NCBI RefSeq assembly: GCF_024721115.1
Contig: NZ_JAMDHK010000003.1
Coordinates: forward strand, 109,403-173,402
Direction of reading: 5' to 3'
Source of the DNA: Salipiger pentaromativorans
GTDB taxonomy: Bacteria; Pseudomonadota; Alphaproteobacteria; Rhodobacterales; Rhodobacteraceae
DNA length: 64,000 bases
Below, piece by piece: positions 1 through 64,000 of the stretch (position 1 is its first letter; each line of letters begins with the position of its first letter). The notes under the pieces were generated by a model, which was given only the letters and a program-made list of their open reading frames with translations, made no database searches and had not been told where the DNA came from. Position numbers and translations under genes: made by a program.

Positions 1-46
1 CCCCTTCCCCTTCCCCTTCCCCTTCCCCTTCCCCTTCCCCTTCCCC
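1..46. repeat. CCCCTT hexanucleotide tandem repeat at window edge
   Basis: Seven complete CCCCTT units plus a final CCCC run from the first base. The repeat probably continues beyond the left edge, so its full length is unknown. It lies about 60 bases before the marR start and just before the AT-rich operator, so copy-number change could alter promoter spacing; that is inference. A pure hexamer array is unusual in this otherwise repeat-poor sequence. Confidence 0.9.
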
Positions 47-66
47 GACAGGCCGGCCAGAAATTT

Positions 67-88
67 AATTTGAATTGCAAATCAAATT
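67..88. promoter_or_regulatory. Palindromic operator upstream of marR
   Basis: AATTTGA and TCAAATT form perfect 7-base arms around a central TTGCAA, which is itself palindromic. Only one base pair (74/81, A against A) breaks the 22-bp symmetry. It is an AT-rich island in GC-rich DNA, 21 bases before the marR ATG. MarR dimers typically bind such AT-rich inverted repeats in their own promoter, so autoregulation of marR and the coupled exporter gene is the likely role. Confidence 0.7.
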
Positions 89-108
89 TTATACGTTATG
101 TCTGCTCC

Positions 109-582
109 ATGCCCGACACACCGACCTCCCCCCGATTCCGCTTTGGCATCCGTTTCTCCCTGCTCGCCCGGCGCTGGCGCCGCGCGCTCGACGCGCATCT
201 GGCCAAGGCCGGGCTCACCGATGCCACCTGGGTGCCGCTGATCCATCTCGAAGAGACCGGCGGCGGGATCACGCAAAAGGCGCTCGCCGCGCTGGTCGGC
301 GTCGACGGGTCGAGCCTCGTGCGGGTGATCGACATCCTCTCCCGTCAGGGGCTGGTCGAACGGCGGACCGACGAAAACGACAGCCGTGCCCGGCTGATCC
401 ATCTCACTCCCTGCGGCAAGCGCCGGGTGGCCGAGATCCGAAAGGAACTGGCCAGCGTCGAAACGCTGCTCATGGCCGATCTGAGCGATGACGAGATCGC
501 CCGGATGCTGGCGCATTTCGAAGCCATCGACGCGCGCCTGACCGAGCTTCAGAACCAGGATCAGCAGGAGCAAACCTCATGA
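109..582 (+). CDS. MarR family transcriptional regulator
   Basis: A 157-residue protein, normal length for MarR. The winged helix-turn-helix spans about residues 50-105: a helix pair (ITQKALAALVGVDGSSLVRV), then RQGLVERR and a wing with the family pattern DENDSRARLIHLT. The ATG at 109 is chosen because it starts the conserved part and clears the palindrome at 67-88; a TTG at 70 in the same frame would lie inside that operator. The stop overlaps the next start (ATGA), so the regulator and the exporter are translationally coupled. MarR proteins usually repress such efflux genes and release DNA on binding a phenolic ligand; the ligand here is unknown. Confidence 0.9.
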   Translation: MPDTPTSPRFRFGIRFSLLARRWRRALDAHLAKAGLTDATWVPLIHLEETGGGITQKALAALVGVDGSSLVRVIDILSRQGLVERRTDENDSRARLIHLTPCGKRRVAEIRKELASVETLLMADLSDDEIARMLAHFEAIDARLTELQNQDQQEQTS

Positions 583-1718
583 GCGCCGCCCCGCAGCCAC
601 CCATGTCCTCCGGCATGACCCCGCCCCCGCGCCGGATCGATTCCGCCCGTCATCTGCTGCAACGCTGGCACCTTTCGGACAGCGCCGCGCTGGCGCGCCA
701 GCCCTCGCTGCGCAACTCGATGCTTGTCGGCCTTCAGGCCGGGCTCACCGTGATCATCGCCCTGCCCCTCGTACTCCTCTCCCCTTGGGCGCATCTGATC
801 GGGTTTGCCTCGCTCGGCGCGCTTGCCGCACTTTTCGGGCGGTTCGAAACAAGCCGGGGCCGCCGCCGCATCGTCCTGCTGAGCGCGCTCTGCCAGACCA
901 TGGCCGTGCTCGCGATGTCCACTGTCGCCTGGCTCGGCCTGCCCGGCACCGCCGAGCTGCTGCTGCTCGCGCTGGCCTGCGGCGTGCTGTTCTTCGTCAC
1001 CGTCTCGGATCGCTTCGGCCCGCCGGGCTCGCTGATCTTCGTCTTTGCCGCCGGTGCCTCGCTGAGCCCTCCCGACAGCTTTGCCAATGTGCTCGAACGC
1101 GGCGCGGCCACCGCCGCCGTCGCGCTGCTCGCCTGGATCATCTGCCTGATCACCGAGGGGCTCCGCCACCGCCCCGGCCCCGAGCGTCGCTTTCCCGCCG
1201 AGCCAATACGCCCTCTGAACCACCGTCTGGTCGCCGCCGCGCGGATCGTGCTCGGCGCCGCCGTCGCGCTTTTCGTCAGCCGCCTCGCCGGGGCCGATCA
1301 CCCGCTCTGGGCCGCGATGGGCGCGCTCGCGGTCATGCAGGGACCGTATCTGCACATCAACCTGCACCGGGCGCTGCAACGGATGGCGGGCACGGTGCTG
1401 GGCGCGACGCTCGCCTGGGTCATTCTGATCCAGGATCCCTCGGTCTGGACGGTCATCGCCGCACTCTTCGTGCTGCAATTCGTGACCGAACTGGTGATCG
1501 GCAGCAATTACGCGCTGGGACAGATCTTTGTCACCCCGATGGCGCTGCTGATGACCCAGCTTGCCGCGCCGCAGGCGGCGGGCGCCGCCATGGCGCCCGA
1601 GCGGGTGCTCGACACACTGCTGGGCGCCAGCGTGGGCATCGTGATCGCGGTGCTGCTGTCCACGCTCGACGACCGCCACCACCTGGCCACGCAGCACGCC
1701 GAACGGGCGGCGCGCTGA
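579..1718 (+). CDS. FUSC family integral membrane exporter
   Basis: A 379-residue inner-membrane protein with two blocks of hydrophobic segments (about residues 48-175 and 215-360) separated by a basic cytoplasmic stretch, the repeated pattern of the FUSC/aromatic acid exporter superfamily (YccS, AaeB, FusC relatives). It is shorter than AaeB or YccS (about 650-720 residues) and lacks their large cytoplasmic domain. The start overlaps the marR stop by four bases, with a GGAG ribosome site inside marR. Coupling to a MarR regulator suggests export of an aromatic or other toxic weak acid. The exact substrate cannot be read from sequence. Confidence 0.82.
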   Translation: MSAAPQPPMSSGMTPPPRRIDSARHLLQRWHLSDSAALARQPSLRNSMLVGLQAGLTVIIALPLVLLSPWAHLIGFASLGALAALFGRFETSRGRRRIVLLSALCQTMAVLAMSTVAWLGLPGTAELLLLALACGVLFFVTVSDRFGPPGSLIFVFAAGASLSPPDSFANVLERGAATAAVALLAWIICLITEGLRHRPGPERRFPAEPIRPLNHRLVAAARIVLGAAVALFVSRLAGADHPLWAAMGALAVMQGPYLHINLHRALQRMAGTVLGATLAWVILIQDPSVWTVIAALFVLQFVTELVIGSNYALGQIFVTPMALLMTQLAAPQAAGAAMAPERVLDTLLGASVGIVIAVLLSTLDDRHHLATQHAERAAR

Positions 1719-1733
1719 GCCCGCCAAATGAAA

Positions 1734-1762
1734 AGCCCCGCCGCGCGATGCGCGACGGGGCT
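1734..1762. terminator. Bidirectional terminator hairpin
   Basis: AGCCCCG pairs with CGGGGCT, and CGCGC below it pairs with GCGCG after one C/A mismatch; the loop is GAT. The hairpin is flanked by AAA on the left and CTCTT on the right and lies between the convergent exporter and peroxiredoxin genes, so it can serve both. Confidence 0.8.
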
Positions 1763-1785
1763 CTTAACTCACTGTTGCGAAGGGC

Positions 1786-2328
1786 TTATTCCGCCGCAAC
1801 CGCCTGCTTGAGATAGGCCAGCAGGGTTTCCGGGCTCGACTCGCCATAGGGGTCGTCCGGGCAATTGTCCATCAGGCCGGGCTCTTCGAACCAGGCTTCG
1901 ACCACGCCGTTGTTGACGATGGCGGCATAGCGCCAGGAGCGCGCGCCAAAGCCCAGATTGTCCTTGTTCACGAGCATGCCCATCTTGCGGGTGAACTCGC
2001 CCGACCCATCGGGGATGACCTTGACGTTCTCGATGCCCTGGGCCTTGGCCCACTGGTTCATGACAAAGCTGTCATTGACCGACAGGCAGTAGATCTCGTC
2101 GATGCCCTGCGCCTTGAACTCTTCGAAATTGTTCTCGAAGCCGGGGAGCTGATAGGTCGAGCAGGTGGGCGTGAACGCGCCGGGCAGCGAGAACAGAATC
2201 ACGCGCTTGCCGGCGAAATAATCCGCCGTGGTCATATCCTGCCAGCGATAGGGGTTCGGGCCGCCGACGCTCTCGTCGCGGACGCGGGTGCGAAAGGTGA
2301 CATCGGGCAGCTTGACGTTGGTTTTCAT
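1786..2328 (-). CDS. Peroxiredoxin (Prx5/AhpC-TSA-type redoxin)
   Basis: A 180-residue cytosolic thiol peroxidase of the PrxV subgroup. The peroxidatic motif is FSLPGAFTPTCSTYQLPGFE, with the catalytic Cys in PTC and the conserved Pro and Thr before it. KMGMLVNKDNLGFGARSWRYA is typical of bacterial Prx5 proteins. It reduces H2O2 and alkyl hydroperoxides, usually with glutathione/glutaredoxin. The ATG at 2328 is preceded by AGGAGT; the frame stays open about 40 codons upstream but without family similarity. The 220 bases between this start and the apbE stop hold its promoter, with no clear motif that I can name. It is transcribed alone, towards the hairpin at 1734. Confidence 0.93.
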   Translation of the reverse strand: MKTNVKLPDVTFRTRVRDESVGGPNPYRWQDMTTADYFAGKRVILFSLPGAFTPTCSTYQLPGFENNFEEFKAQGIDEIYCLSVNDSFVMNQWAKAQGIENVKVIPDGSGEFTRKMGMLVNKDNLGFGARSWRYAAIVNNGVVEAWFEEPGLMDNCPDDPYGESSPETLLAYLKQAVAAE

Positions 2329-2548
2329 GACTTCACTCCTATTGAAAAACACTTCCTGGTGCCTGGCACATGTGCCGGATCCTCCTCCCGATGTGCGCGG
2401 GGCAAAACACGCAGACCGCGGGCCCCATGGCATTGCCGCAGCAACGACCATGCCAGCCCGTCCGCCAGCGCCGCTTCACCCGAAACGCCCCGCGCTTGTC
2501 CGACGCGGCGGCGGAAAAGTCGAGTCGATTGCCCGTGTTTTCCGAGGC

Positions 2549-3649
2549 TTAATACGCATCACATTCCGGTGGCGCCGAAAGATGCGGCAGAGCGACTTCG
2601 CGCAAAGGTCCGGGAAAGCCGCCACCCGCCGGCTCCAGCCGCGCCGCCATCGCCGGCGTCGCGTATAGCGTGCCCTCCGCGTCGATCATCAGCACCGCCG
2701 CGACCCCCATCGCGGCGGCCACTTGCGGCCAGTCGGCGCGCCCAGCGACCGCCAGCGCGGTGGCCGCCGCATCGGCCCGGGTGCCGCTGCTGTCGAGCAC
2801 GGAAACCGAGACGATCTCGCGCACCGGCCAGCCGCTGCGCGGGTCGATGATATGCGCGAAACGCGCACCATTCTGCTCGAAGAACCGCTCGTAATTCCCT
2901 GATGTATAAAGCACCTCTCCGGGTTCGAGCGAAATCGCCCCGACCGTGCCCCAGACAAAGGGATCGCGGATCGCCACCCGCCAGGGCCGCGCGCCATGGC
3001 GACCGATCACGTTCACGTCGCCGCCCGCGTTCAGCACGGCGCTGGCGATTCCCGCCGCCTCCAGCGCGGCGGCGGCGGCATCAAGCGCCGCCCCCTTGGC
3101 AAAGCCGCCGAGATCGAGCTGCACCGTCGGGTTGACCGAGGCGATCCGGTCGCCGTCAAAGCGCAGATCCGTCATGCGCGGCGCGGCGCGACGCAACACG
3201 TCGATGGCGGCGGGGTCGGGCAAGGCGCCTTCGGGCGGCGTATCCGCGTGAAAGCCCCAGAGCCCGATCAGCCGGCCGATGGCCGGATCGAAACGCCCGC
3301 CGCTGAGACAGGACAGCCGCCGCCCCTCGCGCAGCAGCGCGGCCAGCGGCGGCGCCACCGCCCGCCCGCGCCCGGCGGCCAGCGCGGCGTTCAGATCGCC
3401 CAGCGCGCCCGGCTGCCAGGCGTGCCAGTCGCGATGCTGGCGCTGCAACGCCCGCCCGATCTCGGCGCTCGCCGCGCGCGCCTCGGCCTCGTCCGCGCCG
3501 AAGATGACGATCTCGACAAGCGTGCCGAAGACGTAAAGCGTTTCGCGATGCTCGCGGTCGGGCTGCGCCGCGCGCACCGCGCCGAAATACAGCAGCGCAA
3601 GACCCAGCCCCAGCAGGATCACCAGACGGCGGACAGCGAGCGGCGTCAT
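2549..3649 (-). CDS. rnfF: FAD:protein FMN transferase (ApbE/RnfF)
   Basis: A 366-residue ApbE-family enzyme that attaches FMN through a phosphoester bond to Thr in the S(T)GAT motif of RnfD and RnfG, both encoded nearby. It begins with a hydrophobic segment (LVILLGLGLALLYFGAVRA, residues about 10-28) that directs it to the periplasmic side, where flavinylation takes place. Family hallmarks are LDLGGFAKGAALDAA, LNAGGDVNVIG, YTSGNYERFF and HIIDPRSGWPV, with the metal-binding Asp/Thr in SSGTRADAAATALAV. The ATG at 3649 overlaps the stop of the RseC gene (ATGA). Rhodobacter capsulatus has the same gene, rnfF, in the same place. Confidence 0.94.
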   Translation of the reverse strand: MTPLAVRRLVILLGLGLALLYFGAVRAAQPDREHRETLYVFGTLVEIVIFGADEAEARAASAEIGRALQRQHRDWHAWQPGALGDLNAALAAGRGRAVAPPLAALLREGRRLSCLSGGRFDPAIGRLIGLWGFHADTPPEGALPDPAAIDVLRRAAPRMTDLRFDGDRIASVNPTVQLDLGGFAKGAALDAAAAALEAAGIASAVLNAGGDVNVIGRHGARPWRVAIRDPFVWGTVGAISLEPGEVLYTSGNYERFFEQNGARFAHIIDPRSGWPVREIVSVSVLDSSGTRADAAATALAVAGRADWPQVAAAMGVAAVLMIDAEGTLYATPAMAARLEPAGGGFPGPLREVALPHLSAPPECDAY

Positions 3650-4143
3650 GCCCGTCCGTCCTCTGCCGGATGGATCTCGGCCACCGACAGCGCCGACAGG
3701 AGACGCCCCCGGCGGTCCGCCCGGCGCAATGGCAGGAGAGACAGCACAAATGCCGGCAGGCAAAGCGCCGCCGCAAGAACATCCGGCGCCCCAGCGGCGC
3801 TGGCCAGCGCCGCGGTTGCCGCCAGCGCCGCCGGGGGCAGAAGATAGGCCAGGCTCGCGGCCCCGAGAAAGGCCCCCGCGGGCATTGCGACCACCACCTC
3901 GTCGCCGGGGGCCGCGGCGCCGTCATGCGGCAGGCTCAGCCGCAAAGGTGCCGGGCCGGACAGATCGGCCAGCGCCCCGGCGCCGCAGCCGGTGCGGGCG
4001 GCGCATTGCGCGCAGGCCGAGATACGCTGCCCCTCGAGCCGCATGCGCCCGCCCTCGACCGCGACCACGCGCAACCGCTGCCGCAGGGCGCGGGGCGCGG
4101 CGCCTTCGGGGTCGTCGCGCGCCTCCGCCACGGCGGGTCTCAT
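3646..4143 (-). CDS. rseC: RseC/MucC-type SoxR-reducing system protein
   Basis: A 165-residue membrane protein. The N-terminal cysteine cluster ACAQCAARTGCGAG (about residues 38-55) is the RseC signature, and two hydrophobic segments follow (about residues 85-130). RseC-like proteins accompany rnf/rsx loci in many proteobacteria and probably help assemble or reduce the complex; their exact chemistry is not settled. Both ends overlap neighbours by ATGA: its start with the ferredoxin stop and its stop with the apbE start. This marks one tightly coupled fdxC-fdxN-rseC-rnfF transcript. Confidence 0.85.
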   Translation of the reverse strand: MRPAVAEARDDPEGAAPRALRQRLRVVAVEGGRMRLEGQRISACAQCAARTGCGAGALADLSGPAPLRLSLPHDGAAAPGDEVVVAMPAGAFLGAASLAYLLPPAALAATAALASAAGAPDVLAAALCLPAFVLSLLPLRRADRRGRLLSALSVAEIHPAEDGRA

Positions 4144-4337
4144 TCCGCCGGAACGATACAGCCGTCTTCCATGCAAACCGAGAGGCATTGCGGCATGTCG
4201 TGGTCGGGCTCGCATTCGGTACAGACCGAGGCGTTGATGAAGAACACCCCTTTCCTGGGCACGATCGCGCCGGTCGGGCAGACCGGCTCGCAATCGCCGC
4301 AGGAGGTGCAGAGGTCGGATACGATGAACATTGCCAT
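4140..4337 (-). CDS. fdxN: 2[4Fe-4S] ferredoxin (FdxN type)
   Basis: A 65-residue bacterial-type ferredoxin. The first cluster motif is CTSCGDCEPVCP; the second is CTECEPDHDMPQCLSVC, with the insertion between the second and third cysteines typical of nif-associated FdxN proteins. In Rhodobacter capsulatus FdxN (ferredoxin I) is the main electron donor to nitrogenase, reduced through Rnf. Its place beside rnf and behind a sigma-54 promoter supports that role. The start is preceded by GGACC and lies 75 bases downstream of the fdxC stop. Confidence 0.92.
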   Translation of the reverse strand: MAMFIVSDLCTSCGDCEPVCPTGAIVPRKGVFFINASVCTECEPDHDMPQCLSVCMEDGCIVPAE

Positions 4338-4412
4338 GGGAGGGGTCCTTTTCTCATATTGTCAGAGGATTGCGCGGCGGTATTGCCACGCCGCATCATG
4401 CGCCCGGGCCGC

Positions 4413-4913
<501 letters not shown>

Positions 4914-5128
4914 TCAGGCCCGCAGGGCGCCGCTTGACCGCCAGCCCGCCCCACCGGACTGGCGATTTGGTGACGCCCGTGCCCCGTTGCGAGGTCCTTC
5001 GGATTTGGCGGGGATAAATCGAGAGGTTCGAACCGGCAGCTCGCCATCACGCAGGTCGCGACCGCGCGGCGCGCGCTATGGCCCGGAAGCCCGTCGGCCC
5101 GGCGCACCCGCCTCTCGCCCCGCCCACA

Positions 5129-5144
5129 TGGCACAACCCTTGCT
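5129..5144 (+). promoter_or_regulatory. Sigma-54 promoter for rnfABCDGEH
   Basis: TGGCAC-AACCC-TTGCT matches the RpoN consensus, with GG at 5130-5131 and GC at 5142-5143. The predicted start near 5156 leaves a leader of about 37 bases before the rnfA ATG. I found no second TGT-N10-ACA between 4861 and 5128, so activation may come from the shared site at 4833-4848 or from a diverged one. Confidence 0.88.
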
Positions 5145-5192
5145 GTTTCCCGTCAAAGGCCCGCGCCCTTCGCAACCCAATGGGAGTTTCGC

Positions 5193-5774
5193 ATGCAAGA
5201 GTTCTTCATGATCCTGCTCGGCACGGCACTGGTGAACAATGTCGTGCTGGTGAAGTTCCTCGGGCTCTGCCCCTTCATGGGCGTCTCGCGCAGGGTCGAT
5301 GCTGCCATCGGCATGGGGCTCGCCACCACCTTCGTGCTGACGCTCGCCTCAATGGCAAGCTGGGTCGTGGAAACCGCGATCCTGGTGCCGCTCGGTCTGG
5401 GCTTCCTGCGCATCCTCAGCTTCATCCTCGTCATCGCCGCCATCGTGCAGTTCACCGAGACCGTCATGCGCAAGCTGGCGCCCGGGCTCTACCGCGCGCT
5501 CGGCATCTACCTGCCGCTGATCACCACCAATTGCGCCGTGCTGGGGGTCGCGCTGCTGAACATCCAGGAGGCGCATGATTTCGCGCAAAGCCTGCTCTAC
5601 GGCTTCGGCTCGGCGCTCGGGTTCACCACCGTGCTCGTCCTCTTCGCCGGCATGCGCGAACGGCTGGCGCAGCTCTCCGTTCCCGCGCCCTTCTCCGGCC
5701 CGCCCATCGCCTTCATCTCGGCGGGGCTCCTGTCCATGGCCTTCATGGGCTTCGCCGGGCTCACCCCCAATTGA
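5193..5774 (+). CDS. rnfA: Electron transport complex subunit RnfA
   Basis: A 193-residue, six-helix inner-membrane subunit of the Rnf complex, the ion-motive ferredoxin:NAD+ oxidoreductase. It begins [30 protein letters not shown], the standard RnfA N-terminus with a conserved Cys in helix 1, and has the paired motif [15 protein letters not shown] in helix 4. These cysteines lie near the membrane-embedded iron-sulfur centre shared with RnfE. It is first in the rnfABCDGEH operon, behind the sigma-54 promoter at 5129. In diazotrophs Rnf runs in reverse, using ion gradient and NADH to reduce ferredoxin for nitrogenase. Confidence 0.96.
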
Positions 5775-5793
5775 CCGCAAGGAGACCCATGGA

Positions 5794-6360
5794 ATGATCA
5801 CCGCCGCTGCCTCCATGTCCGCCCTCGGGCTCGGTCTCGGCCTCCTGCTCGGGGCCGCCGCGCGAAAGTTCCACGTCAAAACGCCCCCCGTGGTCGATGA
5901 AATGGAACGCATCCTGCCCGGCACCAACTGCGGCCAATGCGGCTATCCCGGCTGCCGTGGCGCCGCCGAAGCCATCGCGGAAGGCGGCGCGCCGGTCACC
6001 CTCTGCCCCCCCGGCGGACGCGACGTGGCGCTGAAACTGGCCGAGATCGTCGGCGTGGACTGCTCCGGTGGGCCGGAGATTTCGGGCATGACCGACATCG
6101 AACCGCAGGTGGCCTTCATCTTCGAGGATCATTGCACCGGCTGCACCAAATGCTTCAAACGCTGCCCGACCGACGCCATCGTCGGCGCTGCCAAGCAGAT
6201 CCACACGGTGATCTGGGATGCCTGCACCGGCTGCGACGCCTGCGTGCAAGTCTGCCCAACCGAGGCGATCGTCCTGCGCAGCAAGCCCCGGACGCTGCAA
6301 AGCTGGTACTGGGACAAGCCCGACCAGCCCCTTGCCGCGCTCCGGACAGGAGCCGCGTGA
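5794..6360 (+). CDS. rnfB: Electron transport complex subunit RnfB
   Basis: A 188-residue iron-sulfur subunit. An N-terminal membrane helix (residues about 8-22) is followed by the [4Fe-4S] domain with C46, C49, C54 and C71 (TNCGQCGYPGC), then two ferredoxin-type clusters: C114-x2-C117-x2-C120-x3-C124 and C144-x2-C147-x2-C150-x3-C154. RnfB exchanges electrons with ferredoxin on the cytoplasmic side. The ATG at 5794 has AAGGAG about ten bases upstream; earlier in-frame codons lie inside rnfA and lack similarity. The stop overlaps the rnfC start by one base (TGATG). Confidence 0.95.
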   Translation: MITAAASMSALGLGLGLLLGAAARKFHVKTPPVVDEMERILPGTNCGQCGYPGCRGAAEAIAEGGAPVTLCPPGGRDVALKLAEIVGVDCSGGPEISGMTDIEPQVAFIFEDHCTGCTKCFKRCPTDAIVGAAKQIHTVIWDACTGCDACVQVCPTEAIVLRSKPRTLQSWYWDKPDQPLAALRTGAA

Positions 6361-7892
6361 TGGGCGCCCTTCTCTCCGCCCTCCTCTCCTCGATCCGCGG
6401 CGGGGTCCATCCCGAGACCCGCAAGTTCCTCAGCGCCGAAAGCCCCATCGAGCCGATGCCGATCCCCGCGCTGCTGCGCCTTCCGCTTCAGCAGCATATC
6501 GGCGCGCCGGCGGAACCGCTGGTGGCGCGCGACGACCATGTGCTCAAGGGGCAGCTCATCGCCCGGGCCCGCGGGCCGATCTCGGCCAATCTGCACGCAC
6601 CGACCTCGGGTCGCGTCATCGCCGTGGGCCCGTTCCCGGCGCCGCATCCCTCGGGCCTGCCCGTGCCCACAATCACGCTGCGCCCCGACGGCGCGGATCG
6701 CTGGGCGCCGCGCCTGCCCCGCCTGCGCCCCGAAGACGCCGAGCCCGAGGAGATCGCGGCGCGCGTGGCCGAGGCCGGCATCGTCGGCATGGGGGGTGCG
6801 ACCTTCCCCGCGGCGGTCAAGCTGACCCTGCGCGACCGCTACAGGCTGCACACGCTGATCATCAACGCCGCCGAATGCGAGCCCTATCTCACCTGCGACG
6901 ACCGGTTGCTGCGCGAACGCGCCGAAGAGGTGGCAGACGGCGCCGGGATCATGGCGCGGGCACTGGGGGTGACGAAGATCATCGTCGCCATCGAATCCAA
7001 CAAACCCGCCGCCGCCGCCGCAATGCGCCGCCACAACCTCGGGCTCGGACACCCTGTCCAGGTCCGGGTGGTGGCCACACAATACCCGATGGGATCCGAG
7101 AAACATCTCGTCCGCGCGGTGACCGGACGCGAGACCCCGGCCCGCGCGCTCACCGCCGAGCTGGGGATCGTGGTGCACAATTCCGCCACCGCCCAGGCGG
7201 TGCATCTGGCGGTGCGCTATGGCGAACCGCTGCTGTCGCGCGTGGTGACCGTGTCGGGGCGCGGGGTGGCGCGGCCCGCCAATGTGCAGGCGCTGCTCGG
7301 CACGCCGGTGGCGGATCTGCTGGCCCATTGCGGCGGGCTTACCGAAGATCCCGACCGGCTGCTGCTTGGCGGGCCGATGATGGGGCAGCCGATCCGGAGC
7401 CCGCGCGTGCCCGTCGTGAAAGGCACCAACGGCGTCCTCGCGCTGACCCGGGCCGAAACCCGCAAGGCCGAGACGATGCCCTGCATTCGCTGCGGCGCCT
7501 GCGTGCGGGCCTGCCCCTGCGGGCTGACCCCCTTCGAGCTCAACGCGCGCATCCAGGCCGGCGATCTCGAGGGGGCGGCGGCTGTCGGGCTGCTCGATTG
7601 CGTCTCCTGCGGCTGCTGCTCCTACATCTGCCCGTCGAACATTCCGCTGGTGCAGGGCTTCAGCTTCGCCAAGGGCAAGCTGGCCGAGACCGAAAGCCGC
7701 AAGCACCAGCAGGAGGAAACCCGGCGTCTCGCCGCCGCCCGTACCGCGCGCGAAGAGGCCATCGCCGAGGCCAAGCGCGCCGCCATGGCCCGGCACAAGG
7801 CGCAGATGGCGGAAAAGAAGCGGCGCGCCGCAGAGGAGGCTGCGCAAGCGGCCGAGGAGGCGCCCGCCGAGCCGCAGGAGGCCGCGAAATGA
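6360..7892 (+). CDS. rnfC: Electron transport complex subunit RnfC
   Basis: A 510-residue peripheral cytoplasmic subunit that oxidises or reduces NAD(H). An N-terminal barrel/biotinyl-like fold (residues 30-110) leads into the NADH/FMN-binding region with GMGGATFPAAVKL and INAAECEPYLTCDDRL. Two [4Fe-4S] sites follow: C375, C378, C381, C385 and C414, C417, C420, C424. The last 80 residues are a charged Lys/Glu/Ala-rich coiled coil, as in other proteobacterial RnfC tails. Start and stop overlap rnfB and rnfD. Confidence 0.95.
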   Translation: MGALLSALLSSIRGGVHPETRKFLSAESPIEPMPIPALLRLPLQQHIGAPAEPLVARDDHVLKGQLIARARGPISANLHAPTSGRVIAVGPFPAPHPSGLPVPTITLRPDGADRWAPRLPRLRPEDAEPEEIAARVAEAGIVGMGGATFPAAVKLTLRDRYRLHTLIINAAECEPYLTCDDRLLRERAEEVADGAGIMARALGVTKIIVAIESNKPAAAAAMRRHNLGLGHPVQVRVVATQYPMGSEKHLVRAVTGRETPARALTAELGIVVHNSATAQAVHLAVRYGEPLLSRVVTVSGRGVARPANVQALLGTPVADLLAHCGGLTEDPDRLLLGGPMMGQPIRSPRVPVVKGTNGVLALTRAETRKAETMPCIRCGACVRACPCGLTPFELNARIQAGDLEGAAAVGLLDCVSCGCCSYICPSNIPLVQGFSFAKGKLAETESRKHQQEETRRLAAARTAREEAIAEAKRAAMARHKAQMAEKKRRAAEEAAQAAEEAPAEPQEAAK

Positions 7893-8953
7893 CCGCCCTG
7901 GCCAGCGCCCCCCACACCCATTCCCTGTTCACCGTGTCGCGCACGATGGTGGCGGTCATGGTCTGCCTCAGCCCGGCCACCGCGCAGGGGCTTTACCAGT
8001 TCGGCTGGCCCGCGGTGATCCTCTTCGCGCTCACCCTCGCTGCCGCCTGGCTCTTCGAAATCTTCTGCCTCCTCCTCGCCGGACGCCCGGTTGCGCCCTT
8101 CGCGGGCGACGGATCGGCGCTGCTGACCGGCTGGCTGGTGGCCATGACCCTGCCGCCCTGGGCGCCCTGGTGGATCGGCGTGCTGGGCGCGGGCATCGCC
8201 ATCGTGATCGGCAAGCACGTCTTCGGCGGGCTCGGGCAGAACCTCTTCAACCCCGCCATGGTGGCCCGCGCGATGCTGCTTGTCGCCCTGCCCGTCCCGA
8301 TGACCCAATGGGTCGCCCCGTCGGATCCGGCGCACGCACCCGGGCTGCGCGCGGCGCTCGACATCACCTTCGGCGCCGGCGCACCGGTCGATGCCGTCAG
8401 CAGCGCCTCGGTGCTGGGCCACCTCAAAAGCCAGTTCGACGCCGGCCTGCCCATGGAGCGGATCCTCGCCGGCACCGCCAGCCTGCAGGATCAGCTCTTC
8501 GGGATCACCGCGGGCAGCCTGGGCGAGACCTCCGCCTTCCTGCTGCTGGCCGGCGGGCTGTGCCTGATGCTTCTGCGGATCATCAGCGTCGTCACGCCGC
8601 TCTTCCTGCTCGGCACGCTGTTCGGGCTGGCGGCGCTCGCCCGGCTGCTTGCCCCCGAGAGCTTTCCGCCGCCGCTTCTGCACCTGACCTCGGGCGCCAC
8701 CATGCTCTGCGCCTTCTTCATCGCCACCGATTACGTCACCGCCCCGGTGACCGCTGCCGGCAGGGCGCTCTACGGGGCCGGCATCGGCGCGCTGATCTTC
8801 GTCATCCGAAGCTGGGGCGCCTTTCCCGAAGGCGCCGCCTTCGCGGTGCTGCTGATGAATGCCTGCACTCCGCTGATCGACACCTATATCCGCCCCCGCA
8901 TCTTCGGCCGCACCCGCACGGGCAAGCCGCTGCCGCTGAGAGACCGCACATGA
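7889..8953 (+). CDS. rnfD: Electron transport complex subunit RnfD
   Basis: A 354-residue polytopic membrane subunit with about ten hydrophobic helices. It carries covalently bound FMN: the flavinylation motif SGAT is at residues 268-271, so T271 is the expected attachment site for the ApbE enzyme encoded at 2549. GKHVFGGLGQNLFNPAMVARA and FFIATDYVTAPVT are RnfD/NqrB family stretches. The start overlaps the rnfC stop by four bases. Confidence 0.95.
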   Translation: MTALASAPHTHSLFTVSRTMVAVMVCLSPATAQGLYQFGWPAVILFALTLAAAWLFEIFCLLLAGRPVAPFAGDGSALLTGWLVAMTLPPWAPWWIGVLGAGIAIVIGKHVFGGLGQNLFNPAMVARAMLLVALPVPMTQWVAPSDPAHAPGLRAALDITFGAGAPVDAVSSASVLGHLKSQFDAGLPMERILAGTASLQDQLFGITAGSLGETSAFLLLAGGLCLMLLRIISVVTPLFLLGTLFGLAALARLLAPESFPPPLLHLTSGATMLCAFFIATDYVTAPVTAAGRALYGAGIGALIFVIRSWGAFPEGAAFAVLLMNACTPLIDTYIRPRIFGRTRTGKPLPLRDRT

Positions 8954-9609
8954 CCGCCCCAATCCCCGCCTCTCCGCGCCTCGCGGCATTGCGCCGCTCG
9001 CCGGGGCTCGTGCTCGGCGCCTTCTCGCTCTGCACAGCGCTGATCCTCGCCGCCGCCGACGACCTGACCCGCGCCGCCATAGCCGCGCGCGCTGCCGAAG
9101 ATCTCCATGCCTCGCTGGCACAGGTGCTGCCGCCCGCGCAACCTGAGGCCGATCCCACGGCACAGACCCGCCGTCTGGAGGACGCCGAGGAGGGCAGCGT
9201 CCCGGTCTATCTGGCGACCGAGGCGGGCCAGATCCGCGCCGTGGCCTTCGAACTCACCGGCTATGGCTATGGCGGCGCGATCCGCGTGCTGATGGGGCTG
9301 GCCGCGGATGGCACGATCCTGGGGGTGCGGGTGCTTTCCCATGCCGAGACCCCGGGGCTCGGAGACAAGATCGAAACCGCCAAAAGCGATTGGATTCAGG
9401 GATTTGACGGCCGTTCCATAGGCGCCCCCGGGCCCGAGGGCTGGAAGGTGCGCAAGGACGGCGGCGTCTTCGACCAGTTCTCGGGCGCCACCATCACGCC
9501 CCGCGCGGTGGTGAGCACGGTGCATCGCGGGCTCGCCCTTTTCGAGCGCCACCGCCCCGAGCTACTCGCCCCCGTGACCGCCAGCCCCAGCACAAGGGAG
9601 ACCGGCTGA
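8950..9609 (+). CDS. rnfG: Electron transport complex subunit RnfG
   Basis: A 219-residue subunit with one N-terminal membrane anchor (residues about 18-38) and a periplasmic FMN-binding domain. The attachment motif SGATITPRAVV begins at S178, with T181 the modified Thr. GYGYGGAIRVLMGLAADGTILGVRVLSHAETPGLGDKI is the family core around residues 100-140. Start and stop both overlap neighbours (ATGA with rnfD, TGATG with rnfE). Confidence 0.95.
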   Translation: MTAPIPASPRLAALRRSPGLVLGAFSLCTALILAAADDLTRAAIAARAAEDLHASLAQVLPPAQPEADPTAQTRRLEDAEEGSVPVYLATEAGQIRAVAFELTGYGYGGAIRVLMGLAADGTILGVRVLSHAETPGLGDKIETAKSDWIQGFDGRSIGAPGPEGWKVRKDGGVFDQFSGATITPRAVVSTVHRGLALFERHRPELLAPVTASPSTRETG

Positions 9610-10334
9610 TGTCGGAGAATTATGCCAGGATCGCCCGCGACGGGCTGTGGAACAACAACATCGTGTTCGGCCAGTTGCTGGCCCTCTGCCCGCTGCTGGC
9701 GGTCACCGGCACCGCGACCAACGGGCTCGGCATGGGGCTCGCCACCGCCGCCGTTCTGGTCGCCTCCGGCGGCACCGTCTCGCTGCTGCGCGCAGCGGTT
9801 CCCCCCGAGATCCGCATCCCCGCCTTCGTGCTGATCATCGCCTGCATCGTGACCGTGGTGGACATGGTGCTCAACGCCTGGGCCCACGATCTGCACAAGG
9901 TTCTGGGCCTCTTCATCCCCCTCATCGTCACCAATTGTGCGATCCTCGGCCGCGCCGAGGCCTTTGCCTCGCGCAACCGGCCGCTGGCGGCTGGGTTTGA
10001 CGGGCTGATGATGGGCATCGGCTTTACCCTCGCGCTCACCGGGCTCGGGGCGCTGCGCGAGATCTTCGGCGCGGGCACGCTCTTTGCCAATGCCTCGGTG
10101 CTGCTCGGGCCGCGCTTCGCCTTTCTCGAAACAAAGGTCATTCCCGAGTATCAGGGCTTTCTGCTGCTGATCCTGCCTCCAGGCGGGTTCATCGCCCTGG
10201 GGATGCTGCTGGCGCTGAAATCCCTCGCCGACCGCCGCCGGACGCCCGGCGCCCTGACCGACGACGGACGCCCGGCGCGCGTCTTCACCGCCGCCGGCGT
10301 GCTCACCCCCGCCCCCGAAGGAGACCCGTCATGA
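9609..10334 (+). CDS. rnfE: Electron transport complex subunit RnfE
   Basis: A 241-residue, six-helix membrane subunit homologous to RnfA. It has the conserved LWNNNIVFGQLLALCPLLAVT in helix 1 and IPLIVTNCAILGRAEAFA in helix 4; the two cysteines contribute to the membrane iron-sulfur centre at the RnfA/E interface. The polar C-terminal extension (about 35 residues) is longer than in many RnfE proteins and is not obviously functional. Confidence 0.95.
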   Translation: MSENYARIARDGLWNNNIVFGQLLALCPLLAVTGTATNGLGMGLATAAVLVASGGTVSLLRAAVPPEIRIPAFVLIIACIVTVVDMVLNAWAHDLHKVLGLFIPLIVTNCAILGRAEAFASRNRPLAAGFDGLMMGIGFTLALTGLGALREIFGAGTLFANASVLLGPRFAFLETKVIPEYQGFLLLILPPGGFIALGMLLALKSLADRRRTPGALTDDGRPARVFTAAGVLTPAPEGDPS

Positions 10335-10588
10335 AAGTCGGAATCGCCTATGCCAGGCCCACCTCCCAGATCTGGAGGAGCTTCGAGATGCCGGAAGGCG
10401 CGACCGTGCGCGACGTGATCGACCGGTCCGGCCTGCTCCGGGACTTCCCCGAACTCGACCTCACCGCCAACAAGGTCGGCATTTTCGGCACCGTCGCGAA
10501 ACTCGACAAGCCGGTCAAGGAGGGCGACCGAGTCGAGATCTACCGCCCGATCCACCCAGATGCCGAACTGCTGGAGAAGAAGACATGA
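10331..10588 (+). CDS. rnfH: RnfH family protein
   Basis: An 85-residue ubiquitin-fold protein of the RnfH/UPF0125 family. YARPTSQIWRSFEMPEGATVRDVI and KVGIFGTVAKLDKPVKEGDRVEIYRPI are family motifs. In Rhodobacter capsulatus rnfH closes the rnf operon; its biochemical role is not established. It overlaps rnfE and the next gene by four bases each, so it is not the last translated gene of this transcript. Confidence 0.92.
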   Translation: MKVGIAYARPTSQIWRSFEMPEGATVRDVIDRSGLLRDFPELDLTANKVGIFGTVAKLDKPVKEGDRVEIYRPIHPDAELLEKKT

Positions 10589-11637
10589 CCGCGCCCCGCA
10601 CCGCCAAACCGCGCACAGAAGGACCGACCATGCCCCGTCTCGACCGCCGCCGCTTCACCGGAACCCTGCTCGCCGCCGTGGCAGCGACCGGCGCCGCCGC
10701 CCTGATCCCCGCCTTGGGACGACAGCGCGCACTGGTCATCGGCGGCGGCCCCGCCGGCGCGACCGCCGCGCTGGCGCTGCGCCAGGCCCGGCCCGATACC
10801 GAGGTCGTGCTGATCGAACGCGACCCCGGCCGCCTCGGGCCCGCCGCCCCGGGCGACGGCTTTGCCAAGCCCGGCGCCGGCATCGGCCTGGCCGAGCTGC
10901 GCGCCGCTGGCGTGGAGGTGCTGCTCGACGAGGTGACCGGCATCGCCTGGGCCGGCCTGCGGGCCGCGCTGTTCAGCGGCCGCAGCCTGGCCTTCGACCG
11001 GCTGCTTCTGGCCCCCGGCACCGCCCCGGTGGCCGAACCCATCGCCGGGCTCGATGCCCGCGCCCGCCATCTCTGGCCCGCAGCCTGGGGCAGCACCCGC
11101 GAGGCCCGGCGCCTGCGGGCCCAGCTCGGCGCCCTGCCCGAAACCGGCCGGGTCGTGCTGCGGCTCCCCGCCGAGTTGCCCGGACATCCCGACATCGCGC
11201 TGTCCCGCGCCTTGGCGCTGTCCGGCTGGCTGGGCAAGCACCGCCCGCAGGCGCGACTGACCGTGCTGGACGGCGGCAGCGACCCGGCGCTCGCCCGGCG
11301 CTTCGCCATGCTGACCGCCGCGCGCGGCGACCGGATCGCCACGGACTGGCGCATCGCGCCGCAGGGCGGCACCGTCCTGCGCCTCGACGCCGGGCGCGGC
11401 CTGATCGAGACCTCTCAGGGGCCACTCCGGGCCGATGTCGTGAATTTCGTGCCGCCACAACAGGCCGGACGCATCGCCCAGATCGCGGGGCTGGCCGATG
11501 CCAGCGGCTGGTGCCCCTGCACCGAGACCGGTCGTTCGGTCCGGCAGCCCGCCGCGCTGATCCTCGGAGACGCCCGCCGCGGCGCCCTGCGCACCGTGGC
11601 GGGGGCCGTGCACTCGGCCCGGTCCGCCCGCCTCTGA
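10585..11637 (+). CDS. Short FCSD-like FAD-dependent oxidoreductase with Tat-type signal
   Basis: A 350-residue flavoprotein resembling the flavin subunit of flavocytochrome c sulfide dehydrogenase. It has a twin-arginine-like leader (DRRRFTGTLLAAVAATGAAAL), the FAD Rossmann motif VIGGGPAGATAALAL and the FCSD-type stretch ADVVNFVPPQQAGRIAQIAGL, then GWCPC and LILGD. Known FCSD flavin subunits are about 420-430 residues; here the C-terminal domain is missing. GWCPC holds the only cysteines, so the usual redox disulfide across the flavin is doubtful. The start shown overlaps the rnfH stop (ATGA). An ATG at 10630 behind AGAAGGA would shorten the leader and is equally plausible. The partner and substrate in an Rnf context are unknown. 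Confidence 0.75.
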   Translation: MTAPRTAKPRTEGPTMPRLDRRRFTGTLLAAVAATGAAALIPALGRQRALVIGGGPAGATAALALRQARPDTEVVLIERDPGRLGPAAPGDGFAKPGAGIGLAELRAAGVEVLLDEVTGIAWAGLRAALFSGRSLAFDRLLLAPGTAPVAEPIAGLDARARHLWPAAWGSTREARRLRAQLGALPETGRVVLRLPAELPGHPDIALSRALALSGWLGKHRPQARLTVLDGGSDPALARRFAMLTAARGDRIATDWRIAPQGGTVLRLDAGRGLIETSQGPLRADVVNFVPPQQAGRIAQIAGLADASGWCPCTETGRSVRQPAALILGDARRGALRTVAGAVHSARSARL

Positions 11638-11640
11638 ACG

Positions 11641-11659
11641 CCAGACAAGCCCTGTCTGG
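11641..11659. terminator. Hairpin between convergent rnf-operon end and ridA-like gene
   Basis: CCAGACA pairs perfectly with TGTCTGG around the loop AGCCC, three bases after the flavoprotein stop and six before the convergent gene's stop. There is no T-tract, so termination would be weak or Rho-assisted. Its position fits the end of the rnf transcript. Confidence 0.5.
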
Positions 11660-11664
11660 ACGCG

Positions 11665-12012
11665 CTATTTCGCCGCCACCGGGATCATCTCGACCTTGAT
11701 CCGGGGATCGGCCATCTCGACCTTGCCGCAGGCCCGTCCCGGCGGATTCTCCGGGTCGATCCAGGCGTCCCAGACCGCGTTCATGGCGTCGAAATCCGCC
11801 ATATCCGCAATCCAGATCTGCACCGTCAGCACCTTCGACCGATCCGACCCCGCCTCGGCCAGCAGCGCGTCGATGCGCGCCAGCGTCTGCCGCGTCTGCT
11901 CGGCGATGTCGCCATCCCAGTCATCCGCCACCTGCCCTGCGAAGAACAGCAGGCCGCCGGCCTCCACCATGCGGCTGCGGCGGCTGTTTTTGTCGTAACG
12001 AACTGGCTGCAT
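11665..12012 (-). CDS. RidA/YjgF/Rid family protein
   Basis: A 115-residue Rid-family protein, typical length. ILFF-like LLFFAGQVADDWDGDIAEQTRQTLARIDALLAEAG and VLTVQIWIADMADFDAMNAVWDAWID are the Rid core; GRACGKVEMADPRIKVEM holds the position where enamine deaminases carry the catalytic Arg (xxRAxxxVxxL). Rid proteins hydrolyse reactive enamine/imine intermediates made by amino-acid and amine oxidases. That fits the FAD amine-dehydrogenase-like genes at 15985-18898. The gene has GGGAGA before its ATG and is divergent from the TRAP operon. Confidence 0.85.
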   Translation of the reverse strand: MQPVRYDKNSRRSRMVEAGGLLFFAGQVADDWDGDIAEQTRQTLARIDALLAEAGSDRSKVLTVQIWIADMADFDAMNAVWDAWIDPENPPGRACGKVEMADPRIKVEMIPVAAK

Positions 12013-12157
12013 CGAAGTCTCCCTATGTCACCCGCCTCGCGGGATTTGCTCAAGATTTGCGCGTTGATCCGGCGTTCAACGAAATGATCGGGACATGGCC
12101 GCGATAATCCTTGACCGCCTCCCGGCGAGCTTATTAGCGCTGATCCTCAAGGGCAAC

Positions 12158-12173
12158 ATATTATATATAATAT
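12158..12173. promoter_or_regulatory. 16-bp AT palindrome in ridA-like/TRAP divergent promoter
   Basis: ATATTATATATAATAT is a perfect 16-bp palindrome in an otherwise GC-rich 229-base divergent region, about 70 bases before the TRAP start. Its core TTATATATAA fits the loose TTxTATAxAA shape of GntR/FCD operators. A GntR-FCD gene lies at 19011 at the end of the same cluster, so it is a candidate binding site; it may also just contain promoter -10 elements. Confidence 0.45.
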
Positions 12174-12241
12174 CAAGTATACGGGCGCCACGCGCCGCAA
12201 CCTGCCCACCGACTGACCGGAAACCGACAGGGAGACTCCGG

Positions 12242-14125
12242 ATGCGAGAACTGAAGGGGCCGGCGCTGCTGGTCGTCACCACCTGGCTCAGCCTTGCCGT
12301 GCTGGTGCATTTCTACTGGGCCGGTTTCGGCTTTCCCGAACCCCTGCAACTGGCGGCGCTGCATGTGCTGGCCTTCCTGCCGCCGGTCTTCCTGCTGTTC
12401 CCCTGGCGCAAGGCGGCGACACCGCGCCCGCCTGCCCTGCTCGACTGGGCGCTGGCCGCGCTGGCGATCGTGCCGCCGCTCTTCGTCTATCTGCATTTCG
12501 CCGAGATCTACCGGCGCTCGACCTTTCTCTCGCCGCTGCCCGAGGGCGCTCTGCCGCTCGGCCTGGTGATGATCGTGCTGGTGATCGAAGCGGTGCGGCG
12601 CGCATTGTCGGCGGTGCTGGCCGGGCTGGTGGCGGTCTCGCTGCTCTATCTCTGGATCTGCGACCTGCTGCCGGGCATGTGGAACTACCGCGACCTGCCG
12701 CTGAAGCAGATCGTCGAAATCCAGTATTACATGGTCGATAGCGGCGTCTTCGGCTCGCTCACCCGGATCTCGGCCACGCTGATCGCCGCCTTCCTGATCT
12801 TCGGCGCGGTGATGCAGGCCAGCGGCATGGGCCGGCTCTTCACCAATGTCGGCGCGCGCATCGCCGGGCGCTATTCCGGCGGCCCCGCCAAGGTGGCCGT
12901 CATCAGCTCGGGGCTGTTCGGCACCATGAGCGGCTCTTCGGTGGCCAATGTGGTGGTGTCGGGATCCATCACCATTCCGATGATGAAGAAGATCGGCTTC
13001 CGCCCGGCGCTCGCCTCGGCGATCGAGGCCACCGCCTCGGTCGGCGGGCCGCTGATGCCGCCGCTGATGGGCGCCGCCGCCTTCGTGATGTCGGAAACCA
13101 CCGGCATCCCCTATCTCGAGATCATCAGCGCCGCCGCGCTGATCGCGGTGATCTATTTCCTCGCCCTGCTCGTCAACGTGCATTTCGAGGCCAAGCGGCT
13201 GGGCATCGGCGCCATGGCCGAGGACGAGCTGCCAACCCGCCACGACCTGCTGCGCGACCTGCATCTGGTGATCCCGCTGGCGGTGCTGGTCTTCATGCTG
13301 ACGGCGCGGTTTTCCCCCTATATCGCCGCCTTCTGGTGCGTGCTGCTGACGCTGGGCGTATCCTGGCTGCGGGCCCATACCCGCATGGGCCCGAAGGCCA
13401 TCGTCGCGGCGCTGGCCACCGCCGGCCAGACCATCTGCATCGTGGTGGTGGCGGTGGCCGCGGCGGGGATCATCACCGCGACGCTGACCCAGACCGGGCT
13501 GGTGCTGGCGATCACCGGGATCATCCGCAACGTGGCCGGCGACAATCTCGTGCTGATGGTGCTGCTGCTGGCGCTGGCCTGCCTGGTGATGGGCATGGGG
13601 ATCCCCACGACGCCGGCCTATATCATCACCGCCGCCGTCGGGGCGCCGCTGCTGGTCGAGCATGGCGTGTCGATGCTGGATGCGCATCTCTTCGTCTTCT
13701 ATTTCGCCGTGCTGGCCGATGTGACGCCGCCGGTGGCGGGCGCCACCTATGCCGCCGCCGCCATTGGCAACGCGCCGCCGCTGCGCGCGGGGTTCCTCGC
13801 TTTCCGACTCGCCATCGGCGGCTTTCTCTGCGGCATCGCCGTGGCCTTCGACGACGCGCTGACCTTCGGCGCGCCGCTGCCCGAAACCGTGGCCGTGGCG
13901 CTGGCGATCCTTGGCGGCATCACCCTGATCTCGGCCGGGATCGTCGGCTGGTTCGAAACCCGCCTGCCGCATTGGCTGCGGCCGCTGTTGATCGTCGCGG
14001 GCCTGTTCTGCGGCCTTTATCACGCCGTTGGCGCCTGGGAGCGCGCGGCGCTGGCCGGGCTGCTGATCGGCACGCTGACCGTTCTCGCCCTGCGCAGCCG
14101 ACGCCTGGCCCGCGCCGGAGCCTGA
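12242..14125 (+). CDS. TRAP transporter fused permease (4TM/12TM, TAXI type)
   Basis: A 627-residue inner-membrane protein combining the small (DctQ-like) and large (DctM-like) TRAP permeases, as in TAXI-type systems. The first four helices (about residues 10-130) precede the DctM core with SGLFGTMSGSSVANVVVSGSITIPMMKKIGF and VGGPLMPPLMGAAAFVMSE; MGMGIPTTPAYIITAAVGAP is the second DctM repeat motif. The ATG at 12242 has GGGAG upstream; earlier in-frame ATGs overlap the palindrome region and lack similarity. The TAXI binding protein follows after 34 bases. Uptake is driven by a cation gradient. Confidence 0.92.
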   Translation: MRELKGPALLVVTTWLSLAVLVHFYWAGFGFPEPLQLAALHVLAFLPPVFLLFPWRKAATPRPPALLDWALAALAIVPPLFVYLHFAEIYRRSTFLSPLPEGALPLGLVMIVLVIEAVRRALSAVLAGLVAVSLLYLWICDLLPGMWNYRDLPLKQIVEIQYYMVDSGVFGSLTRISATLIAAFLIFGAVMQASGMGRLFTNVGARIAGRYSGGPAKVAVISSGLFGTMSGSSVANVVVSGSITIPMMKKIGFRPALASAIEATASVGGPLMPPLMGAAAFVMSETTGIPYLEIISAAALIAVIYFLALLVNVHFEAKRLGIGAMAEDELPTRHDLLRDLHLVIPLAVLVFMLTARFSPYIAAFWCVLLTLGVSWLRAHTRMGPKAIVAALATAGQTICIVVVAVAAAGIITATLTQTGLVLAITGIIRNVAGDNLVLMVLLLALACLVMGMGIPTTPAYIITAAVGAPLLVEHGVSMLDAHLFVFYFAVLADVTPPVAGATYAAAAIGNAPPLRAGFLAFRLAIGGFLCGIAVAFDDALTFGAPLPETVAVALAILGGITLISAGIVGWFETRLPHWLRPLLIVAGLFCGLYHAVGAWERAALAGLLIGTLTVLALRSRRLARAGA

Positions 14126-14159
14126 CACAAAAAACCGAACCCCAACAAGGAGAAACGCG

Positions 14160-15155
14160 ATGACCTTCACCCAAACCCTCAGACAGAACGCCCGCGCGGC
14201 GGCCGCTGCCGGCCTGCTGACCCTGTCGCCGCTGTTCGGCGGTGCCGCCCAGGCACAGACCGTAGAGTTCACCGCGGGCTCGCCCGGCGGCTCCTGGTTC
14301 ACGCAGGTGACCGGCCTGACCTCGATCCTGATGGAAAAGATCCCCGGCCTGTCGATCCGCGTCGTCCCCGGCGGTGGCACCGACAACCCCTCCAAGATCC
14401 AGGCGGGGATCAGCCAGATCGGCATGGGGCTCGATTTTCTCTCCAAGGCGGCGATGGACGGCAAGGCGCCTTACGAGGCGCCGATGGACAAGATCCGCAC
14501 GCTCGGCGGCACCGGGGTCGAGGCCCAGTTCATGGTCTATGCCGACCCCGCCGAAGCCCGCTCGCTGGAGGCGCTGCTGTCGGCCGAGGATGTGAAATGG
14601 GGCGTCACCCCCGCCTCGACCTCGGAAAACCTCACCTTTCAGCGCGCGCTCGCCTTCTACGGCAACAGCGAGGACAAGATCCGCGCCGGCGGCGGCGCGG
14701 TCTACGTGGCCTCTTATGCCGATCTCGTCTCCGCCTATGGCGACGGACAGATCGACGTGCTCTGGGGCGCCGGCGAGATCCCCTCGGGCGTCGCCGCGCA
14801 GGTCGCCAGCGGTCGGCGTGCCGCCAAGCTGCGCGCCTTCCCCGAGCCGCTGATGGCCCATCTCGGCAGCGAATACGGCTATTCCAAAACCGTGATCCCC
14901 GCCGGCACCTATCCCGAGATGCAGGACAGCGACCTCACGGTCAGCGGCATGGGCAACATCATCCTGGTCTCGGCCGATCTGCCCGACGATCTGGTCAAGA
15001 CCATCACCGAGGTCTTCATCTCCGAACATGGCCGTTTCGGCTCGATCTACGCGGCGCTTGGCAATTACGACCCGGCGAAGGCGGCGCTGATCCAGCCGAT
15101 CCCGATGCATCCCGGCGCGCTTGCGGCTTTCGGAGAGGCCGGCCTGCTCGACTGA
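14160..15155 (+). CDS. TAXI family TRAP transporter solute-binding protein
   Basis: A 331-residue periplasmic binding protein. A cleavable signal peptide (residues 1-32, ending GGAAQAQ) precedes the TAXI-family N-terminus VEFTAGSPGGSWFTQVTGLTSIL. PGGGTDNPSKIQAGISQIGMG and WGVTPASTSENLTFQRAL form the ligand-lobe region. It delivers substrate to the fused permease just upstream. TAXI proteins bind diverse carboxylates and amino acids. The adjacent amine/opine-oxidase-like genes suggest an amino-acid-like ligand. AAGGAG precedes the ATG. Confidence 0.92.
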   Translation: MTFTQTLRQNARAAAAAGLLTLSPLFGGAAQAQTVEFTAGSPGGSWFTQVTGLTSILMEKIPGLSIRVVPGGGTDNPSKIQAGISQIGMGLDFLSKAAMDGKAPYEAPMDKIRTLGGTGVEAQFMVYADPAEARSLEALLSAEDVKWGVTPASTSENLTFQRALAFYGNSEDKIRAGGGAVYVASYADLVSAYGDGQIDVLWGAGEIPSGVAAQVASGRRAAKLRAFPEPLMAHLGSEYGYSKTVIPAGTYPEMQDSDLTVSGMGNIILVSADLPDDLVKTITEVFISEHGRFGSIYAALGNYDPAKAALIQPIPMHPGALAAFGEAGLLD

Positions 15156-15163
15156 TCCCCACA

Positions 15164-15235
15164 GCCGCCGGAGCGCTTGTTGCAGCGCGGCGGCATCGTG
15201 TCGGGGGCCCTTCTCCCTTGGGGTCCCCGGCCCCC
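15164..15235 (+). other. Two intergenic hairpins after the TAXI binding-protein gene
   Basis: GCCGCC...GCGC (15164-15176) pairs with GCGC-GGCGGC (15185-15194) with a three-base bulge; a second stem pairs GGGGGCC (15203-15209) with GGCCCCC (15229-15235). Such structures after a binding-protein gene often protect its mRNA or reduce read-through, giving more binding protein than downstream enzyme. No T-tract follows. Confidence 0.5.
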
Positions 15236-15272
15236 TCTCCGGCGGAAGAAACGACAGGAAAGACAGAGAGAT

Positions 15273-15980
15273 ATGAAGAAAAGCTACTATGGTGTGACGG
15301 TCGGAATCCTGATGGTCGAAACCTATTTCCGCCGCTTCGTGGGCGACATCGGCAACGCCGAGACCTGGCCGTTTCCGGTGCAATACAAGGTCGTTCATGG
15401 TGCCACGCCCGACAAGATGGGCGCCTTCGACGAACATGACGTGCTCGAACCCTTCCGCCTCGCGGCGATGGAACTGATCGAGGGCGGCTGCACCGCGATC
15501 ACCACCACCTGCGGCTTTCTCGGCTACTACCAGAAGGATCTGGCCAAGGCGCTGCCGGTGCCGGTGGCGACCTCGGCGCTGCTCCAGGTCCCCATCGTCG
15601 AACGGATCATCCAGCCCGACCGGACGGTGGGCGTGCTCACCTATTCGGCGGAAAAACTGACCGGCCCCTATCTCGAAGCCTGCGGCGCGCCCGCCGACAG
15701 CCCAGTCTTCGGTATGGATCCGGGCTCGGAGTTCTGCCGCTCGATCCGCGAGGGCGACCCCAGCGTGCCCTACGAGGTCTGGGAACGCGAGGTGGTCGAG
15801 ACCGCGCGCGCCTTTGCACAAGCGCAGCCCGACCTGGGCGCCATCGTGCTGGAGTGCACCAACCTCACGCCGTTCTCGCATCAGATCTCGCAGGCCACCG
15901 GGCTGCCCGTCTTCGACAGCATCAGCCTGGTGAACTGGTTCCGCGCCGGGATCGTGCCCTCGGCCTATCCGCATCGCTGA
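15273..15980 (+). CDS. Aspartate/glutamate racemase superfamily protein
   Basis: A 235-residue protein with the two-cysteine architecture of the Asp/Glu racemase fold: one Cys in AITTTCGFLGYYQ (about residue 80) and the second in IVLECTNLTPFSHQI (about residue 193). Real racemases, maleate isomerase and arylmalonate decarboxylase all share this fold, so racemisation of the imported substrate is plausible but unproven. The ATG at 15273 starts the conserved part and follows an AGAGAG ribosome site. The FAD dehydrogenase subunit begins five bases after its stop, so they are one unit. Confidence 0.75.
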   Translation: MKKSYYGVTVGILMVETYFRRFVGDIGNAETWPFPVQYKVVHGATPDKMGAFDEHDVLEPFRLAAMELIEGGCTAITTTCGFLGYYQKDLAKALPVPVATSALLQVPIVERIIQPDRTVGVLTYSAEKLTGPYLEACGAPADSPVFGMDPGSEFCRSIREGDPSVPYEVWEREVVETARAFAQAQPDLGAIVLECTNLTPFSHQISQATGLPVFDSISLVNWFRAGIVPSAYPHR

Positions 15981-15984
15981 GCGC

Positions 15985-17151
15985 ATGGAGATGACCGGAC
16001 TGCCCGACCTGCCCGCCGCCCAGGCGCTGCCCGCCACCGCCGATGTCGCGGTGATCGGCGGCGGGCTGGTGGGGGCCGCCGTCGCCTGGGGTCTGCTGCG
16101 GCGCGGGCTGCGCGTCGTGGTGCTTGACGAGGGCGACCTTGCCTATCGTGCCAGCCGGGGGAATTTCGGGCTGGTCTGGGTGCAAGGCAAGGGGCTGGAT
16201 TTCCCGCCCTACGCCCATCTGACGCGCGATTCCGCGGATGCCTGGCCCGGCTTCGACGCCGCATTGACCGAGGCAAGCGGCGTTTCACCGATGCTGACCC
16301 GCGCCGGCGGCTACGGCTTCTGCTTCTCGCAGGCCGAGCTCGACAAGGCCGCCGCCAACATGGCGCGGCTCGCGCAGCAGACCGGCGGGCGCTTTGCCTA
16401 CCGCATGGTCGGGGCGGAAGAGCTGCGCCGGGAGCTGCCCTGGATCGGGCCGGAGATCCCCGGCGCGGTCCATACCGAACTCGATCGCGGCGCCAACCCG
16501 CTGTACCTGCTGCGCGGGCTGCATCTGGCCATCGCGCGCGCCGGCGGGGTGCTTCTGCCCGACCACAAGGTCACCCGCCTTGCCGAAACCGGCGCCGGCT
16601 ATACGGTCGAGACCAAAGCGGGCACGCTGTCAGCCGGTCAGGTGGTGCTGGCGGCGGGGCTTGGCAATGCCGCGCTGGCACCGATGGTGGGGCTGACCGC
16701 GCCGGTGCGTCCGGTGCGCGGGCAGATCCTCGTCACCGAGCGTATTCCGCCCTTTCTGAACGCGGTCACCAGCGTGATCCGGCAGATGCACGAAGGAAGC
16801 TGCCTGATCGGCGCCACCAATGAAGAGGCCGGTTACGACACCGGCACCCTGCCCGGCGCCCAGGCGGCGCTGGCCGCGCAGACCTTGCGGCTTGTCCCCG
16901 CTCTGGAACATGTGCGCATCGTCCGCTCCTGGGGGGCGCTGCGCGTGATGACACCGGACGGGCTGCCGATCTACGACCGCGCCGGACCCGGCGCCTGGCT
17001 GATCACCGTGCATTCCGGCGTGACCCTCGCGCCGATGCATTGCGAGCGGCTCTCCGCCGCCATCGCCCATGGCGCCCTGCCCGAAGCGCTCGCCCCGTTC
17101 TCCGCCAGCCGGCTTGCCGCCATGCCCGAAGCGGCGCGCGCGGCGCATTGA
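15985..17151 (+). CDS. FAD-dependent amine/D-amino-acid dehydrogenase subunit (HcnC/OoxB/LhpB-like)
   Basis: A 388-residue DadA/glycine-oxidase-fold flavoprotein with the FAD motif VAVIGGGLVGAAVAWGLLRRGLRVVVLDEGD near the N-terminus and GQILVTERI plus IVRSWGALRVMTPDGLPIYD in the C-terminal part. It corresponds to the catalytic beta subunit of opine oxidase, D-hydroxyproline dehydrogenase and HCN synthase (HcnC). The two partner subunits follow at once, completing the heterotrimer. The oxidation yields an imine, which a Rid protein such as that at 11665 could clear. The natural substrate cannot be fixed from sequence. Confidence 0.85.
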   Translation: MEMTGLPDLPAAQALPATADVAVIGGGLVGAAVAWGLLRRGLRVVVLDEGDLAYRASRGNFGLVWVQGKGLDFPPYAHLTRDSADAWPGFDAALTEASGVSPMLTRAGGYGFCFSQAELDKAAANMARLAQQTGGRFAYRMVGAEELRRELPWIGPEIPGAVHTELDRGANPLYLLRGLHLAIARAGGVLLPDHKVTRLAETGAGYTVETKAGTLSAGQVVLAAGLGNAALAPMVGLTAPVRPVRGQILVTERIPPFLNAVTSVIRQMHEGSCLIGATNEEAGYDTGTLPGAQAALAAQTLRLVPALEHVRIVRSWGALRVMTPDGLPIYDRAGPGAWLITVHSGVTLAPMHCERLSAAIAHGALPEALAPFSASRLAAMPEAARAAH

Positions 17152-17162
17152 AGGACTTCTCG

Positions 17163-17468
17163 ATGTTCAAACGTTCCGACGACCCCGCCTCCGCCCCGGT
17201 CCGCTTCACCTTCGACGGGCGGCAGATGACCGCCCGCGCCGGCGACAGCGTCGCCGCCGCGCTGCTGGCGGGCGGGGTCACGCGGTTTCGCGACACCCCG
17301 GTCGGCGGCGCGCCCCGCATGGCCTATTGCATGATGGGCGTTTGTTTCGACTGCCTGGTGCGGATCGACGGCATTCCGAACCGCCAGGCCTGCCTGGAAC
17401 CCGTGACCGAGGGCATGGCGGTCGAACGCCAGCCCGCCCCCGCCGCCACCGGGGGCGAGCTGCGATGA
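17163..17468 (+). CDS. (2Fe-2S)-binding subunit (HcnA/OoxA-N-like)
   Basis: A 101-residue small subunit with a beta-grasp [2Fe-2S] domain: YCMMGVCFDCLV gives C-x4-C-x2-C and QACLEPV supplies the fourth ligand. FTFDGRQMTARAGDSVAAALLAGG is the HcnA/SoxX-like N-terminal motif. It transfers electrons between the flavins of the heterotrimer. The ATG at 17163 lies eleven bases after the upstream stop; the stop overlaps the next gene (ATGA). Confidence 0.88.
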   Translation: MFKRSDDPASAPVRFTFDGRQMTARAGDSVAAALLAGGVTRFRDTPVGGAPRMAYCMMGVCFDCLVRIDGIPNRQACLEPVTEGMAVERQPAPAATGGELR

Positions 17469-18898
17469 ACCGGCTGGACGATCTGCGCCGTCTGCGCCCG
17501 CTCTACGATCTGGCGGTGATCGGCGCCGGCCCCGCCGGCATCGCGGCGGCGCGGGTGGCGGCCGAGGCCGGGGCCTCGGTGCTTCTGGCCGATCTCGGCA
17601 CCGCGCCGGGCGGCCAGATCTGGCGCGGCGTGACGCAGGCTCCCGCGTCGCGGCTGGCCGCGCTCGGGGCGGACTACGCCCGTGGACACGCCGCAATCGC
17701 CGCGCTCGATGCGCTGGCGATCGACTACATGCCGCAAACGGCGGTCTGGTCGCTGGCCCCCGGCGGCAGCGGAGGGCTGCCCGAAGATCTCCAGGAACTG
17801 GGCCTGCGCGCCCATGGCGCCACGCGGCTGATCCGCGCGCGGCGGGTGGTGCTGGCCACCGGGGCGCTGGAACGGCCGATGCCGCTGGACGGCTGGACGC
17901 TGCCGCAGGTGATGACCGCCGGGGCCGGGCAGATCCTGCTCAAGAGCGCGGGTCTGCTGCCCTCCGGCAAAAGCGTGCTGATCGGCTCGGGGCCGCTGCT
18001 CTGGCTGCTGGCGGCGCAATATCTGCGTCTCGGGCATCGCCCGCAGATGATCCTCGACACCACGCCTCCCGGGCGGCTGTCCCGCCAGCCCGGCCAGGCG
18101 CTGGGATTTCTCGCCACCGGCTATGGCCGCAAGGGGCTGGGGCTGCTGGCGGCGGTGCGCGCACGGGTGCCGCTGCGCAGCGGGGTCACCGGCCTGCGCA
18201 TCGCACGCGACGAGACCGGCCTGTCCGTGCATTGGGCAGAACATGGCCGGGCGCAGCACCTGCGCACCGATCTTGCGCTCTTGCATCAGGGGGTGATCCC
18301 GAACCTGTCGCTGGCGCGCGCGGCGGGATGCGCGATCGCCTGGGATGCCGCGCAGGCGGCCTTCCGGCCGGTCACGGGCGCTGCGGGCCAAAGCTCGCAT
18401 CCCGGCCTGCGCATCGCCGGCGACGGCGCCGGGATCGCGGGCGCCGAAGCGGCGCTCGCCTCGGGCGAGATCGCCGCCGCCGCCGCGCTGGCCGAGATCG
18501 GCCTGCTGCCCGAGGCGCCCCGCCCCGGCGCGGAACGCCGTCTGGCGCGGGCCCTGCGCGGCCGCGGCTTTCTCGACCGCGTCTATACCCCGCCGCCCGA
18601 GGCCCGGCGCGCGCAGGGCGCGGCGCTGGCCTGCCGCTGCGAGGAAATCCGCGCCGATACGCTCGACGCGCTGCTGCACGAGATCCCGGTCAGCGGACCC
18701 AACCAGCTCAAGAGCCACACCCGCTGCGGGATGGGCCCCTGCCAGGGCCGGATGTGCGGCCCCGGGATCTCGGAAACCCTGGCCGCGCAGCAGGGCCGTC
18801 CGGTGGAGGAAATCGGATATTTCCGGCTGCGCAGCCCGGTCACCCCGGTTACGCTGGCGGAACTGGCCCGGCTGGCCGAGCCGGAGGCCGCGGAATGA
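17465..18898 (+). CDS. FAD/NAD(P)-binding subunit with BFD-like [2Fe-2S] domain (HcnB/OoxA-like)
   Basis: A 477-residue flavoprotein, third subunit of the dehydrogenase. FAD motif LAVIGAGPAGIAAARVAAEAG is near residue 20, and a second nucleotide-binding stretch SVLIGSGPLLWLLAAQYLR is near residue 175. The C-terminal 90 residues carry a BFD-like cluster: CRCEEI, then HTRCGMGPCQGRMCG (C-x-C and C-x4-C). It corresponds to the alpha subunit of opine oxidase, hydroxyproline dehydrogenase and HcnB. Electrons probably pass from the DadA-like subunit through two iron-sulfur centres towards quinone or NAD. Confidence 0.87.
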   Translation: MNRLDDLRRLRPLYDLAVIGAGPAGIAAARVAAEAGASVLLADLGTAPGGQIWRGVTQAPASRLAALGADYARGHAAIAALDALAIDYMPQTAVWSLAPGGSGGLPEDLQELGLRAHGATRLIRARRVVLATGALERPMPLDGWTLPQVMTAGAGQILLKSAGLLPSGKSVLIGSGPLLWLLAAQYLRLGHRPQMILDTTPPGRLSRQPGQALGFLATGYGRKGLGLLAAVRARVPLRSGVTGLRIARDETGLSVHWAEHGRAQHLRTDLALLHQGVIPNLSLARAAGCAIAWDAAQAAFRPVTGAAGQSSHPGLRIAGDGAGIAGAEAALASGEIAAAAALAEIGLLPEAPRPGAERRLARALRGRGFLDRVYTPPPEARRAQGAALACRCEEIRADTLDALLHEIPVSGPNQLKSHTRCGMGPCQGRMCGPGISETLAAQQGRPVEEIGYFRLRSPVTPVTLAELARLAEPEAAE

Positions 18899-18950
18899 GC
18901 CCGCGCTGCGGCAAAGCGTGGCGGCGCGCGAGACGCTGTCTTGTCAACGG

Positions 18951-18968
18951 CTTGCCCCGGCGGGCAAG
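18951..18968. promoter_or_regulatory. 18-bp dyad upstream of gntR gene
   Basis: CTTGCCC and GGGCAAG form perfect 7-base arms around CGGC, in the 112 bases between the dehydrogenase stop and the GntR start. It may be an autoregulatory operator or a hairpin closing the upstream operon. No T-tract follows, so I lean slightly to operator. Confidence 0.4.
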
Positions 18969-19010
18969 ATCCGGGGCGGCGCAGGGAAGCAGCCGGAGGA
19001 GAACGGGATC

Positions 19011-19703
19011 ATGCCGGTAAAAAGAACGACACTGGCCGAGCAAATCGTCGAGTTCGTGCGCGACAAGATCAGCCAGAATCTCTATCAGCCCGGCGACAAG
19101 CTGACGATTCAGGGGCTCGCCGAAGAGCTGGGCGTGTCGATGACCCCGGTGCGCGAGGCGCTCAAGACGCTGGCGGCGGAACGGCTCATCGAACTGCTGC
19201 CGAACCGGGGCGCGGTGATCGCGCGGCCGGATCCCGAAGAGATCACCCAGATGCTCGAGATCTATGCCCGGCTCGACGCGATGGCGGGCGAGATGGCCGC
19301 GATGCGCGCTTCCGAGGCCGATGTCGCCGAGCTGCGGGCGCTGGCACGGGCCGTGGATGCCGCGGTCGCCGGCGGCGATCTGGTGGAATATTTCCACGCC
19401 AACCAGGATTTCCATCTCGGGATCGCGCGGGTCTCGGGCAACGAGGTTCTGCGCGAGCTGCACCGCAATCTGAACGCCCGGCTCTACCACGTCCGGTTTC
19501 GCGGCATCGACCAGACCGCGCCCAATAGCTGGCACAGCCTGGCCGCCGAACATCACGAGATCGTCGATGCTATCGCCGCCCGCGACAGCGCGCGCGCCGC
19601 CGATCTTCTGACCGCGCATTTCCGTGGCGCGCGGATCAGCGCCGAAGAGCTGCGGCCCCGCGCGGCAGCCTCGGATCCGCAACCGGCGATGCAGCCCGAG
19701 TGA
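19011..19703 (+). CDS. GntR family regulator, FCD (FadR-type) domain
   Basis: A 230-residue regulator. The N-terminal winged helix spans residues 5-70 (LAEQIVEFVRDKISQNLYQPGDKL, then AEELGVSMTPVREALKTLAAE). The C-terminal FCD ligand domain (residues 80-215) has the metal-site pattern in LDAM...HANQDFHLGIARVSGN and SLAAEHHEIVDAIAARD. It probably controls the TRAP/dehydrogenase cluster in response to its substrate. A GGAGG lies eleven bases before the ATG. The stop is close to the next gene, which may be co-transcribed. Confidence 0.9.
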   Translation: MPVKRTTLAEQIVEFVRDKISQNLYQPGDKLTIQGLAEELGVSMTPVREALKTLAAERLIELLPNRGAVIARPDPEEITQMLEIYARLDAMAGEMAAMRASEADVAELRALARAVDAAVAGGDLVEYFHANQDFHLGIARVSGNEVLRELHRNLNARLYHVRFRGIDQTAPNSWHSLAAEHHEIVDAIAARDSARAADLLTAHFRGARISAEELRPRAAASDPQPAMQPE

Positions 19704-19732
19704 CCCTTTTCCAATCCCGACCGGACCAAGAC

Positions 19733-20680
19733 ATGACCCAGCCTCCCCTGACCATCGTCAACCAGATCAACGCGGAATTCGGCGCCTTCCTCGCCGGGCT
19801 CGACGGCGCCCCCCGCGTGATCGACCAGGCGGGCACCGATCGCCCCTGGGAGCTGCCCGAAGAGACCGATGTGCTTTTCACCCGCGCCCGCGGCTGGCGC
19901 GCGGCGCCGGACACGCCGCCGGCGCTGCCCCGGTTGAAATGGGTACAGACCTATTCCGCCGGCATCGAAAACTATCCCGACTGGCTCAAGAACGGGCGCA
20001 TCGTCACCACAGGGCGGGGCCTGACCTCGCCCCAGATCGCCGAATACGTGCTTGCGGCGATGCTGCGGGTCGAAAAGGATCTCGACAGGCTCCGCGCCCG
20101 CTCTCCGGCGGACTGGACGGAAAGCCCGCTCGGCACGCTCGAAGGCAAGACGCTTGGCGTGGTGGGCTATGGCGCCATCGGTCAGGAGGTGGTGCAGCGC
20201 GCCGCGGGCTTCGGCATGCGTATCCTCGCCTCGCGCCGCAGCGCCTGGACCAGCCCCGACCCCCGCGTCACCGCCTGCGCCGATGCCCGCGCGGTGGTCG
20301 CCGAATCCGACCACCTGGTGCTGGCCCTGCCGCTGACCGACCAGACCCGCCGCTCCTTCGATGCGGAGATGTTCGCGCTTGCCCGTCCCGGCCAGCATCT
20401 GGTGAATGTCTCGCGCGGCGGCATCGTCGATCAGGAGGCGCTCATGGCGGCGCTCGACAGCGGCCGGCTCTCCTTTGCCACGCTCGACGTGACCGACCCC
20501 GAGCCGCTGCCCGAGGGGCACCCGCTCTGGACCCATCCCAAGGTGCTGCTGACGCCGCATGTCTCCTATATCGGCGGGCCCGAAATGGCGCGGTTCCGGA
20601 CCAAGACCCGCGACAATCTCAGGGCCTTCCTGGCCGGCACTCCGATGACCGACGTGGTGTCGCTCGATCGGGGCTACTAG
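19733..20680 (+). CDS. D-isomer-specific 2-hydroxyacid dehydrogenase
   Basis: A 315-residue NAD(P)-dependent dehydrogenase. The cofactor motif is VVGYGAIGQEV (about residue 143); SRGGIVDQEAL holds the substrate Arg, DPEPLPEGHPLW the Glu and LLTPHVSYIGG the catalytic His. It interconverts 2-keto and D-2-hydroxy acids. That fits reduction or oxidation of the keto acid made by the upstream amine dehydrogenase. An in-frame GTG at 19700 overlapping the gntR stop would add eleven residues; the ATG is preferred because homology begins there. Only nine bases separate its stop from the convergent ThDP gene. Confidence 0.88.
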   Translation: MTQPPLTIVNQINAEFGAFLAGLDGAPRVIDQAGTDRPWELPEETDVLFTRARGWRAAPDTPPALPRLKWVQTYSAGIENYPDWLKNGRIVTTGRGLTSPQIAEYVLAAMLRVEKDLDRLRARSPADWTESPLGTLEGKTLGVVGYGAIGQEVVQRAAGFGMRILASRRSAWTSPDPRVTACADARAVVAESDHLVLALPLTDQTRRSFDAEMFALARPGQHLVNVSRGGIVDQEALMAALDSGRLSFATLDVTDPEPLPEGHPLWTHPKVLLTPHVSYIGGPEMARFRTKTRDNLRAFLAGTPMTDVVSLDRGY

Positions 20681-20689
20681 GCGCGGCGA

Positions 20690-22330
20690 TCAGCTTGCCG
20701 GGATATTGTCGGGATCGAGCCGTAGCTCGATCAGCACCGGCCCCCGGCGGTTCGCGATCAGCGCCTCGGCATCGGCCAGCGCCTCCGGACCGGTCACGCA
20801 GACCGCCTCGGCCCCGAGCGCCCGCGCCATGGCGGTGAAATCCGGCGGGGCGGTCATCGACAGCGCGGGGTTCATCGCGCGGTTGGTGAACTGCACATGC
20901 TCGGCACCGTAAGAGCCGTCGTTGCAGAGGATCACCACCAGATCGAGCCCGTCGCGCAGCGCCGAGGCAAGCTCTCCGACACCGCCCAGCATGAAGCCGC
21001 CATCGCCGGCGACCAGAACCGTGGTCTTGCCCCCGGCCGCATGCGCCGCGCCGAGCGCCTCGGCCAGACCGAGACCGATGGAGCCGAAATGCGCGGTATA
21101 GACCAGCGCCTCGGGCGCGGTCACCGGCAGGCAGCGCCAGGCGGTGCTGACGAAGCGGCCCAGATCGGTGACCAGCACCCGGTCGGGCGGCAGTGCCCGG
21201 TCGAGCCTGCGCATCGCGGGCAGGTAATCGACGGTGCCGGGGGCGGTTGCGGCGAAAGCGGGCAGCGCCGCCTGTTCCTCGCGCTGGCGGGCAAGCCGGT
21301 AGGAAAGATCGGCGTCGGTGTTTCCCGAGGGCGGGATCTCGACCAGATCGAGCAGTTCGACCATGCGCCGCGCGGTCAGCACCGGATCGCCGACCAGCAG
21401 CAGCGTCGGCTCGGTCCGCCGGCCGTTCTCGCGCGCGTCGGGCAGGATCTGCACCACCCGGCGCCCGGCGGTGAAGGCGCCCGATTCCGTGGTCTGGCGG
21501 CTGAGGCTCGCGCCAAAGGCCACGATACAATCGGATTTCTGGATCTCGTCCACCGCCAGCGGCGTGCTGAGCCCACCGAACACCCCCAGATCGAAGGGCG
21601 CGCCATGAAACAGCCCCTGCGCCTTGAGCGTGGTGGCCACCGGCGCCTCGAGCCGTTCGGCCAGCGCCAGCAGCGCCTCGCGCGCCTCGGGGCTGGCCGC
21701 GCCCCGCCCCGCCAGGATCAGCGGCCGGCGGGCCGAGGCGATCATCCCCATCGCCTCGTCGAAACTCTCGTCCTCGGCCACCTGATGCCGCAGCGCGGGC
21801 GGCGACAGCACCGCCGGCGCCGCCTCGGGCGCCGGCTGCCACATCAGATCGACGCGCATGTTGAACACCACCGGACGCCGCTCCAGCGCCGCCTGCCGGA
21901 AGGCGCGGGCCAGATCGGTGGCGGCGGTCTCGGGGCTGCGCATCTCGACAAAACCCGCGCCGGTGGCGGCCACCACCTCGCGCTGGCCGATGCGCTGAAG
22001 ATGTTCCAGATCGCCCGGCGGGGTATCGCCGCAGAGCAGCACCATGGGGATGCAGCCGCGCACCCCCTCGACCAGCGCGGTGACCACATTGGTCAGCGCC
22101 GGACCATGGGTGATCGTGGCCACCCCCACCCGCCCGGACACCTGCGCATAGCCAAGCGCCGCCAGAACCGCATTCGATTCGTGATGACAGGCGACATACT
22201 GGCCGCTGTTGCCGCGCTGGAACGCATCGACCAGAAAGAGATTGGCATCGCCGACCAGCCCGAAGAGATGGCGCACCTCATGGGCGGCCAGGGATTGCGC
22301 CAAAATCTCGTGGGTGGTCTTGCTGCTCAT
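20690..22330 (-). CDS. Thiamine-diphosphate-dependent enzyme (acetolactate synthase/benzoylformate decarboxylase type)
   Basis: A 546-residue three-domain ThDP enzyme. The activating Glu is E51 (CHHESNAVLAALGYAQVSG); the ThDP/Mg site is GDGGFMLGGVGELASALRDG...ILCNDGSYG near residue 440; the central domain holds LILAGRGA. The family includes acetolactate synthase, sulfopyruvate and oxalyl-CoA decarboxylases, and the exact reaction cannot be named. It is translationally coupled (ATGA) to the GlcD-like gene, so a 2-keto acid made by that oxidase is a likely substrate. Confidence 0.85.
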   Translation of the reverse strand: MSSKTTHEILAQSLAAHEVRHLFGLVGDANLFLVDAFQRGNSGQYVACHHESNAVLAALGYAQVSGRVGVATITHGPALTNVVTALVEGVRGCIPMVLLCGDTPPGDLEHLQRIGQREVVAATGAGFVEMRSPETAATDLARAFRQAALERRPVVFNMRVDLMWQPAPEAAPAVLSPPALRHQVAEDESFDEAMGMIASARRPLILAGRGAASPEAREALLALAERLEAPVATTLKAQGLFHGAPFDLGVFGGLSTPLAVDEIQKSDCIVAFGASLSRQTTESGAFTAGRRVVQILPDARENGRRTEPTLLLVGDPVLTARRMVELLDLVEIPPSGNTDADLSYRLARQREEQAALPAFAATAPGTVDYLPAMRRLDRALPPDRVLVTDLGRFVSTAWRCLPVTAPEALVYTAHFGSIGLGLAEALGAAHAAGGKTTVLVAGDGGFMLGGVGELASALRDGLDLVVILCNDGSYGAEHVQFTNRAMNPALSMTAPPDFTAMARALGAEAVCVTGPEALADAEALIANRRGPVLIELRLDPDNIPAS

Positions 22331-23736
22331 ATCGCTCCGTTCCCGGCCCCGGGGCCGTCTGCTGCCTTTGGAACCGCAAGAATGCGGCCCATGTTCAGGA
22401 TGCCCTGCGGGTCGAGCGCGGCCTTGAGAGCGCGCATCGTGGCGATCTGCCCCGCGTCGCGCACAAGCGGCAGATGCGCCGCCTTCTTGAGCCCCAGCCC
22501 ATGCTCGGCCGAGATCGCGCCGCCGTTCTGCGCCGACAGCCGGAACACCGTCTGCGAGACCGCGGCGGGTTCGGTCGTATCGACGATGTAATGCAGGTTG
22601 CCGTCGCCCAGATGGCCGAAGGGAAAGATCCGCGCCGCGGGGTCGATGGCCCGGATCGCCGCTTCGGTCGCGGTCAGGAAGGTCTCCAGCCGGGCAAGCG
22701 GCAGGCTCACGTCATGGCCGACCGAGTTCGCCAGCGTATAGACGAATTCGCTGCAATTCTCCCGAACGCCCCAAAGCGCAAGAACCTCGTTCAGCGATTG
22801 CGACAGGATCACATCGGCGCAATGCCCGGCCTCATAGGCCGCCGCCATCGCCTCTTCGAACCGCGCGGCATCGCCCTCGGCAAAGGCCTGCGCCTCGATC
22901 AGCAGGTAAAGCCCCGCCCCGGTGGCCAGCGGCGCGTTGCCAAAGCGTTCGGCCATCGCATCGTAAAGCGGCCCCCAGATCGCCTCGAAAGCCGAGAGCG
23001 ACGCGCCCAGCGAGCCGCGCAGATGCACCAGCAGCGCCTGGGCCTGCGCCAGCGTGTCCACCGCGCAGAATGCCAGCGTTGCCTCGCGCGGGGCCGGATG
23101 CAGAGCCAGCCGCGCGCGGGTGACCACGCCCAGCGTGCCCTCGGAGCCGATGAAGAGCTGCTTGAGATCGTAGCCGGAATTGTCCTTGACCAGCCCGACC
23201 ATCCCGTCGAGCACCGTGCCGTCGGCCAGCACCGCCTCGACCCCCAGCACCTGCGCCCGCATCATGCCGTAGCGCAGCACGCGGATGCCGCCGGCATTAG
23301 TGGCGATCATGCCGCCGAGGGTGGCGGTGCCCCGCGCGCCCAGATCGACACCAAAGAACAGCCCCGCCGCCTCGGCCCGCTCCTGAAGGCGCTGCAACGG
23401 AACCCCGGCCCCCGCGACGATGGAGGCGGTCAGCGGATCGGGCTCTTCGAGATCGGTCAGCCGTTCGAGCGACAGCACGATTTCGCCGGGCTGCGGGCAG
23501 GCCCCGCCGGCCAGCCCCGTCCGTCCGCCCTGCACCACGACCCGTTGCCCGGCATCGTGGCACAGCCGCAGCGCATCGGAGACGTCCATGGTGTCTCGCG
23601 GCCGCAGGATCAGCGCCGGCGGCGTTCCGGTATCTCCGGTCTCATCGCTCAGATAGCGGGCCAGATCGGGGCGGTAGGCCAGAACCGCCTCGGCCCCCAG
23701 AGCGGCCTCGAGCAATTGGCGCAGATGCTGCGGCAC
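22327..23736 (-). CDS. FAD-binding oxidoreductase, GlcD/D-2-hydroxyglutarate dehydrogenase-like
   Basis: A 469-residue VAO-fold flavoprotein. The FAD PP-loop region is VVVQGGRTGLAGGACP (residues about 66-82), followed by GARGTATLGGMIATNAGG and the C-terminal family motifs GHLGDGNLHYIV and SAEHGLGLKK, where His residues line the metal/active site. It oxidises D-2-hydroxy acids to 2-keto acids, passing electrons to the respiratory chain or ETF. The start is GTG, supported by AAGGAG nine bases upstream. It lies 21 bases after the preceding dimethylglycine-dehydrogenase-like gene. Confidence 0.88.
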   Translation of the reverse strand: MPQHLRQLLEAALGAEAVLAYRPDLARYLSDETGDTGTPPALILRPRDTMDVSDALRLCHDAGQRVVVQGGRTGLAGGACPQPGEIVLSLERLTDLEEPDPLTASIVAGAGVPLQRLQERAEAAGLFFGVDLGARGTATLGGMIATNAGGIRVLRYGMMRAQVLGVEAVLADGTVLDGMVGLVKDNSGYDLKQLFIGSEGTLGVVTRARLALHPAPREATLAFCAVDTLAQAQALLVHLRGSLGASLSAFEAIWGPLYDAMAERFGNAPLATGAGLYLLIEAQAFAEGDAARFEEAMAAAYEAGHCADVILSQSLNEVLALWGVRENCSEFVYTLANSVGHDVSLPLARLETFLTATEAAIRAIDPAARIFPFGHLGDGNLHYIVDTTEPAAVSQTVFRLSAQNGGAISAEHGLGLKKAAHLPLVRDAGQIATMRALKAALDPQGILNMGRILAVPKAADGPGAGNGAI

Positions 23737-23757
23737 GATACGGATCTCCTTGCGCTG

Positions 23758-26175
23758 TCAGGGTTTCAACGGCCCTTTGAGCACAAGCGTCACCGGATAG
23801 CGACGGCCCGCAACCTCGATTTCCGCCACGGTCCCGTCGCGCGCCTTGGCGTCGCCCCCGTCGAGCGCGATATAGGCCTGCCCGACCGGTTTCCCGGCAT
23901 GATGGGCAAAGCCCGCCGAGGTGGTCCGCCCGATGATCTTGCCGTCGAGATAGATCGGCTCGTTGCCGAGCATGAGCAGATCGGGGGTCTCGCACGCCAC
24001 GATCATGCGGCGGGTTTCGCGCGGCTTGGCCTTGGTCGCTGCGGCGGCGTCGCGGCCGATGAAGGCGGCCTCCTTGTCGAAATTCACGAGGAACCCGAGA
24101 CCCGCCGAGAACGGATCGTCGTCCGGCCCGATGTCGTGGCCCCAGACGCAGAACCCCTGCTCCAGTCGCAGATCGTTGAGCGCATGCGACCCCGCCTCGA
24201 CCAGCCCCAGCGCGGCCCCCTCGTCCATCAGCCGGTCGTAGATCGGCAGCGCGCATTCGGTGGGGATGAAAAGCTCATAGCCCTCACCCCCGCCATAGGA
24301 CATATGCACCGCGATGGCATGGGTGCCGCCCGCGTCTATGCGCTTGAATGCGAAGGGCGCAAGCGCGTCGGGGGTGAAGCCTGCCGGGCTGATCCTTGCC
24401 ACCAGCTCGGGGCTTTGGGGGCCGATGAGGCCGATCACCGACCAGGCGCTGGTGACATCGGCAAGCGTCACGCAATCCTCGCCGATATGGCGGCGCAGCC
24501 AGTCCATATCACGCACCACCTGCGAGGTGCCGGTGCAGACGAGCCAGCTTTCGGGGCCCATGCGCATCAGCACGATGTCGCTTTCGATCCCGCCGCGCTT
24601 GTTCAGCATGAGCGTATAGACCGCCCGCCCGTCGCGCGCGATATCGCTGCTGCACATACGTTGCAGGAAGGCTTCGGCATCGCGGCCCTGCACCAGAATC
24701 TTGCCAAGGCTGGTACGGTCGAACAGCGCCACGCCCTCGCGCGCCGCCAGATGCTCGCGCTGCACGCAGTCGAACCACGCCGGGCGCCCGAAGGTCAGCT
24801 CGGCGGGCGTCTCCTGTCCCGGCAGCGAGAACCAGGACGGGCGTTCCCAGCCGTTGCGGCCCTCGAAATGCGCGCCATGCGCCTGCTGGCGGGCGTGGAA
24901 CGGGCTGAGCCGCAGGTTGCGGCTGCTTTGCCGCTCGCGGCCCGGGTAGCCGATGGCATAATGCAGCGACAGGCTTTCAGCGGCGCGGTCGCGCAGCGTT
25001 TCCAGATTGTTCCAGAACGGGCTGAAGCGGCGCACATCGACGGAGCCGAGATCCATGGTCGCCTCGCCGTCGATCATCCATTCGGCCAGCGCCCGGCCGA
25101 CACCGCCGCCCGAGGCCATGCCCACCGAGTTCATGCCGCAGGCGACAAAGAAGTTCTGAAGCTGCGGCACCTCGCCGATCATGAACCGGTCGTCGGGCGT
25201 CCAGCTTTCGGGCCCGTTGATAAGCTGCCGGACGCCGACCTTTTCCAGCGCCGGAATCCGCGCCAGCGCGCTTTGCATCACTGGCTCGAAATGGTCCCAA
25301 TCCTCGTTCAGCAGATCGAAGGAGAAATCCGCCGGCAGCCGGTCCATGCCCACCGGCACGGCGTTGGGCTCGAAACAGCCGATGAGCAGACCGCCCACCT
25401 CTTCGCGGATATAGATATTGTTGTCGTGATCGCCGAGGATCGGCATGGTCGGGCTCATGCCCGGCACCGCCTCGGTGATCATCGCGTAATGTTCGCAGGC
25501 GTGCAGCGGCAGGTCGATGCCCAGCATCGCCGCCACGTCGCGGCTCCAGAGCCCGGCGCATAGCGCAACCTGCTCGCAGGCGATGTCGCCCGCGCTGGTC
25601 TTGACGCCGGAGATGCGCCCGTTGGTGGTCGTGAACCCGGTGACGCGCGTATCCTCGAAGACCTTCACCCCGCGCGCGGTGGCGCCCTTGATCAGCGCCG
25701 CGCAGGTGTCGGTCGGGTTCACCCGCCCGTCGAGCGGCGACCAAACACCCCCGATCACATCGTCGAGCTGCGCCACCGGCCACAGCTCGCGCACCTTGTC
25801 GGCGGTGACCTCGAAAGCGTCGATACCGAAGTAATTCGCCAGCGTCGCCTGCCGGGTGATGTGCTGCAAACGGTCGGGGTTGGTGGCAATGGAGAGGCTG
25901 CCGCATTGCTTCCAGCCGCTCTCTTGCCCGGTCTCGGCACCCAGCGAGGAATACAGCTCGACGCTGTAGCGCGCGAGCGTCGTCAGGCTCACGGTCGAGC
26001 GGAGCTGCCGGACCATCGCCGCCGAATGCCAGGTGGTGCCGCTGGTGATCTTGGATCGCTCGATCAGCACGACATCGCGCTTGCCGTATTTCGCCAGGTG
26101 ATAGGCCACCGAGCAACCGATGATGCCGCCGCCGATAACGACGACCGAAGCCTCTTCGGGAAGGGTTCCGGACAT
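23758..26175 (-). CDS. Dimethylglycine/sarcosine dehydrogenase-like FAD-GcvT protein
   Basis: An 805-residue flavoprotein. The N-terminal DAO fold begins VVVIGGGIIGCSVAYHLAKYG, and H50 in SGTTWHSAAMV sits where dimethylglycine dehydrogenases attach FAD covalently. The C-terminal half (from about residue 430) is an aminomethyltransferase (GcvT) domain with RREHLAAREGVALFD-like and AGLGFLVNFDKEAAFIGRD motifs. Such proteins N-demethylate methylated glycines and pass the one-carbon unit to tetrahydrofolate. The ATG at 26175 follows GGAG. It leads the minus-strand operon ending at 20690; a dyad like that of the nitrilase promoter lies at 26222-26238. Confidence 0.9.
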   Translation of the reverse strand: MSGTLPEEASVVVIGGGIIGCSVAYHLAKYGKRDVVLIERSKITSGTTWHSAAMVRQLRSTVSLTTLARYSVELYSSLGAETGQESGWKQCGSLSIATNPDRLQHITRQATLANYFGIDAFEVTADKVRELWPVAQLDDVIGGVWSPLDGRVNPTDTCAALIKGATARGVKVFEDTRVTGFTTTNGRISGVKTSAGDIACEQVALCAGLWSRDVAAMLGIDLPLHACEHYAMITEAVPGMSPTMPILGDHDNNIYIREEVGGLLIGCFEPNAVPVGMDRLPADFSFDLLNEDWDHFEPVMQSALARIPALEKVGVRQLINGPESWTPDDRFMIGEVPQLQNFFVACGMNSVGMASGGGVGRALAEWMIDGEATMDLGSVDVRRFSPFWNNLETLRDRAAESLSLHYAIGYPGRERQSSRNLRLSPFHARQQAHGAHFEGRNGWERPSWFSLPGQETPAELTFGRPAWFDCVQREHLAAREGVALFDRTSLGKILVQGRDAEAFLQRMCSSDIARDGRAVYTLMLNKRGGIESDIVLMRMGPESWLVCTGTSQVVRDMDWLRRHIGEDCVTLADVTSAWSVIGLIGPQSPELVARISPAGFTPDALAPFAFKRIDAGGTHAIAVHMSYGGGEGYELFIPTECALPIYDRLMDEGAALGLVEAGSHALNDLRLEQGFCVWGHDIGPDDDPFSAGLGFLVNFDKEAAFIGRDAAAATKAKPRETRRMIVACETPDLLMLGNEPIYLDGKIIGRTTSAGFAHHAGKPVGQAYIALDGGDAKARDGTVAEIEVAGRRYPVTLVLKGPLKP

Positions 26176-26221
26176 GGATCTTTCTCCTTCGCCACGCCGC
26201 CCCGAGGGATTCGGACAGATA

Positions 26222-26238
26222 TGGAACAAGTTTTCCCA
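26222..26238. promoter_or_regulatory. Operator-like dyad, copy 1
   Basis: TGGAACA-AGT-TTTCCCA lies 47 bases before the dimethylglycine-dehydrogenase-like ATG (minus strand). It has the same 7-3-7 geometry as the perfect site at 46129-46145 and shares its first nine bases, TGGAACAAG; the right half matches TGTTCCA in five of seven positions. Confidence 0.5.
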
Positions 26239-26447
26239 AGAAGGACATCAGTGGAGATAATGTGTCAATATCGAAGACCCGGAAAATCCCGAAACCGTCG
26301 AAATTGCGGGCGAATCCAGCAAGATGAAAACGACGATAAAATTTGAAGTTTTCGATATAATAATTTGAAATATAATGATAAAATTCCATGCATCCGCTGC
26401 GCGTCGCGCTGTCATTTTGGAGTCTATTTTTTCATCAATCTTTGATA

Positions 26448-26464
26448 TTGAAAATTATGTTCCA
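26448..26464. promoter_or_regulatory. Operator-like dyad, copy 2
   Basis: TTGAAAA-TTA-TGTTCCA lies about 114 bases before the enoyl-CoA hydratase ATG. The right half is identical to the right half of the perfect site at 46129-46145; the left half matches TGGAACA in five of seven positions. Confidence 0.45.
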
Positions 26465-26577
26465 CTATGGCTAGCATGGCGCACAATCCCTGGAGCGCCT
26501 GCCAGATCGGGCGCATTCTGACCCGGGCGGCACAGGTGCCTGCCCGGCAGCGATCAACACGAAGTGGAGACGAGACA

Positions 26578-27417
26578 ATGGCCGGCACAGGGCTTTACGA
26601 CGCGGACAGGTGGCAGGATATTCTGGTGCGCAAGGACGGCCCGGTGGCCTGGATCACGCTGAACCGCCCGAACAAGGCGAATTGCGTGCGCCCGCAGATG
26701 CAGGACGAGCTGTCCCAGGCACTGGCCGAGGTCAACGAAGACCGCGAGGTCCTGACGGTGATCCTCGACGCGGTGGGCGACAAGGTGTTCTCGGCGGGGT
26801 TCGACATGTCCGAACAGCACCGCCCGGAATCCTCGCGCGACTGGGACGACCTGACCCGCGCCAGCGCCGGGGTCTGCATGCAGATCTGGGATATGGACAA
26901 GCCGGTGATCTGCGCCGTGCAGGGCCATGCCATCGCCTTCGGCTGCCTGCTGGCGCTGATCTGCGACATCACCATCGCCACCCCCGACGCCTTTTTCAGC
27001 GAGCCGGAAATCCGCCACGGCACGCTGACGCCGATGATCATCATGCCCTGGCTCACCCATATGAAGGCGGTGCACGAGTTCTACTACACCGGCGACGCGC
27101 TGTCCGCGCAGCGCGCGCTGGAGCTCGGCCTCATCAACCGCATCGTGCCCAATGACGAACTGGCCGCCGCCGCCGAAAAGATGGCCCGGCGCATCGCCAA
27201 CGCCCCCGCCTATACGCTGCTCATGTCCAAGCGCGCGCTGCGCCAGGCCTATGAGATCATGGGCTTCCGCGGCATCCAGAACGGCCACCGCTACATGGAC
27301 ACCTATCTGCTCGACTCCCATGGCGACCCCAAGAAGGACGCGATGAAGCAGGTGCGCAAGGAACAGGGGCTCAAGGCCTTTCTCGAGATGCGCGACGGGC
27401 CCTACCGCGATGAGTGA
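26578..27417 (+). CDS. Enoyl-CoA hydratase/isomerase (crotonase) family protein
   Basis: A 279-residue crotonase-fold enzyme. The oxyanion-hole segments are VFSAGFDMSEQ (about residue 77) and GHAIAFGCLLALICDITIA (about residue 119); the acidic position of classical hydratases falls near FFSEPEIRHGTLTP. It acts on an acyl-CoA thioester. The ATG at 26578 follows GGAGA; an upstream in-frame ATG at 26467 is too close to the dyad to be likely. Its stop overlaps the acyl-CoA synthetase start by eight bases, so the products probably act in one pathway. Confidence 0.88.
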   Translation: MAGTGLYDADRWQDILVRKDGPVAWITLNRPNKANCVRPQMQDELSQALAEVNEDREVLTVILDAVGDKVFSAGFDMSEQHRPESSRDWDDLTRASAGVCMQIWDMDKPVICAVQGHAIAFGCLLALICDITIATPDAFFSEPEIRHGTLTPMIIMPWLTHMKAVHEFYYTGDALSAQRALELGLINRIVPNDELAAAAEKMARRIANAPAYTLLMSKRALRQAYEIMGFRGIQNGHRYMDTYLLDSHGDPKKDAMKQVRKEQGLKAFLEMRDGPYRDE

Positions 27418-29530
27418 GACGCAGGCGCATCCGCTCGACGCGCTGATGGCCCCGGCCTCGATCGCCGTGATCGGGGCCTCGCCGCGCGGCAATCGCGGCA
27501 CGGTCATCCTGCGCAACATCCGCGAGCGGGGGTTCGAGGGCGCGCTTTACGCGATCAACCCGAAATACGGTGAGATCGAGGGCGTGCCCTGCTTTCCCTC
27601 GATCTCGGCCCTGCCGACAAAGCCCGATTTCCTCGCCATCGCCCTGCCCGCCGCCGCCTCGGTCGCGGCGCTGCGCGAGGCGGCGGCGGCGGGCATTCCC
27701 GCAGGGCTGATGATCGCCGGCGGTTTTGCCGAAGGCTCGGGCATCGGCGCCGATCTGCAAGCCGAGGCGCAACAGATCGCGCGCGACGCGGGCATGAAGA
27801 TCTGCGGCCCCAACTGCTATGGCATCGTCAACGTGACCACCGGCGCCGCCCCCTATTCCGGCGGCATCGTCGAGCCGCTGACCCGCGGCAATGTGGGCTT
27901 TGTGCTGCAATCGGGCGCGCTGACCCATGCGCTGCACGACACGCTGGTGGGCCGTGGCCCTGGCATCAGCGCCATCGTCACCTCGGGCAACGAGGCGGTG
28001 GTGGAGCTGGCCGAATACGTCGACTGGCTGCTCGACGACCCCAACACCGACGTCATTGCCCTGTTCATCGAGGGGCTGAAGAACCCGGCCCGTTTCGCCG
28101 AAGTGGCGGAAAAGGCGCTGCGGCTCGGCAAACCCATCGTGGCGCTCAAGGCCGGGCGCACCGAGCGCGGCCAGCGCGCGACGCTTGCGCATACCGGCTC
28201 GGTCGCCGGATCGGATGCGGCCTATGAGGGGCTCTTCTGCAAGCTCGGCGTGATCCGCGCCGAAGACATCGACGACATGCGCGAGACGCTGGTGCTGCTC
28301 GCCTCCGGGCAGCGCCCGGTGGGCGACGGCGTGGCCATCGCCTCGATCTCGGGCGGCATCACCACGATGCTCACCGATCTGGCCGAGACCTGCGGGCTGA
28401 ACACGCCCGCCCCCTCTGCCGAGACGCAGGCGAAACTCGCCGCCGCGCTGCCGGATTTCGGCATCGCCAACAACCCGCTCGACACCACCGGCGTGCTGGC
28501 GGAAAATCCCGCGATCCTCGCCGCCGTGGCCGAGGCGTTCCTGTCCGATCCGCAGGTCGGCTGTTTCGCGCTGGCGCTGAACACGCCGCTCGGCACCGAG
28601 GGCCACCGCATCCGCGCGCGCATGATGGCCGAGGCGCAGGCGGGCATCGACAAGCCGCTAGTCTGTTTCTCGGTCACCTCTTACGGGGTCGATCCGGACG
28701 TGGTGCAGACATTGGGCGAACAGCGCATCCCGATGCTCATGGGCGCGCGCGAAACCGTGCTGGCGCTGTCGCGCTGGGTCTGGTTCGAGGAACGCCGCCG
28801 CGCCTTTGCCGCCGACCGGGGCCGCCTGGCCGCCGGCAAGGGACAAAGCCTTGCCCTGCCCGCGGGCGAGACGGTGCTGGCCGAACGCGAAGCCACAGCG
28901 CTTCTGCAAGATTATGGCATGAGTTTCACCCCGCAGGGCGCCGCCACCGAGGCCGAGGCCGCCGCAACGCTGGCGGAGAATCTCGGCTTCCCCGTGGTGC
29001 TCAAGATCGACTCCCCCGACATCGCCCACAAGACCGAGGCGGGCGGCGTCAAGCTGGGGCTGCGCGATGCAGGCGAGGTGAAAGCCGCCTTTGCCGAGAT
29101 CATGACAAGCGCGGCCGCCTATGATGCAAAAGCGCGGATCGACGGGGTGCTGGTGCAGAAGATGGCCCCCAAGGGCTTCGAAGTGCTGCTGGGGCTGACC
29201 CGGCACGGCGCCTTCGGACTTCAGATGGCGGTGGGCATCGGCGGCACCTTTGTCGAGATCCTGCGGCAAGTAGCCCTGCGCCCCCTGCCCGTCTCGCGGG
29301 CCGATGCCGAGGAGATGGTGGATGAAACCCTTTTGGGCGACCTGCTGGGCGGCTTCCGGGGCTCGGGCCCTTATGATCGCGCGGCGCTGATCGAGGCCAT
29401 TCTGGCGCTGTCCGATGCCGCCTGCGATCTGGGCGACCGGCTCGACGAGCTGGACGTGAACCCGCTGCTGGTGCTGCCCGAGGGTCAGGGCGTCATGGCG
29501 CTCGACGCGCTGATCGTGCTGGGCAACTGA
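27410..29530 (+). CDS. NDP-forming acyl-CoA synthetase (acetate-CoA ligase ADP-forming type)
   Basis: A 706-residue fused enzyme. Order of domains: CoA-binding (IAVIGASPRGNRGTVILRNI, residues 15-130), succinyl-CoA-ligase-like (ICGPNCYGIVN, LAHTGSVAGSDAAYEGLF with the phosphorylated His at H261), and a C-terminal ATP-grasp domain (from about residue 490: VVLKIDSPDIAHKTEAGGVKLGL and LDVNPLLVLPEG). It joins a carboxylate to CoA or, in reverse, makes ATP from an acyl-CoA. It overlaps the upstream crotonase gene and is followed by an aldehyde dehydrogenase after one base. Confidence 0.88.
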   Translation: MSETQAHPLDALMAPASIAVIGASPRGNRGTVILRNIRERGFEGALYAINPKYGEIEGVPCFPSISALPTKPDFLAIALPAAASVAALREAAAAGIPAGLMIAGGFAEGSGIGADLQAEAQQIARDAGMKICGPNCYGIVNVTTGAAPYSGGIVEPLTRGNVGFVLQSGALTHALHDTLVGRGPGISAIVTSGNEAVVELAEYVDWLLDDPNTDVIALFIEGLKNPARFAEVAEKALRLGKPIVALKAGRTERGQRATLAHTGSVAGSDAAYEGLFCKLGVIRAEDIDDMRETLVLLASGQRPVGDGVAIASISGGITTMLTDLAETCGLNTPAPSAETQAKLAAALPDFGIANNPLDTTGVLAENPAILAAVAEAFLSDPQVGCFALALNTPLGTEGHRIRARMMAEAQAGIDKPLVCFSVTSYGVDPDVVQTLGEQRIPMLMGARETVLALSRWVWFEERRRAFAADRGRLAAGKGQSLALPAGETVLAEREATALLQDYGMSFTPQGAATEAEAAATLAENLGFPVVLKIDSPDIAHKTEAGGVKLGLRDAGEVKAAFAEIMTSAAAYDAKARIDGVLVQKMAPKGFEVLLGLTRHGAFGLQMAVGIGGTFVEILRQVALRPLPVSRADAEEMVDETLLGDLLGGFRGSGPYDRAALIEAILALSDAACDLGDRLDELDVNPLLVLPEGQGVMALDALIVLGN

Positions 29531-29531
29531 G

Positions 29532-31025
29532 ATGCTCACGGACGCCCTGCTGCGCCGCGCCCGTGCCTTTGCCGCTGAACGCCACGGGCTGCTGATTGGC
29601 AAGGATTGGCAGCCCGCCGCCTCGGGCCGGCGCTTCGATGTCGAAGACCCCGCCACCGGCGCGGTCTTTGCCAGCGCCGCCCGTGCCGAACGCGCGGATG
29701 TGGACCGCGCGGTGACCGCCGCGCGGGGCGCGCTCGAAACCGGTGCCTGGGCCGAGATGAAACCCGCCGAGCGCAGCCGCCTGCTCTGGCGGCTGGCGGC
29801 GCTGCTGGAGCGTGACGCCGACCTGATCTCGCTGATCGAGACACTGGACATCGGCAAGCCCTTCGCCCAGATGCGCGGGCTCGACACCGCCTTTGCCATC
29901 GAGCTTTTCGAATACAATGCCGGCTGGCCCACGCGGCTTGCGGGCGACAGCCTGCCGCTGTCCAACCCCGGCGACTGGCACGCCTATACGGTCCGCGAAC
30001 CCATCGGCGTCGTGGGGCTGATCGTGCCCTGGAACGCACCGCTGATGATGGCGGCGGCGAAGCTCGCCCCGGCGCTGGCGGCGGGCTGCACCGTGGTACT
30101 GAAACCGGCCGAACAATCGCCGCTTTCGGCGCTCTATCTCGGCCGTCTGGTACAGGAGGCGGGGTTCCCGCCGGGGGCGGTCAACATCCTCACCGGCTTT
30201 GGCGCCGAGGCCGGCGCGGCCATGGCGGAACACATCGGCATCGACAAGATCAGCTTTACCGGATCGGCCGCGACCGGGCGGCGCATCACCTTGGCGGCGC
30301 TTGGGAATTTCAAGCGCGTGACGCTGGAGCTGGGCGGCAAGACACCGGTGATGATCTTTCCCGACGCCGATCTCGACAAGGCCGCCTCCGCCGCCGCGCG
30401 CAGCATCTTCGCCAATACCGGGCAGGTCTGCAACGCGGGCGCGCGGCTTTATGTGCACCGCACCGTCTTCGACCGGGTGGTCGAGGCGGTGGCGGCACGC
30501 GCGCAGAGCCTGCGGGTCGGCTCCGGTCTCGATCCCGAGACCGACATGGGCCCGGTGATCTCGGCGGCGCAGCTCGACCGGGTGACAGGCTATGTGGCGA
30601 CGGGTCGCAACGAAGGCGCCGAGGTGCTGACCGGCGGTGCGCGGCTCGACCGGCCCGGCCATTTCATCGCCCCCACGGTGCTGACCGGCACCAGCCTGGA
30701 CATGCGCGTGGCACGGGAAGAGATCTTTGGCCCGGTGCTTTGCGCCATGCCCTTCGGCGACGACGACCTGTCCCGCATCGCGGCAGAGGCGAACGGCACC
30801 CAATACGGGCTGGGCGCGCAGATCTGGACGCGCGATCTGGGCATCGCCCACCGGCTGGCGGCAAGGCTCAAGGCCGGCACGGTACGGGTCAACGGCAGCG
30901 GGCTCGATCCCGCCCTGCCCTTCGGCGGCTTCAAAGCCTCGGGCTGGGGCCGGGAATACGGGCGCGAGGGCGTCGAGGCCTATACCGAACTGAAATCCGT
31001 CGCCATGGCACTCCCTGAGGTCTGA
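29532..31025 (+). CDS. NAD(P)-dependent aldehyde dehydrogenase
   Basis: A 497-residue ALDH-superfamily enzyme of normal length. The general base is E266 (LELGGKTPV) and the nucleophile is C300 (GQVCNAG); the cofactor stretch FTGSAATGRRI is near residue 240. It oxidises an aldehyde to a carboxylate, which the upstream ligase could activate with CoA. It ends the three-gene unit starting at 26578, and a strong terminator follows after 24 bases. Confidence 0.92.
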   Translation: MLTDALLRRARAFAAERHGLLIGKDWQPAASGRRFDVEDPATGAVFASAARAERADVDRAVTAARGALETGAWAEMKPAERSRLLWRLAALLERDADLISLIETLDIGKPFAQMRGLDTAFAIELFEYNAGWPTRLAGDSLPLSNPGDWHAYTVREPIGVVGLIVPWNAPLMMAAAKLAPALAAGCTVVLKPAEQSPLSALYLGRLVQEAGFPPGAVNILTGFGAEAGAAMAEHIGIDKISFTGSAATGRRITLAALGNFKRVTLELGGKTPVMIFPDADLDKAASAAARSIFANTGQVCNAGARLYVHRTVFDRVVEAVAARAQSLRVGSGLDPETDMGPVISAAQLDRVTGYVATGRNEGAEVLTGGARLDRPGHFIAPTVLTGTSLDMRVAREEIFGPVLCAMPFGDDDLSRIAAEANGTQYGLGAQIWTRDLGIAHRLAARLKAGTVRVNGSGLDPALPFGGFKASGWGREYGREGVEAYTELKSVAMALPEV

Positions 31026-31049
31026 TCCGATCCCCGCGGACGACCTCCT

Positions 31050-31080
31050 GGCCCGGCGGTTCACACCGCCGGGCCTTTTT
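31050..31080 (+). terminator. Rho-independent terminator
   Basis: GGCCCGGCGG pairs perfectly with CCGCCGGGCC (10 bp) around TTCACA, followed directly by TTTTT. This is the clearest intrinsic terminator in the window and ends the enoyl-CoA hydratase, ligase and aldehyde dehydrogenase transcript. Confidence 0.95.
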
Positions 31081-31122
31081 GCGTCCCCGCCGGCCCGCCG
31101 CGAAACAGCCTGACACAACATC

Positions 31123-31271
31123 GACCATTAATTGGTCAAAATGGAATATTTGTGCCGCATATGAGGGCCGCGCCCCTGCCGGCACAAAAGAATTGCCCGC
31201 TTGTCCCGCTTAAACGTGCCGAAAGCATTGATCGACCCGCGCTCTGGGCGTCAGATGGCACAAGATTGCCA
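31123..31271. promoter_or_regulatory. Two inverted repeats upstream of GMC oxidoreductase gene
   Basis: GACCA-TTAAT-TGGTC (31123-31137) and TGGCA-CAAGAT-TGCCA (31256-31271) have perfect 5-base arms. The second resembles the TGGAACAAG half of the dyads at 26222 and 46129 (TGGCACAAGAT against TGGAACAAGAT). They may be operators; no regulator is assigned. Confidence 0.4.
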
Positions 31272-31373
31272 TTAATTGCGCCAATAGATGATTCTGTTTC
31301 CTTTCCGGCCGCCACCCCGGGCATCGCGCCCCGTGACGCGCCCGGGCGCCGGGGACAGGACGGACAGGACGAA

Positions 31374-32969
31374 ATGAAAACGGACTTCGATTATGTGATC
31401 GTGGGCGCGGGCTCTGCGGGCTGCGTTCTCGCGAACCGGCTGAGCGCCGATCCGAACACCAGCGTCTGCCTGATCGAAGGCGGCGGCAGCGACGACAGCC
31501 CGCGCGTGCGCATCCCGGCGGCGCTGCTCGCGCTTTATGGCAACCCGCGCTACGACTACGCCTATCAGACCGAACCAGAAGAACACATGAACGGCCGCCG
31601 TATCCCGGTAAACCGGGGCAAGATGCTGGGCGGATCGAGTTCGATCAACTCGATGGTCTATATCCGCGGCGCGAAGGAGGATTACGACCGCTGGGCCGAG
31701 AATGGCTGTGCAGGCTGGTCCTACGACGATGTGCTGCCGCTGTTCAAGGCGCTGGAACGCAACCTGATCGGGCAGGATCCGCGCTATCACGGCTTCGACG
31801 GCGCGCTTTGCGTCGATGCGGCGCGCGACCCCAGCCCGCTTTCCGAAATGTTCATCGAGGCGGCGAAAAGCGTCGGCATTCCCCGCAACGACGATTTCAA
31901 CGGCGAAACGCTCTACGGCGCCGGCATCTTCAACCTGACCCAGAAGAAGGGGCAGCGCTGGTCGAGCCACACCGCCTTTGTCAAACCCATCCTCGGGCGC
32001 AAGAACCTCACCACGCTGACCGGTGCCGAGGTGACGGCGCTGGAGACCGAGGGCCGCAAGGTGACCGGCGTCAAGCTCCGGCGCGCGGGCCGCGACGAGC
32101 GCATCACCTGCCGCCGCGAGCTGGTGCTGAGCGCCGGGGCCATCGGCTCGCCGCGCATCCTGCTGGCCTCGGGCATCGGCCCGGCAGAGGAGCTAAAGAC
32201 GCTGGGGATCGCCCCGGTGCTGGACCTTCCGGGCGTCGGCAAGAACCTCCAGGACCATGTGGACGGCATGATCACCCTGCGCAGCTCCAGCGCCAAAACG
32301 CTGGGCATCTCGCTGCGGACGCTGCCCCGGATCCTGACCTCGCCGCTGCCCTATTTCACCCGGCGCCGCGGGCTGCTGACCACCAACTACGTGGAATCCG
32401 GCGGCTTTGCGCGGACGAAATACGCCGGCGACCTGCCCGACATCCAGTTCCATTTCGTGCCCGCCTATCGCAGCCACCGCGGGCGGCTGATCGAGCTGGG
32501 CCACGGCTATGCGCTGCACACCTGCCTGCTGCGCCCGAAGAGCACCGGAGAGGTCGTGCTCGACCCCGCTGGAGACGGAACCAAGGCCCTGATCCGGAAC
32601 CATTTCTTCTCGACCGAAGAGGATGCGGTCATCCTCGCCGACGGGCTGCGCATCGCCCGCGAGATCCTTGCCGCGCCGGCCTTCGCGCCGCTCAACGGCA
32701 AGGAGATCCTGCCGGGGCCGAAGGTCACCACCGAAGACGACATGCTCGCCTATCTGCGCGAGAAGGCGGCGACCTCGTTCCACCCGACCTGCACCTGCAA
32801 GATGGGCACCGACCCGATGGCGGTGGCCGATCCGGCCAGCCTGCGGGTGCACGGCATGGAGAACCTGCGCGTCGCGGATTCCTCGATCATGCCCGATCTG
32901 GTGTCGGGCAACACCAACGCCCCCTCGATGATGATCGGGGAGAAGGCCGCCCGGATGATCCTCGCCTGA
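31374..32969 (+). CDS. GMC family FAD-dependent oxidoreductase (choline dehydrogenase-like)
   Basis: A 531-residue glucose-methanol-choline oxidoreductase. The FAD motif DYVIVGAGSAGCVLANRLSAD is at the N-terminus, GGSSSINSMVYIRG follows near residue 85, and the C-terminal active-site region is SFHPTCTCKMGTDPMAV with the catalytic His in FHP. It oxidises an alcohol to an aldehyde and could supply the aldehyde dehydrogenase encoded upstream. The ATG at 31374 is where homology begins. An ABC transporter operon starts 52 bases later. Confidence 0.92.
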   Translation: MKTDFDYVIVGAGSAGCVLANRLSADPNTSVCLIEGGGSDDSPRVRIPAALLALYGNPRYDYAYQTEPEEHMNGRRIPVNRGKMLGGSSSINSMVYIRGAKEDYDRWAENGCAGWSYDDVLPLFKALERNLIGQDPRYHGFDGALCVDAARDPSPLSEMFIEAAKSVGIPRNDDFNGETLYGAGIFNLTQKKGQRWSSHTAFVKPILGRKNLTTLTGAEVTALETEGRKVTGVKLRRAGRDERITCRRELVLSAGAIGSPRILLASGIGPAEELKTLGIAPVLDLPGVGKNLQDHVDGMITLRSSSAKTLGISLRTLPRILTSPLPYFTRRRGLLTTNYVESGGFARTKYAGDLPDIQFHFVPAYRSHRGRLIELGHGYALHTCLLRPKSTGEVVLDPAGDGTKALIRNHFFSTEEDAVILADGLRIAREILAAPAFAPLNGKEILPGPKVTTEDDMLAYLREKAATSFHPTCTCKMGTDPMAVADPASLRVHGMENLRVADSSIMPDLVSGNTNAPSMMIGEKAARMILA

Positions 32970-33021
32970 TCACCGGATCACAACCGCCCGGCACAGCCGG
33001 CCAACAGGAAGAGATGAGACC

Positions 33022-34134
33022 ATGCCCCACAAGACCTCCGTTTCCAAGCTCGCGGCGCTGGCAGCGACCCTGAGCCTCGGCACCGCGGCGCCAGCCCTCG
33101 CCGATGCCATGGCCGATGCCGAGGCGCTGCTGGCCAAACATTCGGCGCTGCCAGAGTTCATCGTGCCTGGCGAGCCCTTCGACGCCCGCGCCTGCATGGC
33201 CGACAAGAAGGTCATGTCGATCCCGCTGACCATGACCGTGCCCTATGGCGTGGAGCTGGAAAAGGGCATGGCCACCGCCGCCGCCGAAGTGGGCTTCACC
33301 TTCGAGACCTGGGACAACCAGCTCAAGATCGACCAGTGGATCCAGGGCGTTTCGCAGGCCGTGGCGCAGGATTATGATGTGATCGACCTCGCCGGCGGCA
33401 TCAATCCCGAGCTGCTCGGCCCGCAGCTTTCCGAAGCGCGCGACGCGGGCATCAAGATCTCGACCACGCAGCTTTACGACGTGACCCAAGAAGCGGTCGC
33501 CAGCGTCGATGCCTCTTCCAAGATCGACTTCACCACCGCCGGCAAGATCCTCGCGGCCTGGGCCTATGTGAAAACCGAGGGCAAGCCCAACGTGGTCATC
33601 ATCGGGTCGAGCGACGTGCTGTCGAGCAAGCCCTATACCGACGCGATGGAAGCGCAGCTTGCCGAATACTGCCCCGACTGCAAGGCACGGGTGATCGACG
33701 TGCCGGTCAGCGAATGGGCCACCAAGATCCAGGCCAGCGTGCAATCGGCCGTTCTCTCCGACCCGGGCGTGAACTACATCTTGCCGGTCTTCGACTCCAT
33801 GAGCCAGTTCATCGTTCCCGCGCTGCGCATCACCGGCTCCGAAGGCGCGGTGAAGATCGCCAGCTTCAACGGCACGCCCTTCGTGCTCGACATGATCCGC
33901 GAGGGCACCGTCGATATGGACATCGGCGAAAGCCTCGAATGGGCCGGCTACACCGCCATCGACAATATCATGCGCATGGTCTGCGATCTGCCCGAACCGC
34001 AGGGCAATTTCGTGCCGCTCTACATCTTCGACAGCGCCAATGTGGAAACCGCCGGCGTGCCCGCCACCTATAACGACGGCTATGGCGACGCCTATCTCAC
34101 CGGTTTCCGCAAACTCTGGATGCTGGAAGAGTGA
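33022..34134 (+). CDS. Sugar-type ABC transporter substrate-binding protein
   Basis: A 370-residue periplasmic binding protein with a signal peptide (residues 1-28, ending APALADA) and the type I fold of ribose-class proteins: KVMSIPLTMTVPYGVELEKGM, then YDVIDLAGGINPELLGPQLSEARDAGIKI. It is longer than RbsB (about 296 residues) because of an N-terminal extension before the fold. The ligand may be a sugar, polyol or other small molecule. Its stop overlaps the GTG start of the ATPase gene (GTGA). Confidence 0.85.
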   Translation: MPHKTSVSKLAALAATLSLGTAAPALADAMADAEALLAKHSALPEFIVPGEPFDARACMADKKVMSIPLTMTVPYGVELEKGMATAAAEVGFTFETWDNQLKIDQWIQGVSQAVAQDYDVIDLAGGINPELLGPQLSEARDAGIKISTTQLYDVTQEAVASVDASSKIDFTTAGKILAAWAYVKTEGKPNVVIIGSSDVLSSKPYTDAMEAQLAEYCPDCKARVIDVPVSEWATKIQASVQSAVLSDPGVNYILPVFDSMSQFIVPALRITGSEGAVKIASFNGTPFVLDMIREGTVDMDIGESLEWAGYTAIDNIMRMVCDLPEPQGNFVPLYIFDSANVETAGVPATYNDGYGDAYLTGFRKLWMLEE

Positions 34135-35702
34135 GCCTCGACCTGCCGCTGGCGCCCGTCCTCGAGATGCGCGACATCCGGATGCGCTTCGGGGCGACCT
34201 ATGCGCTGGCGGGGGTCACCGTCTCGGTGCGGCGGGGCGAGGTGTTCGGGCTTCTGGGCCAGAACGGCTCGGGAAAATCGACCCTGATCAAGGTTCTGGC
34301 CGGTCTGCACCAGCCGGAACCCGGCAGCCGCGTCACGCTCTGGGGCGACGAGATGACCCCGCCGCTCGATCCCATGCGGATCAAGCGGCGCGGCGTCGCC
34401 TTCGTGCATCAGCATCTGGCGCTGGTGCCCTCGCTCACCGTGCTGGAAAACATGCGCGTGACCGCGCTCAAGACCCGCAGCCCCTGGCGCATGCGCTGGC
34501 GGCGCGAGGCGGCGGAAATCCGGCGCCTCTTCGCCGAGTTCGATCTCGACATCGACCCGTTCGCGCCGGTCTCGGCCCTGCCGCCGGTCGAGCGCGCCTT
34601 TGTCGCCATCGTGCGCGCTTTCGAGGATCTGCGCGCCTCCGAGGCCGGACGCCATGGCGAGGGCATTCTGATCCTCGACGAGCCCACGCCCTTCCTGCCC
34701 GCCGAGGATGTGGAGCGGCTGTTCACGCTCATCCGGAGCATTGTAAAGACCGGCACGTCCGTGGTGATCGTCACCCATGACATCGACGAGGTTCTGGCGA
34801 TCACCGACCGCGTGGCGGTGCTGCGCGACGGCAAGCTGGTCGATGTGCTCGACACAGCCAGCGCCGGACGGCAGGCGATCCTCGACACCATCGTGGGGAC
34901 CCGCATCGACAGTTTCGAACGCGCGCGCCACCCGCTGCCCGCAGGGCCCGCCGTGCTGCGGGTGGACCAGTTCCGCCTGCCCGGCGGCGCGCCTTTCGAT
35001 CTGAAGATCCGCGCCGGGGAAACCCTGGGTGTGACCGGGCTGATCGGCTCGGGCTTTGCGGCGTTGCCCTATGCGCTCTTCGGCGCCGCGTCCGCCGCGG
35101 GGCGGCTGACGCTCGACGGCCGGACCGTCGATCTGGCCCGGCTCGACCCGCTGCGCGCGCAGCGGCTGGGGATTGCGCTTTTGCCCGGCGACCGGCTGGG
35201 CGCGGCGGGGATCGGGCCGCTGTCGGTGGCCGACAATATCACGCTGCCGCTGCTGGAAACCTACTGGCAGGGCGGCGTGCTGCGGCGCGGGCGCATGGCG
35301 CAGGATGCCGCGCGGCTCGCCCTCGCTCATGACGTGCGCCCGCCCCGCCCCGAGCTGCCGCTGGCGGCGCTCAGCGGCGGCAACCAGCAAAAGGTTCTGC
35401 TGGCCAAATGGCTACAGACCAAACCCAAGCTCCTGCTGCTCGACGAGCCCACGCAGGGGGTGGATTTCGGCGCCCGCCAGCAGATCTTTGCCGACCTCGA
35501 CCGCGCCACCCGCGACGGTACGGCGATCCTCTGCGCCAGCACCGACAACGAACAGCTCGCGCAGATCTGCGACCGGGTGCTGGTCTTTGCCCAGAACCGC
35601 CCGGTGCTGGAGCTGACCGGCGCCGAGCTGACCAAAGAGGCGATTTCCGAAGCCTGTTTCAACAGCGCGGGCCATGCCGGTGCCGCGAAGGAGCCCGCAT
35701 GA
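34131..35702 (+). CDS. Sugar ABC transporter ATP-binding protein (RbsA-like, two nucleotide-binding domains)
   Basis: A 523-residue tandem ATPase. The first domain has Walker A GQNGSGKST and Walker B ILILDEPT, but its signature region reads SALPPVERAFVAIVRAF, lacking a recognisable LSGGQ. The second has LSGGNQQKVLLAKWL and LLLLDEPTQGVDFG, but its Walker A region (GLIGSGFAALPYALFG) lacks the lysine. Degenerate second P-loops are usual in this family; the eroded first signature is more unusual. Together the two give one complete ATP site. The GTG start is in an overlap with the upstream stop. Confidence 0.9.
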   Translation: MSLDLPLAPVLEMRDIRMRFGATYALAGVTVSVRRGEVFGLLGQNGSGKSTLIKVLAGLHQPEPGSRVTLWGDEMTPPLDPMRIKRRGVAFVHQHLALVPSLTVLENMRVTALKTRSPWRMRWRREAAEIRRLFAEFDLDIDPFAPVSALPPVERAFVAIVRAFEDLRASEAGRHGEGILILDEPTPFLPAEDVERLFTLIRSIVKTGTSVVIVTHDIDEVLAITDRVAVLRDGKLVDVLDTASAGRQAILDTIVGTRIDSFERARHPLPAGPAVLRVDQFRLPGGAPFDLKIRAGETLGVTGLIGSGFAALPYALFGAASAAGRLTLDGRTVDLARLDPLRAQRLGIALLPGDRLGAAGIGPLSVADNITLPLLETYWQGGVLRRGRMAQDAARLALAHDVRPPRPELPLAALSGGNQQKVLLAKWLQTKPKLLLLDEPTQGVDFGARQQIFADLDRATRDGTAILCASTDNEQLAQICDRVLVFAQNRPVLELTGAELTKEAISEACFNSAGHAGAAKEPA

Positions 35703-36703
35703 CCGACAAGACCGCCCCCAGTGCCGCCGCCCCGACGCGCGGCGGCATCGACTGGAAATATCAGGCCGAGCGCTTTGCGCTGATCATCGCCTGGCTGCTG
35801 CTGATCGTGGGCTTCGGCTCTCTGATGCCCGACAGTTTCCTGAGCTGGCGCAGCTTCTCGGCCATGTTCGGCTCGCAATCGGTGCTGGTGGTGCTGACGC
35901 TGGCGATCCTGCTGCCGCTGACTTCGGGGGATTTCGATCTTTCCGGCGCCTCGGTGCTGGTGCTGAGCGCCATGCTCATCGCCATTCTGAACGTGCAGAT
36001 GAACTGGCCGGTGCTGCCCGCCATCCTCGTGGCGCTGGCCGCAGGCGCGCTTGTCGGCGCGGCGAATGCGTTCTTTGCGCTCTATTTCCGCATCCATTCG
36101 CTGATTGTCACGTTGGGCATCGGCACCTTCGTCAACGGGGTGATCCTGTGGATCAGCCGCTCGCAGACCATCGCGGGGATCTCGATGGACCTGGTGGGCT
36201 GGGTGATCATCAAGCGGCTTTTCGGCATCCCGCTCGCCTTCTATTACGCGCTGCTGCTGGCGGCGGTGCTGTGGTACATCTTCGAATACACGATCCCCGG
36301 ACGGCGGCTGCTCTTTGTCGGGCGCGGACGCGAGGTGTCGCGGCTGAACGGCATCAACGTGACGGCGGCGCGGGCGGCCTCCTTCATCTTCTCCGGGGTG
36401 ATCGCGGCGCTGGCCGGGGTGCTCTACGCGGGCATGACCGGCTCGGCCGACCCGCTCTCGGGGCTGAGCCTGCTGCTGCCCGCCTTCGCGGCGGCCTTCC
36501 TTGGCGCCACGACGATCTCGCCGGGGCGGTTCAACCCCATCGGCTCGGTGGTGGCGGTGTATTTCCTGGTGACCGGGATCACCGGGCTCACGATGCTGGG
36601 CGCCGAGGCCTATGTGCAGAACCTCTTCTATGGCGGCGCACTGGTGATCGCAGTGGCCCTGTCGCAGCTCGTGCGCAAGCGCCAGCCGCAGGATTTCTCC
36701 TGA
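35699..36703 (+). CDS. Sugar ABC transporter permease (RbsC-like)
   Basis: A 334-residue inner-membrane permease with about nine to ten hydrophobic helices. SGDFDLSGASVLVLSAMLIA and FARGREVSRLNGI-type EAA loop (GRGREVSRLNGINVTAARAASFIFSG) are family features, as is FLGATTISPGRFNPIGSVVAV near the C-terminus. The start overlaps the ATPase stop by four bases. It completes a binding protein, ATPase and permease set; the permease would work as a homodimer. Confidence 0.9.
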   Translation: MTDKTAPSAAAPTRGGIDWKYQAERFALIIAWLLLIVGFGSLMPDSFLSWRSFSAMFGSQSVLVVLTLAILLPLTSGDFDLSGASVLVLSAMLIAILNVQMNWPVLPAILVALAAGALVGAANAFFALYFRIHSLIVTLGIGTFVNGVILWISRSQTIAGISMDLVGWVIIKRLFGIPLAFYYALLLAAVLWYIFEYTIPGRRLLFVGRGREVSRLNGINVTAARAASFIFSGVIAALAGVLYAGMTGSADPLSGLSLLLPAFAAAFLGATTISPGRFNPIGSVVAVYFLVTGITGLTMLGAEAYVQNLFYGGALVIAVALSQLVRKRQPQDFS

Positions 36704-36742
36704 GGCCGGGGCCAAATCAAAAACGGGGGCAGAACGCGCCGC

Positions 36743-36871
36743 GCCAGCGCCGGACCGTGGTCTGGCGCTGGCAACGGTGCCCCTCTCGATTTGTCCCTGC
36801 GTAATCCGGAAGACCGCGACAGTCCGCGCATAGAACAGCCAAAGCGCCAGACCGTGGGAACGGTCCGGCGC
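36743..36871. repeat. Paired related hairpins in convergent gap
   Basis: The first hairpin (36743-36772) has a 14-bp stem with one G-T pair and a two-base loop. The second (36844-36871) has a 12-bp stem with one mismatch and loop GGGA. Their stems are related: GCGCC-G/A-GACCGT occurs in both. They fill the gap between the convergent RbsC-like and DppF-like genes. They may act as bidirectional terminators or be copies of a small palindromic repeat; no T-tract is present. Confidence 0.6.
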
Positions 36872-36915
36872 CCGGGCCGCGCATGATGCGTGCAATAGGC
36901 CCGCCTAGCGGGGCG

Positions 36916-37908
36916 TCAGATCCGGCCTTCCTGCACCCCGTGGCAGGCCACCAGCGTGCCCTGCCCGTCCGCGCGGATCGACGGGCGCTCCTGCTTGCAG
37001 CGGTCGTTCGCGAAGGCGCAGCGCGGATGGAAGGGGCAGCCCGAGGGCGGGTTGATCGGGTTCGGCACCTCGCCCGACATCGGCTTGCGGGTATAGCCGA
37101 TGCGGTTCAGATCCGGCACCGTTTCGAGCAACAGCTTGGTATAGGGATGCCGGGGCGCCGAGAACAGCCGCTGCGCGGGGGCCTGTTCGACGATGCGGCC
37201 CAGATACATGACCCCCACCCGGTCGGCCATATGCGAGATCACCGCGAGGTTGTGGCTGATGAACAGGAAGGTGAGGTCGAACTCGGCCTGAAGGTCTTTC
37301 ATCAGGTTGAGGATCTGGCTCTGCACCGACACGTCCAGCGCCGAGGTGGGCTCGTCGCAGACCAGGAATTCCGGATTGGTCGACAGCGCCCGCGCGATCG
37401 AGATCCGCTGCCGCTGCCCGCCCGAGAATTCATGCGGATATTTGCGCTTGTCCGCCGGCGACAGCCCGACCAGCGTCAGCAGCTCGTCGATGCGGCGATC
37501 CATCTCCGCCGGGCTGCTGCACAGGTTCAGCGTGCGCAGCGGCTCGGCGATGATCTCGCGGATGCGCCAGCGGGCGTTCATGCTGGAATAGGGATCCTGA
37601 AACACCATCTGGATGCGCCGCCGCAGCGCCGCCAGATCGCGCCGCCCGGCGCTGGCCAGATCCACACGGTCGAAGCGCACCGCGCCCTCGGTCGGGCGCA
37701 TCAGTCCCACCGCCAGCCGCGCCACGGTGGACTTGCCGCAGCCGGACTCGCCCACAAGGCCAAAGGTCTCGCCCCGGGCGATCTCGATATCGACGCTGTC
37801 CACGGCGCGGACCACCTTGGCCCCGCCCTTGCGGAAGCGCGTGTTGAGCCCCGAGGACAGGGCGAAGTGGCGGGACAGCCCCGCCAGGTCAATCAGCGGC
37901 GCGGTCAT
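36916..37908 (-). CDS. Oligopeptide/dipeptide ABC transporter ATPase (DppF-like)
   Basis: A 330-residue ATPase with Walker [14 protein letters not shown], signature [15 protein letters not shown] and Walker [14 protein letters not shown]. The C-terminal oligopeptide-family extension [20 protein letters not shown] carries the four cysteines typical of OppD/F proteins (iron-sulfur-linked). It overlaps the DppD-like start by four bases and closes the minus-strand unit dppB-dppC-dppD-dppF. It works with the binding proteins encoded divergently at 41338-44627. Confidence 0.94.
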
Positions 37909-38894
37909 GCCTCTTGCTCCCCATGTTTCCAGCAGGCGACGCGATGGCCGCCCAGATCAACGGTCTCGGGCCGCTCGCGCCGGCAGCGGTCGAAGACCGC
38001 CGGGCAGCGCGGGTTGAACGGACAGCCCTGCGGGATATTGGTCAGGCGCGGCATGGACCCGTCGATCTGATACAGCCTGTCGCGGGTTTCGCCGATCGCC
38101 GGGATCGAGGCCATGAGCCCCGCAGTATAGGGATGGCGCGGCGCGCGCACGACCTCGGCGACCGGGCCCAGCTCGGCGATCCGGCCGGTATACATCACCG
38201 CGACGCGGTCGGCGGTCTCGGCGATCACCCCCATGTCGTGGGTCACCAGCACCACCGCCGTGCCATGCTCGTGGCAAAGCCGTTTCAGCAGCGCGATGAT
38301 CTGCGCCTGGATCGACACATCGAGCGCGGTGGTCGGCTCGTCGGCGATGATCAGCTTGGGGTTCGCGCAAAGCGCCAGGGCGATCACCACCCGCTGCCGC
38401 ATCCCGCCCGAGAACTGGTGCGGATACTGGTCGAGCCGCTGCTCGGGCGCGGGAATGCCGACCTCGGCCAGAAGCGACAGCGCCCGCGCGCGGGCCTCTG
38501 CCCGGCTCATGTCCAGATGGGTGCGGATCGTCTCGACCAGTTGCTGGCCCACCGTGAACAGCGGGTTGAGGCTGGTCATCGGGTCCTGAAAGATCGCCCC
38601 GGCGATCCGTCCGCGCACCTTGCGCATCTCGGCTTGCGAGAGGTTATCGACGCGCTTGCCGTCGATCCAGATCCGGCCGCCGGCGATCCGCCCGGGCGGG
38701 CGCAAAAGGCCGATGATCGCGGCGCCGGTCAGCGATTTGCCCGCCCCGGATTCGCCCACGACCCCCAGCACCTCGCCGCGCGCCAGTTCAAAGGACACGT
38801 CATCGACCGCCACAAGCGTGCGGTGGCGCGTGGGAATCTCGATACGCAGGTTCTCGACCTGAAGAATGGGTCCGTCGTGCATCGCCCGGCTCAC
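37905..38894 (-). CDS. Oligopeptide/dipeptide ABC transporter ATPase (DppD-like)
   Basis: A 329-residue ATPase with Walker [14 protein letters not shown], signature [15 protein letters not shown] and Walker [14 protein letters not shown]; the C-terminal [20 protein letters not shown] matches the oligopeptide family extension. It pairs with the DppF-like ATPase. It overlaps both neighbours by ATGA-type junctions, so the ATPases and DppC are produced together. Confidence 0.94.
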
Positions 38895-39817
38895 CTCAAT
38901 TGCGGATTGAGCGCATCGCGCAGCCAGTCACCGAGAAGGTTCACCGACAGCACCAGAAGCGCCAGCGTGACCCCCGGCAGGATGGTGATCCACCACTCGC
39001 CGGAGAACAGGAAATCATTGCCGATGCGGATCAGGGTCCCGATCGACGGCTCGGTGGGCGGCATGCCCAGCCCGAGGAAGGACAGGGTCGCTTCGGTCAG
39101 GATCGCGATGGCCAGATGCACCGTGCCCAGCACGAAGATCGAGCCGGTGGCATTGGGCAGGATGTGCCGCATGGCGATGGTCACCGGGTTCACCCCGATG
39201 AGCCGCGCCGCCTCGACATAATCCTTGCCCTTTTCCACCATGGCGATGCTGCGCACGGTGCGCGCATATTGCACCCAGCCCGAGATCGCGATGGCCAGGA
39301 TCACGATGGGCATGGCCAGCGAGGCGTGCTGCTCCTGCGGCAGCACGTTGCGCGCCACCCCGTCGACCAGCAGCGCGATCAGGATCGCCGGAAACGAAAG
39401 CTGGATATCGGCCAGCCGCATGATCGCGGAATCGAACCAGCCGCCGACCCAGGCCGCGACCAGCCCCAGCGCCGTGCCCACCAGCGCCGACAGCAGCACC
39501 GCCGAGACCGAGATCGTCAGCGACAGCCGCAGCCCGTAGAGGATGCCCGAGAACACGTCGCGCCCCTGATTGTCGGTGCCCAGCGGAAAGGTCATGTTGC
39601 CGCCATCCGACCAGAAGGGCGGGATCAGCCCGTTCATCAGGTCGATGCCCGAGGCATCATAGGGATCGTAGGGCGCCAGTATCGGCGCGAGGAGCGCCGA
39701 CAGGATCAGGCTGCCCGCGACGACAAAGCCGACGATGGCCAGCGGGCTCCTGCGGAACTCGTAGAGGATGTCGCTGTTCCAGAAGGCGGCCCAGCGGGAA
39801 AGTCCTTGATCGGTCAT
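38891..39817 (-). CDS. Dipeptide-type ABC transporter permease (DppC-like)
   Basis: A 308-residue permease with an N-terminal helix (IVGFVVAGSLILSALLAPILAPYDP), the DppC motif FPLGTDNQGRDVFSGILYGLRLSL and a BPD-family EAA loop, YVEAARLIGVNPVTIAMRHILPN. It has about six membrane segments. It lies 33 bases after the DppB-like stop and overlaps the ATPase gene downstream. Confidence 0.93.
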   Translation of the reverse strand: MTDQGLSRWAAFWNSDILYEFRRSPLAIVGFVVAGSLILSALLAPILAPYDPYDASGIDLMNGLIPPFWSDGGNMTFPLGTDNQGRDVFSGILYGLRLSLTISVSAVLLSALVGTALGLVAAWVGGWFDSAIMRLADIQLSFPAILIALLVDGVARNVLPQEQHASLAMPIVILAIAISGWVQYARTVRSIAMVEKGKDYVEAARLIGVNPVTIAMRHILPNATGSIFVLGTVHLAIAILTEATLSFLGLGMPPTEPSIGTLIRIGNDFLFSGEWWITILPGVTLALLVLSVNLLGDWLRDALNPQLR

Positions 39818-39850
39818 GATTGTCCTTGCCCTGCCCGTTCCGTCGCCCGC

Positions 39851-40822
39851 CTAGGTCCAGCCCGAGCGCAGGCGCGGATCGACGACGAAATAGAGAATGT
39901 CCACGAAGAGGTTGATCGCCACGAACATCAGCGAGACGAAGACCAGATAGGCCGCCATCACCGGGATGTCGCCGAAGTTCAGCGCCTGAATGAACAGCAG
40001 CCCGAGGCCCGGCCACTGGAACACCGTTTCGGTGATCACGGCGAAGGCGATGATCGAGCCCATTTGCAGCCCGGTGATGGTGATCACCGGCACCAGCGTG
40101 TTCTTGAGCGCATGGCGGAAATAGATCGCCCGCGAGGTCAGCCCGCGCGCCTGCGCAAAGCGGATGTAATCGGTGCGCACGATCTCGAGCATCTCGCTGC
40201 GCACCAGCCGCATGATCAGCGTCATCTGGAACAGCGACAGCGTGACCGAGGGCAGCAGGATGGATTTCAGGCCCGACCAGCTCAGCAGCCCGGTCGACCA
40301 CCAGCCCAGCATCACCACGTCGCCGCGTCCGAAGGGCGGCAGCCAGCGCAGCACGATGGCAAAAAGCACGATCAGCACAATCCCGGTGAAGAAGGTCGGC
40401 AGAGACACCCCGATCAGCGACACCGACATGAACAGTTTCGACAGCCACGACCGTGGCCGGATCCCGGCGTAGATCCCCATCGGGATGCCGACGAGCAGCG
40501 CCAGGAACACCGCGACGAGGCTCAGTTCGGCGGTCGCTGGCAGGCGCTCGGCCACGATGTCGATCACCGGGCGGGCATATTGATAGGAGAGCCCGAAATC
40601 CCCCTGTACCGCGCGCCCGATAAAGCGGGCGTATTGCACCAGAAACGGGTCGTCGAGCCCCAGCTCGGTGCGCAGCCGCGCCCGGTCGTCGGTCGAGGCC
40701 GAGGGCCCGAGCATATTGTTCACCGGGTCGCCCACATAGGTGAACAGCGCAAAGGCGATGAGGCCCACGGCCAGCATCACGCCAATCGACTGCAAAATCC
40801 GGCTGATGATGAATCGGATCAC
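39851..40822 (-). CDS. Dipeptide-type ABC transporter permease (DppB-like)
   Basis: A 323-residue permease with about six helices. RFIISRILQSIGVMLAVGLIAFALF at the N-terminus, RTELGLDDPFLVQYARFIGRAVQGDFGLSYQ and the EAA loop YIRFAQARGLTSRAIYFRHALKNTLVP are DppB features. It is the first gene of the minus-strand permease/ATPase unit. AAGGA precedes its ATG. The promoter lies in the 515-base region shared with the binding protein at 41338. Confidence 0.93.
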   Translation of the reverse strand: MIRFIISRILQSIGVMLAVGLIAFALFTYVGDPVNNMLGPSASTDDRARLRTELGLDDPFLVQYARFIGRAVQGDFGLSYQYARPVIDIVAERLPATAELSLVAVFLALLVGIPMGIYAGIRPRSWLSKLFMSVSLIGVSLPTFFTGIVLIVLFAIVLRWLPPFGRGDVVMLGWWSTGLLSWSGLKSILLPSVTLSLFQMTLIMRLVRSEMLEIVRTDYIRFAQARGLTSRAIYFRHALKNTLVPVITITGLQMGSIIAFAVITETVFQWPGLGLLFIQALNFGDIPVMAAYLVFVSLMFVAINLFVDILYFVVDPRLRSGWT

Positions 40823-41337
40823 GCCTGGTCCTTTCTTCCGCTCTGCGGATTGTCCTGCCCCCCGCTCCGCGAGGCGCCCGAGTCCGCCCTATCCGCCCCC
40901 CGGAGTGGATCAAAGAATCGGTCATTGTTCCCACCGATCAAGACAGTCCCTCGCCGGATGCCGCCGGAAACGGCAGCAAAGCGCACAAGTTTTAAGCTGC
41001 GGGGCAAGCCGTCCCTCGGCCCTGCCGGCAGACAACCCGCGACCGGCGCGGCATCACGGGAATTGCCGCCCCGGCGCAACCCGCCTCCGGGCCCCGATTC
41101 TTGCAGGATTTCGGGCTGCATGGCACCTTTTACCCCCTGAATTGACCGTATTGTATTTATTGTTTGTCATACACATTCTGAGATAAAGCCCCCAAACGGT
41201 CAATCAATAATTCCCATTTTGTCTTGATTGAACGCAAATTGTGTGCAGGAATTCTTCAGAAGGCGCCCCAAGAGCGCCCCGCCGCGCGCTTCTGCGACGC
41301 AGAATATCCGCTCACCAACCGGGAATCGATACAACCA
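40823..41337. other. Divergent promoter region between dppB-like and binding-protein genes
   Basis: A 515-base gap. The half next to the permease gene is GC-rich and featureless to me. Bases 41130-41235 are AT-rich and contain TATTTATTGT (41154-41163), also found at 60066-60075 upstream of the MocR gene, and a long inverted repeat at 41200-41231. No convincing coding frame is present. Confidence 0.65.
41200..41231. promoter_or_regulatory. Inverted repeat with 8-base arms upstream of first binding protein
   Basis: TCAATCAA (41200-41207) and TTGATTGA (41224-41231) are perfect reverse complements separated by 16 bases, placing their centres about two helical turns apart (24 bp). This suits a dimeric or cooperative regulator. 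It lies about 107 bases before the start at 41338. Confidence 0.55.
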
Positions 41338-42933
41338 ATGATGACAATACCTCGCAAACTGACAACCGGACTGCTCCTGGCCGGCGCCACCGCCCTCACA
41401 CCGGTCGCGAGCCTTGCCGAAACCCTCACCTGGTCCACCGCGGGCGATTTCTCGACCCTGGACCCGCACGCACAAAGCAGCACGATCAACAACCTCGTGC
41501 TCGGTCAGATCTACGAGCCGCTGGTCTCGCGCGACAACGACCTCAAGCTGCTTCCCGCACTCGCCACCTCCTGGGCGCCGCTCAGCGACACCGAGTGGGA
41601 GTTCAAGCTCCGCGAGGGCGTGACCTTCCACGACGGCGCCACGTTCGACGCCGACGACGCGATCTTCTCGATCGAACGCGCCAAGTCCCCGACCTCGGAT
41701 TACAAGGTGGCGGTACAATCCATCGACCATGTCGAAAAGATCGACGATTACACCATCAAGATCGTTACAAACGCCCCCTCGCCCACGCTCCCGGACTGGC
41801 TGACCACGATCTTCATGGTCGATCAGGGCTGGGCCGAAGCCAATGACGTGGTCGCCCCGCAGGATCTCAAGGCCGGTGTCGAGAACTACGCCGCGCGCAA
41901 CGAAAACGGCACCGGTCCGTTCATCGTGACCGAGCGTATCCCCGATGTCCAGACGGTCATGCAGGCGGCGCCGGACTACTGGGACCGCGCCAATTTCGCC
42001 GAGGGCTACGACACGCTGGTCCACAAGCCGGTGAAATCCGCCCCGACCCGCGTCGCCGGTCTGATCTCGGGCGAGATCGACCTGGTGCTCGACCCGCCGA
42101 TGCAGGATTTCGCGCGCATCGAGGCCGATCCGAACCTCAAGATCACCAAGGCGCTCGAAGTCCGCACGCTGTTCTTCGGATTCGACGTCAAGAGCGACAC
42201 GCTGCGTTATGGCAGCGGCGTCGAGGACAACCCGTTCCAGGACCGCCGCGTCCGCCAGGCCGTCTATCAGGCGATCAACGCCGAAGGCATCCAGCGCCAG
42301 ATCATGCGCGGCAACTCGGTGCTGGCGGGCTCGATCTACCCGCCCAAGACCAACGGCTATACTCAGGCGCTGGACGACGACCGCCTGTCCTATGACGTCG
42401 AGGCGGCCAAGGCGCTGATGACCGAGGCGGGCTATGCGGACGGGTTCACCGTCACGCTCGATTGCACCAACAACTACTATGTGAACGACGAGGCGATCTG
42501 CCAGGCGCTGGTGCCGATGCTCGCGCAGATCGGCATCACCGTTCAGCCCAACCTGCGGCCCTCGGGCCAGGCCTTTGGCGGGATGCTCAAGCGCGAGACC
42601 AGCTTCTTCCTGCTGGGCTTCGGCGTGCCGACGCTCGATGCGGAATATCTCTTCCGCTATCTGCTACACACACCCGACGGCAGCCTCGGCACCTGGAACT
42701 TCACCGAATATTCCAACCCCGAGATCGACGATCTGATTGCCAAGGTCGGTGTCACCATCGACCCCGAGACGCGCAACGCGATGATGGCCGAGATCATCCA
42801 GCGCACCACCGACGAGTACATCTATGTGCCGCTGCATCACCAGATGCTCGCCTGGGCCATGGCCAAGGATGTCGAGATGGAACCGCGCTCGGACAGCAAG
42901 CCCCAGTTCAAATACGCCAAGCCGGCCAAGTGA
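41338..42933 (+). CDS. ABC transporter substrate-binding protein, family 5 (DppA-like), copy 1
   Basis: A 531-residue periplasmic binding protein with a signal peptide (ending VASLAE) followed by the family 5 start TLTWSTAGDFSTLDPHAQSS. WEFKLREGVTFHDGATFDADDAIFSIERAK is the family signature. Two ATGs stand in tandem (41338 and 41341); neither has a good ribosome site. It is about as long as its downstream paralogue and closely similar to it. It supplies the divergent Dpp-type permease. The genes that follow (cyclic amidohydrolase, amidase) suggest a ureide, imide or similar N-compound as ligand. Confidence 0.9.
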   Translation: MMTIPRKLTTGLLLAGATALTPVASLAETLTWSTAGDFSTLDPHAQSSTINNLVLGQIYEPLVSRDNDLKLLPALATSWAPLSDTEWEFKLREGVTFHDGATFDADDAIFSIERAKSPTSDYKVAVQSIDHVEKIDDYTIKIVTNAPSPTLPDWLTTIFMVDQGWAEANDVVAPQDLKAGVENYAARNENGTGPFIVTERIPDVQTVMQAAPDYWDRANFAEGYDTLVHKPVKSAPTRVAGLISGEIDLVLDPPMQDFARIEADPNLKITKALEVRTLFFGFDVKSDTLRYGSGVEDNPFQDRRVRQAVYQAINAEGIQRQIMRGNSVLAGSIYPPKTNGYTQALDDDRLSYDVEAAKALMTEAGYADGFTVTLDCTNNYYVNDEAICQALVPMLAQIGITVQPNLRPSGQAFGGMLKRETSFFLLGFGVPTLDAEYLFRYLLHTPDGSLGTWNFTEYSNPEIDDLIAKVGVTIDPETRNAMMAEIIQRTTDEYIYVPLHHQMLAWAMAKDVEMEPRSDSKPQFKYAKPAK

Positions 42934-42942
42934 TCCGGCCCC

Positions 42943-42971
42943 GCCCCTTCCGCCAATCCGGCGGGAGGGGC
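42943..42971 (+). other. Strong hairpin after binding-protein copy 1
   Basis: A 12-bp stem (GCCCCTTCCGCC with GGCGGGAGGGGC, one G-T pair) around loop AATCC, ten bases after the stop. No T-tract follows. Position and strength suggest an mRNA 3-prime stabiliser or partial terminator that raises binding-protein output. Confidence 0.6.
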
Positions 42972-43037
42972 CCACGGGCAGAACACCCGCGGTCACAAGC
43001 GGTCTGCCACAGCCTCGAACAACAGGGACAGAATGAT

Positions 43038-44627
43038 ATGCGACTTTCCGGAAAAACCCGCCTCGCCCTTTCGGCCGCCCTCGCCCTTGCGCTGACCGGC
43101 CCCGCCTATGCCCAGACCAGCCTCACCTGGTCCACCGGCGCCGACCTGATCACGCTCGACCCGCATGCCGCCAGCGTCGGCATCAACAATACCGGTCTCG
43201 GCCAGATCTACGAGCCGCTCATCACCCGCGATCAGGATCTGAAACTGACCCCCGCGCTCGCCACCGAATGGAAGAGCCTCGACGACACCACCTGGGAATT
43301 CAAGCTGCGCGAGGGCGTGAGTTTCCACGACGGCAGCCCCTTCACCGCCGAGGACGCGGCCTTTTCGATCAACCGCGCCAAGGCGCCGACCTCGGATTAC
43401 AAGGTCGCCGTGGCCGCGGTCTCCGAGGTCGAGATTCTCGACGACTACACCATTCACATCAAGACCGCCGAACCCGCCCCCACGCTGCCCGACTGGCTGA
43501 CCACGATCTTCGTGATGGACAGCGGCTGGGCCGAAACAAACGACGTGCTGCAACCGCAGGACTTCAAGGGCGGTGACGAGAACTATGCCGCGCGGCACGC
43601 CAACGGCACCGGTCCCTTCCTGGTGACCGAACGCATCCCCGGCGTGCGCACCGCGATGGATGCGTTCGAGGGCTACTGGGACCGCGAGCATTTCCCGCTC
43701 ACCTATACCCAGCTCATCCATATCCCCATCGCCTCGGCCCCGACCCGCGTCGCGGGCCTGATCTCGGGCGAGCTCGACATCGTGCTCGACCCGCCGCTTC
43801 AGGATCTGGCGCGGATCGAGGCCGACCCGGCCCTGAAGGTCGAGACCGGCAACGAGATCCGCTCGATCTTCTTCGGCTTCGACGTCGAAAGCCCCACCCT
43901 GCGCTTCGGCTCCGGCACCGAGACCAACCCGTTCCTCGATCCGCGCGTGCGCCGCGCGGTCTATTTGGCGATCAATTCCGACGGCATCCAGCGCCAGATC
44001 ATGCGCGGACTCTCGACCCCGGTGGGTACGCTGTTCTCGCCGCGGCTGAACGGCCATAACCCGGCCTTTGTCGAGCGTCTGGCCACCGACCCCGAGGCCG
44101 CCAAGGCGCTGATGGCCGAGGCTGGCTATGCGGACGGCTTCAAGGTCCGGCTCGACTGCACCAACAACCGCTACGTCAACGACGAGGCGATCTGCCAGGC
44201 GGTGGTGCCGATGCTGGCCCGGATCGGCATCGAGGTCGAGCTGAACTCGCGCCCCGCCACCCAGGCCTTCCCGGACATGCTGAACCGGAACACCAGCTTC
44301 TTCATGCTGGGCTTCGACGCGCCGACCATGGATGCGGAATACATCTTCCGCTACATCCTGCACACGCCCGACGGCACGCTCGGCACCTGGAACTTCGGCA
44401 ATTACTCGAACCCCGAGGTCGACACCCTGCTGGGCGGAATCGCCACCGAGCTCGACCTCGACAAGCGGCGCGAGATGATGGCCAGGGTGATCGAGATCAC
44501 CCGCGACGAAACCGTCTATGTGCCGCTGCACCTTCAGGGCCTTGCCTGGGCCATGAAGAAAAGCGTCGCCCTCAGCGTGCGCTCCGACAACAAACCGCAA
44601 TTCAAATACGCCCATCCCGCCGAATGA
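43038..44627 (+). CDS. ABC transporter substrate-binding protein, family 5 (DppA-like), copy 2
   Basis: A 529-residue paralogue of the preceding protein, with its own signal peptide (ending TGPAYAQ) and the matching start SLTWSTGADLITLDPHAASVG. Long stretches are near-identical between copies (for example SAPTRVAGLISGE, LDCTNN, NDEAICQA), while the loops between differ. Duplication followed by divergence suggests two related ligands served by one permease. An AGGGA lies upstream of the ATG. Confidence 0.9.
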   Translation: MRLSGKTRLALSAALALALTGPAYAQTSLTWSTGADLITLDPHAASVGINNTGLGQIYEPLITRDQDLKLTPALATEWKSLDDTTWEFKLREGVSFHDGSPFTAEDAAFSINRAKAPTSDYKVAVAAVSEVEILDDYTIHIKTAEPAPTLPDWLTTIFVMDSGWAETNDVLQPQDFKGGDENYAARHANGTGPFLVTERIPGVRTAMDAFEGYWDREHFPLTYTQLIHIPIASAPTRVAGLISGELDIVLDPPLQDLARIEADPALKVETGNEIRSIFFGFDVESPTLRFGSGTETNPFLDPRVRRAVYLAINSDGIQRQIMRGLSTPVGTLFSPRLNGHNPAFVERLATDPEAAKALMAEAGYADGFKVRLDCTNNRYVNDEAICQAVVPMLARIGIEVELNSRPATQAFPDMLNRNTSFFMLGFDAPTMDAEYIFRYILHTPDGTLGTWNFGNYSNPEVDTLLGGIATELDLDKRREMMARVIEITRDETVYVPLHLQGLAWAMKKSVALSVRSDNKPQFKYAHPAE

Positions 44628-44637
44628 TTTCGGCGGG

Positions 44638-44677
44638 TGCGCCGGGCCGTTTCTTGCTCTCACCCCGGCCCGGCGCA
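44638..44677 (+). other. Strong hairpin after binding-protein copy 2
   Basis: TGCGCCGGGCCG and CGGCCCGGCGCA form a perfect 12-bp stem around a 16-base loop, directly after the stop and before the amidohydrolase ribosome site. Like the hairpin after copy 1 it lacks a T-tract. It probably partitions expression between the transporter and the enzymes. Confidence 0.65.
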
Positions 44678-44707
44678 TCGTTTCAAGACCCCGGGAAACC
44701 GGTCATC

Positions 44708-44713
44708 AGGAGG
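44708..44713 (+). promoter_or_regulatory. Ribosome site that selects a TTG start
   Basis: A perfect AGGAGG seven bases before TTG at 44721. The first nearby ATG (44730) would be 16 bases away, too far. This decides a TTG start for the cyclic amidohydrolase. Confidence 0.75.
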
Positions 44714-44720
44714 TTTGACC

Positions 44721-46085
44721 TTGTTCGATATGATCCTGCGCAACGGCATCGTGGTGGACCCGCTCGACGGCGCCCGTCCAGCCGATCTGGCGATCAGCAA
44801 CGGCGTGATTGCCGCAATCCTGCAACCCGGCAGCGAGGCCGCATCGCGCAGGCAGATCGACGTCAGCGGGAAATACCTGTTCCCCGGAATCATCGAACCG
44901 CATACCCATATCGGCTTTCTCAACGATTTCGATGCCGATGTGACCAGCGAAAGCGCCTCGGCCGCGATCGGCGGGGTGACCACCGTCTTCAGCTTCCACC
45001 GCCATTACAAAAGCGCCGAGCCGAAACCCTATGACGATCTGCCCGAGCTGATCGGCGCCATCGACGCCGGCGCCCATGTGGACATGGCGCTGCATCTGGG
45101 GATGCTGACCGAGGACCAGACCGGCGAGATCGAGAAATACATCGACCAGGGCGTCAGCTCGTTCAAGTTCTACATGGCCTATCGCGGCGAGGACGGCAAA
45201 ACCGTCGGCATGATCAACGACATCGACGACGGTGTCATGTTCGATGCCTTCACCACCCTGGGCCGCTTCGATCACGCGGTGGCCTGCGTGCATTGCGAGA
45301 ACACCGAAATCATCGGCCGCCGGGTGCGCGCCGCCAAGGCCGCGGGCCGCGCCGACCTGGCCGCCTGGAACGCCGCCCGCCCCTCTTTTGCCGAGGCGGA
45401 ACATGTGCGCCGCGCGGGCTATTTTGCCGAAGAGGCGGGGTGTAATCTCTATTACGTGCACATCGGCGCGCAGAAGAGCGTCGACGAGGCGATTCTGCAA
45501 AAGGCCCGCTACGACCGCATCACCATCGAGACCTGCCCGCATTACCTGACGCTGACCGAAACCTCGGCCCTGGGCCCCATGGCCAAGGTGAACCCGCCGG
45601 TGCGCGCCCAGGCCGATCAGGACCGGATCTGGGAGACCGTGCTTTCGGGCGAGATCGAGACCATCGGCACCGATCACTGCGCCATGCCCCGGACCCGCAA
45701 GGCGGGCGACATCTGGCAGGCCTCGCCCGGTTTCCCCGGCATGGCGACCATGCTGCCGGTGATGCTGCACCACGGGCATCACAAGCGCGGGATGGGGCTG
45801 CAAGAGATCGCCAAGGCGCTGTCCTACAACGCCGCCAAAGCCTTTAACCTGCTGCCGCGCAAGGGCGCGCTCCAGGTCGGCTTCGATGCCGACATCGCCG
45901 TGGTCGATCTGGAGATGGAACAGACCGTGACCCCCGAGGCGCTTGGCTCGAGCGCCGATTTCTCGCTCCAGGAAGGCGAGGTGCTCAAGGGCTGGCCGGT
46001 CATGACGCTGCTGCGCGGCAAGCTGGTGGCCGAGGGCGGCCGGGTTGTCGGCTCGGCCGGCGACGGCGCCTATCTCGCCCGGTGA
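44721..46085 (+). CDS. Cyclic amidohydrolase (dihydropyrimidinase/hydantoinase family)
   Basis: A 454-residue metal-dependent amidohydrolase. The binuclear metal site is visible: H61-T-H63 (EPHTHIGF), the Lys expected to be carboxylated at K149 (SSFKFYMAY), His residues in YVHIGAQ and CPHYL-type stretches, and D318 (GTDHCAM). Family members open cyclic ureides such as dihydrouracil, hydantoin or allantoin to N-carbamoyl amino acids. A nitrilase-superfamily amidase follows, as expected for two-step ureide breakdown. The TTG start is chosen on the perfect AGGAGG; length is normal for the family. Exact substrate unknown. Confidence 0.88.
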   Translation: MFDMILRNGIVVDPLDGARPADLAISNGVIAAILQPGSEAASRRQIDVSGKYLFPGIIEPHTHIGFLNDFDADVTSESASAAIGGVTTVFSFHRHYKSAEPKPYDDLPELIGAIDAGAHVDMALHLGMLTEDQTGEIEKYIDQGVSSFKFYMAYRGEDGKTVGMINDIDDGVMFDAFTTLGRFDHAVACVHCENTEIIGRRVRAAKAAGRADLAAWNAARPSFAEAEHVRRAGYFAEEAGCNLYYVHIGAQKSVDEAILQKARYDRITIETCPHYLTLTETSALGPMAKVNPPVRAQADQDRIWETVLSGEIETIGTDHCAMPRTRKAGDIWQASPGFPGMATMLPVMLHHGHHKRGMGLQEIAKALSYNAAKAFNLLPRKGALQVGFDADIAVVDLEMEQTVTPEALGSSADFSLQEGEVLKGWPVMTLLRGKLVAEGGRVVGSAGDGAYLAR

Positions 46086-46117
46086 CAATCGGGGCAAAGG
46101 ATTCATAATTTTCATTC

Positions 46118-46145
46118 TTGACAATAAATGGAACAAGATGTTCCA
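46118..46145 (+). promoter_or_regulatory. Promoter with perfect 17-bp operator upstream of nitrilase gene
   Basis: TTGACA (46118-46123) is a perfect -35 hexamer. Immediately downstream TGGAACA-AGA-TGTTCCA (46129-46145) is a perfect dyad lying in the -35/-10 spacer, a classic repressor position. The -10 is poor (TTCCAT at 17 bp spacing). The region is AT-rich. Related dyads occur at 26222 and 26448. Confidence 0.7.
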
Positions 46146-46211
46146 TCCCTCACAGCTCGCGCGCCGTCCCGTCTTCGGAACGCCCCGCAAAACCAGAAGG
46201 ACCCCCACAAG

Positions 46212-47129
46212 ATGACGACCGACCCCAAGAAGAAACTGTCCGTGCTGACGATCCAGTGCGGCGCCGTCGACCCCGATCCGGTCAAGAACGTGCCCGTGCT
46301 CATCGACTTCCTGCGCGAAGCGACCAAGGATCAGGTGCCCGATTTCGTCGTGTTCACCGAGCTGGCGACCACGCAGTATTTCTGCGGTTTCAACGATCCG
46401 AAATGGTTCGACGTGGCGGAACCCATCGACGGCCAGGCGGTCACCGCCTTCCGCGAAGAGGCCAAGCGCCTGGGCTGCCATATCCTGCTGCCCTTCTACG
46501 AGAAGTCGAAGGTCAAGGGCGAGTTCTTCAACTCGCTGGCGGTCATCGGCCCCGATGGCGAGCTGATCCCCGGCACCCTGCCCGACGGCCGTCAGGTCTC
46601 GGTCTACCGCAAGAACCACATCCCCGACCAATACAGCTACAGCCCGGGCCTGAACGAGCGCTATTACTTCAAGGGCGGCCCCGGCCTGCCGGTCTTTGAC
46701 ACGGTGCACGGCAAGATCGGCTGCCTGATCTGCTACGAGCGCTCCTTCCCCGAAGCCTGGCGGGTGCTGGCGATCCACGGCGCGCAAATCATCTTCGTGC
46801 CGACCGCCGCCTGGGGTCCGAACCGTGCCGAAAGCTGGGGCTTCGAGCTGCGCACCGCCGCCGTGCAGAACGGCGTCTTCGTGGTCGCGCCCAACAAGGG
46901 CGGCGTCGAGGTCACCGAGGGCGAGCGCAACTTCTACGGCCGCTCCACCGTGTTCAGCCCGATGGGCGAGCTGCTTGCCGAAGGCCCCGAGCGCGAAGGC
47001 CCCGCCCCGGTCTGGGCGGAACTCGACATGGAAGACGTCTATCGCCACGGCAAGCGCTACACCTTCTTCCGCGACCGCCGTCCCGAGCTTTACACCTCGC
47101 TCGGCGACACCTGGCGCAACGTGTACTGA
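46212..47129 (+). CDS. Nitrilase-superfamily amidohydrolase (N-carbamoyl amidase/beta-ureidopropionase type)
   Basis: A 305-residue carbon-nitrogen hydrolase with the catalytic triad E50 (VVFTELATTQ), K134 (VYRKNHIPD) and C174 (GCLICYERSFPEAWR). The sequence pattern is that of N-carbamoylputrescine amidase and beta-ureidopropionase rather than true nitrilases. It would release ammonia and CO2 from the carbamoyl product of the upstream cyclic amidohydrolase. The ATG at 46212 follows AGAAGGA; the frame is open upstream but crosses the operator. The oxidoreductase gene begins eleven bases after its stop. Confidence 0.88.
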   Translation: MTTDPKKKLSVLTIQCGAVDPDPVKNVPVLIDFLREATKDQVPDFVVFTELATTQYFCGFNDPKWFDVAEPIDGQAVTAFREEAKRLGCHILLPFYEKSKVKGEFFNSLAVIGPDGELIPGTLPDGRQVSVYRKNHIPDQYSYSPGLNERYYFKGGPGLPVFDTVHGKIGCLICYERSFPEAWRVLAIHGAQIIFVPTAAWGPNRAESWGFELRTAAVQNGVFVVAPNKGGVEVTEGERNFYGRSTVFSPMGELLAEGPEREGPAPVWAELDMEDVYRHGKRYTFFRDRRPELYTSLGDTWRNVY

Positions 47130-47140
47130 GGAGCCCTGTC

Positions 47141-48145
47141 ATGAGAGTCGGAGTCTTCCTTGGCACCCAGCACCCGGCTGGCGCGGATATGCGCCAGATG
47201 TTCGAAAACCACGTCAAACAGACCTGGGCCGTCCGCGATGGCGGTTATGACGGGATCTGGCTGGCCCAGCATTACCTGACCTACCCCGACCAGTTCTTCC
47301 AGCCGAACCCGCTTCTGGCGCGTCTGGCGGCGGAAAGCGGTGATCTGACCATCGGCACGAACATCCTGGTTCTGCCGCTGCACAATATCATCGACCTGGC
47401 CGAGCAATATGCCACGATCGACATCATCACCGGCGGCAAGCTGGTGCTGGGCGTCGCGCTCGGCTATCGGGACGAAGAGTATAACGCCTTCGGAATCAAC
47501 CGGAAAACCCGGGCCAAGCGCTTTGACGAACAGCTCGACGCGCTGCGCCTGCTGTGGTCCGAGGACAACGCCACCTATCACGGCGATCACATCAACTTCG
47601 AGAATATCTCGATCCGTCCGCAGCCGCTGCAACGCCCCAACCCCGAGATCTGGGTCGGCGCCGCCGCCGATCCGGCGATCAAGCGCGCCGCCCGCAAGGG
47701 CGACAACTGGATCGCCACCTCGGTGACCACCGCCTCGGCGATGAAGCCGCAGGTCGAGCTTTACCACAAGACCCGCGAAGAGGCCGGCAAGCCCAAGGCC
47801 GACGGGTTTGCGAAATGCGTGGAGCTGTTCGTCGCCGAGACCAAGGAAAAGGCGCTGGAACTGGGCGGACCCTACATCGCCGAGAAATACCGCGCCTATT
47901 ATTCCTGGGGCATGGGCAAGAACGTGCCCGGCGAATCCGGCGAGGGGCTCGACATCGCCGAGCTGATCAAGGACCGCTTCATCGTCGGCAGCCCCGAGGA
48001 TTGCATCCGCGAATGCCTCGAACAGCGCGACACGCTGGGGGTCTCGGATCTGCTCGTGCGGATGAACTTCCCCGGCATGCCCATCGACCTGTCGCTGAAG
48101 ACGCTCAAGCTCTTCGCCGACGAAGTCCTGCCGCATATCCGCTGA
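47141..48145 (+). CDS. LLM-class (luciferase-like) F420- or FMN-dependent oxidoreductase
   Basis: A 334-residue TIM-barrel protein of the bacterial luciferase superfamily. LTIGTNILVLPLHNIIDLAEQYATIDIITGGKLVLGVALGY spans the cofactor-binding core (residues about 66-110), followed by the usual KRFDEQLDALRLLW. The superfamily uses either FMNH2 with O2 or F420, and sequence alone does not settle which. The gene sits ten bases before an NADPH:F420 oxidoreductase and the F420 biosynthesis genes, so F420 is the more likely cofactor. It may reduce the ring before hydrolysis. Confidence 0.85.
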   Translation: MRVGVFLGTQHPAGADMRQMFENHVKQTWAVRDGGYDGIWLAQHYLTYPDQFFQPNPLLARLAAESGDLTIGTNILVLPLHNIIDLAEQYATIDIITGGKLVLGVALGYRDEEYNAFGINRKTRAKRFDEQLDALRLLWSEDNATYHGDHINFENISIRPQPLQRPNPEIWVGAAADPAIKRAARKGDNWIATSVTTASAMKPQVELYHKTREEAGKPKADGFAKCVELFVAETKEKALELGGPYIAEKYRAYYSWGMGKNVPGESGEGLDIAELIKDRFIVGSPEDCIRECLEQRDTLGVSDLLVRMNFPGMPIDLSLKTLKLFADEVLPHIR

Positions 48146-48154
48146 GGCAGCACG

Positions 48155-48802
48155 ATGAGCGACAAACCCAAAATCGCCATCATCGGCGGCACCGGCGCAC
48201 TTGGCGCCGGGATCGCCGGGCGGCTGGCGCGCGCGGGCTATCCGGTGGTGATCGGCTCGCGCGATGCGGCCAAGGCCGGCGCCGCGGCGCTGGAGATCGG
48301 CGACGGCGTGACCGGCAGCGATTATGCCGGTGCGGCCTCCGCAGCGGAAATCGTCATCCTGGCGGTGCCGTGGTCGGTGCACGAGGCGACGCTGGCCGAT
48401 CTGGCGCCGGTGCTCAAGGGCCGTATCCTGGTGGATGCGGTGGTGCCTCTGGTGCCGCCCAAGGTGTCGGTCGTGCAGCTTCCCGAAGGCGGCTCGGCGG
48501 CGCAGATCGCGCAGGACACGCTGGGCGACGAGGTGCGCGTTGTCGGCGCGTTCCACAATATCGGCGCGGCGAAACTCGCCGGCGAGGGCGATCTGGGCTG
48601 TGATGTGCTGGTGTCGGGCAACGACAAGGAGGCCAAGGCGACGGTGATCGCGCTGTGCGAGGTACTCGGATCGCGCGGGATCGACTGCGGCCCGATCCAG
48701 AACGCGGCGGCGGCCGAGGCGATGACCTCGCTGCTGATCGGCATCAACCGCCGCTACAAGGCGAGCGCTGCCGGAATCCGCATCACCGGGATCGACAAGT
48801 GA
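48155..48802 (+). CDS. npdG: NADPH-dependent F420 reductase (Fno/NpdG)
   Basis: A 215-residue Rossmann protein. IAIIGGTGALGAGIAGRLARAG is the dinucleotide motif and VVIGSRD the NADP-specific SR position; VVGAFHNIGAAKL and GSRGIDCGPIQNAAAAEAMTSLLIGINRRYK are Fno-family stretches. It exchanges hydride between NADPH and F420, making F420H2 for the adjacent oxidoreductase. Fno homologues in F420-using nitroaromatic degraders (NpdG) play the same role. Its stop overlaps a possible GTG start of the next gene. Confidence 0.9.
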   Translation: MSDKPKIAIIGGTGALGAGIAGRLARAGYPVVIGSRDAAKAGAAALEIGDGVTGSDYAGAASAAEIVILAVPWSVHEATLADLAPVLKGRILVDAVVPLVPPKVSVVQLPEGGSAAQIAQDTLGDEVRVVGAFHNIGAAKLAGEGDLGCDVLVSGNDKEAKATVIALCEVLGSRGIDCGPIQNAAAAEAMTSLLIGINRRYKASAAGIRITGIDK

Positions 48803-48915
48803 CGGCGGGGCCGGCCGCCCCGCCCGCTTCCGCCGTGACAGCACCGGCCCATGCAGTAAGCTCGGCCCCGGCCGCGCATGGGCCGGACAGAACAACGGAA
48901 GCAGAGGCAGCAGCG

Positions 48916-49689
48916 ATGGCCGGCAGGTCGCAACGATTGGAAATCACGGCACTCGAGGGATTGCCGCTCTTTCACCCCGGCGACGATCTCGCCGCCGAGC
49001 TGAGCGCCGCGCTCAGACGCCAGAACCTCGTCCCGCAGGACGAAGATGTGATTGTTCTGGCACAGAAAATCATCTCCAAGACCGAAAACCGCTATCTCCG
49101 CCTGGACGAGATCACCCCAAGCGCCGAGGCGCTCGCGCTGGCCGAGACCGTCCAGAAAGACCCCCGGCTGGTCGCGGCGGTGCTGTCGGAAACCCGCCGG
49201 GTGGTGCGCGCGGTGCCGCATGTGCTGATCGTCGAGCACAAGCTCGGCCATGTCATGGCCAACGCGGGCATCGACCAGTCCAATGTGGACCACGACGGCG
49301 GCGAGCGGCTGCTGCTCCTGCCGGTGGATCCGGACGGCTCGGCGGCGGCGCTGAAGGCACGGCTCGACGCCGCGTTCGGGGTCTCGATGGGCGTGGTGAT
49401 CAACGACAGTTTCGGGCGCCCCTGGCGCAACGGTGTCACCGGCGTGGCGCTGGGAGTGGCCGGGTTGCCCGCGCTGCACGATATGGTCGGCGCGACCGAT
49501 CTTTTCGGGCGCGAGATGCGCGTGACGCAGGTGGCGCAGGCCGACGAGATCGCCGCCGCTGCCTCGCTGATGATGGGCCAGGGCGCCGAAGGCCGCCCCG
49601 CGGTGCTGCTGCGCGGCTTGTCTCTGGACGGCCCCGCCACGGGCACGGAGGCGCTGATCCGCCCGGCGGCCCAGGATCTTTTCCGATGA
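48916..49689 (+). CDS. cofE: Coenzyme F420-0:L-glutamate ligase (CofE)
   Basis: A 257-residue ligase adding glutamates to F420-0 with GTP. Signature stretches are [33 protein letters not shown] (metal/GTP site) and [21 protein letters not shown]. The length matches archaeal CofE alone: there is no C-terminal nitroreductase domain as in mycobacterial FbiB. The ATG at 48916 starts the conserved part; a GTG at 48799, overlapping the npdG stop, would add 39 low-complexity residues. The stop overlaps cofD (ATGA). Confidence 0.92.
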
Positions 49690-50630
49690 GCGGCCCCCGC
49701 AAGATCGTGGCGCTTTCGGGCGGCGTGGGCGGCGCCAAGCTCGCCTTCGGGCTCGACCGCGCGCTGCCCGCCGGAGCGCTGAGCGTCATCGTCAATACCG
49801 GCGACGATTTCACCCATCTCGGCCTGCCGATCTCGCCCGACATCGACACGCTGCTCTACACGCTTTCGGGGCTCAACGACACGCGGCGCGGCTGGGGCCG
49901 GGCGGGCGAGAGCTGGGCCTTCATGGAAACGCTGCGAGAGCTGGGCGGCGAGGACTGGTTCCAGCTCGGCGACCGCGATCTGGCGCTGCATGTGCTGCGC
50001 GGCGCAATGCTGGCATCGGGACAGGATCTGACGCAGGTGACGGCGGCGCTGGCCGCGCGGATGGGCATCGCGGCCAAGGTTCTGCCGATGTCCGACGCGC
50101 CTTCGCCCACCCTGGTCGAGACCCCGGACGGGGCGCTGGAATTCCAGCGCTACTTCGTCGAACAGCGCTGCGCGCCGGTGGTGACCGGGCTGCGCCACGG
50201 CGCTGCCGCCCCCTCCCCCGCCGTGCTGGCGGCGTTGGCCGATCCCGCGCTCGCCGGCATCGTGATCTGCCCGTCGAACCCCTGGCTTTCGATCGACCCG
50301 ATCCTTGCCCTGCCCGGCCTGTCCGAAGCGCTACGCGCCAGCAGTGCGCCGGTGGTTGCGGTCTCGCCGCTGGTCGGTGGCCAGGCGGTGAAGGGCCCCA
50401 CCGCCAAGATCATGGCCGAGCTGGGCCTGCCGGTGACCAACGCCTCCATCGCCGCGCATTATGCCGGGCTGATCGACGGGCTGGTGATCGACCGCGCCGA
50501 TGCCGGCGATGCCGGCGCGCTGCCGCTGCCCGTCGCCGTGGAAGAGACGCTGATGACCGACGATGCCCGCAAGATCGCGCTGGCCGGGCGCGTGCTGGGC
50601 TTTCTCGACACATTGCGAGAGGGCGCATGA
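49686..50630 (+). CDS. cofD: 2-phospho-L-lactate transferase (CofD/FbiA)
   Basis: A 314-residue enzyme that transfers the phospholactyl-type group from its guanosine diphosphate carrier to the deazaflavin Fo. The family start [16 protein letters not shown] is followed by [30 protein letters not shown], both binding the substrate nucleotide; [13 protein letters not shown] is the second conserved stretch. Length is normal. It overlaps both cofE and cofC by four bases. Confidence 0.94.
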
Positions 50631-51334
50631 CCCTTCAGGCGGTGATCCCGGTCAAGCGCTTCGAGGCGGCAAAAAGCCGCCTCTCAGGCCATCTCCTGCC
50701 GCAGCAGCGCGCGGCGCTGGCCGAGGCGATGTTCCGCGACGTGCTGGGCACCGCGCAAGCGGCGGGGATCTTTACCCGCATCGCGGTGGTCACCGCCTGT
50801 CCGAAGGCCGGCGCCATCGCCCGCGCCGCCGGGGCGCAGGCGATCCCCGATCCCCGCGGCGCCGCCGGCACCAATGCGGCGGTGACGGCGGCGCTGGACG
50901 CCCTGCCCCGGCATGGCGGCACCATGATCCTTCAGGCCGACCTGCCGCTTCTGGCGCCCGACGACCTGCGCCGCATCGCCCGCGCCCATGGCGCCGGCCA
51001 GGGCGTCACGCTGGTGCCCGCGCTCGACGGCGGCACCACCATCCTCGCGCTCGCCGCGCCCGCGCCGATCCGCCCGGCCTTTGGCCCGCAGAGCTTTGCC
51101 CGCCACATCGCCGCCGCCCGCGCCGCCGGGATCGAACCGCAGCTTCTGGCCCCGCGCAACGCGCTTTGCGACCTCGACCGCCCCGCCGATCTGGCGCTGC
51201 TCGCCGCCTGCCGGCCGCAAAGCCACAGCGCGCAGCTTGCCCGGCAGCTCGGGCGCGCCGCCCCCACGACACTGCAAGACGGAGAAAGACATGCTGAACG
51301 CCTCGCTGACACCGGACTCCTATCTTTCTCCTGA
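50627..51334 (+). CDS. cofC: Phospholactate/phosphoenolpyruvate guanylyltransferase (CofC/FbiD)
   Basis: A 235-residue nucleotidyltransferase that activates the three-carbon precursor of F420 with GTP. AVIPVKRFEAAKSRLSGHLLP is the family N-terminus and LQADLPLLAPDDLRRI holds the metal-binding Asp. Homologues use 2-phospholactate, phosphoenolpyruvate or 3-phosphoglycerate; sequence here does not tell which. The C-terminal 30 residues are read through the fbiC start, giving a 44-base overlap in different frames. Confidence 0.9.
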   Translation: MTLQAVIPVKRFEAAKSRLSGHLLPQQRAALAEAMFRDVLGTAQAAGIFTRIAVVTACPKAGAIARAAGAQAIPDPRGAAGTNAAVTAALDALPRHGGTMILQADLPLLAPDDLRRIARAHGAGQGVTLVPALDGGTTILALAAPAPIRPAFGPQSFARHIAAARAAGIEPQLLAPRNALCDLDRPADLALLAACRPQSHSAQLARQLGRAAPTTLQDGERHAERLADTGLLSFS

Positions 51335-53654
51335 GGCCGCGCTCGCGCTCGCCGGAGAGACCGATCTCGCCGGGCTGATCCGCCTGGCCGGACAGCGCCG
51401 CGATCTCGCCCATCGCGATGTCGTCTCTTATTCGCGCAAGGTGTTCATCCCGCTCACCCAGCTTTGCCGCGACGTCTGCGGCTACTGCACCTTCGCCAAG
51501 ACCCCGCGCAAGCTGGAACAGGCGTTTCTCAGCTTCGACCAGATCCGCGAGATCGCCCGCGCGGGCGTCGCCGCCGGCTGCCGCGAGGCGCTCTTTACGC
51601 TCGGCGACAAGCCCGAGCTGCGCTACCGCATCGCGGCGGAAGAGCTGGCGCGCATGGGCTATGACAGCACGCTCGACTACCTGCGCGCCGCTGCCGAGAT
51701 GGTGTTCCGCGAATTCGGCCTGCTGCCGCATGTGAATCCCGGGCTGATGAGCCGCAGCGACATGACGGCGCTGCGGCAGGTTTCGGCCTCGCAGGGGATC
51801 ATGCTGGAAAGCGTCTCGCCCCGGCTGATGCAGCGCGGCGGCGCGCATTTCGGCGCCCCCGACAAGGACCCCGAGCTGCGGCTGGCCACCATCCGGCTGG
51901 CGGGCGAACTGCAAATCCCCTTCACCACCGGCATCCTCTCGGGCATCGGCGAGACGCGCGAAGAGCGCATCCGCTCGCTGCTGGCGCTGCGCGCGCTGCA
52001 CGAGGAATACGGCCATATCCAGGAGATCATCGTCCAGAACTTCCAGCCCAAGCCGGGCACGCGCATGGCCGCGACCGCGCCGCAGCCGCTGGAAGATCAT
52101 CTCTGGACCATTGCCGTGGCCCGGCTGATCTTTGCCCCGGAAATGTCGATCCAGGCGCCGCCCAACCTCAGCGCCGAGGCGATGCCCGCGCTGATCGACG
52201 CCGGCATCAACGACTGGGGCGGCGTGTCGCCGGTCACCCCGGACCATGTGAACCCCGAAAAGCCCTGGCCGCATCTCGAAGTGCTGGCCCGGCGCACCGA
52301 GGAATGCGGCAAGGTGCTGGTCGAGCGGCTGGCGCTCTACCCGTCCTACGCGCTCGACCGGCAGCGCTGGGTGGACCCCGGCCTGCAACCCTCGGTCATC
52401 CGCAGCATCGACATGGAGGGCTATGCCCGCACAGACGCCTGGTCGCCGGGGCGCAACGAGGATTTCCCCATCACCCCCTCGCCGGTCGCCAGCGCGCTGC
52501 GCCGCTCGCCCGAGATCGCGGCGATCCTCGCCCGCGCACAGCAGGGCGAGACCCTGAGCGAAGCGCAGGTGGTGCGGCTCTTCCAGGCGCGGGGCGGCGA
52601 TTTCGAGGCGGTGCTCGAGGCCGCCAACGCGCTGCGGCAGGAGGTGAACGGCGAGCGTGTCGGCTATGTCATCACCCGCAATATCAACTACACCAACATC
52701 TGCTCCTACCGCTGCAAGTTCTGCGCCTTCTCCAAGGGCAAGACCCATGAGGCGCTGCGCGGCAAGCCCTATAACCTGTCGCTGGACGAGATCGCCGAGC
52801 GCACCCGCGACGCCGCCCGCCGGGGCGCCACCGAGGTATGTATGCAGGGCGGGATCCACCCCGACTACACCGGCGAAACATATTTGCAGATCGTGCGCAG
52901 CGTGAAAGCGGCGGTGCCGGGTATGCATGTGCACGCGCTGTCGCCGCTGGAAGTGTGGCAGGGCGCGCAGACGCTGGGCATCTCGCTGGAGGAATTCCTG
53001 GTCGAGCTGTCCCGCGCCGGGCTCAGCAGCCTGCCGGGCACCGCCGCCGAGATCCTCGACGACGAGGTCCGGCGCGAGCTTTGCGCCGACAAGCTCACCA
53101 CCGCGCAATGGTTCGAGGTGGTCGATACCGCGCACCGCGTCGGGCTGAAGACCACCGCCACGATCATGTTCGGCCATATGGAACGGCTGGAGCACTGGGC
53201 GCGCCACCTGCTGCGGCTGCGGGCGCAGCAAGAGAAGACCGGCGGCTTCACCGAGCTGGTCCCCCTGCCCTTCGTGCATATGGAGGCGCCGATCTACCTC
53301 AAGGGCGGCGCGCGGCGCGGGCCTTCGGCGCGCGAGGCGCTGCTGATGCATGCGGTGGGACGGCTGGCGCTGCACCCGGTGATCCCCAATATCCAGGCGT
53401 CCTGGGTCAAGATGGGGCTCGACGGCCTGTCCGCCTGCCTGCGCGCGGGCGCCAACGATCTGGGCGGCTCGCTGATGGAAGAGACCATCTCGCGCGCGGC
53501 CGGGGCCGCGCACGGGCAGGAGGTCACCGCGATGCAATTCGAGGAACTGGGCCGCCGCAACGACCGGCAGCCCTACCAGCGCACCACAACCTATGGCGAG
53601 GCCCGCGGATCGAACGCCGGGCCGCGCACACCCGACTTGCTCGGCCTGTCGTGA
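51291..53654 (+). CDS. fbiC: Fo synthase, fused CofG-CofH (FbiC)
   Basis: A 787-residue bifunctional radical SAM enzyme making the deazaflavin Fo from tyrosine and the pyrimidine 5-amino-6-ribitylaminouracil. The CofG half has the cluster motif C59-x3-C63-x2-C66 (CRDVCGYC); the CofH half has C471-x3-C475-x2-C478 (CSYRCKFC). Each half has the following radical SAM barrel stretches, such as LFTLGDKPE in CofG and VCMQGGIHPDYTG in CofH. The fused form is typical of actinobacteria and other bacteria rather than methanogens. GGAGAAAGAC precedes the ATG, which lies inside cofC. Confidence 0.95.
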   Translation: MLNASLTPDSYLSPEAALALAGETDLAGLIRLAGQRRDLAHRDVVSYSRKVFIPLTQLCRDVCGYCTFAKTPRKLEQAFLSFDQIREIARAGVAAGCREALFTLGDKPELRYRIAAEELARMGYDSTLDYLRAAAEMVFREFGLLPHVNPGLMSRSDMTALRQVSASQGIMLESVSPRLMQRGGAHFGAPDKDPELRLATIRLAGELQIPFTTGILSGIGETREERIRSLLALRALHEEYGHIQEIIVQNFQPKPGTRMAATAPQPLEDHLWTIAVARLIFAPEMSIQAPPNLSAEAMPALIDAGINDWGGVSPVTPDHVNPEKPWPHLEVLARRTEECGKVLVERLALYPSYALDRQRWVDPGLQPSVIRSIDMEGYARTDAWSPGRNEDFPITPSPVASALRRSPEIAAILARAQQGETLSEAQVVRLFQARGGDFEAVLEAANALRQEVNGERVGYVITRNINYTNICSYRCKFCAFSKGKTHEALRGKPYNLSLDEIAERTRDAARRGATEVCMQGGIHPDYTGETYLQIVRSVKAAVPGMHVHALSPLEVWQGAQTLGISLEEFLVELSRAGLSSLPGTAAEILDDEVRRELCADKLTTAQWFEVVDTAHRVGLKTTATIMFGHMERLEHWARHLLRLRAQQEKTGGFTELVPLPFVHMEAPIYLKGGARRGPSAREALLMHAVGRLALHPVIPNIQASWVKMGLDGLSACLRAGANDLGGSLMEETISRAAGAAHGQEVTAMQFEELGRRNDRQPYQRTTTYGEARGSNAGPRTPDLLGLS

Positions 53655-53673
53655 AATGACATAAACTGCCGTC

Positions 53674-53697
53674 CCGGACGGGCCTTGGCCCGCCCGG
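53674..53697 (+). terminator. Hairpin after fbiC
   Basis: CCGG-A-CGGGCC pairs with GGCCCG-C-CCGG: ten paired bases, one A/C mismatch, loop TT. It lies 20 bases after the fbiC stop and ends just before the regulator's ribosome site. No T-tract, so it may attenuate rather than stop transcription. Confidence 0.5.
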
Positions 53698-53726
53698 ACA
53701 GGCATGACGAAGGGAGAGTCTGCCCA

Positions 53727-54623
53727 TTGACCGAAAAACCGTCCGAACGCCCCGAGGAAACCGCTGAAGAGATCCTCGACCGGTTGATCCGCGCCAGCAC
53801 CGAGCTCAGCCCGCAGCGCAAGAAAGCCGCGAAATATCTCATCGACCATCCCGACGAGATCGCCGTGGTGCCGCTACGCCAGCTTGCCGCCAATGCCGGG
53901 GTGAAGGCCAGCACGCTGGTCCGGGTCGCAGCCGCCATCGGCTATACCAGTTTCTCGCAGTTGCGCCTGCCGTTCCGCGCCCAGCTCCGGATCGGCGAGG
54001 ACTATATCTCGGAACGCGCACAGAAGCTCGAAAGCCAGGGACGGCAGGGCGGCAAGCTCTATGCCGGCATGGCACAGGCGGCGATGACCAATCTCGAATT
54101 GCTGTTCTCGCAGGACCTGACGCCGCAACTGACCGAGGTCGCGCGCAAGATGGTCGCCGCCCGGCGCGTCGTCGTGACGGCGGTGGGCAGCGGCTACGCG
54201 CTGGCGCATCAGTTCTGCTATGTGGGCCGCATGGCGCTGCCCAACCTCTCGCTGACGCCGCAGATCGGCGGGCTGCCGGTGGACGATCTGCTCGACGTGG
54301 GCCCGCGCGACGTGGTGCTGCTGCTGAGCTTTCAGCCCTACCGGCGCGAAACCATCGACGCCGCCAATCTCGCGCGCGAACGCGGCGCCACGGTGGTGGC
54401 GATCACCGACAGCCGCACCTCGCCCATCGCGCTGCCCGCCGACACGGTCTTTGTGGTGCCCACCGACACGCCGCAGTTCTTCCCCTCGATGTCCGCCGTG
54501 CTGTCGCTGCTGGAAACGCTGGTGGCGCTGATCGTCACCCAGGGCGGCAAGAAGGCGGTGACCAATATCAACACCTTCAACCAGACCCGGCGCGATTTCA
54601 GCATCTGGTGGCACGAGGACTGA
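53727..54623 (+). CDS. RpiR/MurR family transcriptional regulator (HTH plus SIS domain)
   Basis: A 298-residue regulator. The N-terminal HTH_6 domain (residues about 15-90) includes LIDHPDEIAVVPLRQLAANAGVKASTLVRVAAAIGYTSF; the SIS domain (residues 125-270) has VVVTAVGSGYALAHQFCYVGRM, DVVLLLSFQPYRRETIDAA and VVAITDSRTSPIA. No ATG is available in frame. The TTG at 53727 lies ten bases after GGGAG and starts the charged N-terminus. SIS domains bind small phosphorylated or related metabolites. Being next to the F420/amidohydrolase set it is the best candidate for its regulator. Confidence 0.85.
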   Translation: MTEKPSERPEETAEEILDRLIRASTELSPQRKKAAKYLIDHPDEIAVVPLRQLAANAGVKASTLVRVAAAIGYTSFSQLRLPFRAQLRIGEDYISERAQKLESQGRQGGKLYAGMAQAAMTNLELLFSQDLTPQLTEVARKMVAARRVVVTAVGSGYALAHQFCYVGRMALPNLSLTPQIGGLPVDDLLDVGPRDVVLLLSFQPYRRETIDAANLARERGATVVAITDSRTSPIALPADTVFVVPTDTPQFFPSMSAVLSLLETLVALIVTQGGKKAVTNINTFNQTRRDFSIWWHED

Positions 54624-54651
54624 CACCGCCCGCCGCACCCCGGCGCGGGTC

Positions 54652-55635
54652 TCAGATCTCGACGACCACACGGCCACGGACCTTGCCGTCGAGGATCTCC
54701 TGCCCCTGCCCGACGATCTCGTCGAGCGGAACCGTCTTGATCATGCCCGACAGCAGCGCCGGGTCGAGATCGCTGGCCAGCCGTGCCCAGGCCGCTTCGC
54801 GGCGGGCGCGGGGCGCCATGACCGAGTCGATGCCGTAAAGCGTGATGCCGCGCAGGATGAAGGGCGCGACCGAGCTGGGCAGGTCCATGCCGCCCGCAAG
54901 CCCGCAGGCCGCCACCGCGCCGCCATAGCGCGTCATCGACAGCGCATTGGCCAGCGTGGTGGAGCCCACGCAATCGACCGCCGCGATCCAGCGCTCCTTG
55001 CCCAGCGGGCGCACCTTGCCCGACAGATCGTCGCGGGCGATGATCTCGCTGGCGCCCAGCCCCTCGAGATAGGCCGCCTCCGAGGCGCGCCCGGTGGAGG
55101 CGATCACCTCCCAGCCCGCCTTGGCCAGCAGAGCCACCGCCACCGAGCCCACGCCACCGGCGGCACCGGTGACCAGCACCGGCCCCATATCCGGGGTCAG
55201 CCCGTGTTTCTCCAGCGCCAGCACGCAGAGCATCGCGGTATAGCCCGCCGTGCCGATGGCCATGGCCGTCTCGGGCGCCATGCCCTCGGGCAGCGCGATC
55301 AGCCAGTCGCCGGGCACGCGGGCCTTTTCCGCATAGCCGCCCAGATGCGTCTCGCCCACACCCCAGCCGTTCAGCACCACCGCATCGCCGGGTTTGAACC
55401 CGTCATGCGACGAGCTTTCCACCACGCCGGCGAAGTCGATCCCCGGGATCATCGGAAAGCGCCGCACAACCGGAGCCGCGCCGGTCAGCGCCAGCCCGTC
55501 CTTGTAGTTCAGCGTCGAATGGCTGACGCGCACGGTCACGTCGCCCGCCATCAGATCGGCTTCGTCGAAGGGTTTGAGCGCGACGCTCTGACCCGCGTCG
55601 GTCTTTTCGATGACCACGGCCCTGAAACCTGTCAT
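54652..55635 (-). CDS. acuI: Acrylyl-CoA reductase-type MDR oxidoreductase (AcuI family)
   Basis: A 327-residue medium-chain dehydrogenase/reductase lacking zinc ligands. [49 protein letters not shown] and [22 protein letters not shown] (NADPH motif) match AcuI/YhdH. AcuI reduces toxic acryloyl-CoA to propionyl-CoA, used in DMSP and 3-hydroxypropionate metabolism of Rhodobacteraceae. Here it is grouped with a GMC oxidoreductase 32 bases upstream, and a different enoyl substrate is possible. The ATG at 55635 follows AAGGA. Confidence 0.87.
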
Positions 55636-55666
55636 GGCATGTCCTTTCCGGTTGCCCCGAAGCCTT

Positions 55667-57271
55667 TCAGCCGTCGGGATTGGCAATGAAATCGGCCACC
55701 CGCTCGCCGATCATCATGACCGGCGCATGGGTGTTGTTCGAGGTGATGAAGGGCATGATCGAGGCATCCGCCACCGACAGCCCCTCGAGCCCGTGCACCC
55801 GCAGCTTCGCGTCCACCACCGCCTCGGGGCCCGTGCCCATCTTGCAGGTGCCGGAGGGGTGGAACACCGTATCGGCCTTGGCGCGCACATAGGCGTCGAT
55901 GGCCGCGTCGCTCTCGACCTCCGGCCCCGGCGCCAGCTCGGCGCCGCGAAAGCCGTCGAAGGCGGGCTGGGCAAAGATCTCGCGCAGGCGCCGCACGCTG
56001 TCGCGGGCGCGGCGCACGTCCTCGGGCGCGGTCAGATAATGCGATTCCAGCCTGGGCGGCACCGAGGGATCGGCGCTGCGCAGGGTCATGCGGCCGCGGC
56101 TTTCCGGGCGCATGACAAAGATGTTGGAAAAGAACCCGTGCCCCACGGTCCGGCCCGAGCCGTTGAAGAAGGGCAGCCGCAGCGCCGCCGCCGACAGCCC
56201 CGGCAGGAACTGCGCCTGAAGGTCGGGTTCGGGCTCTTCGGGGCGGCTCTTGATATAGGCGCCCGCTTCCAGCGGAAAGCTGGTGGCGGGGCCGGTCTTG
56301 AACAGCATGGCCTGCGCGCCGGCGAGAAAGGCGCGGTCCATGCGCACGAGGTTGTGCAGGGTGATCGGCTGGGTGCATGCGTGTTCGACGCGGATCAGCA
56401 GGTGATCCTGAAGGTTCTCGCCCACCCCCGGCAGATCGTGCTGCACCGCGATGCCCAGCGACGACAGATGGTCGGCGGGCCCGATGCCCGAATGCATGAG
56501 CAGCATGGGCGAATTGATCGCCCCGGCGGACAGCACCACCCGCGGCGCCGAGATCCGTTCCAGCGTCCGCCCCCGGCGCAGCTCGACCCCGGTGGCGCGC
56601 CCTTTCTCCAGCACCAGACGGGTGACCTGGGCGCGGGTGAGAATGGTGAGATTGGCGGGCGGCTTTTGCAGCAGCGCCCGGCCGGTGCTCCAGCGCTCGC
56701 CATGGGCGATGTTGAAGTGGAACCGGCCCACACCATAGAAATCGCGGTTGAAATCGTCGGTCACCGGCCAGCCGGCCTGACGCCCCGCCTCGACGAAGAC
56801 ATCGAAAAGCGGGTTGCTGGGCTCCGACTGGCTCACCGGCACCTTGCCGCAGGGGGTGAAGGGCGCGTGCGGGGGCACATAGGTGACCGAGCGCTCGAAA
56901 TAGGGCATCACGCTCTGCCAGTCCCAGCCCGGCAGACCGCTTTCCGCCCAGCGCCGGTAATCGTAGGGGATGCCGCGCACATAGATCATCCCGTTGATCG
57001 CCGAGGAGCCCCCCAGCGCCTTGCCGCGCGGCCAGAACACCCGGCGCCCGTCGAGCCCCGGGTCGGGCTCGGTGTGGTAGAACCAGTTGGCGAATTTCTG
57101 GCGGAACAGCATCCCCGCCATGATCGGCATCCGGAAGAGCAGGTTGTCGCCGCGCCCGCCCGCCTCGATCAGACAGACCTTGCGGGCCGGATCCTCGGCC
57201 AGCCGCGCGGCGGCCACGGCCCCAGCCGAGCCGCCGCCCACGACGATCACGTCATATGTGCTGTTCTGCAT
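55667..57271 (-). CDS. GMC family FAD-dependent oxidoreductase, second copy
   Basis: A 534-residue choline-dehydrogenase-like enzyme. FAD motif [21 protein letters not shown] at the N-terminus, [18 protein letters not shown] near residue 85, and the catalytic [17 protein letters not shown] near residue 470. It is only distantly like the GMC protein at 31374, so it is not a recent duplication. It probably oxidises an alcohol and is transcribed with acuI. A hairpin at 57301-57326 separates it from the aminotransferase gene. Confidence 0.9.
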
Positions 57272-57300
57272 CGCCTACCGCTCTTTGAACCGCAAAGGGC

Positions 57301-57326
57301 CGCCGCGCCCGACCGGGCGCGGCGGT
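57301..57326 (-). terminator. Terminator hairpin after aminotransferase gene
   Basis: CCGCCGCGCCC pairs perfectly with GGGCGCGGCGG (11 bp) around loop GACC. Read on the minus strand it starts ten bases after the aminotransferase stop and is followed by GGCCCTTTGCGG, a weak T-run. It probably ends the PrpD/aminotransferase transcript. Confidence 0.75.
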
Positions 57327-57335
57327 GGTCAGGGA

Positions 57336-58508
57336 TCAGGCCTTGGGCGCCAGCTTGCGCGCCGCCACGACCAGACGCTGGTTCTCTTCCGGCGTCCCGA
57401 TGCTGGCGCGGATGTAGCGCGGCGAGAAATCGCCCCGGATCAGCACCGCCGCGTCATGGAACACCTTGTCCGAGAACTCTTCGGCGCTCAGCCCGGTGGG
57501 CGCGATGTCGAACATCACGTAGTTGCCCTGCGGGTTCGGCGCCACCGGCAGACCCATCGCGTTCAGCTCGTCGATCAGGTACTTGCGCCCCTGCGCGACC
57601 ATGGCCAGCGTCTTGGCGAGGTGCTCGGTATCCTCGATGGCGGCGATGGCGGCGGCCTGCGCGACGGCGCCGGTCGGCCATTTCGCATTGGCCAGCGCCA
57701 GGCATTCGGCCACTTCGGGCAGCGCCACCGCATAGCCCACGCGCATGTTCGCGACCCCGAACGCCTTGGAGCAGGTGCGCGAGAACATGACGTTCTTGTA
57801 GGTCTCGGGATCGCTTTTCAGCAGTTCCACGGCGGACTGGCCCGGCATGTCGGCGAATTCGATATAGGCCTCGTCCGACACGATCAGCGCCCCCACCTCG
57901 GCGGCGAGCTTCGCGGCCTCGGCAAACACCTCGATCGGGATCATGGTGCTGGTGGGGTTGTTGGGGCGGGTCAGGAAGATGATCTGCGTCGCCGGGGTGA
58001 TCGCCTTTTTCAGCACCTCGATGTCGAGCAGGAAATCGTCTTCGTTGAGCGGGATCACCTTGGCGGTCCGGCCGTGGATCGTGGCGATCTCGGGATAGAC
58101 CGTGAAGCCGGGATCGAGCGAGATCACCTCGCCGCCGGGCAGCGAGAAGGCATCGACGATGGCGTGCATCAGGGTCGAGCTGCCCGAGCTCACCACCACC
58201 TGATCGGCGCCCACACCCAGATAGGTGCCGATGGTCTTGCGCAGCTCTTCGGCGCTGGGGCTGGGATATTCATGCACCAGCCAGTTCATGTCGGCGATGG
58301 CCTGAAGCACCTTGGGCGACGGGCCCAGCGGGTTCTCGTTCGACGAGAGCTTCGCGACCCGGTGCGGCGGCACATTGACCATGCTCGCGGCGGTGGTGCG
58401 GGTCAGACCCGGAAGATAGGGGTCGATCTCGCGCGTGAGGCGGCGGCCGCGGCTCAGGTAATCTTCGGAGAGCGCCGGGCTGGCGGTGGTCTTGGTATCA
58501 AGCGACAT
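57336..58508 (-). CDS. PLP-dependent aminotransferase, histidinol-phosphate aminotransferase (HisC)-like
   Basis: A 390-residue fold-type I aminotransferase. The PLP Lys is K248 (SRTCSKAFGVANMRVGYAV); NENPLGPSPKVLQAIADM, DPGFTVYPEIATIHGR, LTRPNNPTSTMI and SDEAYIEFAD are HisC-family stretches. Its context (a MmgE/PrpD gene upstream, a MocR regulator beyond) is catabolic, so a role in histidine synthesis is doubtful; aromatic or other amino acids are possible substrates. The ATG at 58508 starts the conserved part and lies 51 bases after the PrpD stop. Confidence 0.85.
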   Translation of the reverse strand: MSLDTKTTASPALSEDYLSRGRRLTREIDPYLPGLTRTTAASMVNVPPHRVAKLSSNENPLGPSPKVLQAIADMNWLVHEYPSPSAEELRKTIGTYLGVGADQVVVSSGSSTLMHAIVDAFSLPGGEVISLDPGFTVYPEIATIHGRTAKVIPLNEDDFLLDIEVLKKAITPATQIIFLTRPNNPTSTMIPIEVFAEAAKLAAEVGALIVSDEAYIEFADMPGQSAVELLKSDPETYKNVMFSRTCSKAFGVANMRVGYAVALPEVAECLALANAKWPTGAVAQAAAIAAIEDTEHLAKTLAMVAQGRKYLIDELNAMGLPVAPNPQGNYVMFDIAPTGLSAEEFSDKVFHDAAVLIRGDFSPRYIRASIGTPEENQRLVVAARKLAPKA

Positions 58509-58559
58509 TCGTTCTGCTTTCGTGGGGTTGACGGTGATTTGCGCCCGCATGCAACCGGG

Positions 58560-59981
58560 CTAGGTGGGGTGGGCAGCCTCTGCGGGGGCGGCCAGCAGGG
58601 CGCTGACCTCCCTCACGTCGGATGCACCGGGCAGGGCCAGGACGGCGCGGATCAGATCCTCCGCCCGCGCGCCATAGCCACATTCGGTCAGCACCGAGCG
58701 CGCCTTCGCCACGGTCTCGCGGCGCAGCAGATCCGGATCGTCGCGATAGGCCGCGGCCTCCGGATCGCCGCTCGGGCATTCGTTGCGCAGGCTGAGAACG
58801 CGGCCGTCGGCGCAGCGGATCTCAAGCTCGGTGATATAGGTTTCGGGGTAGAGGGCGGTGAATTCCGGCGCCTCGATGACCTCCACTTGCGCGGCCAGAT
58901 CGAGGATCTCGGGACGCTCGATCGCCGCCTGCGTGAAATCGCCCAGCCCGATCTCGCCGGTCCGCAGCGCCACCGAGACCAGATAGGGGATGTTGAACTG
59001 CGCATCCACGGTGTTCGGCGTGCGCTTGTGATAGGTCAGCACATCGGTGCGGAACAGCCGGACCGTCACCGCCTCGGGAACCGAGCGGCCAAGCTCCGCA
59101 TGCGCCTGCCGCGCGAGGTCGATGGCGCCGTGGGAGAAACGGCAGCAGGGATAGGGTTTGATCGCAGTGCCGAGCGCATGGAACCGCGAGCCCAGCCCTT
59201 CGGTCAGCAGCGCGCCGTTCACCGGCGCACCGTGCCCCAGCGCCTTGAAGACCCCGTATGCGCCCTCGAACACCGTGGCGGGGCCGGTAAAGCCCTCGCG
59301 CGCCAGCAGCGCGGCCAGCACGCCCGATTGCGCGCTGCGCCCCGGGTGCAGACGCTTGATCCAGGACCCGTCCATGCGCCATTCGATCAGCCCCGCCGCC
59401 TGCGTGCCGGCGATGCCCATGGCGCGGGCAAAGCCGGTCTCGTCGAGCCCGAGGATCACCGCCGCCGCCGCCGCGGCGCCGAACACGCCGCAGACCGCCG
59501 TGGGGTGGAACCCGTTGGCATAAAGCCGGCCCTCATAGGCCATGCCCACGCGGATCGCGACCTCGTAACCCGCGAGCACCGCGCGCAACAGATCGCGCCC
59601 CGTGGCGCCTTCGGCCTCGGCCATGGCAAAGGCCGCCGGCACCACCACCGCGCCGGGATGCATGACCGACACGCGATGGTCGTCATCCAGCTCGAGCGCA
59701 TGCGCCGCCGTCCCGTTCAGAAGCGCGGCATCCGCCGCCGAGGCCGTTGCCGCGGCCCCGTAAACAACAGAGGGACCGGCCCCCGCAGACAGCGCCCGGC
59801 GGATCGCCAGGCTCGAGTCCGCCCCGGAGCCGCCCAGCGCCACGGCCAGCGTGTCCAGAACGTAGATCGTCATCGCCTCGGGCCGCGCGTCGGACAGAGA
59901 CGCAAAGCCCGCTCCGGCAAAATACCCGGCCATCGCCGTCGCCAAAGGCACCGATCCAGACATGTCCCGAACATCCGTCAT
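58560..59981 (-). CDS. MmgE/PrpD family protein
   Basis: A 473-residue protein of the 2-methylcitrate dehydratase/aconitate decarboxylase family. LDTLAVALGGSGADSS, LNGTAAHALELDDDHRVSVMHPGAVVVPAAFA (catalytic His/Asp region) and GFHPTAVCGVFGAAAAAAVILGL are family motifs; KPYPCCRFSHGAIDLA lies near residue 275. Family enzymes dehydrate, isomerise or decarboxylate tricarboxylate-like acids, and many are catabolic enzymes of unknown substrate. It leads the minus-strand unit divergent from the MocR gene. Confidence 0.87.
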   Translation of the reverse strand: MTDVRDMSGSVPLATAMAGYFAGAGFASLSDARPEAMTIYVLDTLAVALGGSGADSSLAIRRALSAGAGPSVVYGAAATASAADAALLNGTAAHALELDDDHRVSVMHPGAVVVPAAFAMAEAEGATGRDLLRAVLAGYEVAIRVGMAYEGRLYANGFHPTAVCGVFGAAAAAAVILGLDETGFARAMGIAGTQAAGLIEWRMDGSWIKRLHPGRSAQSGVLAALLAREGFTGPATVFEGAYGVFKALGHGAPVNGALLTEGLGSRFHALGTAIKPYPCCRFSHGAIDLARQAHAELGRSVPEAVTVRLFRTDVLTYHKRTPNTVDAQFNIPYLVSVALRTGEIGLGDFTQAAIERPEILDLAAQVEVIEAPEFTALYPETYITELEIRCADGRVLSLRNECPSGDPEAAAYRDDPDLLRRETVAKARSVLTECGYGARAEDLIRAVLALPGASDVREVSALLAAPAEAAHPT

Positions 59982-60202
59982 AATATGCGACTCTTTCGCC
60001 CATCATTGTGCTACTTACGTGACCCTATCCAGACAGAAATGTGAGATCAATATCAATATTGTCCCTATTTATTGTATGCATAATCTGTGACAAGCTGCCC
60101 TAAAGCGCCCATTCTATTGGTATTCCCGCGAAAATTGTTCTACGAGCTAAGACCACATCCGGTTGTCGCAGCCGGCTCTCCTAATTGTTTGCAAGGTAAC
60201 GC
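59982..60202. promoter_or_regulatory. AT-rich divergent promoter of prpD-like and mocR genes
   Basis: Within 221 bases, ATCAATATCAATATTG (60046-60061) contains a direct repeat of ATCAAT and a palindromic CAATATTG, and TATTTATTGT at 60066-60075 is identical to 41154-41163 upstream of the first binding-protein gene. MocR regulators often bind paired direct repeats in such divergent promoters, so these are candidate sites. Confidence 0.5.
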
Positions 60203-61585
60203 ATGTCAGAAGAGTGGATTCCTCAGCTTCCGGATACGGCCGAACCGATCTACCGGCGCATTGTCGCGGCGATCATGGACGACCTCGCCAGTCAGCGGCT
60301 GCAACCGGGGATGCGCCTGCCCACGCACCGCGAACTGGCCGACCGGCTCGGCGTGAATGTGGGGACCGTCACCCGGGCCTATGCGCATGCCCGCAGGCTG
60401 GGCCTTCTGACCGGGGAAATCGGGCGCGGCACCTTCATCAGCCCGAGCGCGGCGCAGAACGGCCGCGCCGAAGACGCGCCCAGCGTCATCGACCTGATGA
60501 TGAACAAGCCGCTCACGCTGGAGAACGGGGCGTTCTTCCGCAAGTCGCTGACACAGATCGCCGAGACCTATTCGGTCACGCAATTCCTCGAATACCCGCC
60601 CTCGAACGGCCGCGAGCGGCACCGGCTGGCCGGCGTGAAGATGGCCCAGCTCACCGGGGTGACCGCCAAGCCCGAGCAGATCGTGCTGACCAATGGCGCG
60701 CAGCAGGCGCTGCTCGCCGCCGTGTCCGGACTGACCGAGCCCGGCGATCTGATGGCCACCGAAGCGCTGAACTATGCCGGCATCCGCAGGCTCGCGGAAT
60801 TCCTGCGGCTGCGCATCGCCTCGGTCGAGATCGACGAGAACGGCATGCTGCCCGACAGTTTCGAGCGTCTCTGCAAGGCCGAGAAGATCTCGGTTCTTGT
60901 CGTCACACCCTCGATCCACAACCCGACCACGGCGACGCTCGACCTCGAACGCCGCAAGGCACTGGCGCGGATCGCCGGCATCTACGGGGTGCCCATCGTC
61001 GAGAACGACGTCTATGGCGCGCTGATCGAAAACCCCGATCCGCCGATCTTCACCATGGCGGAATCGCCCTGCTGGTATGTCTGCGGTTTCTCAAAGACCG
61101 TCTCCTCGGGCATCCGGGTCGGATTTGCCGTCTCGTCCTCGGCCGATCGCGTCGGGCGTGGCCTGTCGGCGGTCCATGCCAGCACCTGGACCGTGGCGCC
61201 GCTGATGCTCGAGCTGGCCAGCCAGTGGATCCACGACGGCACCGCCGTCCGGCTGATCGCCACCCATCGCGCCGCCACCGCCGAGCGCCAGGCCCTGGCC
61301 CGCTCGATCCTGGAGGATGTGCCCTTCCGCTCACATCCCCAAAGCTATCATCTCTGGCTGCCGCTGCCGTCGCGCTGGCGTCCGCATGAATTTGTCGATG
61401 CCTGCCTGAAAAACGGCGTCGCGGTCTCTTCGGGTGCGATCTTCCAGACCCATCCGACCTATATGCAGAACGCCGTGCGGGTGAGCCTTGGCGCCGAGCA
61501 GGACATCGAGGTGCTGCGCACCGGCCTGACCCGGCTTGCGCAGACGCTGAAATTCTCCCCGGCCCACGAATCCCTGATCATCTGA
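60203..61585 (+). CDS. MocR-type regulator (GntR HTH fused to aminotransferase domain)
   Basis: A 460-residue PLP-dependent regulator. The GntR winged helix spans residues 10-80 (YRRIVAAIMDDLASQRLQPGMRLPTHRELADRLGVNVGTVTRAYAHARRLG). The aminotransferase-like domain (residues 110-455) carries the PLP Lys at K298 (GFSKTVSSGIRVGF), with NPTTATL and ENDVYGAL upstream. MocR proteins sense an amino acid or vitamin B6 compound through this domain. Divergent placement beside the aminotransferase/PrpD genes suggests it controls them. AAGG precedes the ATG. Confidence 0.92.
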   Translation: MSEEWIPQLPDTAEPIYRRIVAAIMDDLASQRLQPGMRLPTHRELADRLGVNVGTVTRAYAHARRLGLLTGEIGRGTFISPSAAQNGRAEDAPSVIDLMMNKPLTLENGAFFRKSLTQIAETYSVTQFLEYPPSNGRERHRLAGVKMAQLTGVTAKPEQIVLTNGAQQALLAAVSGLTEPGDLMATEALNYAGIRRLAEFLRLRIASVEIDENGMLPDSFERLCKAEKISVLVVTPSIHNPTTATLDLERRKALARIAGIYGVPIVENDVYGALIENPDPPIFTMAESPCWYVCGFSKTVSSGIRVGFAVSSSADRVGRGLSAVHASTWTVAPLMLELASQWIHDGTAVRLIATHRAATAERQALARSILEDVPFRSHPQSYHLWLPLPSRWRPHEFVDACLKNGVAVSSGAIFQTHPTYMQNAVRVSLGAEQDIEVLRTGLTRLAQTLKFSPAHESLII

Positions 61586-61592
61586 CAGGCAC

Positions 61593-61612
61593 GCGGCCCC
61601 ACCCCGGGCCGC
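61593..61612. terminator. Hairpin between convergent mocR and ABC ATPase genes
   Basis: GCGGCCC pairs perfectly with GGGCCGC around loop CACCCC, eight bases after the MocR stop and seven before the convergent gene's stop. It probably terminates both transcripts, though no T-tract is present. Confidence 0.55.
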
Positions 61613-61618
61613 CGCCCC

Positions 61619-62386
61619 TCAATGCCCGAGGATCTGTTGCAGGAACGCCTGCGTCCGCGCGTGCTGCGGCGCCGAGAAGAACAGCTCCGGGGCGTTTTCC
61701 TCGACGATCCGGCCCCGATCCATAAACAGCACGCGGTTCGCGACGGCCTGGGCAAAGCCCATCTCATGCGTCACGCAAAGCATCGTCATGCCCTCTTCCG
61801 CCAGCGCGATCATCGTATCCAGCACCTCCTTGATCATCTCGGGATCGAGCGCCGAGGTCGGCTCGTCGAACAGCATGATCCGCGGGCGCATGCACAGCGA
61901 CCGGGCAATCGCCACCCGCTGCTGCTGACCGCCGGAAAGCTGGCCCGGGTATTTCCCCGCCTGTTCCGGGATGCGCACCTTTTCAAGAAAATGCATCGCC
62001 ATGTCGTCGGCCTCGCCGCGCGACATCCCGCGCACGAGGCGCGGCGCCAGCGTGCAGTTCTCGAGGATCGTCAGATGCGGGAACAGGTTGAAATGCTGGA
62101 ACACCATCCCGACCTCCGACCGCACCTTGTCGATGTTCTTGAGGTCTTCCGACAGCTCGATCCCGTCCACCACGATGCGGCCGGACTGATGCGCCTCCAG
62201 CCGGTTGATACAGCGGATCATCGTCGATTTTCCCGAGCCCGAAGGCCCGGCGATGACGATCCGCTCGCCACGCTTCACCGTCAGGTCGATGTCGCGCAGT
62301 ACGTGGTAGGTTCCGTACCACTTGTTCAGCCCCGAGAGGGTGATGACGGTTTCATCGCCGGGCGGAATGGTCTGTAGGGCGGTCAT
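61619..62386 (-). CDS. Polar amino acid ABC transporter ATP-binding protein (GlnQ-like)
   Basis: A 255-residue ATPase with Walker [21 protein letters not shown], signature [16 protein letters not shown] and Walker [15 protein letters not shown]; the switch His is in CVTHEMGFA. The N-terminus [25 protein letters not shown] is typical of amino-acid importers. No binding protein or permease partner lies in the window, and the only gene 28 bases upstream is an AEC transporter, so its partners must be elsewhere or beyond the right edge. Confidence 0.92.
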
Positions 62387-62414
62387 GGCGGGTCCTCACT
62401 GGGCCGGACGGGTC

Positions 62415-63344
62415 TCAGGTCGCGATCAGGTGCAGCCAGAGCGTGATGCTGACGACCGAAAGCAGGGTGGACAAAACGATGGTCGATGAGATCTCGGCCT
62501 CTCCCGCCTGGTATTTCTTGGCGAGGATATAGCCGTTCACCCCCGACGGCAGCGCCGCGTAAAGCACCGCGACACCGCCGACGATTCCGGGCAGCGCGAG
62601 GATCTTGACCGCGATCACCCAGACCGCCAGCGGGTGCAGCCCGAGCTTCAGCGCGCTGAACAGCATGCCGGGCGTGAGGTTCGACAGCAGCCGGAACCGC
62701 GCCAGAGACATGCCCATCGCCAGCAGCGCGCAGGTCGAGGTGGTCTTGGCGACGCTTTCGAGCAGGCTCAGCGCAAGGCCGCCCGGAGCGATGCCGATGC
62801 CGCGCAGCCCCAGCCCCAGGATCATCGCCAGGATGATCGGGTTTTTCAGCATCGCACGGCCGAGCGACATCAGCCGCGCCCCCGCCTGCCCCTGCCCGCC
62901 ATCCGCCTCGACCAGCAGCGTCACCGCCGTCATCATGATCGGCAGATGCACCGCCAGCAGCAGGAACATCGGCACCTGCGCCTGATCGCCCCAGACCTGA
63001 AGGATCAGCGGCACGCCCAGCAGCACGGTGTTGGATTGCGATGCGCTGAAACCGCAGAGCACGCTGGCGCGCCACGGCAGGCCCAGCGCCCGGCGCGACA
63101 CCGCAAGCCCGAGGGACCAGGCAAGCGCCACGCCGATGAAATAGGCGAGAAGATAGCTGGCCGAGATCTCGGCCAGATCGAACGGCCGCGCGAGCGTCAG
63201 CAGGATCAGCGCCGGCACGGCAACCGAAAAGACATATTCGAGCAGACCGGATTCGACCTTTTCCGAGAGATACCCGGAACGGATGGCGATCCAGCCGAGG
63301 GCGATCAGCGAGATCACCGGCAGAATGACGTTGACGATGGACAT
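62415..63344 (-). CDS. AEC (auxin efflux carrier) family transporter
   Basis: A 309-residue membrane protein with about ten hydrophobic helices in two blocks (residues 5-150 and 165-305) around a charged central loop. NVILPVISLIALGWIAIRSGYLS, CGFSASQSNTVLLGVPLIL and LLAMGMSLARFRL are AEC-family stretches. Bacterial members carry malonate, malate and other carboxylates. The ketopantoate-reductase-like gene ends four bases upstream, so the two are co-transcribed. Confidence 0.87.
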   Translation of the reverse strand: MSIVNVILPVISLIALGWIAIRSGYLSEKVESGLLEYVFSVAVPALILLTLARPFDLAEISASYLLAYFIGVALAWSLGLAVSRRALGLPWRASVLCGFSASQSNTVLLGVPLILQVWGDQAQVPMFLLLAVHLPIMMTAVTLLVEADGGQGQAGARLMSLGRAMLKNPIILAMILGLGLRGIGIAPGGLALSLLESVAKTTSTCALLAMGMSLARFRLLSNLTPGMLFSALKLGLHPLAVWVIAVKILALPGIVGGVAVLYAALPSGVNGYILAKKYQAGEAEISSTIVLSTLLSVVSITLWLHLIAT

Positions 63345-63348
63345 CCGG

Positions 63349-64000
63349 TCATTCCCCCGCGAGACGGCCGGCCGGCGCGGGGGCCGGGGTGGCCGGAAGC
63401 AGGCCCAGCGCGGTCGCGCGCGCCCGCGTCAGCGCCAGCAGCGCATCGAGGGCCGGGATCGCCATCTGCCGTGCCCGCGCCAGATCGCTGAGTGCCCCGA
63501 GCAGGGTCTCGATCTCTGGCGTGCGCCCGGCCTCGAAATCCTGAAGCATCGAGGATTTGTGCCGTCCCGCCTTCTGCGCCATCTCCGACAGCGACACCAT
63601 CGCGCCGGGCTGTCCGCAGCTTTCGGCAAGCCGGCCCACCTCGGTCCAGGCGGCGCGGGTCAGCCCCTCGAGATCGGGATAGGTCAGCAGACGGCCCGTC
63701 TCCATCCCGGTGAGCGCGCCGATCGGGCCCGACACGCAGTTGAGGCTCAGCTTCTTCCAGATCTCGCGTTCGAAACGCTCGCTGCGCTCCGCCGCGCAGC
63801 TCCCCTGCCGCAGCGCCGCCACCAGCGCGTCGCAGGCATCGCGCCCGGCGGGATGCGCCTCGCCGAAGAGGTAATGACCGCTGTCCGGGTTCGAGTTCCG
63901 GATCACCCCCGGCGCGTCCACATGGTTGGCGGAAAAGGCGATCCCGCCGATGGCGCGCTCGGTGCCCACCGCCGTCTCGAGACGCTCGATCATCCGGCGG
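63349..64000 (-). CDS. Ketopantoate reductase/2-dehydropantoate 2-reductase family protein (partial)
   Basis: The C-terminal part of an ApbA/PanE-type dehydrogenase; the N-terminal NADP-binding domain lies beyond the right edge. EREIWKKLSLNCVSGPIGALTGMETG holds the catalytic Lys, and HKSSMLQDFEAGRTPEIETLLG is the substrate-binding motif with the conserved Ser and Glu. The mid-part GGIAFSANHVDAPGVIRNSN confirms that the frame continues past 63993. Family enzymes reduce 2-keto acids to hydroxy acids. Coupling to an AEC carboxylate transporter suggests a catabolic rather than pantothenate role. Confidence 0.85.
   Translation of the reverse strand, partial: RRMIERLETAVGTERAIGGIAFSANHVDAPGVIRNSNPDSGHYLFGEAHPAGRDACDALVAALRQGSCAAERSERFEREIWKKLSLNCVSGPIGALTGMETGRLLTYPDLEGLTRAAWTEVGRLAESCGQPGAMVSLSEMAQKAGRHKSSMLQDFEAGRTPEIETLLGALSDLARARQMAIPALDALLALTRARATALGLLPATPAPAPAGRLAGE

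Follow-up and report, generated by a model that had tools for sequence, protein, structure and literature searches.

What would cofactor F420 do in Salipiger pentaromativorans, where the genes for making it lie beside those of a cyclic amidohydrolase and an amidase? From sequence comparisons covering a 64,000-nucleotide stretch of the genome (the window), we read the locus as a probable F420H2-dependent reductive catabolic operon for a cyclic ureide-like nitrogen ring, a reading to which we give a probability of about 0.58. All nine genes of the original prediction were found, on the + strand and in the order proposed. The first encodes a cyclic amidohydrolase of the hydantoinase/allantoinase/dihydropyrimidinase group (HYD, 44721..46085, Pfam Amidohydro_1), which has a TTG start after AGGAGG. 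It is followed by an N-carbamoyl-amidase-like member of the nitrilase superfamily (NIT, 46212..47129, Pfam CN_hydrolase 148.6 bits) and a luciferase-like hydride transferase that we infer to be F420H2-dependent (LLM, 47141..48145, Pfam Bac_luciferase 162 bits). Next come npdG/fno, encoding the NADPH-dependent F420 reductase (48155..48802, TIGR01915 178.7 bits, cut-off 149.8); cofE, encoding the F420-0 gamma-glutamyl ligase (48916..49689, TIGR01916 275.4 bits, cut-off 180.65); cofD (49686..50630, TIGR01819 271.8 bits, cut-off 257.45); cofC (50627..51334, TIGR03552 151.1 bits, cut-off 105); fbiC, encoding a fused CofG-CofH FO synthase (51291..53654, NF006687 1115.3 bits, cut-off 1018); and the gene of an RpiR-type regulator (about 53727..54623, Pfam HTH_6 and SIS).

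Five of these proteins (NpdG, CofE, CofD, CofC and FbiC) scored above their curated NCBIfam cut-offs in profile searches, and by the same cut-offs the bacterial F420 biosynthesis set (cofC, cofD, cofE and fbiC) is complete. HYD, NIT, LLM and the RpiR protein exceeded Pfam gathering scores and passed no NCBIfam cut-off (among the best 25 of 53 families for HYD and the best 25 of 29 for LLM), and hence family membership does not give their substrates. The 126 bp between the end of HYD and the start of NIT contain a conserved promoter/operator-like sequence, and thus the tight gene unit begins at NIT. Within that unit the most likely cofE start is the ATG at 48916, 113 bp 3' of npdG, and the 5' end of fbiC overlaps the 3' end of cofC by 44 bp.

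The closest solved structure to HYD is L-hydantoinase 1gkr (E 1.4e-69), and residues H61, H63, K149, H191, H247 and D318, which we take to be the metal ligands, are invariant across four orthologues. HYD scored 273.2 bits against the dihydropyrimidinase model TIGR02033, under the cut-off of 393.25, whereas the other dihydropyrimidinase of the host scored 592.9 bits; the two host proteins are only 29% identical. An AlphaFold model of HYD built from the four-sequence alignment had a pLDDT of 46. NIT is closest in structure to N-carbamoylputrescine amidase 5h8i (E 1.8e-33) and scored 174.5 bits against the AguB model, under the cut-off of 410.25. It is a nitrilase-superfamily member having a carbon-nitrogen hydrolase domain and Glu, Lys and Cys residues in FTEL, YRKNH and LICYE, presumably the catalytic triad; its carbamoyl specificity is putative. 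No plasmid match to NIT was found at 1e-40. In a 14-row HYD tree, in which E. coli AllB and a Haloarcula row were flagged as long branches, a single F420 clade of HYD-A plus HYD-B was considered and rejected: the two HYD-B rows did not group alone and had isochorismatase-linked relatives among them.

Does LLM use F420? The best curated F420-LLM model, TIGR03619, gave 164.3 bits, 2.6 under its cut-off of 166.9, and the closest solved structures are flavin monooxygenases and luciferase rather than F420 enzymes. These structural relatives suit a different reading, in which LLM would work with FMN and O2 as a monooxygenase like RutA or luciferase and would have the cof genes as accidental neighbours. 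We consider this very unlikely, as LLM scored only 32.3 bits against the RutA model TIGR03612 (cut-off 498.3), none of the nine genes matched a flavin reductase, and in our sample the distribution of LLM follows that of cofD. Of 385 genomes sampled from the class, 19 had a homologue at E<=1e-50 and all 19 fell within the 60 cofD-positive genomes (hypergeometric 2.9e-17, with about five candidates scored per genome and kinship ignored). By hand count, the 10 taxonomic families having LLM were all among the 29 having cofD. Three of the 60 cofD-positive genomes, the host itself and two with fragment hits (G294 and G064), were not included in the fetch. LLM was thus found in our sample only where F420 can be made: 19 of 19 homologue genomes had cofD and all three ortholog genomes had fbiC. 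The predicted use of F420 by LLM is supported indirectly. The AlphaFold model of LLM from the four-sequence alignment had a pLDDT of 34.8, too low for assigning a cofactor from structure. A search for LLM-B gave nothing at E<=1e-50 among 398 genomes of the phylum; the 20 rows listed were the host genome plus 19 of its family, and this empty answer is uninformative.

A core consisting of a solute-binding protein, HYD, NIT and LLM recurred in three other genomes (L002, L003 and L004), and hence the association of these genes is not due to chance. The remainder of the set was less constant: npdG and the cof genes varied between the three orthologous clusters, and L004 had neither npdG nor cof genes at the locus (the sole trace of cofD in its genome was a fragment where a contig ends). 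Counting the window, npdG lies within the cluster in three of four genomes, which points to F420H2 supply, and each of the four clusters has LLM together with HYD and NIT. Taken with the cofD and fbiC co-occurrence, these clusters bear out the proposed association of LLM with F420 and its coupling to a cyclic amidohydrolase, a carbamoyl-type amidase, Fno and F420 biosynthesis. The further proposal, that the set is a transferable module, fared unevenly. Its distribution in the host family is patchy (LLM in 1 of 394 genomes and cofD in 14 of 394, own genome counted) and one relative has a second, separate F420 gene set, but none of the six RepC matches in the host genome lies on the contig of the window.

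LLM homologues were also found in other settings. Fourteen loci were taken from 10 of the 18 other class genomes; in two of these LLM adjoins cofC, with fbiC also adjacent in one. HYD or NIT was seen in none of the 14 loci and none of four plasmid loci, indicating that the LLM subfamily has further roles. In three of the four plasmid loci the homologues are surrounded by genes for CoA-ester or acyl-CoA metabolism. This setting fits the alternative that F420 is used at another step, LLM acting on a side chain or product or oxidizing with F420 as acceptor, and LLM hydride transferases working in both directions are described in a review (PMC8498797). We regard such a role in the window as unlikely, given that npdG accompanies most of the clusters and that LLM stands alongside HYD and NIT in every one.

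The original prediction had LLM taking the place of dihydropyrimidine dehydrogenase. The dehydrogenase is indeed absent from the nine genes, but PreA is encoded on another host contig, where PreT, PreA, a carbamoylase and a dihydropyrimidinase are grouped, and all three relatives have PreA (78-79% identity). Hence uracil or thymine was rejected as the main reading of the substrate, and the proposed replacement is not supported for the window. That LLM nonetheless reduces uracil or thymine in the stead of the dehydrogenase is very doubtful. HYD does belong to the dihydropyrimidinase group, and elsewhere in the host family LLMs of the TIGR03842 type adjoin a canonical dihydropyrimidinase in genomes missing PreA; against this stand the canonical host operon, the PreA of the relatives, the divergence of HYD from the host dihydropyrimidinase and from TIGR02033, and the absence of TIGR03842 from the best 25 of 29 families for the window LLM. 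As the host has the canonical PreTA operon for these pyrimidines, the substrate is probably another compound; our best guess is a ring resembling hydantoin, whose breakdown would release an alpha-amino acid.

For the reading that we prefer, a reductive route through F420H2, the following sequence of steps can be proposed. The ring compound would be imported by an oligopeptide-type ABC transporter encoded upstream of HYD by two ATPase genes (36916-37908 and 37905-38882, Pfam ABC_tran and oligo_HPY) and two permease genes (38891-39817 and 39851-40822, Pfam BPD_transp_1), all on the - strand, and by two SBP_bac_5 solute-binding protein genes on the + strand (41338..42933, PF00496 258 bits, and 43038..44627, 268.8 bits). 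The transporter and both binding proteins (36916-44627) are part of the same conserved neighbourhood. Transporter relatives of 54-82% identity lie near the cluster in L002, L003 and L004 and also on L180, and the second binding protein, which is 74%, 77% and 44% identical to those of L003, L004 and L002, respectively, adjoins HYD upstream in L003 and L004. NpdG, a strong family assignment, would use NADPH to form F420H2 from the F420, or a variant such as 3PG-F420, predicted to be made by the co-encoded cofE, cofD, cofC and fbiC products. With F420H2 as the hydride donor, LLM could then reduce an unsaturated bond in or beside the ring, after which, judging from their families, HYD would open the saturated ring to an N-carbamoyl acid and NIT would strip the carbamoyl group to give the amino acid.

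The npd system of picrate and dinitrophenol degradation likewise has NpdG (Fno) and an F420H2-dependent hydride transferase in a catabolic cluster and attacks an electron-poor ring reductively, but its substrates are nitroaromatics, its hosts are Actinobacteria, and it is not known to include HYD or NIT. The reductive pyrimidine (Pyd) pathway, consisting of PreTA/PydA, dihydropyrimidinase and ureidopropionase, with a ferredoxin variant, PydAc, has the order of events proposed here (ring reduction, opening by a cyclic amidohydrolase and carbamoyl removal), and its electron donor varies between lineages (PMC7332683). In the window, unlike Pyd, no dihydropyrimidine dehydrogenase is in the cluster, LLM plus F420 standing instead, HYD is not a canonical dihydropyrimidinase, and NIT stands in place of an M20 carbamoylase; the host has the canonical Pyd genes as well, on another contig. 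In 2025 an F420 LLM was proposed for reductive urate breakdown, so the kind of system in the window has precedent. That pathway shares reductive dearomatization and a ring-opening amidohydrolase with the window, differs in its hydrolase (SsnA), substrate and phylum, and has an F420 enzyme that, like ours, is predicted only (PMC12507026).

No description of the present clusters was found in the open-licence literature, among the titles and abstract openings listed. According to a 2021 review, experiments on F420H2-dependent reductases were still lacking for F420-producing organisms outside Actinobacteria; the review lists the reason for F420 in Proteobacteria as unanswered (PMC8498797). A cluster that makes F420 and probably uses it for reducing a nitrogen-containing ring ahead of its opening suggests, in a form open to test, what these bacteria need the cofactor for, and the loci name an enzyme, a reductant supply and a pathway for proteobacterial F420, including in the named hosts Leisingera and Variovorax.

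Two further architectures strengthen the general idea of ring breakdown by F420-LLM systems. A Variovorax plasmid carries cof, npdG, LLM, HYD and NIT genes, and a second locus of one genome (G774) has an F420-associated LLM with a ring hydrolase and an amidase of the Variovorax type. The other architecture has an LLM of the TIGR03842 (F420_CPS_4043) type; two plasmids were opened for this comparison. In 3 of 13 host-family loci, and also in Leisingera, this LLM, npdG and cof genes adjoin a cyclic amidohydrolase and carbamoylase as in the window, but the LLM subfamily differs, the hydrolase is a canonical dihydropyrimidinase, the carbamoylase is of the M20 type and the function is putative. A hydantoinase or pyrimidine neighbourhood may have been remarked on earlier for TIGR03842 or Colwellia. 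PreA was missing in 9 of 11 host-family genomes having the TIGR03842 LLM and present in 18 of 19 controls lacking cofD (19 of the 24 listed cofD-negative family genomes, leaving out G392, which is 82% complete, and G400-G403). In 6 of the genomes lacking PreA, no dihydropyrimidinase accompanies the F420 genes at their locus. Judging from gene content, the TIGR03842 LLM does seem to have displaced dihydropyrimidine dehydrogenase in these other members of the host family and in Leisingera. We give even odds to the broader proposal that Proteobacteria have taken up F420H2-dependent LLMs on three or more independent occasions (window; Variovorax and G774; TIGR03842 of the host family and Leisingera, having displaced PreTA) as the reductive first step of cyclic-ureide breakdown, each time with F420 genes, and that this is one main reason for F420 in these bacteria. 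If so, reductive ring opening would have F420 as a further electron donor beside ferredoxin and NAD(P)H. A likely function would also follow for TIGR03842, whose only listing is as a 'hypoth_equivalog'.

The operon is probably under RpiR control. The regulator is retained in L003 and L004 (72% and 74% identity), as is a -35-like TTGACA at 46118 on the + strand, and a putative operator palindrome without mismatches, TGGAACA-AGA-TGTTCCA, follows at 46129-46145 on the same strand. L003 and L004 have the palindrome at the same place, 62-66 nt upstream of where NIT starts, with 1 and 3 mismatches, respectively; it is thus conserved 5' of NIT in three of the four clusters and was not found in L002. 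Six matches occur in the window where 0.89 would be expected, and none of 100 shuffles reached six. Two of these (26222-26238 and 26448-26464, with 2 mismatches each) lie between a FAD/GcvT dehydrogenase gene and a run of enoyl-CoA hydratase, acyl-CoA ligase and aldehyde dehydrogenase genes, and the remaining three, at 1416, 57457 and 61866 (2-3 mismatches), are without a comparable gene setting.

Profile scans (NCBIfam and Pfam) found all nine genes of the original prediction, in the predicted order, within the window, which spans 109403-173402 of contig C33 of the host assembly (5.28 Mb, 39 contigs). Named relatives point to Alphaproteobacteria as the class and to Rhodobacteraceae, or a group close to it, as the family. 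NpdG, CofE, CofD, CofC and FbiC passed the curated NCBIfam cut-offs; the cyclic amidohydrolase (HYD), the nitrilase-superfamily amidase (NIT), the luciferase-like enzyme (LLM) and the RpiR regulator could be assigned at the superfamily level only. The genes from NIT (starting at 46212) to RpiR (ending at 54623) form a tight unit. The G+C content has its minimum of 0.626 at 40-43 kb, is 0.64-0.65 up to 48 kb and reaches 0.69-0.72 over the cof genes, and this step hints that the cluster was assembled from parts.

The original prediction had the window LLM, supplied with F420H2, replacing dihydropyrimidine dehydrogenase. This is not supported for the window, because the host and all three relatives carrying orthologous clusters have PreA (78-79% identity in the relatives) and because window HYD is only 29% identical to the dihydropyrimidinase encoded on host contig C35. 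On C35 the genes encoding PreT, PreA, an M20 carbamoylase and dihydropyrimidinase lie side by side (PreA 717 bits, cut-off 335; dihydropyrimidinase 592.9 bits, cut-off 393), and given this canonical set and the PreA of the relatives we rejected the uracil pathway as the main reading of the window genes. In a 14-row tree HYD was set apart from the host dihydropyrimidinase, E. coli HyuA and AllB with support of 99/97, and the best solved matches were an L-hydantoinase for HYD and N-carbamoylputrescine amidase for NIT. Given the presence of PreA and these relationships, our reading is that the substrate would be a hydantoin-like ring yielding an alpha-amino acid. Genes for an aldehyde dehydrogenase, an acyl-CoA ligase, an enoyl-CoA hydratase and a thiamine-diphosphate enzyme lie near the window cluster, and the last three kinds are also found in the vicinity of the orthologous cluster L004; as a guess, all four would be consistent with a 2-oxo acid being degraded further. 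The product may be N-methylated, as a gene lying some 2 kb beyond RpiR in the orthologous cluster L003 shares 81% identity with an FAD/GcvT gene of the window (23758-26175), the latter assigned by profile scan. By eye, the 15985-26175 stretch contains FAD amino-acid or sarcosine oxidase-like genes. At four other loci, HYD relatives (39-40% identity) are paired with isochorismatase-family hydrolases rather than NIT (L207, L208, L188 and L189), two with aconitase and two with CobW.

When species genomes were searched with the window LLM, a query that picks up close relatives only, three were obtained, at 86, 86 and 79% identity. Their clusters comprise a solute-binding protein (SBP), HYD, NIT, LLM and npdG (L002), SBP-HYD-NIT-LLM-npdG-cofC-fbiC-RpiR (L003) and SBP-HYD-NIT-LLM-RpiR (L004). 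Thus, counting the window, SBP, HYD, NIT and LLM are present in 4/4 clusters, RpiR and npdG each in three and cof genes in two. FbiC is encoded somewhere in the genome of all three relatives and cofD is intact in two, the third having a fragment at a contig edge. In G775 (the L003 genome) a second contig end, L180, has two ABC ATPase genes (products 82 and 72% identical to those of the window) adjoining cofE and cofD, an arrangement that points to the two contigs being neighbours. G775 also has a further F420 gene set on C182, but the in-cluster FbiC and NpdG are closer to those of the window (75 and 76% versus 57 and 47% identity), and hence the in-cluster genes probably travelled together with the catabolic genes. 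At L178 (G776:C98, 12366-19609) two LLM genes and two genes resembling, by eye, those of the ATP-dependent hydantoinase HyuA/HyuB lie 3' of F420 genes. Among the literature matches listed (titles and abstract starts of open-licence papers), there was no description of the proteobacterial clusters reported here.

In the 126 bp gap before NIT, a TTGACA at 46118 is followed by TGGAACA-AGA-TGTTCCA, a perfect palindrome that occupies 46129-46145. This pair of elements recurs 62-66 nt upstream of NIT in L003 (one mismatch) and L004 (three mismatches); the palindrome was not found before NIT in L002. RpiR proteins can bind GGAA-N(6)-TTCC-like sites. Two weaker copies at 26222 and 26448 fall between the FAD/GcvT dehydrogenase gene and the enoyl-CoA hydratase/acyl-CoA ligase/aldehyde dehydrogenase run, and by these motifs the flanking genes may be co-regulated with the NIT unit. 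The window has six palindrome matches versus 0.89 expected, three of them without a comparable gene setting.

In the class sample cofD was found in 60/385 genomes and LLM homologues (E≤1e-50; identity 31-43% outside the own genome) in 19, all of which are cofD-positive (hypergeometric 2.9e-17, rising to 1.9e-16 when the own genome is excluded; kinship ignored). All 10 LLM-bearing families are cofD families, again ignoring kinship. The closest solved structures to the window LLM are flavin enzymes, which counts against F420 dependence. Among 14 homologue loci opened, the LLM adjoins cofC in two, in one of them also fbiC, and none of the 14 contains HYD or NIT. In the family sample, own genome included, 14/394 genomes have cofD and one has the LLM (1e-60); both are absent from G470, a genome of the same genus. 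Plasmid matches at 1e-40 were 18 haloarchaeal records and one from Streptomyces (19 in all). F420 genes are described as widespread in Euryarchaeota and Actinobacteria in a review (PMC8498797).

A second architecture was seen in G774 (the L002 genome), where fbiC-cofE-cofD-cofC-HYD-NIT-LLM-DadA-like lie in a row, this LLM being about 15 kb from the first. On plasmid 3 of Variovorax sp. PBL-E5 (L186, 6141-20978), DadA-like and HYD genes are divergent from NIT, LLM, CobW GTPase, npdG, RidA and cofG-H-D-C-E, beyond which lie ABC transporter genes. These two LLMs are 43% identical and score 175 and 203 bits against TIGR03842 (cut-off 295); they are of a subfamily other than that of the window LLM.

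A third architecture emerged from 70 cofD loci (57 from the class sample, 13 from the family sample), of which three, all from the family sample, had a cyclic amidohydrolase (HYD query, 1e-8). In these loci (L108, L116 and L117) the amidohydrolase is a canonical dihydropyrimidinase (65-80% identical to that of the host) adjoining an M20 carbamoylase (68-70%), with npdG and a TIGR03842 LLM (496-503 bits) nearby and no PreA match. The F420 gene set is complete in L108; no cofC match was seen in the L116 stretch, nor cofC or fbiC in that of L117. An LLM of TIGR03842-like kind adjoins npdG in 11/13 family F420 loci (L108-L118), TIGR03842 membership itself having been scanned in three of the 11. 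We searched for PreA in 32 family genomes: the 11 with such an LLM, two other F420-positive genomes and 19 cofD-negative controls. PreA was found in two of the 11 (nine lacked it), in one of the two others and, at 1e-30, in 19/19 controls, 18 at 74-90% identity and G395 at only 40% (2/11 versus 18/19, Fisher's test 3.5e-5, kinship ignored). Hence the displacement of dihydropyrimidine dehydrogenase, which is not supported for the window, fits these loci better, given the adjacent dihydropyrimidinase and the scarcity of PreA, and they, like two Leisingera plasmid loci (below), look like cases of F420 displacement. Plasmids gave 12 TIGR03842-type records at 1e-60 (Leisingera 10, Paracoccus one, Streptomyces one), of which four were opened. 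Paracoccus alcaliphilus has a cof-npdG-LLM run with no dihydropyrimidinase within 12 kb, and the Streptomyces record carries no annotation. In two Leisingera plasmids (L233 and L234) hydA, Zn-hydrolase, aminotransferase and transhydrogenase genes are divergent from cofG-H-D-C-E-npdG-TIGR03842-TetR.
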